32,097 bases of DNA from Lachnospiraceae bacterium. Lineage in GTDB: Bacteria > Bacillota > Clostridia > Lachnospirales > Lachnospiraceae. How positions within the stretch are numbered: position 1 is the first letter of the stretch; each line of letters starts with the position of its first letter. Under the pieces are notes generated by a model that did not search any database, was not told the DNA's origin, and saw only the letters and a program-made list of their open reading frames with translations. Shown here one piece after another: positions 1 to 32,097 of this stretch. A program made the translations under genes and the position numbers. Location: NCBI GenBank assembly GCA_024683645.1, contig JAIKYA010000201.1, forward strand, positions 1 to 32,097, in the 5' to 3' direction.

Positions 1-972
1 AAGGAAGAAGAACCAACACCAATGCCGACTCCGGTACCGGTAGATAATTCCGATGATTCTGCTTTCAGTCCGGTACCTGAGATCACCGAGACAACGGAAT
101 CCTTATATCTTATAAAGGGGCAATCCTTCACTATAGAAGGATCGGATTGGACCACTTCAAACAAGAAACTGGTAAGCGTAAGCAAGAAGGGTGTAGTCAA
201 AGCCGTTAAGAAAACCGGTACTACTCCGGTTGAACTGAGCAAAACCGTTGATGCAAATAAAAGGATCGTTAAAGTGTATGTAGCAGATCCGAAGATGACC
301 ACAAAGAAACTGAAACTTTCTGCGGGCAAAACAGACAGTATACTGATCGAGACGGATTTTAAAGACAAACTTCCGATATACTGGTATTCATCGGCAACGG
401 ATATTGCTGCTGTCGATCAGACAGGTAAGGTAACAGGAATAACGAAAGGAAGTGCAACGATCACCGCGCAGATAAACGGTAAGGCATACAATTGCAAGGT
501 CAGCGTTACGGAAGATACCGTGCTTACGGAAAGAACCCTGCACATGTCAAAAGGCGAAAAACTTACGATCAAAAAGCTTGCTAATGTAAAGATCAAGAGT
601 TTATCCAGTGCCAGCAGTAATGTGGTGGTAGAAAAGTGTAAGATAACAGCCAAAGAAAGCGGAACAGCTGTAGTGGATGCAACGGATAAGGAAGGAAAAA
701 TCTATAAGATAAATCTTATAATAGAGGATCCCACTATTACCAACCTGACGGCCGGCAAACCGAATAAGTATTCGGTGGAGCTTACGGCAGGCAAGAGCCA
801 CCCGGCGATCAGCTTTAAGGCATATGAGCGTGAAGCCGTATTTAAGAGCAGTAAACCCAAGGTTGCCTTTGTTAATGAAAAAGGCGAGATAATAGCTCTT
901 GGCAAAGGCAAGGCAAAACTGACGACCAAGATCAACAAAACCACGCTAACCATCAACGTAACAGTAAAGTAA
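1..972 (+). CDS. Ig-like (Big_2) repeat surface protein, C-terminal part
   Basis: The reading frame is open at the left edge, so this is the 3' end of a larger gene; the ATG at 22 lies inside a Pro/Thr/Glu-rich linker and is probably not the start. After the linker come about four beta-rich modules of 65-80 residues. The second is the clearest bacterial Ig-like group 2 module, with the typical 'S..TDIAAVDQTGKVTGITKGSATITA' type pattern, split here by its variable positions. Modules 3 and 4 are divergent but keep the 'G.A.....' strand ending. There is no LPXTG signal or membrane anchor at the C-terminus, which ends in a beta strand (INVTVK). Such proteins are exported and act in adhesion or cell-wall display; the N-terminal catalytic or anchoring part, which would show the specific role, lies outside the window. 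Confidence 0.75.
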   Translation, partial: KEEEPTPMPTPVPVDNSDDSAFSPVPEITETTESLYLIKGQSFTIEGSDWTTSNKKLVSVSKKGVVKAVKKTGTTPVELSKTVDANKRIVKVYVADPKMTTKKLKLSAGKTDSILIETDFKDKLPIYWYSSATDIAAVDQTGKVTGITKGSATITAQINGKAYNCKVSVTEDTVLTERTLHMSKGEKLTIKKLANVKIKSLSSASSNVVVEKCKITAKESGTAVVDATDKEGKIYKINLIIEDPTITNLTAGKPNKYSVELTAGKSHPAISFKAYEREAVFKSSKPKVAFVNEKGEIIALGKGKAKLTTKINKTTLTINVTVK

Positions 973-977
973 AGCGC

Positions 978-999
978 CACCGTTAAACGTTAAACGGTG
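978..999 (+). terminator. Hairpin after the surface-protein gene
   Basis: Six bases after the stop codon, CACCG at 978-982 pairs with CGGTG at 995-999, and the inner TTAA repeats (83-86 and 90-93 of the 900s) extend the stem around an ACG loop with one bulged A. No clean T-tract follows, so it is at best a weak intrinsic terminator. Confidence 0.4.
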
Positions 1000-1013
1000 C
1001 TCAGTCCACTCAT

Positions 1014-1072
1014 TTGACACATAACATCTTTTGGATATATCATAGAAGAGATATATCCAAAAGACAGTGTCA
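1014..1072 (+). promoter_or_regulatory. Promoter embedded in a nested inverted repeat
   Basis: TTGACA at 1014-1019 and TATATC at 1036-1041 (16-bp spacer) form a plausible sigma-A promoter for the LytTR operon. The -10 lies in the left arm of a perfect 13-bp inverted repeat: TTTTGGATATATC at 1029-1041 and GATATATCCAAAA at 1050-1062, with an 8-bp spacer. A second, outer pair of arms, TGACAC at 1015-1020 and GTGTCA at 1067-1072, overlaps the -35. The layout suits an operator for a dimeric regulator, possibly the LytTR protein encoded just downstream. If transcribed from further upstream it would fold as a hairpin. Confidence 0.5.
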
Positions 1073-1086
1073 GATAAGAGGTATAA

Positions 1087-1575
1087 ATGAGCAGGAATGT
1101 CGATATCTGCGTGCAGGTCGATCCATCCTACGGGTCACCCCACGTGATCATAAAAACAGATGAACATACACCGCTGATAGACCGGATAGTTGAAGCTATA
1201 GAGCATTGCACCGAAGAAGAATATCCGGAGGTGGTATGCTACAGTGATGACAAGATCATTCTGTTAAACCAGAATGATGTAACTCGTATTTATTCAGAAA
1301 ACAGAAAAATAATAGTTTGTTCCGACGGGAAAGAATACAGGTCAAAACAGACACTGGTCGAGCTTGAAAAAAAGCTTGATGTCAGAAGGTTTGTCCGAAT
1401 CAGCCGGTTTGAACTTGTTAATATCAGGAGGATATCCGGCTTTGATCTGAGTATGGCCGGAACTATAAAAGTCTCCCTGAATGACGGATCCGAGACATGG
1501 GTTGCGCGAAGGTACGTCCGTGCTATTCAGGAAAAGTTTATGTCTATAAATCAGGGAGGAAAGGATCATGAGTGA
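1087..1575 (+). CDS. LytTR-domain DNA-binding regulator (paired with DUF3021)
   Basis: This 162-residue protein has a short N-terminal segment (about 1-55) without a recognisable receiver domain and a C-terminal LytTR DNA-binding domain (about 58-150). The LytTR pattern shows in 'DDKIILLNQNDVTRIYSE', the turn around 'GKEYRSKQTLVELEKKL', and 'RFVRISRFELVNIRRI', where such domains have the F.R.H/S.S..VN motif. Stand-alone LytTR proteins encoded with a DUF3021 membrane protein are common in Firmicutes; the membrane partner is thought to modulate the regulator. The ATG has an AAGAGG ribosome binding site 5 nt upstream. The gene overlaps the next by 8 nt, so the two are translationally coupled. 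Target genes cannot be told from the sequence, but the palindrome over its own promoter suggests autoregulation. Confidence 0.8.
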   Translation: MSRNVDICVQVDPSYGSPHVIIKTDEHTPLIDRIVEAIEHCTEEEYPEVVCYSDDKIILLNQNDVTRIYSENRKIIVCSDGKEYRSKQTLVELEKKLDVRRFVRISRFELVNIRRISGFDLSMAGTIKVSLNDGSETWVARRYVRAIQEKFMSINQGGKDHE

Positions 1576-2035
1576 CAAAATGAAAAAAACTATATTGCTT
1601 GTGGTCTTTGGATTTATCGGCGGTATGATAATGAACAGTTTATTCATGCTTGATGAAATAACGGGCTTTATCAACGGAACCGGTGAACTCACCATCGGAA
1701 AGCTGATCTTTTATTTCCTGATGGGCGGTATTTTCGGAGCAGTCAATTGCGGCAGTTCAATAGTATATGATATAGAACGCTTAAGTATCCTGGGTGCTAC
1801 TGTGATACATTTTTTGCTTGTATTTACGATGTTCTTCGGTTTCGGCTTCGGGATATGGGGATTTCATATTGAGGATGCTGCGGTATGGATCTTTTTCGTA
1901 TGCATGGTGATAGCGTACTTCATCATATGGCTGGCACAGTATACCATATATAAGAAAGAAGTAAGGAAACTGAACGAGGAACTGAATAAGATAAGCAGTG
2001 AAAAAGATTCTTCGGATAAAAAGGTGAATGAATGA
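1568..2035 (+). CDS. DUF3021 family four-helix membrane protein
   Basis: The 155-residue product has four hydrophobic segments at about residues 8-29, 45-66, 76-98 and 104-127, followed by a charged, Lys/Glu-rich cytoplasmic tail (about 130-155) likely to be helical. Size, topology and position directly after a LytTR regulator match the DUF3021 family, which is believed to hold or inhibit its LytTR partner at the membrane. It starts with an ATG inside the end of the LytTR gene, preceded by an AGGGAGGAAAGG ribosome binding site. It ends in an ATGA overlap with the receiver-protein gene, so four genes probably form one operon. The signal sensed is unknown. Confidence 0.75.
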   Translation: MSDKMKKTILLVVFGFIGGMIMNSLFMLDEITGFINGTGELTIGKLIFYFLMGGIFGAVNCGSSIVYDIERLSILGATVIHFLLVFTMFFGFGFGIWGFHIEDAAVWIFFVCMVIAYFIIWLAQYTIYKKEVRKLNEELNKISSEKDSSDKKVNE

Positions 2036-2835
2036 AACTGAAAGTACTGATAACAGGTAAGAACAAAAAGATCTGCCGTGATATAAGCGAACATCTCGAA
2101 AAAGACAGGGGCTATATGACGATCAAATGCGCTCCGAGCAAGACAGCGCTTTTTGATGTGATGCTGAGCGAACTGCCCAAGGTGATCATCATATGCCTGG
2201 GTGACGAAACAGCAGATACAGTTCGTACTTTCAATGTACTTAAGAACGTATCCATGCAGGGAAATGTCACCATCATAGTTGTTACAAATAATGAAGATGA
2301 AAAGACTTTCATTAAGAATACCGAACTGAGAAAATTCTATTTCCTTTCCAGACCTGTACCTCTCATGGCTCTGTATGAGAAACTGCAGTCTGTAGAAGAA
2401 GAACTTAAAGAGCTGGGTGAACAGCCCGTGTTCAGGGAGTTTGTCAACGAAGCGGCAGAGACAGGTACAGGTAAAAAGCATATACTTGTGGTCGATGACG
2501 ATACCGAGCAGCTGGTGACCATCAAGGAGCAGCTGGAAGAGTTTTATGACGTGACAGTAGTAAAGTCCGGAGATGCCATGTTTAAGTATCTGATGAAACA
2601 TACTCCGGATCTGATACTCCTTGATTACCTGATGCCTGAAAAAGACGGACCTCAGGTACTTAAGCAGATGAGGACCATAGATGAATATGCATCCATACCG
2701 GTGATGTTTCTTACCGGTATGACTGAGCGGGCAGCAGTCATACAGACACTTACCGAGCTGCGTCCCCAGGGCTATATCATAAAGCCTGCGAGGAAGTCCG
2801 ATCTGGTAGCAAAGATAATAGATGTATTGGGGTAA
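2032..2835 (+). CDS. Tandem receiver-domain protein (degenerate REC + intact REC)
   Basis: This 267-residue protein carries two receiver folds and no output domain. The N-terminal one (about 1-122) has the alternating beta/alpha pattern (LKVLITG..., VIIICLGDE, VTIIVVTNN, FYFLSRPVP) but lacks the acidic pair and the phospho-acceptor Asp, although the RPVP turn survives; it is a pseudo-receiver. The C-terminal one (about 150-267) is complete, with the acidic cluster in VVDDDTEQ, the acceptor Asp in LILLDYLMPEKDG, Thr in MFLTGM and Lys in IIKPAR. A receiver with no output domain next to an HPt protein suggests a phosphorelay or sink fed by a histidine kinase encoded elsewhere. It overlaps the DUF3021 gene by 4 nt and lies 4 nt before the HPt gene. 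Confidence 0.8.
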   Translation: MKLKVLITGKNKKICRDISEHLEKDRGYMTIKCAPSKTALFDVMLSELPKVIIICLGDETADTVRTFNVLKNVSMQGNVTIIVVTNNEDEKTFIKNTELRKFYFLSRPVPLMALYEKLQSVEEELKELGEQPVFREFVNEAAETGTGKKHILVVDDDTEQLVTIKEQLEEFYDVTVVKSGDAMFKYLMKHTPDLILLDYLMPEKDGPQVLKQMRTIDEYASIPVMFLTGMTERAAVIQTLTELRPQGYIIKPARKSDLVAKIIDVLG

Positions 2836-2839
2836 TCAT

Positions 2840-3340
2840 ATGGGAGCTGACTTATCATTTCTTGAAGGTACCGGCTTGGATATAAAAACAGGGATAGGAT
2901 ATACCGGCAGTGAAGAGAAGTATCTTTCCGCACTTCAGCGTTATTTCAACAATTACGAAAAAAACAGAACTAAGATAGAAGAATATTATAATGCCGGTGA
3001 TAATGAGAACTATATGATCACTGTCCATGCCTTAAAGAGCAATTCCAGGATGATAGGAGCCACAGAGCTTGGAGATATGTTTGAGGCTCTGGAGACGGCG
3101 GTGAGGAATAATGAGGTCGACGTGATCAAAGAAAAAACGGCTAAGGTACTGAGTAAATATGCGGCTGTCATAGAAAGCTTAAAACCCATCGGAATTATGG
3201 GAGACCTGAAAGCAGCTTCAGAAATATCTGCGGAAGAAGCTAAGGATATAAGTGAAAAACTGCTGGCAGCTCTGGATGATTTTGATGATGAGCTTTCAAA
3301 AGAGCTGGTGGTAAGCTTTCCGGCTATCCCTTCCACATGA
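2840..3340 (+). CDS. HPt phosphotransfer protein, tail lost by frameshift
   Basis: The HPt domain (about 25-120) shows the phosphorylatable His in ITVHALKSNSRMIGA, with the conserved helix 'ELGDMFEALETAVRNNE' after it. It should exchange phosphate with the receiver protein encoded just upstream. I place the start at the ATG at 2840, 7 nt after a GGGG ribosome binding site, rather than the overlapping ATG at 2822. The frame stops at 3340 with an atypical end (SFPAIPST). The next frame, from AAG at 3313 to the TGA at 3439-3441, encodes a coherent continuation containing KLSGYPFHMTAG and YIDDFLYDEAAELIKEI. One missing base near 3311-3315 (for example an A from GTAAAG) would join the two, so the native gene probably spans 2840-3441. 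The HPt core is unaffected. Confidence 0.75.
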   Translation: MGADLSFLEGTGLDIKTGIGYTGSEEKYLSALQRYFNNYEKNRTKIEEYYNAGDNENYMITVHALKSNSRMIGATELGDMFEALETAVRNNEVDVIKEKTAKVLSKYAAVIESLKPIGIMGDLKAASEISAEEAKDISEKLLAALDDFDDELSKELVVSFPAIPST

Positions 3341-3460
3341 CGGCAGGGGATAAGCTTAAAGAAGCAGAGAAATATATTGATGATTTTTTGTATGATGAGG
3401 CAGCAGAGCTTATAAAAGAGATAATACCGACTATAGAATGATGCCGGTAGACGAAAATCC

Positions 3461-3489
3461 TTGACATCAGTGGTATCAGCAAGTAATAT
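3461..3489 (+). promoter_or_regulatory. Promoter of glmS-dapL
   Basis: TTGACA at 3461-3466, a 17-bp spacer and TAATAT at 3484-3489 form a near-consensus sigma-A promoter. The same promoter and following bases (AGTGTCAA.GG.GACAT) recur before gltB at 18151. No other gene intervenes before the glmS leader. Confidence 0.8.
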
Positions 3490-3494
3490 GTTAG

Positions 3495-3555
3495 TGTCAA
3501 TGGCGACATAAAGCATAAAAGAACATATAAAGTGTAAATGAGGCAAGGGCGTCTC
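3495..3555 (+). promoter_or_regulatory. glmS leader: two A1/G4 hexaloop hairpins (probable ANTAR target)
   Basis: Hairpin P1 is UGUC(3495-3498)/GACA(3505-3508) around loop AAUGGC. Hairpin P2 is GAGGC(3540-3544)/GUCUC(3551-3555) around loop AAGGGC. Both loops have six bases with A at position 1 and G at position 4, the known signature of RNA bound by ANTAR-domain antiterminators. The 3' strand of P2 is also part of the 5' arm of the terminator at 3548-3574, so P2 and the terminator exclude each other. The 31-nt gap between P1 and P2 is longer than in the usual tandem motif, which is the main caveat. Confidence 0.65.
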
Positions 3556-3578
3556 GGATATGATCCGGGGCGCCTTTT
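3548..3578 (+). terminator. Attenuator terminator before glmS
   Basis: A 12-bp stem pairs 3548-3559 with 3563-3574 (GGCGUCUCGGAU / AUCCGGGGCGCC) around the loop AUG, followed by TTTT at 3575-3578. It lies downstream of the promoter and 22 nt before the glmS start, so it should end transcription unless P2 forms. Confidence 0.8.
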
Positions 3579-3600
3579 ATCATTTTTGGAGGAAAAACAC

Positions 3601-5466
3601 ATGTGTGGAATAGTTGGTTTTACCGGACATAAGCAGGCAGCAGAGGTACTGCTCAACGGTCTTGGCAGACTGGAATACCGCGGCTATGATTCCGCGGGTA
3701 TGGCGGTGCTCGATGACGAGGGCAGGATAAATATGATAAAGGCGACAGGGAAGCTTAAAAACCTGATCGAAAAGACGGATCAGGGAGAAAAGCTGCCCGG
3801 TCACTGCGGTATAGGCCACACCAGATGGGCAACGCACGGAGAACCCAACGAGACCAATGCGCATCCCCATATAAGCGGGTATCCCGAAGATGACGATGTC
3901 TTTACCGATTCGAATGTTGTGGGTGTTCACAACGGTATCATAGAAAACTATGAGGAACTGAGAGCAAAGCTTCTCAGGCATGATTATAAACTGTACAGTC
4001 AGACGGATACCGAGATCGCTATCAAGATAGTAGATTACTATTACAATAAGTACAAGATCGGACCCATCGACGCGATAAACCGTATGATGGTGCGTGTGCG
4101 CGGAAGCTATGCGCTGGCGCTGATGTTCAAGGATTATCCCGGTGAGATCTATGTGGCAAGAAAAGACAGCCCCATGATCATAGGTGTGACGGATGATGAA
4201 ACTTACCTTGCATCGGATGCTTCTGCGATACTTAACTATACGCGGAAAGTTTATTACATAGGAAACCATCAGGCTGCAAGACTGGTGCCGGGTGAAGTGC
4301 ATTTCTACGACCTGAACGGTGACGAGATAAATATACCCTGTTCCGAGATCACCTGGGACGCAAAAGCCGCAGAAAAGAACGGTTATGAGCATTTCATGAT
4401 GAAAGAGATACATGAGCAGCCGGATGCGATCAGAAAGACGCTTGAGAGTATCAGTAAAAAAGGAATGATCGATCTGTCTGAAGCAGGTCTTGACAGGGAG
4501 TATTTAAGATCGGTAAGTTCCGTGACCATAGTAGCCTGCGGATCGGCATGGCATGTGGGAATGGCGGCGCAGTATGTGATAGAGGAACTGGCAGAACTGC
4601 CTGTGCGGGTGGAGCTGGCAAGTGAATATCGTTATAGAAAAAATCTCTGGGATAAAGGCGGTCTGGTGATAGTCATATCCCAGTCCGGAGAAACCGCTGA
4701 TACACTGGAGGCCCTGAGGATAGCAAAAGAAAACGGAGTGACCACTCTCGGTATAGTGAATGTGGAAGGATCGAGCATAGCACGTGAAGCAGACAAGGTG
4801 ATCCTTACAAAGGCAGGTCCCGAGATATCCGTTGCCACTACAAAAGCATTTACGGCACAGCTCGTGGTAATGTATGCTCTTGCCGTGCAGATGGCATATG
4901 AAAGAGAAAAGATCGGCAAGGAACAGTATACCGAATACATAAATGAACTGAGGTCGGTACCTGACAAGATAGCAGTGATGCTGATGCAGAAGGAAAGGAT
5001 ACAGTGGATAGCGTCCAAGTATTCAAGTGCAAAGGATGCTTTCTTCATAGGACGCAATTCCGATTATGCGATCAGCATGGAAGGAAGCCTGAAACTTAAG
5101 GAGATCAGCTATGTGCACAGTGAGGCTTATGCTGCAGGTGAATTAAAGCACGGCACCATAAGTCTTATCGAAGACCATACACCTGTCATAGGCGTACTTA
5201 CACAGAAGAACGTGATAGAAAAAACTATAAGCAACATGAAAGAATGCAAGGCAAGAGGTGCATATCTGATAGGGATAACCAACGATCACGGCGATGCGGT
5301 AAAAGACGGTGTTGATTATACGATAAACATACCGGAGATCAATGATCATTTTGCCGGGATACTTGCCGTAGTACCGCTGCAGCTGCTCGGTTATTATATC
5401 AGTGTATCCAAGGGACTTGATGTGGACAAGCCGCGAAACCTTGCAAAGAGTGTGACTGTAGAATAG
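3601..5466 (+). CDS. glmS: Glutamine-fructose-6-phosphate aminotransferase
   Basis: GlmS makes glucosamine-6-phosphate from fructose-6-phosphate and glutamine, the first step toward UDP-GlcNAc for peptidoglycan. The 621-residue product begins MCGIVGFTGHK, so Cys2 becomes the N-terminal nucleophile of the class II (Ntn) glutaminase; RLEYRGYDSAG, GHTRWATHGEPNE and VGVHNGIIENY are the other glutaminase motifs. Two SIS sugar-isomerase domains follow (about 290-430 and 465-600), with the phosphosugar-site sequence SQSGETADTLEAL and the C-terminal end KPRNLAKSVTVE. The start at 3601 is fixed by the catalytic Cys and an AGGAGG site; an upstream in-frame ATG at 3538 lies in the leader and is rejected. 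No glmS ribozyme fits in the 22-nt gap; control seems to be by the leader attenuator. dapL follows after 11 nt. Confidence 0.97.
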   Translation: MCGIVGFTGHKQAAEVLLNGLGRLEYRGYDSAGMAVLDDEGRINMIKATGKLKNLIEKTDQGEKLPGHCGIGHTRWATHGEPNETNAHPHISGYPEDDDVFTDSNVVGVHNGIIENYEELRAKLLRHDYKLYSQTDTEIAIKIVDYYYNKYKIGPIDAINRMMVRVRGSYALALMFKDYPGEIYVARKDSPMIIGVTDDETYLASDASAILNYTRKVYYIGNHQAARLVPGEVHFYDLNGDEINIPCSEITWDAKAAEKNGYEHFMMKEIHEQPDAIRKTLESISKKGMIDLSEAGLDREYLRSVSSVTIVACGSAWHVGMAAQYVIEELAELPVRVELASEYRYRKNLWDKGGLVIVISQSGETADTLEALRIAKENGVTTLGIVNVEGSSIAREADKVILTKAGPEISVATTKAFTAQLVVMYALAVQMAYEREKIGKEQYTEYINELRSVPDKIAVMLMQKERIQWIASKYSSAKDAFFIGRNSDYAISMEGSLKLKEISYVHSEAYAAGELKHGTISLIEDHTPVIGVLTQKNVIEKTISNMKECKARGAYLIGITNDHGDAVKDGVDYTINIPEINDHFAGILAVVPLQLLGYYISVSKGLDVDKPRNLAKSVTVE

Positions 5467-5477
5467 AGGATAAATAA

Positions 5478-6698
5478 ATGGCAAAGATAAATGATAATTA
5501 TTTAAAGCTTCAGGGAAGCTATCTTTTCTCGACCATAGGAAAAAAGGTAAGAGAATATGAAGCCTTGAATCCGGATAAAAAGATAATACGTCTGGGTATC
5601 GGTGATGTGACGCAGCCTATCGCACCGGCTATGATAAAGGCACTACATAAAGCCGTGGATGAGATGGGTAACGCGGAAACGTTTAAAGGCTATGCGCCGG
5701 ATCTCGGTTATGCTTTTCTGCGGGAGGTAATAGCAGAAAAAGATTTTAAGAGCAGAGGCTGTGATATAGCTGCCGATGAGATCTTTGTATCGGACGGAGC
5801 AAAATGCGACTGCGGAAATATCCAGGAGATATTCAGCACGGATAATAAGATAGCAGTCTGTGATCCTGTATACCCGGTATACGTAGATTCCAATGTAATG
5901 GCGGGAAGGACCGGAGTGTTTGATGAAGTAAAGGGTCAGTTTAAGGATGTGGTATATATGCCATGTACTGCGGATAATTCCTTTGTTCCCGAGATACCGA
6001 AAGAAAAAGCAGATCTGATCTATCTGTGTTTTCCGAATAACCCCACAGGTGCAGTGATAAAAAAAGCTGAGCTGCAGAGGTGGGTAGATCATGCAAATAA
6101 AAGCGGTGCTGTGATACTGTATGATGCAGCATATGAAGCATTCATAGAAGAGGATGACGTACCGCACAGCATCTTTGAATGTGATGGTGCACAGAACTGT
6201 GCGATAGAGTTCCGTTCATTTTCAAAGACTGCGGGCTTTACGGGACTGAGGCTTGGTTTTACCGTGATACCAAAAGCGCTGAAGATAGACGGTATTTCGG
6301 TACATGATCTCTGGGCAAGACGTCACGGCACCAAATACAATGGCGCTCCGTATATAGTGCAGAGAGCAGGTGAAGCTGTTTATTCCGATGAAGGAAGGAA
6401 GCAGATAAAAGAACAGATCGGAGCATATAAAGCCAATGCAAAGATAATAGCCCAAGGGCTTAAGGAAGCAGGATATGAATTTTCAGGAGGAATAAATGCA
6501 CCGTATATCTGGCTGAAGACACCGAAGGATATGAGCAGCTGGGATTACTTTGATCTGCTGCTTGAAAAAGCAAACGTGGTAGGTACTCCGGGTGTAGGCT
6601 TCGGGCCCCACGGTGAGCACTATTTCAGACTCACTGCTTTCGGCAGCAGGGATAATACCGAAGAAGCGATGAGACGGATAAAGCAGCTGGAAATATAA
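5478..6698 (+). CDS. dapL: LL-diaminopimelate aminotransferase
   Basis: DapL converts tetrahydrodipicolinate to LL-diaminopimelate in one PLP-dependent step with glutamate as amino donor, bypassing the succinyl or acetyl intermediates of lysine and peptidoglycan synthesis. The 406-residue length matches the family. Visible motifs are RLGIGDVTQP near the N-terminus, VSDGAKCDCGNIQ (a DapL-type cofactor-site variant), FPNNPTGA, YDAAYEAFI, and the PLP-lysine sequence SFSKTAGFTGLRLG. The C-terminal substrate region FGSRDNTEEAMRRI is also present. It sits 11 nt after glmS with ribosome site AGAGG, so it shares the glmS promoter and attenuator; the two genes supply both unusual peptidoglycan precursors. 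No separate promoter is seen. Confidence 0.95.
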   Translation: MAKINDNYLKLQGSYLFSTIGKKVREYEALNPDKKIIRLGIGDVTQPIAPAMIKALHKAVDEMGNAETFKGYAPDLGYAFLREVIAEKDFKSRGCDIAADEIFVSDGAKCDCGNIQEIFSTDNKIAVCDPVYPVYVDSNVMAGRTGVFDEVKGQFKDVVYMPCTADNSFVPEIPKEKADLIYLCFPNNPTGAVIKKAELQRWVDHANKSGAVILYDAAYEAFIEEDDVPHSIFECDGAQNCAIEFRSFSKTAGFTGLRLGFTVIPKALKIDGISVHDLWARRHGTKYNGAPYIVQRAGEAVYSDEGRKQIKEQIGAYKANAKIIAQGLKEAGYEFSGGINAPYIWLKTPKDMSSWDYFDLLLEKANVVGTPGVGFGPHGEHYFRLTAFGSRDNTEEAMRRIKQLEI

Positions 6699-6736
6699 AG
6701 AAAAGCAGGCTGAAAAAAATTTTTTGAAATTTATTA

Positions 6737-6766
6737 TTGACAAACGTATACCTGCGGGTGTAGTAT
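6737..6766 (+). promoter_or_regulatory. Promoter of asnB-glnN
   Basis: TTGACA at 6737-6742, an 18-bp spacer and TAGTAT at 6761-6766 form a good sigma-A promoter. Transcription would start near 6773, only a few bases before the P2 hairpin. Confidence 0.7.
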
Positions 6767-6777
6767 TTGCAACATAA

Positions 6778-6793
6778 GAGGCAAAGACGTCTC
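6778..6793 (+). promoter_or_regulatory. asnB leader hexaloop hairpin P2 (probable ANTAR target)
   Basis: GAGGC at 6778-6782 pairs with GUCUC at 6789-6793 around the hexaloop AAAGAC (A1, G4). Stem and loop match P2 of the glmS and gltB leaders, and its 3' strand is shared with the following terminator. No P1 hairpin can be found between the predicted start site and P2. Confidence 0.6.
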
Positions 6794-6820
6794 GGAGATT
6801 TTTCTCCGGGATGTCTTTTT
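6786..6820 (+). terminator. Attenuator terminator before asnB
   Basis: A 12-bp stem pairs 6786-6797 (GACGUCUCGGAG) with 6804-6815 (CUCCGGGAUGUC) around AUUUUU, followed by five T at 6816-6820. It lies between the promoter and asnB, 168 nt upstream of the gene. Confidence 0.8.
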
Positions 6821-6869
6821 GCTTTATAGCAAATTCCTCCGGAAATTCCTATAAAGCAAAAAGACGTCC
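6809..6869 (+). repeat. 61-nt near-perfect palindrome in the asnB leader
   Basis: Positions 6809-6829 and 6849-6869 are 21-nt arms pairing at every position (one G-U), around a 19-nt loop that can itself pair AATTCC with GGAAATT. The left arm includes the 3' end and T-tract of the attenuator, so this hairpin is an alternative fold competing with the terminator. It may instead be a small palindromic insertion. Confidence 0.7.
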
Positions 6870-6875
6870 GAACAG

Positions 6876-6957
6876 GATGCGCACTCGCGCGAGAGGAAGG
6901 AGTTGCCTTCGGCAACCGCGCTCGGTGCGAGCATGTCGCAAGCGACATGCTATTCCT
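6876..6957 (+). repeat. GC-rich multi-hairpin palindromic element
   Basis: The stretch is GC-rich compared with its surroundings and holds three small palindromes: CTCGCGCGAG, GTTGCC-TTC-GGCAAC at 6902-6916, and GCATGTCG-CAAG-CGACATGC at 6931-6950. The ends (CAGGA at 6873-6877 and TCCTG at 6954-6958) are also complementary. It resembles a REP- or MITE-like dispersed element; copy number cannot be judged here. Confidence 0.5.
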
Positions 6958-6987
6958 GATACATTAATCTAATGGAGGTAAGAGGCT

Positions 6988-8613
6988 ATGTGTTCCATAC
7001 TGGGTTGCTTAAGTGCAAAACCCAAGATCGATGATATACGCAGAGCCCTCGAGAAAACACATTCAAGAGGACCGGATGCGTACAGGATAGTCGATACGGG
7101 TAACGGATACATCGGTTTTAACAGACTCTCGATCATGGGTCTGACCGAAGAAGGGATGCAGCCTTTTATAAATAACGGACACGAAACGATAAAAGCAAGT
7201 GAAAAAACGGAAGATGCAAAATATATACTGGCCTGCAACGGAGAAGTGTACGGCTTCAGAAAACTCAAGGATGAGCTGATCGCCAAAGGATATAGTTTCA
7301 TAAGTGATTCGGACTGCGAGATACTTCCGGCACTGTATAACGAATACGGAACAGAGATGTTTAAAATGCTGGATGCCGAATATGCACTGATACTCTACGA
7401 TGTGGAAAATGAAGAGTATATAGCAGCAAGGGATCCGATAGGGATCAGGCCTCTGTACTACGGACTGACAGAAGAATCCAAATACGTTTTCGCATCGGAG
7501 CCGAAGAACATCCTGGGGCTGACAAAAAAAGTATTTCCTTTCCCTCCCGGACATTACTTCAAAAACGGTGAATTCATAAAATACCGCGATATGTCGGAAG
7601 TTGCGGAAGTGAAGAAAGATGATATCGATACCATAGGTAAAAACATTCACGATCTGCTGATCGCGGGAGTAGAGAAAAGACTTGATTCAGACACACCGGT
7701 AGGTTTCCTCTTATCAGGCGGACTTGATTCATCACTGGTATGCGGAATAGCAGCAAGGATAAGCGATAAACCACTGCAGACCTACGCGATAGGAATGGAC
7801 ATAGATGCGATAGATCTGAAATATGCAAGAGAGGTTGCAGACTACATACATTCCGATCATCACGAAGTGATCATTTCGGAAAAGGATGTGATCGAAGCAC
7901 TGCCGGTAGTGATAGAAGCTCTCGGAACTTATGACATCACAACGATACGCGCATCGATAGGAATGTATCTGGTATGCAAGGCGATACATGAGCAGTCGGA
8001 TATAAGGGTGATAATGACCGGTGAGATCTCGGATGAGATATTCGGATACAAATATACGGACTTTGCACCGAATGCCGAAGAGTTCCAAAAGGAAGCGGAG
8101 AAAAGGATAGGAGAGATACATATGTATGACGTACTCCGCGCCGACCGCTGCATAAGCGTAAATTCACTTGAAGCAAGAGTTCCGTTCGGTGATCTGGAAT
8201 TCGTAGAATACTGTATGGCGATAGATCCGGAAAAAAAGATGAACAGCTACGGAAAAGGCAAATACCTGCTGCGTCATGCTTTCGAAAAAGATGCGCTGAT
8301 ACCGGAAAGCATACTGTGGAGAGAAAAAGCAGCATTCTCCGATGCAGTGGGACATTCACTCAAGGATGATCTCGAGAACTTCGCAAATGCACAGTACAGT
8401 GATGGAGAGTATGAAGAAGGCATAAAGAAATACGAACATGCAAAACCGTTTACAAAGGAATCGCTGCTGTATCGCGATATCTTTGAAAGATATTATCCCG
8501 GTCAGTCGGAAATGGTAAAGGATTTCTGGATGCCGAATAAGAACTGGGAAGGCTGCAATGTAAATGATCCGTCTGCAAGAGTACTGTCAAATTACGGTGA
8601 GAGCGGACATTAA
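6988..8613 (+). CDS. asnB: Asparagine synthase (glutamine-hydrolysing)
   Basis: AsnB makes asparagine from aspartate, ATP and glutamine. The 541-residue product starts MCSILGCLSAK, so Cys2 is the class II glutaminase nucleophile; HSRGPDA, FNRLSIMG and ACNGEVYG are the other glutaminase motifs (domain about 1-190). The synthetase domain has the PP-loop LLSGGLDSSLVCG near residue 240 and the conserved GEISDEIFGY and SLEARVPFGD sequences, so both half-reactions should be intact. Length is close to E. coli AsnB (about 554). The start follows an ATGGAGGTAAG ribosome site. Only 25 nt separate it from glnN, so the pair is likely one operon behind the 6737 promoter and its attenuator. Confidence 0.95.
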   Translation: MCSILGCLSAKPKIDDIRRALEKTHSRGPDAYRIVDTGNGYIGFNRLSIMGLTEEGMQPFINNGHETIKASEKTEDAKYILACNGEVYGFRKLKDELIAKGYSFISDSDCEILPALYNEYGTEMFKMLDAEYALILYDVENEEYIAARDPIGIRPLYYGLTEESKYVFASEPKNILGLTKKVFPFPPGHYFKNGEFIKYRDMSEVAEVKKDDIDTIGKNIHDLLIAGVEKRLDSDTPVGFLLSGGLDSSLVCGIAARISDKPLQTYAIGMDIDAIDLKYAREVADYIHSDHHEVIISEKDVIEALPVVIEALGTYDITTIRASIGMYLVCKAIHEQSDIRVIMTGEISDEIFGYKYTDFAPNAEEFQKEAEKRIGEIHMYDVLRADRCISVNSLEARVPFGDLEFVEYCMAIDPEKKMNSYGKGKYLLRHAFEKDALIPESILWREKAAFSDAVGHSLKDDLENFANAQYSDGEYEEGIKKYEHAKPFTKESLLYRDIFERYYPGQSEMVKDFWMPNKNWEGCNVNDPSARVLSNYGESGH

Positions 8614-8638
8614 ATATTCAAAAAGGAGGAAGTAATAA

Positions 8639-10738
8639 ATGGAAAAACATAACGTACCCGAATTGTTTGGATCTATGGTTTTTGATGACAGAGTAATGAG
8701 AGCCCGTCTTTCATCGGATGTATATTCATCCTTAAGGAAGACGATAGATGAGAATGAGAAGCTTAATGAAGATGTTGCCGAGGCAGTTGCAAAGGAAATG
8801 AGAGACTGGGCAGTGGAGAAGGGAGCAACACATTTCACCCACTGGTTCCAGCCGCTGACCGGTATCACTGCAGAGAAGCACGACAGCTTCATAACACCTT
8901 CACCCGATGGAGGAGTGATAATGGAATTCTCGGGCAAGGAGCTGATCAAAGGTGAGCCTGATGCATCTTCCTTCCCTTCAGGCGGTCTTCGTGCAACCTT
9001 TGAAGCAAGAGGATATACCGCGTGGGATCCTACATCCTATGCCTTCATTAAAGATCATACACTGTGCATTCCCACTGCCTTCTGCTCATACGGCGGTGAT
9101 GCACTGGATAAGAAGACACCGCTTCTCCGTTCCATGCAGGCTCTGGATAAGCAGGCCAAGAGGATACTGAAGCTTTTCGGGAAAGAAGTTAAGTATGTAA
9201 GGACAAGCGTAGGACCTGAACAGGAATACTTCCTCGTAGATAAAGAAATGTTTGAAAAACGACCCGACCTGATCTATACCGGAAGAACTCTCTTCGGTGC
9301 AATGCCTCCCAAGGGTCAGGAACTGGACGATCATTACTTCGGTATGATAAAGCCGAGAGTATCAGCGTTCATGGAAGATCTGAACAATGAGCTGTGGAAG
9401 CTTGGTATACTTGCCAAGACAGAACATAACGAAGTGGCACCTGCACAGCATGAGCTGGCACCGATCTTCTCGACAACAAACGTAGCAACCGACAACAACC
9501 AGCTGACCATGGAAATAATGCAGAAGGTTGCAAGGAAGCACGGTATGGTATGTCTGCTTCATGAAAAGCCTTTTGCAGGTGTGAATGGTTCCGGTAAGCA
9601 CAACAACTGGTCTATGGCAACTGACCAGGGAACCAACCTCTTATCACCCGGCGAGACACCTTATGAAAATGCGCAGTTTCTGCTTTTCCTCTGCGCTGTA
9701 ATTCAGGCAGTTGATGACTATCAGGATCTGCTGAGACTTTCGGTGGCTACAGCAGGAAACGATCACAGACTGGGTGCAAACGAAGCGCCTCCCGCGATCA
9801 TATCCGTATTCCTCGGTGATGAGCTGTCAGCCGTACTTGAAGCTATCAAGACCGACAGTCCTTATGAAGGAAAAGAGAGAGAAGTACTCAAGCTCGGTGT
9901 ACATACACTTCCCAGATTTTCCAAAGATACCACCGACAGAAACAGGACTTCACCCTTTGCATTTACCGGCAACAAGTTTGAGTTCCGCTCACTGGGTTCG
10001 TCAAACAGCATAGCCTGCTGCAATATAATGCTCAACTCGGCAGTGGCTGAGAGCCTCAGGCAGTATGCCGACAGGCTGGAAGGAAAAGACGATTTCGAGA
10101 CTTCGCTGCACGAGCTTATAAAAGAAGTGATCGGAAAACACGAGAGGATACTTTTCAACGGCAATGGTTACAGTGAGGAATGGGTAAAGGAAGCAACCGA
10201 GGTAAGAGGACTTTCAAACTTAAAGACCACACCGGATGCAATGCCGCATCTGCTTGATAAAAAGAACATGGATATGCTGATGAGCCACAAGGTATTCACG
10301 GAATCAGAACTTCATTCAAGATGCGAGATAATGCTTGAGAACTACTGCAAGACAGTGAATATCGAAGGTCATACCATGGTGGATATGGTAAGAAAGAATT
10401 ACCTTCCTGCGATAGAGAGATATCTGTTCAATCTTGCGCAGACCACCTCACTTATGAAGTCGGTCAGCAGCAATGTAAAATGTAATTACGAGATCTCCAC
10501 GATGGAAAGGCTTTCAGAGCTTACCGATTACATACTTGAAAGAGTAAAGGATCTGGAGGAAGCTCTGGATAAACTGAAAGGACAGGATGATGTCATGGCT
10601 GCTTCGGCAATGATAAGAGATGATGTCATACCGAAGATGGAGCACTTAAGAAAGCATGTAGATGAGGCGGAAATGCTTGCAAGCGAAGAATGCTGGCCGT
10701 TCCCCAGCTACGGAAAACTTTTATTCTCAGTATATTGA
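8639..10738 (+). CDS. glnN: Glutamine synthetase type III
   Basis: This 699-residue protein is a type III glutamine synthetase, the long dodecameric form frequent in Bacteroides and clostridia, which makes glutamine from glutamate, ammonia and ATP. Characteristic stretches are the N-terminal [39 protein letters not shown], the metal and substrate site [26 protein letters not shown], and [14 protein letters not shown], followed by [15 protein letters not shown] and [17 protein letters not shown]. The long helical C-terminus (about 560-690) is also typical. All catalytic motifs look intact, so this is the credible working glutamine synthetase of the window. A strong AAAAGGAGG site precedes the ATG, and it is probably cotranscribed with asnB. 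Confidence 0.96.
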
Positions 10739-10768
10739 ACAGATCAAAAAATATAAATATGTAATTCT

Positions 10769-10843
10769 GGCCATCCCACAAAGATGTGGTTATATGAAGA
10801 GATTGGACTCTTTATAACCCGGAGGGGATGGCCTAATTTATTT
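10769..10843 (+). promoter_or_regulatory. amt leader: tandem hexaloop hairpins inside a long terminator
   Basis: P1 is CCAC(10776-10779)/GUGG(10786-10789) with loop AAAGAU. After 7 nt, P2 is AAGAG(10797-10801)/CUCUU(10808-10812) with loop AUUGGA. Both loops have A1 and G4, and the spacing suits the tandem motif bound by ANTAR dimers. P2 can extend through GGTTATA(10788-10794)/TATAACC(10813-10819), which conflicts with P1. The whole is enclosed by GGCCATCCC(10769-10777)/GGGATGGCC(10825-10833) followed by a T-rich run, a terminator that shares CC at 10776-10777 with P1. No convincing promoter lies between glnN and this element, so it may act on read-through transcripts. Confidence 0.55.
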
Positions 10844-10861
10844 AAAAGGAGGAAACAAATT

Positions 10862-12619
10862 ATGACGGAAGAAATTATGGAGGCATTAAGCGGTGAAGTC
10901 TTTGCGGTATGGTTCCTGATAGGAGCAGCGCTGGTCTTCTGGATGCAGGCAGGTTTTGCGATGGTGGAGGCGGGTTTCGCCAGAGCCAAGAACGCAGGTA
11001 ATATCCTTATGAAGAACCTTATGGATTTCTGTATAGGCTGCGTGGTATTCATACTGATAGGTTTCAGTCTGCTCCTCGGAGAAGACATGATGGGATTTAT
11101 AGGAAAGCCGGGTTTTGATATCTTTACGGCTTATGAGAGCTTTGACTGGTCCAACTTTGTATTCAACCTTGTATTCTGTGCAACAACGGCTACAATCGTA
11201 TCCGGTGCAATGGCTGAGAGGACCAAGTTCTTAAGTTACTGCGTGTATTCGGGAGTGATCTCCGCATTGATCTATCCCATTGAAGCACACTGGATCTGGG
11301 GTGGCGGCTGGCTTGCACAGATGGGATTTCATGATTTTGCAGGCTCATGTGCGATCCATATGGTAGGCGGTATCGCAGCCATCGTCGGAGCCAAGATGGT
11401 AGGTCCCCGTATCGGTAAGTTTGAAAAAGATGAAAAAGGCAAGATAGTAAAAGTAAATGCATTTCCCGGTCACAACATAGTAGTAGGTGCACTTGGTGTA
11501 TTCATCCTGTGGCTTGGCTGGTACGGTTTTAATGGTGCGGCATGTACATCTGTAGATCAGCTGGCATCAGTATTTGTAACAACTACGATAGCTCCTTCGA
11601 TCGCAACAGTAGTATGTATGATCTTTACCTGGATCAAATACGGCAAGCCCGATGTATCCATGTGTCTCAACGCATCGCTTGCAGGTCTGGTAGCTATTAC
11701 AGCTCCCTGTGATGTAACGGATGCTTTCGGTGCGATCATGATAGGTTTCGTAGCAGGTCTGCTGGTATGTTTCGGTGTATGGTTCCTTGATAACGTAGTA
11801 CATATCGATGATCCGGTAGGTGCTGTAGCAGTACATATGATGAACGGTATCTGGGGTACTATAGCAGTTGGTCTCTTTGCTACAGATACTGCTCCTGACA
11901 GTACATTAAAAGGTCTCTTCTATGGCGGCGGATTTGATCTGCTCGGAGTACAGCTTACAGGTTTTGCTGCAGTAGCAGCCTGGGCAGCTATCATGATGAT
12001 CATAGTATTCTCGATAATAAAGGCAATCTTCGGTCTGAGAGTAAGCGAGGAGGAAGAGATTGAAGGTCTGGATGTTAAGGAACACGGTCTGGCATCGGCT
12101 TATGCAGGATTCTCTATCGTAGATATCAGTGCTGCAGCAATGAGTGTAAACGAGAACACAAGTCTTGGCGAAGACGATTATGATAAGGCCAGTGAAGCAA
12201 AGAGGAATGCTTCCGTGCCTGTAGAGAACGTATCTTCGACAGTTGCCGGAACTTCACTTGAGACAGGAATGAATAAGGTGGTCATCATCACCAAGCTCTC
12301 AAGATATGACAAGATAAAGAGAGCACTGAATGCTCTTGGTGTAACCGGTATCACGGTGACACAGGTAACCGGCTGCGGTATAGAAAAAGGATCCAGTCAG
12401 ATGTACCGTGGAGTTGAAATGGATATGACACTGCTTCCGAAGATCAAACTGGAAGTCGTAGTCAGCAAGATACCGGTAGACAGCGTGATAGAGACAGCGA
12501 AGAAATGTCTCTACACCGGCAAGATCGGTGACGGCAAGATCTTTGTATATCCGGTAAGCAGGGTTGTTAAGATCCGTACAGGCGAAGAAAACTTTGCGGC
12601 ACTTCAGGATGTAGAATAA
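10862..12619 (+). CDS. amt: Ammonium transporter fused to a PII signalling domain
   Basis: Residues about 1-415 form an Amt/Mep ammonium channel of about eleven membrane helices, with the pore His residues in SCAIHMVGGIAA (about 165) and GAVAVHMMNGIWG (about 324). After a 55-residue linker, residues about 470-585 are a PII (GlnK) domain beginning MNKVVIITKLSRYDKI, with T-loop sequence KGSSQMYRGVEMDM, B-loop TGKIGDGKIFV and the C-terminal VVKIRTGEE. GlnK normally binds and blocks Amt as a separate protein; here the two are tethered. The Tyr51 that is uridylylated in enteric PII proteins is Met, so control is probably by ATP/ADP and 2-oxoglutarate alone. The start at 10862 follows AAAGGAGG; the upstream in-frame ATG at 10784 lies in the leader. 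Confidence 0.93.
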   Translation: MTEEIMEALSGEVFAVWFLIGAALVFWMQAGFAMVEAGFARAKNAGNILMKNLMDFCIGCVVFILIGFSLLLGEDMMGFIGKPGFDIFTAYESFDWSNFVFNLVFCATTATIVSGAMAERTKFLSYCVYSGVISALIYPIEAHWIWGGGWLAQMGFHDFAGSCAIHMVGGIAAIVGAKMVGPRIGKFEKDEKGKIVKVNAFPGHNIVVGALGVFILWLGWYGFNGAACTSVDQLASVFVTTTIAPSIATVVCMIFTWIKYGKPDVSMCLNASLAGLVAITAPCDVTDAFGAIMIGFVAGLLVCFGVWFLDNVVHIDDPVGAVAVHMMNGIWGTIAVGLFATDTAPDSTLKGLFYGGGFDLLGVQLTGFAAVAAWAAIMMIIVFSIIKAIFGLRVSEEEEIEGLDVKEHGLASAYAGFSIVDISAAAMSVNENTSLGEDDYDKASEAKRNASVPVENVSSTVAGTSLETGMNKVVIITKLSRYDKIKRALNALGVTGITVTQVTGCGIEKGSSQMYRGVEMDMTLLPKIKLEVVVSKIPVDSVIETAKKCLYTGKIGDGKIFVYPVSRVVKIRTGEENFAALQDVE

Positions 12620-12635
12620 GCTGATATGTATATTA

Positions 12636-12683
12636 CGGACAGATCGGGCCATAGTGGTCTGATCTGTCTGTTATATAAATATT
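12636..12683 (+). terminator. Terminator after amt
   Basis: A 16-bp stem (several G-U pairs) joins 12636-12651 with 12655-12670 around the loop UAG, followed by the T/A-rich run TTATATAAATATT. It lies 16 nt after the amt stop. Confidence 0.7.
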
Positions 12684-12691
12684 CTCCGGGC

Positions 12692-12746
12692 CTGCGTCCT
12701 CAGAATGACAACTTTTGCGTCATCCTGAACGCAGCGAAGGATCTTT
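12692..12746 (+). repeat. Dispersed-repeat-like inverted element before purF
   Basis: CTGCGT(12692-12697) and TCAG.ATGAC(12700-12709) are complementary to GTCAT.CTGA and ACGCAG at 12719-12734. The right half, ending GAAGGATCTTTC, resembles the 'GTCATyCTGAryGnAGyGAAGrATCT' type sequence that recurs in many bacterial genomes. This resemblance is from memory; the copy number here is unknown. Confidence 0.45.
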
Positions 12747-12763
12747 CAAAAAAGGAGCAACGG

Positions 12764-14152
12764 ATGAAAAATAATATACCGGACGATAAGCTGCATGAAG
12801 AATGCGGGGTATTCGGAATTTATGCCAATGAGGGCACAAAGGTCGCACATGATATATACTGCGGCCTTATCGCGTTACAGCACAGAGGACAGGAATCAGC
12901 GGGAATATCGGTTACGGATACTGCCGGACCCAAAGGAAACATAGTAACAAAGAAAGGAATGGGTCTTGTAAGTGAAGTCTTTACAGGTAAAAACATAGAG
13001 ACTCTTAACGGTAATGTGGGCGTAGGCCATGTCAGGTATTCGACTACAGGAGGCAGTGTTCCGGAAAATGCCCAGCCTATAGCCATGAATTACATTAAGG
13101 GTACACTCGCTCTCGTTCATAACGGAAATATCATAAATGCCGGGAAATTGAAGGAGGAGCAGGTTCTGCGCGGTCAGGCGCATTACACCTCATCCGATAC
13201 GGAAGTGCTGGCATATGAGATAGTGAGTGAACGTGTGCACAGTTCTTCTATAGAAGAAGCTGTCAAAAAAGCAGCAGCCGGACTCAAAGGCGGATATGCC
13301 TGCCTGATCATGAGCCCGAGAAAGCTTGTGGCAGTAAGGGATCCGTACGGATTAAAGCCTCTTGTTCTCGGGAAGAAAGCAGGAGCCTATATTATCGCAT
13401 CGGAAAGTGCGGCTGTAAATTCCGTCGGCGGTGAACTCTTAAGGGATATAGAACCGGGAGAGATAGTAACCATCGATAAAGACGGTATCAGGAGTGATAC
13501 TTCACTCTGCAATGGCAGGCAAGCTCACTGCGTATTTGAATACATATACTTTGCCAGAGTAGATTCGGTGATGGACGGGGTGTCTGTCCATGATGCGAGA
13601 ATAAGAGCCGGAAGAGCCCTGGCCAGAAGGCATCCCGTGGAAGCAGATATAGTAGCCGGTGTGCCTGATTCAGGACTGCCTGCAGCGGAAGGTTACGCAT
13701 ATGAATCAGCTATCCCTTTCGCTTTGGCTTTTCACAAGAACAGTTATGTGGGACGCAGTTTTATAAAGCCTACAGATGAAGAGAGAAGAAATGCGGTACA
13801 TATGAAACTGTCGGTACTGGTTCCTGTAGTAAAGGGAAAAAGAGTAGTGCTGATCGACGATTCAATTGTGCGTGGAACTACTATGCGTCAGATCATCATC
13901 ATGCTTCGAAATGCCGGAGCAACAGAAGTACATGTAAGGATCAGTTCACCGCCTTTCCTCTATCCCTGTTATTACGGAACAGACGTACCATCATCCGGCC
14001 AGCTGATAGCATCTGAACATTCCTCCGAGGAGGTATGTAAAAGCATCGGAGCAGATACTTTGGGGTATCTGGGTCTGGAAGATCTGAAGACCATGGCAGG
14101 TGATCTGCCTGTATGTTCGGCCTGCTTTGATAATATATACCCTGTGAAATGA
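12764..14152 (+). CDS. purF: Amidophosphoribosyltransferase
   Basis: PurF starts purine synthesis by making phosphoribosylamine from PRPP and glutamine. The 462-residue product has a 13-residue propeptide ending before Cys14 in EECGVFGIY, the class II glutaminase nucleophile; LIALQHRGQESAG, GVGHVRYSTTG and VHNGNIINA follow. The phosphoribosyltransferase half has the PRPP site VVLIDDSIVRGTT. Four Cys in HCVFEYIYFARVDS, YPCYYG and the final CSACFDN match the Fe-S ligands of the Bacillus-type enzyme, so it should carry an oxygen-sensitive [4Fe-4S] cluster. I start at 12764 (AAAGGAGCAACGG upstream) rather than at 12626, which lies in the amt terminator. It stands apart from other purine genes here, among glutamine users instead. 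Confidence 0.95.
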   Translation: MKNNIPDDKLHEECGVFGIYANEGTKVAHDIYCGLIALQHRGQESAGISVTDTAGPKGNIVTKKGMGLVSEVFTGKNIETLNGNVGVGHVRYSTTGGSVPENAQPIAMNYIKGTLALVHNGNIINAGKLKEEQVLRGQAHYTSSDTEVLAYEIVSERVHSSSIEEAVKKAAAGLKGGYACLIMSPRKLVAVRDPYGLKPLVLGKKAGAYIIASESAAVNSVGGELLRDIEPGEIVTIDKDGIRSDTSLCNGRQAHCVFEYIYFARVDSVMDGVSVHDARIRAGRALARRHPVEADIVAGVPDSGLPAAEGYAYESAIPFALAFHKNSYVGRSFIKPTDEERRNAVHMKLSVLVPVVKGKRVVLIDDSIVRGTTMRQIIIMLRNAGATEVHVRISSPPFLYPCYYGTDVPSSGQLIASEHSSEEVCKSIGADTLGYLGLEDLKTMAGDLPVCSACFDNIYPVK

Positions 14153-14157
14153 ACGAC

Positions 14158-14244
14158 ATATATCCCTTTCGAACAGCTTGCGAAATATGTGATTTTGATA
14201 TACCATAAAAAGATGAAGTAAGCAGCTGTCCCGGAGGGATATAT
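14158..14244 (+). promoter_or_regulatory. Inverted repeat over the ribosome site of the second LytTR gene
   Basis: ATATATCCC at 14158-14166 is complementary to GGGATATAT at 14236-14244. The right arm overlaps the GGAGGG ribosome site (14233-14238) of the LytTR gene, so pairing would hide it. Inside, ACAGCTTGC (14174-14182) can pair with GCAGCTGT at 14222-14229. The half-site ATATATCC also occurs in the palindrome before the first LytTR gene. Confidence 0.4.
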
Positions 14245-14246
14245 TT

Positions 14247-14696
14247 TTGAATATAGATATCAGGCAGATCGATTCCGGAGAAGAATCGATAGTAATAAGA
14301 TACAGGGAAGCGACAGGTCAGATCAAAAAGATCCTGGAGATAATAAACGGTGATGCGAAGAAGCTGACCGGCAGGAAGGACGATCGGAGAGTTGTTATCG
14401 ATCCGGAGGATATTCTTTATATTGAGTCGGTCGATGATAAAACCTTTGCCTATACAGATAAAGATGTTTTGAGGATGGATGCTTCGCTTCAGGGGATGCT
14501 TGCAGAGCTTGATGATATCTGCTTTTTCCGCTGCAGCAAATCTATGATCATCAATGTAGATAAAGTCAAAGTTCTAAAAAGTCTTTCGTCCAACAGAATA
14601 GACGCCACTCTTGAAAACGGGGAACATGTCATCATCTCGAGGACTTATGCTTCGGACTTCAGGAAGTTTTTGAAGGGAGGATACATGCGTGGATAA
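14247..14696 (+). CDS. LytTR-domain DNA-binding regulator (second copy)
   Basis: A 149-residue protein with a short N-terminal part (about 1-45) and a C-terminal LytTR domain (about 47-145). The domain shows in IDPEDILYIESVDDKTFAYT, the turn 'DVLRMDASLQGMLAEL', FFRCSKSMIINVDKV and NGEHVIISRTYASDFRKFL. It is a paralogue in layout of the regulator at 1087, though clearly diverged. The start is a TTG at 14247, supported by GGAGGG 8 nt upstream and by no better ATG. It overlaps the next gene by 8 nt, as in the first LytTR pair. A role in controlling the ABC exporter downstream is likely from context but not shown. Confidence 0.8.
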   Translation: MNIDIRQIDSGEESIVIRYREATGQIKKILEIINGDAKKLTGRKDDRRVVIDPEDILYIESVDDKTFAYTDKDVLRMDASLQGMLAELDDICFFRCSKSMIINVDKVKVLKSLSSNRIDATLENGEHVIISRTYASDFRKFLKGGYMRG

Positions 14697-15168
14697 GAAC
14701 AAGCTGAGTCTCTGGGAAAAGTACCTTACAAAAGAAATAGGCATAGAGTTCAAGGCCTGTCTGTATTTCTTTGCGGTACTGTTTTTCTACTGTGTGTACA
14801 GGATAGTCTGCGGGATATACGATGCATCGATACTGCACCTGACCGAGATGATCTTTTCCTGTTATTTCATGGGATATATACAGGTGTATGCATTCAATAA
14901 TTTTGATGAAAGCGATACACTGAAAGGACGCGAATATGCGGGTTTAGTGATATGCACGCTGCTGTACGTCGCCCTGTCATTTTTCCTTAAGTGGTTTGAC
15001 GGGAAGCTTTTGATATCGCTTCTGTTTGCGGTATACATACTGATAACCTATATCTGTGTGATACTTATCTACCGTTCAAAAAGGCATATAGATGACAAAA
15101 TACTGAACGATGAATTACGCATATTCCAGTCGGAACACAACAAAAAAGTGCATGATACGGATGAATAA
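14689..15168 (+). CDS. DUF3021-like membrane protein
   Basis: The 159-residue product has four hydrophobic segments at about residues 22-43, 50-66, 84-100 and 106-126 and a charged C-terminal tail. Together with its position behind a LytTR gene this matches the DUF3021 family, although sequence similarity to the protein at 1568 is low by eye. It uses a GTG start at 14689, preceded by GAAGGGAGG; the nearby ATG at 14685 is in the regulator's frame. The gene is followed directly by a strong terminator, so it ends its transcription unit. It probably tethers or inhibits the LytTR partner. Confidence 0.65.
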   Translation: MDKNKLSLWEKYLTKEIGIEFKACLYFFAVLFFYCVYRIVCGIYDASILHLTEMIFSCYFMGYIQVYAFNNFDESDTLKGREYAGLVICTLLYVALSFFLKWFDGKLLISLLFAVYILITYICVILIYRSKRHIDDKILNDELRIFQSEHNKKVHDTDE

Positions 15169-15178
15169 GTGCAGCTTG

Positions 15179-15208
15179 CGGGAGCAGATATTGCTCCCGT
15201 CTTTTTTT
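15179..15208 (+). terminator. Terminator after the second LytTR/DUF3021 pair
   Basis: CGGGAGCA (15179-15186) pairs with TGCTCCCG (15192-15199) around GATAT, followed by TC and seven T. A classic intrinsic terminator 10 nt after the stop codon. Confidence 0.92.
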
Positions 15209-15265
15209 TATGTTAGAAAGAAAATGTAAAGCGAAGGATCCAAACGAAAGAAAGAGGAAAAAAGA

Positions 15266-16096
15266 ATGGGTGATGTGATAAGAATAGAAAACCTGACCAA
15301 GTCATACGGAAAGAAACGCGGAGTTACTGATCTTTCCCTTAAGGTAGGTGAAGGAGAGATATACGGCTTCATCGGACCCAACGGTGCCGGTAAATCCACA
15401 ACGATACGATCAATGCTGGGCTTTCTGAATTACGAAAAGGGAAGTATACGGATACTCGGAAAAGACAGCAGGGCTGAGCATACGCAGATACTCAGGGAAA
15501 CAGGCTATATGCCTTCGGAAGCTCTGTTCTATCCGACTATGAAAGTTTCGGAAGTGATAAAGTTTGCAGCCGAGGTAAGAGGGATCGATTGCAGTAAAGA
15601 AGCAGAAATGCTGTGTGAGAAGCTGCAGCTTGATACCGGGAAGAGGATAAAGGAACTGTCACTGGGAAACAGAAAAAAAGTGAGCATAGTATGTGCAATG
15701 CAGCATAAACCGAAGCTCTTCGTTTTTGATGAACCTTCATCCGGACTCGATCCACTGATGCAGAATACTTTCTTTGAACTGATACGCCGGTATGTAAAAG
15801 AAGGAGCCACCTGCTTTCTGTCAACACATGTGTTATCGGAAGTAAGCAGATACTGTGACAGGGCTGCAGTGATGCGTGAAGGCCGCCTGATCAAAGAGGA
15901 CAGTGTGGAAAACCTCACTGAGAGCAGCGCGAAAAATATAAAGCTGACAGCGGACGGTGAACATAAGGAGTATTTATACAACGGCGACATAAATGAACTG
16001 ATCGGAGAGCTGTCAAAGAAAAAGATAGAAAACCTGTATATAGAAGAACCGTCACTGGAAGATATGTTCATGCATTTTTACAAGGAGGAAAACTGA
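15266..16096 (+). CDS. ABC transporter ATP-binding protein
   Basis: This 276-residue ATPase has Walker A GPNGAGKST (about 36-44), a signature motif in the variant form LSLGNRKK, Walker B LFVFDEPSSGLDP and the switch His in LSTHVLSE. The C-terminal 65 residues are the accessory tail typical of ATPases working with ABC-2 type exporters. The pairing of ATPase and permease genes with an upstream LytTR/DUF3021 module is common in clostridia, often for export of peptides or toxic compounds, but the substrate is unknown. The ATG follows AAAGAGGAAAAAAG. It overlaps the permease gene in TGATG. Confidence 0.92.
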   Translation: MGDVIRIENLTKSYGKKRGVTDLSLKVGEGEIYGFIGPNGAGKSTTIRSMLGFLNYEKGSIRILGKDSRAEHTQILRETGYMPSEALFYPTMKVSEVIKFAAEVRGIDCSKEAEMLCEKLQLDTGKRIKELSLGNRKKVSIVCAMQHKPKLFVFDEPSSGLDPLMQNTFFELIRRYVKEGATCFLSTHVLSEVSRYCDRAAVMREGRLIKEDSVENLTESSAKNIKLTADGEHKEYLYNGDINELIGELSKKKIENLYIEEPSLEDMFMHFYKEEN

Positions 16097-16884
16097 TGCT
16101 GTCGATATTTAAACACGAATTAAAACTTAATCTGAAAAGTCTGCTGATATGGAGTTTAAGCGTAGGCGGTCTGGGCTTTGTATGTCTGCTGATGTATACG
16201 AGCATGGAAGGTGAGATGATGGATATGGCCGATACCTTCTCAAATATGGGAGCATTTTCCGATGCTTTCGGTATGAGCACCTTAAGCATAGCTACGATAA
16301 ACGGATTCTTTGCGACTGAAGTGGGAACAGTCCACGGACTGGGAAGTGCATTGTTTGCAGCGCTTCTGGCAACAGTTCTCTTATCGAAGGAAGAAGATGC
16401 GCATACGGGCGAATTCCTTTTTTCGCTCCCTGTATCGAGGGGCATGACAGTACTGGCAAAACTCCTGTCTCTTCTGGCGGAGCTGGTTATATTTACACTT
16501 ATATGCGGTGCTTTGTATATACTGGGTTTTGCGGCCCTTAAAGAAGATATTTCATGGAAAGAGATGATGATCTTTCTTGGGAGCATGCTTCTTATGAATA
16601 TAGAGATATCAGCCGTAGCACTGATAATATCCGCCTGCTCTGCAAGAAACCGTATGGGGATAGGGCTCGGACTGGCACTTATATTCTACTCTTATGATCT
16701 GATAGGAAGAGTAGTGCCCGATATGAAAGACTATCTCTTTTTGGGACCGTTCTCTTATACAAACGCATCGGAGATATTCGCCGGAAAAGAAACACCTGCG
16801 GCAGCATTGATAACAGGCGCAGCAGTAATAATCACAGCCCTGCTGGCATCGTTTACGATATATATGAAAAAGGATCTGGCATAA
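16096..16884 (+). CDS. ABC-2 type transporter permease
   Basis: A 262-residue membrane protein with about six helices: near residues 18-36, 85-104 (LGSALFAALLATVLLSKEE), 122-147, 154-178, 184-205 and 232-253. The short sequence E..HTGEFLFSLPVSR after the second helix is the usual cytoplasmic motif of ABC-2 exporters of the LanFEG/Nat type. Its start overlaps the ATPase stop, so the two form one exporter. A large extracellular loop (about 37-80) is rich in Met, Asp and Ser. Substrate unknown. Confidence 0.88.
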   Translation: MLSIFKHELKLNLKSLLIWSLSVGGLGFVCLLMYTSMEGEMMDMADTFSNMGAFSDAFGMSTLSIATINGFFATEVGTVHGLGSALFAALLATVLLSKEEDAHTGEFLFSLPVSRGMTVLAKLLSLLAELVIFTLICGALYILGFAALKEDISWKEMMIFLGSMLLMNIEISAVALIISACSARNRMGIGLGLALIFYSYDLIGRVVPDMKDYLFLGPFSYTNASEIFAGKETPAAALITGAAVIITALLASFTIYMKKDLA

Positions 16885-16950
16885 AACAACAGTTATGACA
16901 AAAAATGATATATTCCGGACATTTTATAAACAGTTTATGTTCATTTCCTG

Positions 16951-17012
16951 TGCTAAAATCTAAATGATACTGTTGTCCGGTCCGTAGACCGCGTCAGGAG
17001 AGGAGAACATAA
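16951..17012 (+). promoter_or_regulatory. Extended -10 promoter and small leader hairpin before the reductase
   Basis: TGCTAAAAT at 16951-16959 is an extended -10; no good -35 is seen at the expected distance. Downstream, CGGTC-CGTA-GACCG (about 16979-16992) forms a 5-bp tetraloop hairpin just before an AGGAGAGGAG ribosome site. Its loop does not fit the ANTAR hexaloop rule. Confidence 0.45.
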
Positions 17013-18143
17013 ATGGAAAAGAGAAGGTTTGACAAACTGGGGATCGATGTATCGTTACTGGGTTTCGGGTGTATGAGGTTTCCGACCAATGCAGAGGGAA
17101 AGATCGACAGACCTCTGGCTGAGAAGATGCTGGATAAAGCCATAGCATCAGGAGTGAATTATATAGATACGGCCTATCCGTATCATGACGGAGAAAGTGA
17201 GCTCTTTGTCGGTGAAGCTTTAAAGAAATATCCGAGGGATTCCTATTACCTTGCGACCAAGCTTCCGGTATGGTTTGTAAATACCGTTGAAGATGTTGAC
17301 AAGTATTTTAACGAGCAGCTTAAAAAACTTCAGACAGACCATTTTGATTTCTATCTGATGCATGCCATGAACAAGGGCAGCTGGGCCAAGCAGCGTGATC
17401 TGGGAACGGTGAAGCGTCTGGAGGAATTGCAGGCGGAAGGTAAGATACGTTTTCTCGGTTTTTCTTTCCATGATGATTATGATACTTTTGAAGAGATCAT
17501 CAATTACAGGGACTGGGATTTCTGTCAGATCCAGCTTAACTATATGGATATAGACGAACAGGCCGGAATGAAAGGCTATAAGCTTGCGGAGGAAAAGGGT
17601 GTTCCTCTTACGATAATGGAACCGGTCAAGGGAGGTTCACTGGCCAAGTTTTCAAAAGACATAATGGATGTGTTTGACAGTGTAAGACCGGGAAAGAGCG
17701 CGGCTTCATTTGCACTCAGATATGTTGCGACGCTTCCCGATATACTTACAGTTTTAAGCGGTATGTCATCCATGGAGCAGGTTGATGATAACCTGGAAAC
17801 TTTCAATGATTTCGTCCCGATGGAAGAGAAGGAATATGAAGCCATCGATAAGATAAAAGAGATAATGAACAGCAGGATACAGAATGGCTGTACAGGCTGC
17901 CGTTATTGTATGCCTTGTCCTTTCGGTGTTGATATACCGGGCAATTTCAGTGTATGGAACCGTTATCATATGTATCAGGATTACGGAACGGTTAAATGGC
18001 AGTGGGAAGGAATGGGCAGAGAAGGAAAGCAGGGTGTTAACTGCAGGGAATGCGGTAAGTGTGAGACTGCATGTCCCCAGCATCTTGCCATAAGAGAAGA
18101 TCTTAAAAAAGTCATGGCTGATCTTTCCAAAGCAGCAGGCTAA
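17013..18143 (+). CDS. Aldo/keto reductase with C-terminal ferredoxin-like domain
   Basis: Residues about 1-275 are an aldo/keto reductase barrel: LGFGCMRFPT, YIDTAYPYHDGESE with the catalytic Asp/Tyr, Lys in YLATKLPVW, and His in FDFYLMHAMNKG. A C-terminal part (about 285-376) carries two cysteine groups, CTGCRYCMPCP and CRECGKCETACPQ, of the [4Fe-4S] kind. Such fusions are widespread in anaerobes and are annotated as 4Fe-4S aldo/keto reductases; electron donor and substrate are not known. It has its own promoter and no evident link to glutamine metabolism. The next 30 bases lead straight into the gltB promoter. Confidence 0.92.
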   Translation: MEKRRFDKLGIDVSLLGFGCMRFPTNAEGKIDRPLAEKMLDKAIASGVNYIDTAYPYHDGESELFVGEALKKYPRDSYYLATKLPVWFVNTVEDVDKYFNEQLKKLQTDHFDFYLMHAMNKGSWAKQRDLGTVKRLEELQAEGKIRFLGFSFHDDYDTFEEIINYRDWDFCQIQLNYMDIDEQAGMKGYKLAEEKGVPLTIMEPVKGGSLAKFSKDIMDVFDSVRPGKSAASFALRYVATLPDILTVLSGMSSMEQVDDNLETFNDFVPMEEKEYEAIDKIKEIMNSRIQNGCTGCRYCMPCPFGVDIPGNFSVWNRYHMYQDYGTVKWQWEGMGREGKQGVNCRECGKCETACPQHLAIREDLKKVMADLSKAAG

Positions 18144-18150
18144 AAAATCC

Positions 18151-18179
18151 TTGACAGCCGGGGAAAGAATAAGTATTAT
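18151..18179 (+). promoter_or_regulatory. Promoter of the gltBD-pyrG-carAB-glnA-ANTAR operon
   Basis: TTGACA at 18151-18156, a 17-bp spacer and TATTAT at 18174-18179. The CCTTGACA start, spacer length and bases following the -10 closely match the glmS promoter. Confidence 0.85.
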
Positions 18180-18184
18180 AAGTG

Positions 18185-18248
18185 TGTCAAAGGTGACATG
18201 CAGGATCTGATCAGAAAATAATCATATTATCAAAGGCAAAGGCGTCTT
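18185..18248 (+). promoter_or_regulatory. gltB leader: two A1/G4 hexaloop hairpins (probable ANTAR target)
   Basis: P1 is UGUC(18185-18188)/GACA(18195-18198) with loop AAAGGU. P2 is AAGGC(18233-18237)/GUCUU(18244-18248) with loop AAAGGC. Compared with glmS and asnB the outer pair of P2 is A-U instead of G-C, a compensatory change that keeps the stem. The 3' strand of P2 is part of the terminator arm. The P1-P2 gap is 34 nt. As DNA, TGTCA-N4-TGACA is also a palindrome, so a protein operator is an alternative reading of P1. Confidence 0.65.
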
Positions 18249-18274
18249 GGGTAAGTACCCGGGGCGCCTCTTTT
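18241..18274 (+). terminator. Attenuator terminator before gltB
   Basis: A 12-bp stem joins 18241-18252 (GGCGUCUUGGGU) with 18257-18268 (ACCCGGGGCGCC) around AAGU, followed by TCTTTT. It ends 33 nt before the gltB start. Confidence 0.82.
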
Positions 18275-18307
18275 ATTGCGTCTGATCGGAAAAAGGAGAA
18301 ATGCACT

Positions 18308-21300
18308 ATGAAAGAAGTATCAGACAACAGATTTGAACAGATAAGAAAAGAAGGTCTTTATGACCCTTCCTTTGAGCATGACAACTGCGGTATAGGTGCT
18401 GTTATCGATGTGGAAGGACGTGCGAGCCACAAGCTGGTAAGCGATGCCCTGTATATCGTTGAAAACCTTGAACACAGGGCAGGCAAGGATGCGGAAGGAA
18501 AAACCGGTGACGGGGTTGGTATCCTTACGCAGATCCCGCATAAGTATTATGTGAAAGTGATGAAGAAGGAAGGTGTCAGCCTGCCGGGAATAAGACAGTA
18601 CGGTGTCGGCATGTTCTTCTTTCCGACAAACGATCTGGATATGAGACAGGCCAGATCGATGTTTGAGATCATTGTGCGTAAGGCGGGGCTTAAGATACTC
18701 GGATGGAGAAAGGTCGCATCTGATCCCGATGTACTGGGAAGCAGGGCCCGTGAGTGCATGCCTGAGATATACCAGGTATTTATAGAAAGACCTTCAACGC
18801 TAAAAGAGGATATAGATTTTGACCGTATGCTCTACATCATACGGAGAGAATTCGAGCAGAGCAGCGCAAATACTTATGTGCCATCGCTTTCATGCAGGAC
18901 AGTAGTATATAAAGGTATGTTCCTGGTAGGGCAGCTGAGACAGTTCTTCACTGATCTGGAGGATCCCGATTATGAATCAGCCATCGCCATGGTGCATTCG
19001 CGATTTTCAACAAATACGACTCCGAGCTGGAACAGGGCGCATCCCAACCGTTTTATAGTACATAACGGTGAGATCAATACGATAAAAGGAAATGCGGACA
19101 AGATGCTTGCCAGGGAAGAGACCATGCATACGGCAGCATTTTCCGAAGAAGACATGACCAAGGTATTGCCGGTCATATCACAGAGCGGATCCGACTCCGC
19201 AATGCTTGATAATACACTGGAATTTCTGGTGATGAGCGGTATGGAACTTCCTCTTGCCGCAACGATAATGATCCCCGAACCCTGGGCACATAATGAGACT
19301 CTTTCACAGGAAGAAAGGGATTTTTACCAGTATTATGCAACGATGATGGAACCCTGGGATGGTCCCGCATCCATACTCTTCTCGGACGGTGATGTAATGG
19401 GCGCGATCCTTGACCGCAACGGTCTGCGACCGTCAAGGTATTATGTGATGGATGACGGAAGACTGATACTTTCTTCGGAAGTAGGTGTGCTGGATCTTCC
19501 GGAAGAGCATGTGGTAAAGAAAGAGAGACTGCATCCCGGCAAGCTCCTATTAGTGGATACCAAACAGAAAAAGATAATCAGTGATGAAGAGATAAAAGAA
19601 AGGTATGCTCTCGGAAAGCCTTACGGGGAGTGGCTGGACAGCAAGCTGACGGAGCTTGCGGACCTGAAAGTACCGAACAAGAAAGTACAGGTATATACAT
19701 CGGAAGAAAGATCAAAACTGCAGAAAGCTTTCGGTTATACCTGGGAGAATTATCATGACTCGATCCTGAGCATGGCACTGAACGGAACCGAAGCGATAGG
19801 ATCTATGGGTATAGATACGCCGATCGCTGCGCTTTCAAAAGAGTACCAGCCGCTGTTCTATTATTTCAAACAGCTTTTCGCACAGGTGACAAATCCTCCT
19901 ATCGATGCACAGAGAGAGGAGATAGTAACATCACGTACGGTATATGTCGGAAAGAACGGAAATCTTCTCGAAGAAAAACCGGAAAACTGCCAGGTACTCA
20001 AGATCAATAATCCGATACTGACGGATCTGGATCTCCTAAAGATAGAAAACATGAAGAAGGACGGATTCAAGATTGCAAAGATATCCATCCTTTATTATAA
20101 GAGTACACCGATGAAGAGGGTGCTGCACCATCTGTTTGTGGAAGTTGATAAAGCATACAGAGAGGGTGCGAACATACTTATACTTTCGGACCGCGGTGTA
20201 GATGAAAATCATGTGGCGATACCTTCTCTTCTTGCAGTGGCGGCCGTACATAAACATCTGGTTGATACCAGAAAATGTACGGCCATGTCACTGATCGTGG
20301 AATCGGGCGAACCCAGGGAAGTGCATCATTTCGCAACACTTCTCGGATACGGTGCATCAGCCGTAAACCCTTATCTGGCGCATGCCACGATAGCCCAGCT
20401 GCTTGAAGAGGAGATACTTGATAAAGATTATTATGCAGCAGTTGAAGATTATGACAATGCGATACTTTTCGGTATAGTCAAGATCGCGTCCAAGATGGGG
20501 ATCTCAACGATACAGTCCTATCAGGGAAGCAAGATATTTGAAGCAATAGGCATTTCACAGGATGTGATAAATGATTACTTCACCGGAACGGTAAGCCGTG
20601 TAGGTGGTATCACGCTCGAGGATATAGGAAAGGCTGCGGATAAACAGCACAGCCGGGCTTTCGACCCGCTGGGACTTGACGTTGATCTGGAGCTGACTGC
20701 GATGGGACGTCATAAGGAGCGCAGCCGGGGCGAGAAACACAGATACAATCCCCAGACCATACATATGCTGCAGCTGTCCACGAGGGAAGGCAATTACGAA
20801 AAGTTTAAAGAGTACACGAAGATGATAGATGGCGAAACATCAGGATACTTAAGAAGTCTTATCGATTTCAGATATCCTGAAAAGGCTATAGATATCAAAG
20901 AGGTCGAAAGCGAAGAGTCCATAGTTAAAAGATTCAAAACAGGAGCCATGTCCTACGGTTCAATTTCGGAAGAAGCACATACAACGCTTGCTATCGCCAT
21001 GAACAGGCTGAAGGGTAAGAGCAACAGCGGTGAAGGCGGAGAGAGTGATGAGAGGATAATGTCTGCGGGAACAAAGGACGATAGGAGTTCCGCGATAAAG
21101 CAGGTGGCCAGCGGACGTTTCGGTGTGACCAGCAGATACCTTGTCAGTGCAAAAGAGATACAGATAAAAATGGCACAGGGTGCAAAACCGGGTGAAGGCG
21201 GACATCTGCCCGGAAAGAAGGTATATCCCTGGATAGCGAAGACCAGACATTCGACACCGGGTGTGAGTCTGATATCACCGCCACCCCATCATGATATTTA

Positions 21301-22873
21301 TTCAATCGAGGATCTGGCACAGCTCATATATGATCTGAAATGTGCCAATAAAGATGCGAGGATATCTGTGAAGCTCGTATCAGAAGCAGGCGTAGGTACA
21401 GTGGCAGCAGGTGTTGCAAAAGCCGGTGCAGCGGTGGTACTGATATCGGGTTATGACGGAGGTACGGGAGCAGCTCCTCTTTCATCAATACACAATGCAG
21501 GTCTTCCCTGGGAGCTTGGACTTGCAGAGACACACCAGACTCTGATCGCGAATGGTCTGAGAAACAGGGTAGTGATAGAAACAGACGGCAAGATGATGAC
21601 GGGACGTGATGTTGCGATAGCAGCAATGCTCGGTGCGGAAGAATTCGGTTTTGCAACGGCACCGCTGATCACACTCGGCTGCGTGATGATGAGGCAGTGC
21701 CAGTCCGATACCTGTCCGATGGGCGTTGCAACCCAGAATCCCGAACTCAGAAAACGTTTTGCGGGAAAACCCGAGTATGTTGAGAATTTCATGCTGTTCA
21801 TAGCCAGACAGCTGCGCGAGATAATGGCAGCACTCGGAATAAGGACGGTAGAAGAGCTTGTGGGCAGGAGTGATCTGCTGAAGATAAAGGAAGATATCGG
21901 AGATGATGGAAAGAGAATGGATCTTTCAAAGATACTCCTTCATATGGAAAGCGGCAGTATTGATCATCAGGGCAAAAATCTATATGACTTTAAGCTGAAA
22001 GAAACAAAGGACGAAGCTGTTCTGTTAAAGTCAAAGGACATAAAGCAGGCGATAGAGAGCGGGGAGAAGACAGAAGTAAGTGTCGGACTGAAGAGTGTTG
22101 ACAGGACTTTCGGAACTCTTTTGGGAGCGGAGATTACAAGGAAGAAACCGGAGGGTCTTGAGGAAGATACCATTACGATAAACTGCAGCGGATCCGGCGG
22201 TCAGAGCTTTGGTGCTTTTATCCCGAAGGGATTGACGCTGCGTCTTAAGGGAGACAGCAACGATTATTTCGGAAAAGGTTTATCCGGAGGAAAGCTGGTG
22301 GTATCTGCACCGGCAGAGGCGGAATATGATCCCGGAGAGAACATCATAATAGGAAACGTTGCATTGTACGGTGCTACCTCGGGTAAAGCATTTATATCCG
22401 GTATGGCAGGGGAAAGATTCGGCATACGTAATTCCGGTGCAACAGCAGTTGTTGAAGGCGTAGGTGAACACGGCTGCGAGTACATGACAGGAGGAACGGT
22501 AGTGATACTCGGTCCTGTCGGAAAGAACTTTGCTGCAGGTATGAGCGGTGGTACGGCATATGTGCTGGATGAAAAGAGTACCCTGTATAAAAATCTGAAT
22601 AAACAGATGGTCAGCATGGAGGCAGTGGAAAATAAAGAAGATATAGATGAACTCAGACGGATCCTCACGGAGCATGTTGAAGAGACCGGTTCGAAAAAAG
22701 GAAAAGAGGTACTTGCGGAACTTGATGCTTATATACCTCATTTTAAGAAGATCATACCGGGAGACTATAAGGAGATACTGAGACTGATAGCAGCTGAAAC
22801 AGAGAAGGGGGCGGATCCCGAAACCGCAAAGATAGAAGCCTTCAGAAGTTTTGTGACGGGAGGTGCGCACTGA
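18308..22873 (+). CDS. gltB: Glutamate synthase, large subunit
   Basis: GltB moves the glutamine amide to 2-oxoglutarate to give two glutamates, with electrons from GltD. The 1521-residue length is usual. A 26-residue propeptide precedes the nucleophile Cys27 in HDNCGIGAVIDV; the class II glutaminase runs to about 420 (RFSTNTTPSWNRAHP, HNGEINTIKGN). The central domain follows, then the FMN-binding synthase barrel (about 830-1200: SNSGEGGES, GAKPGEGGHLPG, ISGYDGGTGAAPLSS). The [3Fe-4S] cysteines are in CVMMRQCQSDTC near residue 1125. The C-terminal beta-helix (GXXXG-rich, about 1260-1480) is complete. The ATG at 18308 follows AAAAAGGAG. It ends in a TGATG overlap with gltD and heads a seven-gene operon. 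Confidence 0.97.
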   Translation: MKEVSDNRFEQIRKEGLYDPSFEHDNCGIGAVIDVEGRASHKLVSDALYIVENLEHRAGKDAEGKTGDGVGILTQIPHKYYVKVMKKEGVSLPGIRQYGVGMFFFPTNDLDMRQARSMFEIIVRKAGLKILGWRKVASDPDVLGSRARECMPEIYQVFIERPSTLKEDIDFDRMLYIIRREFEQSSANTYVPSLSCRTVVYKGMFLVGQLRQFFTDLEDPDYESAIAMVHSRFSTNTTPSWNRAHPNRFIVHNGEINTIKGNADKMLAREETMHTAAFSEEDMTKVLPVISQSGSDSAMLDNTLEFLVMSGMELPLAATIMIPEPWAHNETLSQEERDFYQYYATMMEPWDGPASILFSDGDVMGAILDRNGLRPSRYYVMDDGRLILSSEVGVLDLPEEHVVKKERLHPGKLLLVDTKQKKIISDEEIKERYALGKPYGEWLDSKLTELADLKVPNKKVQVYTSEERSKLQKAFGYTWENYHDSILSMALNGTEAIGSMGIDTPIAALSKEYQPLFYYFKQLFAQVTNPPIDAQREEIVTSRTVYVGKNGNLLEEKPENCQVLKINNPILTDLDLLKIENMKKDGFKIAKISILYYKSTPMKRVLHHLFVEVDKAYREGANILILSDRGVDENHVAIPSLLAVAAVHKHLVDTRKCTAMSLIVESGEPREVHHFATLLGYGASAVNPYLAHATIAQLLEEEILDKDYYAAVEDYDNAILFGIVKIASKMGISTIQSYQGSKIFEAIGISQDVINDYFTGTVSRVGGITLEDIGKAADKQHSRAFDPLGLDVDLELTAMGRHKERSRGEKHRYNPQTIHMLQLSTREGNYEKFKEYTKMIDGETSGYLRSLIDFRYPEKAIDIKEVESEESIVKRFKTGAMSYGSISEEAHTTLAIAMNRLKGKSNSGEGGESDERIMSAGTKDDRSSAIKQVASGRFGVTSRYLVSAKEIQIKMAQGAKPGEGGHLPGKKVYPWIAKTRHSTPGVSLISPPPHHDIYSIEDLAQLIYDLKCANKDARISVKLVSEAGVGTVAAGVAKAGAAVVLISGYDGGTGAAPLSSIHNAGLPWELGLAETHQTLIANGLRNRVVIETDGKMMTGRDVAIAAMLGAEEFGFATAPLITLGCVMMRQCQSDTCPMGVATQNPELRKRFAGKPEYVENFMLFIARQLREIMAALGIRTVEELVGRSDLLKIKEDIGDDGKRMDLSKILLHMESGSIDHQGKNLYDFKLKETKDEAVLLKSKDIKQAIESGEKTEVSVGLKSVDRTFGTLLGAEITRKKPEGLEEDTITINCSGSGGQSFGAFIPKGLTLRLKGDSNDYFGKGLSGGKLVVSAPAEAEYDPGENIIIGNVALYGATSGKAFISGMAGERFGIRNSGATAVVEGVGEHGCEYMTGGTVVILGPVGKNFAAGMSGGTAYVLDEKSTLYKNLNKQMVSMEAVENKEDIDELRRILTEHVEETGSKKGKEVLAELDAYIPHFKKIIPGDYKEILRLIAAETEKGADPETAKIEAFRSFVTGGAH

Positions 22874-24357
22874 TGGGAAAAACAACAGGTTTTCTGGAGT
22901 ATAAAAGAGCTGAAGGAGAAGTCAGGAGTGAAGAGGAAAGAGTAAAGGATTTCCTTGAATTCCATAAACGTCTTCCGATAGAAGAACAGAAAAAGCAGGC
23001 TGCCAGATGTATGGACTGCGGTATACCTTTCTGTCAGGCAGGAAAGATAATCGCCGGCATGGCATCGGGTTGTCCCCTGAACAATCTGGTACCGGAAGTG
23101 AATGATCTGGTATACAGGGGAAGGATGGCTGAAGCATACAGGAGACTGTCTGTCACACACAGTTTTCCCGAGTTCACCAGCCGTGTATGTCCGGCATTGT
23201 GCGAAGCAGCATGTACCTGCGGACTGCATGATGAGCCGGTATCGACAAAAGAAAACGAAAAGTCCGTGATCGAATATGCTTATGAACACGGCCTGGTAAA
23301 AGAAAAAACACCTGCCGTAAGAACCGGAAAAAAGGTGGCCGTGATCGGCAGCGGACCTTCAGGGCTGGCAGCTGCACAGCTTTTAAACCGCAGAGGACAT
23401 GAAGTAACGGTATATGAGCGCAGGGACCGTGTGGGCGGACTGCTGCGATACGGCATACCCAATATGAAGCTGGATAAGAAGCTGATAGACAGAAGAGTGA
23501 AGCTTATGGAGGAAGCAGGTATCCGCTTTGTAGTGAATGCGGATGTGGGAAAGGATATTTCCGCCGAAGAGCTTAAGAAAGAATACGACGGCATAGTGCT
23601 TGCCTGCGGAGCATCAAATCCCAGAGATATAAATGCACCGGGCAGAGATGCAAAAGGTATAAGGTTTGCGGTTGATTTTCTTTCGGAAGTAACAAAGAGA
23701 CTGCTTGACAGTGATCTTAAAGACATACCTTCAGAGCTTGCGAAAGATAAGGATGTGATAATAATAGGCGGTGGGGACACAGGTAATGACTGTGCCGGAA
23801 CCTGTATACGTCTGGGGGCAAAAAGTGTGACCCAGCTTGAGATGATGCCGAAACCTTCCGAAGAAAGACTGCCTTCCAATCCCTGGCCCGAATGGCCCAG
23901 AATACTGAAGACAGATTACGGTCAGGAAGAAGCAATATGGAAATATGGAAAAGATCCGAGAGTATATCAGACTACAGTAAAGGAATTTGTTAAGGATAAA
24001 AAGGGCATGCTGAAAGAGATCGTGACCGTGCAGCTCCATCCCGAAAAGGATGAAAAAACCGGAAGGATGAACATGGTACCGACGGAGGGAAGTGAGAAGA
24101 CTCTCCCTGCACAGCTCGTGCTGATAGCGGCAGGTTTCCTCGGAAGCGAAAAATATGTAACGGATGCTTTCGGAGTAGAGACCGATACAAGATCAAATGT
24201 AAAAACAGAAGCAGGAAAATATTCATCATCACAGGCAAAGGTATTTACGGCAGGTGATATGCACAGAGGACAGTCACTGGTGGTATGGGCGATAGCTGAA
24301 GGCAGAGCTGCTGCAAAAGAAGTTGATGCGGCGCTGATGGGATACACCAATCTGTAA
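22873..24357 (+). CDS. gltD: Glutamate synthase, small subunit
   Basis: GltD feeds NAD(P)H electrons through FAD and two [4Fe-4S] clusters to GltB. The 494-residue product has N-terminal cysteines in CMDCGIPFCQ, SGCPLNN and CPALCEAACTCG (about 45-120), an FAD-binding fold at VAVIGSGPSGLAAAQLL (about 156), GGLLRYGIP, and an NAD(P)H-binding fold at DVIIIGGGDTGNDCAGTC (about 295). The C-terminal VFTAGDMHRGQSLVVWAI closes the FAD site. Its start overlaps the gltB stop, so the two subunits are coupled. It is also a general flavoprotein family, but context settles the role. Confidence 0.97.
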   Translation: MGKTTGFLEYKRAEGEVRSEEERVKDFLEFHKRLPIEEQKKQAARCMDCGIPFCQAGKIIAGMASGCPLNNLVPEVNDLVYRGRMAEAYRRLSVTHSFPEFTSRVCPALCEAACTCGLHDEPVSTKENEKSVIEYAYEHGLVKEKTPAVRTGKKVAVIGSGPSGLAAAQLLNRRGHEVTVYERRDRVGGLLRYGIPNMKLDKKLIDRRVKLMEEAGIRFVVNADVGKDISAEELKKEYDGIVLACGASNPRDINAPGRDAKGIRFAVDFLSEVTKRLLDSDLKDIPSELAKDKDVIIIGGGDTGNDCAGTCIRLGAKSVTQLEMMPKPSEERLPSNPWPEWPRILKTDYGQEEAIWKYGKDPRVYQTTVKEFVKDKKGMLKEIVTVQLHPEKDEKTGRMNMVPTEGSEKTLPAQLVLIAAGFLGSEKYVTDAFGVETDTRSNVKTEAGKYSSSQAKVFTAGDMHRGQSLVVWAIAEGRAAAKEVDAALMGYTNL

Positions 24358-24370
24358 TGAATGGCAGTAA

Positions 24371-26008
<1,638 letters not shown>

Positions 26009-26020
26009 AAGGAGAAGAAG

Positions 26021-27100
26021 ATGAAGGCTGAAAGAAGGCTTATCCTTGAAGACGGCACAGCTTATACCGGAGCCGCATTCGGAGGCAGCAGGACGGCTGT
26101 CAGTGAGATAGTGTTCAACACGTCAATGGCAGGATATCAGGAGATCGTATCGGATCCGTCATATACAGATCAGGCGATAGTGATGTCGTATCCGCTGATA
26201 GGAAATTACGGAGTAGCAGATGAGGATTTTGAGAGCAGGATCATATCCCCGTCTGCTTTTATAGTGAGGGATATTAATGATAATCCTTCAAATTTCAGGT
26301 GGGCAAAGACACTGCCCGAACTGCTGGAAGAAAGCAATGTGCCGGGTTTAAGCGGAGTGGATACGAGGAAGCTGGTGAGGAGTATAAGGGATCACGGTTC
26401 GAGGAGATGCGTGATCACAGACGAAGAAATGTCTGCAGAAGAAGGAATAAAACTTATCGCAGATACGCCTGTTCCCCACGATGCAGTGAAGAGGAGCAGC
26501 TGCAGAAAAAGATGGTACAGCCGCACATCAAATCCTCTTTATAACATAGTGGCGATAGACTGCGGGATGAAGAGTAATATCGTGCGTATGCTGAATAAGA
26601 ACAGATGCAATGTGACTGTTGTTCCGTACAATACAGGTTATGAAGATATACTTGCGCTCAAACCTGACGGAGTCTTTGTATCAAACGGCCCCGGGGATCC
26701 GGAAGATGTAACCGAGGTAATAGACACTCTGAAAATGCTGAGAGGTAAAACGGTATTGTTCGGCATATGTCTCGGACATCAGCTGATAGCACTGTCATAC
26801 GGAGCAAAAACATATAAACTGAAATTCGGTCACAGGGGAGGAAACCATCCCGTACGGGATCTCAGAAACGGAAAGATAGAGATAACAAGCCAGAATCACA
26901 GCTATGCGGTAGATGAAAAGTCTCTGGAAGGAACAGGTCTTGCCGTATCCCATGTGAACATACTTGACGGTACCGTGGAAGGACTCTGCAGCGAGGAGGA
27001 TGGCGTAATGAGCGTGCAGTACCATCCGGAAAGTGCACCCGGCCCGCAGGACAGTGCATATCTGTTTTCGCAGTTTACAGCGTTGATGAAAAGAGGTTGA
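26021..27100 (+). CDS. carA: Carbamoyl-phosphate synthase, small (glutaminase) subunit
   Basis: CarA releases ammonia from glutamine and channels it to CarB. The 359-residue product has the N-terminal CarA domain ([41 protein letters not shown]) and a class I glutaminase with [10 protein letters not shown], the nucleophile Cys in [13 protein letters not shown] (about 250), SQNHSYAV and the catalytic His in [12 protein letters not shown]. It lies 12 nt after pyrG with a strong AAAAGGAGAAG site and ends a few bases before carB. The enzyme serves both pyrimidine and arginine synthesis. Confidence 0.97.
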
Positions 27101-27105
27101 GAAAA

Positions 27106-30100
27106 ATGCCGAAAAGAACTGACATAAAAAAAGTACTTGTGATAGGCTCGGGACCTATAGTCATAGGTCAGGCAGCGGAATTTGATTATGCGGGAACACA
27201 GGCCTGTCTTGCACTGAAAGAAGAAGGGTATGAAGTAATACTTGCCAACTCCAATCCTGCGACTATCATGACCGATCATGCCATAGCGGACAAGGTTTAT
27301 ATGGAGCCTCTTACGCTGGAATACATGGCAAGGATATGCAGATACGAAAGACCCGATGCGATAGTTCCCGGCATAGGAGGACAGACGGGACTGAACCTTT
27401 CATTGCAGCTTTATGATAAAGGTGTACTGGAAGAATGTGAGATAGAGCTTCTGGGAACTGATGCGGAAAGCATCAGAAAAGCCGAGGACAGGGAACAGTT
27501 CAAAGAGCTCTGTGAAAGCCTGGGTGAACCGGTTGTTCCTTCAGCTATAGCGGAGAGTATAGAAGAAGGTCTTAAAGCAGCGGAGATGATAGGTTATCCC
27601 GTGATACTGAGACCTGCTTTCACACTGGGAGGAACGGGAGGCGGTTTTGCGGGAGATCCCGAAGAGATGAGGGATATGATGAAAAATGCCCTCGCACTTT
27701 CTCCCGCACATCAGGTGCTGGTGGAAAAGAGCATAAAGGGATACAAAGAGATCGAATATGAAGTAATGCGGGATGCAAATGACACTGCTATTACGGTATG
27801 TAACATGGAAAACCTCGATCCCGTCGGAATACATACGGGCGATTCCATAGTGGTGGCACCCAGTCAGACTCTTACAAACAAAGAATATCATATGCTCAGG
27901 GATTCTGCCTTAAGGATCATAAGAGCCCTTGGCATAAAGGGCGGCTGTAATGTGCAGTTTGCACTGGACCCCGAATCCTTCAGCTATTACGTGATAGAAG
28001 TAAATCCGCGTGTATCAAGATCCTCTGCGCTGGCTTCAAAGGCAAGCGGATATCCGATAGCCAGGGTTTCAGCAAAGATAGCAGTCGGCATGGATCTGGA
28101 TGAGATAATGCTGGCCAATACTCCTGCATGTTTTGAACCGACACTTGACTACGTTGTGACAAAGATGCCGAGGTTTCCTTTTGATAAATTTACCCTTGCT
28201 TCAAACAGACTGTCTACACAGATGAAGGCAACGGGAGAGACCATGAGCGTAGGGCGGACAATGGAAGAGAGTCTGCTGAAAGCCATACGTTCACTTGAGG
28301 ATGGAAAGAATCACATTCATCTTGCGAAATTTGATGTGAAGAATCTGTCCGATAAACCGGACCCGGAGAACAGAAAGGAAGCGATAGAAAAGCTGCTTGA
28401 TTATATCGTGGAGGGAACCGATGACAGGATCTATGCCATATCCGAACTGCTGTGGCTGGGAGTTGATCCGCACACGATATATTCAAAAACGAAGATAGAC
28501 ATGTTCTTCCTTGATAAGATCAAAAATATCGTTGATCATGAGATACTGCTGGAGAAGGAGAAAGATGATATAGGGAAAGAGATATTATACAGTGCCAAGA
28601 GGATGGGCTTTTCCGATTCTTATATAGCAGAGCTTACGGGGAAAACGGAAGATGAGATCAGTACACTGAGAAAGCAGTATGATATCCGTCCCGTATATAA
28701 GATGATCGATACCTGTGCAAGTGAGTTTGACAGCTATGTTCCTTACTTCTATTCAAGCTATGAGGAAGAGAATGAATCGATAGTATCGGAAAACAAAAAG
28801 ATCATTGTTCTGGGTTCAGGCCCGATAAGGATAGGACAGGGTGTCGAATTTGATTATTCAACGGTGCATGCGGTAAAGACCATCCGGGAGATGGGCTATG
28901 AAGCCATAGTGATAAACAACAATCCGGAAACGGTATCAACGGATTATACCACCGCAGACAAACTGTATTTTGAACCCTTGACAGTAGAAGATATAATGAA
29001 CGTCATCGATCTGGAGAAACCCGTCGGTGTGATCACTTCACTGGGCGGACAGACAGCTGTCAATCTGGCAGAACCTCTGGCGGCAAGGGGAGTAAAGCTC
29101 ATCGGTACCGGTACCGAGGCGATATTCGCGGCAGAGGACAGGGATGCTTTTGAAAACCTGATAAATAAGCTTGAGATACCGCATCCGGAAGGAATAGCCG
29201 TTACAAATATAGAAGACGGGCTGGCTGCAGCAGCACGCATAGGCTATCCCGTTCTGGTAAGACCGTCATATGTGCTTGGCGGCCGGGCTATGGAGATAGT
29301 CGCGAATGAACAGATGCTTTCATCTTATCTTAAAAATGCCGTGGAGGTTGATAAGGACAGACCTGTTCTGGTAGATAAGTATATAGTAGGAAAAGAAGTG
29401 GAAGTGGATGCAGTCTGTGACGGCAGGGATGTATTTCTGCCGGGCATCATGGAACTGGTGGAGAGGACCGGAGTACATTCGGGCGACAGCATAAGTGTAT
29501 ATCCTCCGTATTCCATTTCGGATCATGTACGCCAGCTCATATGGAAATATACCTATAAACTCGGTGTGGGGATAGGGATAGTCGGTCTGTTCAACATACA
29601 GTTTATAGTAGACAAGGCGGATAATGTATATATAATAGAAGTAAATCCGCGTGCATCAAGAAGTGTTCCTTTTTTATCAAAGTCAACAGGTGTTTCGCTG
29701 GTAGATATCGCAACAAGGGTAATGCTTGGAGAAAGCCTGAAAAAACAGGGACTTGCGGAAAAGATCTTTCCGGAAAAAGAATCCTGGTACGTGAAAGCAC
29801 CTGCGTTTTCTTTTGAAAAGCTGAACGGTATGGATGCATATCTTTCACCCGAGATGAAATCGACCGGTGAGGCGATAGGTTATGACCGGAGTCTGAAACG
29901 TGCTCTGTATAAGGCTTTGCAGGCGTCCGGCATAAAGATGAAGGAATACGGCACGGTGATGGTAACTCTTGCCGATGAAGACAAGGAAGAAGCACTGCCT
30001 CTGATCAGACGGTTTTATGAGCTCGGATTTAATATAGAAGCGACCGTGGGAACAGGGAAGTTTCTGAAGGAACACGGTGTAAGGACGCGTATACGCGGAA

Positions 30101-30324
30101 AGATAAGTGAAGGCAGCGATGAGATACTGCGCTCCATAAGGGCAGGTTATGTGAGTTATATCATAAATACCAGAGCGATCCTTTCCGGTGTGCATTACAA
30201 TGACGGTATAGAGATAAGACGCTGTGCGATAATGAACGGAGTGACCATGTTCACTTCGCTTGATACGGTAAAGATACTGCTGGATGTGCTGGAAGATATT
30301 TCACCGAGGATTTCTACTATATAA
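27106..30324 (+). CDS. carB: Carbamoyl-phosphate synthase, large subunit
   Basis: CarB makes carbamoyl phosphate from bicarbonate, ammonia and two ATP. The 1072-residue product is the usual tandem of two similar halves. The first has [20 protein letters not shown] and the ATP-grasp ([14 protein letters not shown]), the second has [20 protein letters not shown] (about 568) and its own ATP-grasp ending [12 protein letters not shown]. An oligomerisation domain lies between and an MGS-like allosteric domain is at the C-terminus (about 935-1070). I take the ATG at 27106 ([16 protein letters not shown], the standard beginning) over a TTG at 27097 overlapping carA. It continues the gltB operon. Confidence 0.97.
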
Positions 30325-30347
30325 AGAAGGATCTAAAGGAGGAACAT

Positions 30348-31523
30348 ATGAGATACACTGAAGAAGAAGTAATGAAATATATCGAAGAAGAGGATGCGAA
30401 GTTTATAAGACTTGCATTCCGTGATGCATTCGGAATACAGAAGAATATCTCCGTGATGCCGGGTGAGGTAAAGAAAGCTTTTGATGACGGAGCACCGATC
30501 AGTGCAAGGGATATAGCGGGTTTTCAGGACTGTCCTTATTCATCACTGTATCTTAAGCCCGATCCGGATACGCTTTCCGTTCTTCCCTGGAGACCTGACA
30601 GCGGAAAAGTGCTCAGGATGTTCTGCGATGTATATACACCGGACGGAGAGGAATACATATCGGACACAAGAGCAATACTGAAAAAAGCCATGGAAAAAGC
30701 AGATGAAGCGGGAATAGAATTCAGGTTCAGCAATGAAACGGAGTTTTATCTGTTTGTTAATGACGAAGAAGGAAATCCGACCAGGAAGCCTTATGATAAC
30801 GCGGGTTATCTGGATATAGCACCTTTGGATAAGTGTGAGAATGTCAGAAGAGAGATAACGCTCACGATAGAGAAGATGGGACTTAAACCGGAGAGATCAC
30901 ATCACGAAAGAGGCCCCGGACAGAATGAGATAGATTTTCATTATGCAAAACCCTTAAAGGCTGCCGACCAGATGACTACTTTTAAGATGGCTGTAAGTAC
31001 CATAGCAAACCGCAACGGCCTGACTGCGGATTTTTCACCCATGCCCATTCCCGATAAACCGGGAAACGGTTACCATATAAATCTTTATGCTGTCGACCGT
31101 GAGGGTAATGATGTGGTCAGATATGCGGCAGCAGGGATAATAGAAAAGATAAGGGATATAACAGTATTTTTAAACCCTACGGAGCAGTCTTATGCACGCT
31201 TCGGAAACAATACGGCTCCCGACCGTGTCAACTGGTCAAGCCGTGGAGATTCCGAACTGATGTATATTGAAACTTTTAAAGACAGGACAAGGGCAGAGCT
31301 TCGGAGTCCCGATGCGGTATGTAATCCTTATCTTGTATATGCGCTGCTGATATATGCGGGATTGTCGGGTATTGAAAGAAAGCTTTCACTGCCCGAAGAG
31401 ATGGATGAGAAGGGAGCGCTGCTTCCCGGTTCCAGAAAAGAAGCAGCGAAGCTGGCATATGAGAGTGACTTTGTCAAGGAGTACATACCTGAGGAAGTAA
31501 TCAGATCCTATACCGGATATTGA
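30348..31523 (+). CDS. Short, divergent glutamine synthetase-like protein, possibly non-catalytic
   Basis: This 391-residue protein follows the type I glutamine synthetase plan but is about 50 residues shorter at the C-terminus. Metal ligands appear kept: Glu130 and Glu132 in NETEF, His186/Glu187 and the later Glu in HHERGPGQNEIDF, His243 in NGYHINL, and Glu in RAELRSPD. In contrast, the flap motif, usually VPGYEAP, reads FGNNTAP, so the active-site Glu is Thr289. The NRSPLIRIP motif that contacts ATP and substrate reads GDSELMYIE (300-308). The DGSSIEGF stretch reads ARDIAGF. It may still bind glutamine or glutamate without making it. It lies 23 nt after carB and 13 nt before the ANTAR gene, with a strong AAAGGAGG site. 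An amine-specific gamma-glutamyl ligase is an alternative. Confidence 0.85.
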   Translation: MRYTEEEVMKYIEEEDAKFIRLAFRDAFGIQKNISVMPGEVKKAFDDGAPISARDIAGFQDCPYSSLYLKPDPDTLSVLPWRPDSGKVLRMFCDVYTPDGEEYISDTRAILKKAMEKADEAGIEFRFSNETEFYLFVNDEEGNPTRKPYDNAGYLDIAPLDKCENVRREITLTIEKMGLKPERSHHERGPGQNEIDFHYAKPLKAADQMTTFKMAVSTIANRNGLTADFSPMPIPDKPGNGYHINLYAVDREGNDVVRYAAAGIIEKIRDITVFLNPTEQSYARFGNNTAPDRVNWSSRGDSELMYIETFKDRTRAELRSPDAVCNPYLVYALLIYAGLSGIERKLSLPEEMDEKGALLPGSRKEAAKLAYESDFVKEYIPEEVIRSYTGY

Positions 31524-31536
31524 CGGAGGTAAGTGA

Positions 31537-32097
31537 ATGCCGAAATTAGAAGAATATTCGCATTCGGCGTTGATAATATCAGCCTCCGACCGTTTTGACA
31601 GCCTGGCAAAAAAATCCCTGAAGGGATTTATCACTATTGACATAAAGAAGAGCGGAGCGCTGGGAAGACGCGCGATACTTGAGAGGGACTATGATCTTGT
31701 GATCATAAATGCCCCTTTATCGGATGAAAACGGAATAGAGCTGTCTCTGGATATCGCAGAGAAGAATAACGGCGTTGTGCTGTTGGTGGTCCCTCAGGAT
31801 AATTATGAGGATATCCTGGACAGGGTTACCGACCAGTGTGTCCTCGTGATCACAAAACCTGTGCCTGAGGGCAGACTTGACAAGGCGATACGTTTCCAGA
31901 CAGCAGTCAGGAATAAGCAGTATATGCTTGAAAAGAAGGCAGCCTCCATCCAGGAAAAACTGGATGAACTGAGGATTGTGAGCAAGGCAAAACTTATTCT
32001 TGTTGAAAAAAAGCATATGTCCGAAGACGATGCCCACAGATATATCGGAAAACTGGCAATGAACAACGGAGTTTCCAGAAAATACGCCGCGGAGCGT
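31537..32097 (+). CDS. ANTAR-domain transcription antiterminator with pseudo-receiver (NitR/NasT-like), 3' end cut
   Basis: The frame opens at an ATG 7 nt after CGGAGG and runs off the right edge after 187 codons. Residues about 8-118 have receiver topology (SALIISASDRF, DLVIINAPLSDENG, VVLLVVPQD, LVITKPVPEG), but the acidic pair is absent and the acceptor position is Asn in IINAPL, so control by phosphorylation is unlikely; the Lys of TKPVP remains. A coiled coil (about 122-145) leads to an ANTAR RNA-binding domain with 'LDELRIVSKAKLILVEKKHM', SEDDAHRYIGKLAMNNG and SRKYAAE. ANTAR proteins bind paired hexaloop hairpins and prevent termination; a glnA-linked clostridial member is NitR. As last gene of the gltB operon it probably regulates itself and the glmS, asnB and amt leaders. 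Confidence 0.9.
   Translation, partial: MPKLEEYSHSALIISASDRFDSLAKKSLKGFITIDIKKSGALGRRAILERDYDLVIINAPLSDENGIELSLDIAEKNNGVVLLVVPQDNYEDILDRVTDQCVLVITKPVPEGRLDKAIRFQTAVRNKQYMLEKKAASIQEKLDELRIVSKAKLILVEKKHMSEDDAHRYIGKLAMNNGVSRKYAAER

Follow-up and report, generated by a model that had tools for sequence, protein, structure and literature searches.

Results

Organization of the locus

The window, by which we mean the whole stretch of DNA analysed here, is the entire contig C182 (32,097 bases), and all the features located below lie on its + strand. Close to its 3' end, an open reading frame (ORF) identified by profiles and alignments (30348..31523) encodes a 391-aa protein of the GSI-alpha type of glutamine synthetase (GS), a putative pseudoenzyme that we call pseudo-GS. 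It is followed after 13 nt, the spacing that a previous, sequence-only reading of this DNA had given and that the ORF coordinates reproduce, by the gene of an ANTAR antiterminator with a degenerate receiver (31537..32097; ORF and Pfam), of which 187 aa are encoded before the contig end; the gene is truncated because the window comprises the whole contig. Upstream, three leaders precede three transcription units: (i) glmS, for glutamine-fructose-6-phosphate transaminase (3601..5466, its start set 3' of the leader); (ii) asnB (asparagine synthase B, 6988..8613), glnN (8639..10738), a gene for an ammonium transporter with a fused PII domain (amtB/PII, 10784..12619) and purF (amidophosphoribosyltransferase, 12626..14152); and (iii) gltB and gltD, for the glutamate synthase subunits (18308..24357), followed by pyrG, carA and carB (24407..30324; carA, at 26021-27100, is named solely from its sequence and location) and by the pseudo-GS and ANTAR genes. 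A complete type III synthetase had been claimed at 8639-10738, and the profile search places a GSIII there, which is likely catalytic. GSIII genes are present in the assembly, as is an intact GlnA, on contig C169. A second GS-ANTAR pair, in which a GS with H269Y and R339C precedes an ANTAR ORF, is found on contig C154; contamination of the assembly amounts to 5.75%, and judged by composition this contig may or may not belong to it.

The GS-like protein has lost catalytic residues

Both Pfam domains of GS are present in the pseudo-GS (Gln-synt_C, 7.6e-66; Gln-synt_N, 3.4e-17), its fold is that of a type I GS (TM 0.94 to M. mazei GS), and the PDB entries most like it are plain GS, far ahead of the amine ligases. 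Against the NCBIfam GlnA profile it reaches 257 bits, below the 429-bit cut-off. Catalytic, metal-site and substrate-site residues are numbered as in the E. coli enzyme. The alignment agrees with the sequence-only reading that FGNNTAP replaces VPGYEAP in the flap (E327T), that the NRSPLIRIP-type motif is missing, with GDSELMYIE in its place (R339D, R344Y), and that the metal ligands E129, E131, E212, E220, H269 and E357 are retained. It adds a loss that had escaped that reading, in the D50 loop, where FDGSS has become ISARD (D50S). R339 and R344 bind the ATP phosphates in GS. About 50 C-terminal residues had been thought to be missing; the protein is indeed 52 residues shorter than a 443-aa relative (L163), but only 26-27 of these are C-terminal, the match to the 446-residue M. 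mazei GS stopping at its residue 419-420, and the rest is accounted for by one flap residue and by two gaps within the chain, 12 and 13 residues long. The C-terminal tail, which makes the inter-ring contact, is absent.

The pattern extends to the short forms, a set of 81 comprising the window protein and the best 80 of 146 relatives. D50, E327 and R344 are kept in none of these and R339 in three; E131, E212, E220, H269, R321 and R359 are kept in all 81, E357 in 80, E129 in 79 and H210 in 78. Because the same losses run throughout the 81 short forms, they are not due to chance. The pseudoenzyme status first proposed is upheld by the loss of catalytic D50, E327, R339 and R344, and we infer that the 391-aa protein is a catalytically dead GS.

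An ANTAR protein as near-constant partner

The adjoining protein carries an ANTAR domain at its C-terminus (46.5 bits in Pfam, cut-off 27.3). As had been noticed, it has no phosphorylatable receiver, the D12, D13 and D57 positions being occupied in the alignment by S, A and N. Aspartate is retained at the phosphorylation position in 10 of the 69 ANTAR proteins paired with a short form, and the second pocket position is acidic in 6 of 127 others; both observations speak against the explanation that we favour below. The structure model of an orthologue (L009) is closest to EutV and also matched AmiR of the AmiC-AmiR complex.

A survey of co-occurrence, which the earlier reading had suggested, finds an ANTAR ORF after 79 of the 80 short-form loci (best 80 of 146). 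Across 150 genomes of the same bacterial family, 128 of the 134 ANTAR sites lie at most 2 kb downstream of a GS; counted by genome, a GS of the pseudo-GS type and ANTAR are both present in 128, both missing from 18, and found singly in four (ANTAR only in three, GS only in one), so that the two have been retained or lost together (Fisher p 3e-19). The family holds 134 GS matches, 132 of which were read together and the window assembly's own two separately. Beside six of the 132 our script found no ANTAR ORF: L135 and L143 are eroded, L161, L166 and L207 intact, and L253 is a fragment. L135 nevertheless has an ANTAR site by Pfam, and L143, an eroded GS with no adjoining ANTAR gene, counts against the explanation that we favour below. 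The linkage is present also in other families of the class. Mirror-tree analysis of 37 loci gave a GS-ANTAR distance correlation of 0.73 (partial correlation given carB, 0.58), a weak signal that is confounded by linkage. These data support the pseudo-GS as a near-constant genetic partner of the pseudo-receiver ANTAR protein. The AmiC/AmiR and NasS/NasT pairs had been invoked as an analogy for regulation, and the adjoining, co-retained partner and the degenerate receiver are in line with it; on the same analogy, the GS and ANTAR proteins would be in contact.

Repeated erosion of ANTAR-linked GS

At least 2 of 12 core residues are lost in 40 of the 126 ANTAR-linked GS. On a FastTree tree in which 47 of the 145 inner branches are weak, the erosion state changes 17 times, with 12 changes forced by well-supported branches; the contig-end fragment L253, scored as eroded, may contribute one change. 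Among the unlinked GS from the same bacterial family, which belong to another subfamily, 14 of 16 show no core loss. A Fisher test of linked versus unlinked GS gave p 8e-4, taking non-conservative losses alone (55/126 of the linked) and leaving out two of the 16 unlinked proteins, L267 and L268, which are 27-28% identical to L097 and have lost D50 and E327. The GS beside an ANTAR gene has eroded repeatedly in the family.

RNA leaders with an ANTAR hexaloop and an overlapping terminator

A motif scan located an ANTAR hexaloop hairpin in each of the three leaders, overlapping an intrinsic terminator: at 3540..3555 and 3545..3577, respectively, for glmS, at 6778..6793 and 6783..6818 for asnB, and at 18233..18248 and 18240..18269 for gltB. 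An A1/G4 hexaloop overlapping a terminator, as expected of an ANTAR target RNA, is thus present, and hairpin and terminator are predicted to be mutually exclusive in all three leaders. This combination occurs three times on the + strand of the window, not at all on its - strand and in none of 60 first-order Markov shuffles, and the three sites of the exact motif in the 3.1-Mb assembly all fall within the window. By inspection, a candidate second hairpin with an A1/G4 hexaloop (P1) can be drawn upstream of the first (P2) in two of the three leaders, 30 nt away for glmS (3494..3509) and 33 nt for gltB (18184..18199), distances that exceed the eut linkers; folded alone, the gltB P1 has a 4-base loop. 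Searching the window against Rfam gave nothing at the gathering score, and a scan for dual hairpins at most 12 nt apart passed over all three leaders, its one match being at 10776; a scan for a single hexaloop plus terminator recovered them.

The exact motif is narrow, being found in 22 of the 150 genomes. In the 24 loci with context, a nitrogen or glutamine gene lies downstream in 15 by script, about five look coding by eye, and the remainder are leader-like with no assigned gene. From 22 sequences picked by eye, three of them (L112, L113 and L121) without an assigned gene, we built a leader model; because the motif itself had served to find the sites, its columns are invariant by construction. 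The terminator stem shows covariation, and its pair counts are more informative than those of the small hairpin, which say little. At E 1e-3 the model matches 64 of the 131 genomes that have ANTAR and none of the 19 that lack it (48/115 and 0/19 after removal of the 16 from which the model was built), and at E 0.01 it matches 80/131 and 2/19, the latter count speaking against the explanation that we favour below. Thirty loci were fetched with the model, 15 of which had supplied it; among the 15 independent ones, 13 precede glnN, asnB, amtB-like or dapL genes, L291 looks like a chance match, and the glnN label of L298 is void. In a list deduplicated by eye, 38 of 101 matches at E <=1e-3 lie near a GS match.

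Retention of the residues of an archaeal 2-oxoglutarate site

2-Oxoglutarate is the cell's nitrogen-shortage signal. Archaeal GS bind 2-oxoglutarate through six residues, all of which occur in 81/81 short forms (window plus best 80 of 146), and the full site is found in 39 of the 42 GS with at least two catalytic losses. Since the alignments show four or five of the six in Bacillus-type GS as well, the case for 2-oxoglutarate rests on R82 and the small residue at position 35, which have the same counts (81/81 and 39/42), and its odds are lowered accordingly. Bacillus-type GS have no loop Arg and carry a clashing Glu (as described in part of PMC10799026). The site is also complete in 50 of the 53 catalytically intact linked GS and in one (L166) of the two intact GS of the same type without ANTAR; it is inherited, and the subunit interface may explain its retention. 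Its absence from the unlinked GS is a weak control, as these form a different subfamily.

All tests on this site are after the fact, because it was spotted by inspecting invariant columns. In 36 eroded GS its columns are 92-100% conserved, in the 80th to 91st percentile of columns, and none of 20,000 random six-column sets reaches their mean, the six having been selected once the short clade had shown no variation in them; catalytic columns score lower, in part because the 36 were picked for catalytic losses. On these sequence grounds, the ligand of the pseudo-GS is most likely 2-oxoglutarate.

Discussion

We favour, with a probability of roughly 0.55, the explanation that the dead GS is the 2-oxoglutarate-sensing partner of the adjoining ANTAR antiterminator and controls nitrogen genes with it. 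2-Oxoglutarate would be bound between neighbouring pseudo-GS subunits; without it, the pseudo-GS would keep the ANTAR protein inactive, and its binding would alter the pseudo-GS ring and free the ANTAR protein, a polarity that we presume. The freed protein would then capture the small hairpin with an AxxGxx loop that the glmS, asnB and gltB transcripts carry close to their 5' ends, and block the overlapping terminator, so that ammonium uptake, GSIII, glutamate synthase and the enzymes that use glutamine would be switched on together with the sensor pair. What the DNA displays are the catalytic residues lost, the 2-oxoglutarate-site residues kept, the linkage and co-loss with ANTAR, the degenerate receiver, and leaders in which hairpin and terminator are predicted to exclude each other. 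The regulated operons also include the glutamine consumers glmS, purF, pyrG and carAB, which would be unexpected if the signal were purely one of nitrogen shortage and speaks against this explanation.

The pseudo-GS might instead sense glutamine or glutamate in its old substrate pocket and capture or free the ANTAR protein, as feedback-inhibited GS does with GlnR or TnrA. The full conservation of E131, E212, E220, H269, R321 and R359 in the 81 short forms (window plus best 80 of 146) would suit such a pocket, and glutamate, or glutamine held in another mode, is possible because the substrate-site R321 and R359 are among these invariant residues. Glu304 of the feedback-inhibited enzymes corresponds to E. 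coli E327. That glutamine-bound GS binds GlnR is an established mode, in which glutamine is held by the flap Glu304 and by Arg62 of the D50 loop (both from a section of PMC9249791); however, the equivalents of this Glu and of Arg62 are each kept in 0/81 short forms (window plus best 80 of 146), and M. thermolithotrophicus GS, without an Arg62-type arginine, is not inhibited by glutamine (again from part of PMC10799026). Glutamine, the ligand first proposed, was downgraded once these two losses emerged, and we regard sensing of this kind as unlikely.

A ligand-free role for the GS-like protein, as structural chaperone or co-antiterminator, with nitrogen sensed elsewhere, for instance by the AmtB-PII fusion, would account for linkage and co-loss with ANTAR, which show need and not ligand binding, and a PII domain is encoded within the same regulon. 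Nevertheless, the residues that distinguish the 2-oxoglutarate site stay in 39/42 GS with at least two catalytic losses, and we consider this role quite improbable. The fold and the retained metal site would also allow the protein to be active still, making glutamine slowly or ligating another substrate, but the near-complete or complete loss of R339 (3/81), R344, D50 and the flap Glu (0/81 each; window plus best 80 of 146), the plain GS found as top PDB relatives far ahead of the amine ligases, and the GSIII genes and intact GlnA (C169) of the assembly make activity very hard to credit.

If 2-oxoglutarate sensing by the dead GS is true, a central metabolic enzyme has on several occasions been reduced to sensing alone, and one family preserves stages of this change, from intact to heavily eroded proteins. 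Common gut and rumen bacteria would then gain a defined nitrogen circuit in which 2-oxoglutarate acts via a dead synthetase on transcription termination. In its broadest form, that the ANTAR-adjoining GS repeatedly gave up catalysis to become a dedicated 2-oxoglutarate receptor in a new RNA-acting nitrogen switch of a gut Firmicutes family, the idea is tentative, with odds a little short of even; the chain would run from 2-oxoglutarate through the dead synthetase ring, the pseudo-receiver ANTAR protein and the single-hexaloop antiterminator to the nitrogen regulon. The question is directly testable, since the circuit predicts plainly what individual residues and three short RNA leaders should do.

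The pseudo-GS/ANTAR pair would be a new form of the two-protein ANTAR systems. In NasS-NasT and AmiC-AmiR, a ligand-binding protein holds an ANTAR antiterminator, with antitermination of nitrogen genes (according to part of PMC3795266). These systems share with the pseudo-GS locus the adjoining genes for a ligand-binding protein, here a predicted one, and an ANTAR protein, and the link to nitrogen antitermination; in contrast to them, the sensor here would be a dead GS, the predicted ligand is 2-oxoglutarate and the complex is putative. The Bacillus/Paenibacillus GS with GlnR/TnrA likewise use a GSI-alpha protein as nitrogen sensor for a regulator, but that GS is active, recognizes glutamine via Glu304/Arg62 and has a DNA-binding partner, whereas the pseudo-GS has lost both residues and is paired with a protein of an RNA-binding type. 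With the archaeal GS switched by 2-oxoglutarate (M. mazei, M. thermolithotrophicus) the pseudo-GS shares all six binding residues; in the archaeal enzymes 2-oxoglutarate turns on catalysis or assembly, whereas the pseudo-GS is without the catalytic residues and the C-terminal tail. In Clostridium, a GS-linked NitR-type ANTAR regulator (C. acetobutylicum NitR; C. thermocellum Clo1313_2030) is associated with ammonia-assimilation genes (PMC4676874, in part), likewise tying an ANTAR-type antiterminator to these genes, while the GS of the pseudo-GS locus is probably dead. Finally, EutV-type target RNAs also carry an A1/G4 hexaloop whose short stem overlaps the 5' arm of the terminator. The original definition for EutV was a dual hairpin with a short linker, 5-12 nt in eut (a figure from part of PMC3369931), whereas the second candidates of the glmS and gltB leaders lie 30-33 nt upstream and many leaders here have one hexaloop hairpin soon after a -10-like box; later work reduced the minimal ANTAR target to one hexaloop (as stated in part of PMC8934654).

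Loss of catalytic residues in the GS-like protein

The window is an entire contig, 32,097 bases long, from a draft genome of 3.1 Mb, and encodes at 30348-31523 (+) a glutamine synthetase (GS)-like protein of 391 aa, in which Pfam matches both GS domains and which scores far under the NCBIfam GlnA cut-off. Its predicted structure (mean pLDDT 85.9) aligns with M. mazei GS at a TM-score of 0.94 over the query. Numbered as in E. coli GlnA without Met (sequence fetched as reference), the protein has D50 replaced by S, the flap residue E327 by T, R339 by D and R344 by Y. The sequence-only reading had already remarked that the flap Glu seems to be absent, and this holds for all the short forms, that is, the window protein and the best 80 of 146 relatives found, whose record titles are mostly those of rumen and gut Lachnospiraceae: D50, E327 and R344 are each kept in 0/81 and R339 in 3/81, while E131, E212, E220, H269, R321 and R359 persist in 81/81, E357 in 80, E129 in 79 and H210 in 78. 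The window protein is almost certainly a pseudoenzyme. About 50 residues had also been thought missing from its C-terminus; the shortfall is indeed 52, but only 26-27 of these lie there; the remainder is made up by two internal gaps, of 12 and 13 residues, together with a single residue of the flap. Since inter-ring contact in M. mazei GS is made by the C-terminal helices (PMC11957540), we would expect the pseudo-GS to be a hexamer or smaller.

Twelve core residues, read in 132 GS of the Lachnospiraceae, reveal a graded erosion: 53 proteins have lost none, 37 one, 13 two (one fragment included), 13 three, 8 four, 5 five, 1 six and 2 seven. Among the 126 GS with an ANTAR ORF detected alongside by script (linked GS), 76 have lost at least one core residue and 40 at least two; counting non-conservative changes only, the figures are 55 and 31. 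The 16 unlinked GS of the same bacterial family, which belong to another GS subfamily, show no loss in 14 cases, the other two being distant proteins without D50 and E327. On a FastTree tree, 17 changes are required to explain the state of two or more losses, and well-supported branches force 12 of these. Every genome whose GS has lost any core residue has at least two GS matches, and in the sole genome of this set with a single match the GS is intact.

A group of sequences of ~403 aa (L127-L135) has the flap Glu (E327K) as its only loss among the 12 residues, and the two inspected, L127 and L130, stop without a C-terminal tail; these sequences possibly represent a halfway stage of erosion. 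One genome, G075, carries two eroded GS, L135 and L143; the latter (E129A, E220K, E327G) is without a neighbouring ANTAR gene, and a lone ANTAR site sits on another contig.

Linkage to an ANTAR protein with a degenerate receiver

The ANTAR ORF starts 13 nt downstream of the pseudo-GS gene (+) and leaves the contig after 187 aa. The survey of co-occurrence that the sequence-only reading had proposed bears out the pairing: an ANTAR ORF comes next in 79 of the 80 fetched relatives (77 within the set spacing, two with the ORF start inside the GS gene), and in the remaining one (L051) the contig ends there. Across 150 genomes of the family, 128 of the 134 ANTAR sites above the Pfam cut-off have a same-strand GS ≤2 kb upstream. 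When this GS type is defined by a match to the window protein at E 1e-40 or better, both genes occur in 128 genomes, neither in 18, ANTAR alone in 3 and the GS alone in 1 (Fisher p 3e-19), this last GS being at a contig end. A class-wide check covered 30 ANTAR loci, out of 73 genomes that gave a match; GS adjoins ANTAR in 17 of these loci, one of them from Lachnospiraceae itself; 12 of these GS are unchanged at the core residues covered and 5 are altered at E327, D50 being mostly outside coverage. We infer that an active GlnA beside ANTAR is the older arrangement.

Judged by sequence, the receivers of the ANTAR proteins have degenerated: none of 69 + 127 proteins has an acidic residue at the first acidic-pocket position and 6/127 have one at the second, and the phosphorylation Asp is retained in 10 of 69 ANTAR proteins paired with a short form, being otherwise mostly N or G. 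For a modelled orthologue (L009, mean pLDDT 91.7), EutV is the closest structure and AmiR is among the matches. That the pseudo-GS is the functional partner of the ANTAR protein is our main reading, with a probability of roughly 0.9.

A second GS-ANTAR pair (L008; contig C154, 60146-62085), whose GS has H269 changed to Y and R339 to C, occurs in the same assembly; C154 may be a contaminant contig.

RNA leaders of nitrogen operons

A motif and terminator scan placed an ANTAR hairpin overlapping a terminator upstream of each of glmS, asnB and gltB (+), 17 to 59 nt past the start of a -10-like box; gene names were verified by NCBIfam, except that carA gave nothing at the threshold applied. The hairpin consists of GAGGC or AAGGC, a hexaloop (A1, G4) and GTCTC or GTCTT, and in all three leaders a strong terminator includes the hairpin's 3' part in its own 5' arm. 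The exact 15-base motif has three copies in the 3.1-Mb draft, every one inside the window. Scanning for any A1/G4 hexaloop hairpin overlapping a terminator returned the same three leaders and no other site on the + strand; the - strand gave no hit, nor did 60 first-order Markov shuffles.

An alignment of 22 leaders contains 45 cells in which both sides of the terminator stem have changed, where shuffles average 17. At E 1e-3 or better, a covariance model of the leaders has matches in 64 of the 131 ANTAR-bearing genomes of the family and in 0/19 of those lacking ANTAR; leaving out the 16 genomes that supplied it, the counts are 48/115 versus 0/19 (p 1.4e-4), and at E 0.01 they are 80/131 and 2/19. 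Thirteen of 15 fetched matches outside the model set precede glnN (6), asnB (4), amtB-like genes (2) or dapL (1), and in some the loop is unchanged but sits on a different stem, for example AAAGC-loop-GCTTT. Control of the glmS, asnB and gltB leaders by the ANTAR protein is very probable. ANTAR targets before nitrogen genes had already been found in many bacteria (Ramesh et al. 2012, PMC3369931), the minimal target was later defined as a single hexaloop (PMC8934654), and in C. acetobutylicum the antiterminator NitR is reported to act on ammonia assimilation (as cited in PMC4676874).

The asnB leader also contains a 29-nt inverted repeat (6809-6869, 90% complementary) that overlaps the terminator's 3' arm and could be a second control layer. 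The mechanical glmS ORF begins in the leader at 3538, the ATG at 3601 being the likely true start. Within the same regulon, a single ORF (10784-12619) fuses an ammonium transporter to a PII domain. Elsewhere, a LytTR regulator gene (14247-14696) stands before that of a small membrane protein with weak resemblance to DUF3021 (pair 14247-15168); a pair similar by eye lies at 1087-2035, with a long inverted repeat (1025-1066) immediately upstream.

Possible ligand and polarity of the proposed switch

The sequence-only reading had proposed glutamine as the ligand. In feedback-inhibited GS of Gram-positives, Arg62 of the D50 loop locks flap Glu304, the residue that contacts glutamine (PMC9249791); both residues are gone in 81/81 short forms, which argues against glutamine. 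M. mazei GS, for its part, holds 2-oxoglutarate between subunits through F24, R26, R87, R172', R173' and S189' (PMC11957540), and the matching residues do so in M. thermolithotrophicus GS (PMC10799026). Alignment to the M. mazei enzyme identifies them in the window protein as F19, R21, R82, R167, R168 and S184, and all six are there in 81/81 short forms. Across the family, the full set occurs in 50/53 intact GS, in 36/37 with a single loss and in 39/42 with two or more. Because Bacillus-type GS have four or five of the same six in our alignments, and are described as having no loop arginine and a Glu that would clash (PMC10799026), R82 together with a small residue at position 35 is the informative pair; it occurs in 81/81 short forms and in 52/53, 36/37 and 39/42 of the three family classes, respectively. 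Outside the short clade, conservation of the six site columns in the 36 eroded GS is 92-100%, which ranks them between the 80th and 91st percentile among all columns. The complete site is found in 0/16 unlinked GS, all from another GS subfamily, and in one of the two intact GS of the window type without ANTAR. The site is not a new acquisition but a legacy of active GS of this type. From these alignments, we would give even odds that the pseudo-GS is a receptor with 2-oxoglutarate as its ligand. In the accessible, largely open-access literature on ANTAR with GS, glnA, Lachnospiraceae or 2-oxoglutarate, or on GS pseudoenzymes, titles and abstract openings yielded no description of a pseudo-GS sensor.

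Direct holding and release of the ANTAR protein by the pseudo-GS is rather likely. Nitrogen shortage would raise 2-oxoglutarate, which would free the ANTAR protein and thereby allow read-through of the nitrogen operons and of the pseudo-GS/ANTAR pair itself. This polarity is conjectural and is not straightforward to square with the regulon's glutamine-consuming genes. In the known NasS-NasT system, nitrate or nitrite releases NasT from NasS, which otherwise holds it (PMC3795266), and the same polarity would also suit the pseudo-GS and its ANTAR partner if 2-oxoglutarate is the ligand.
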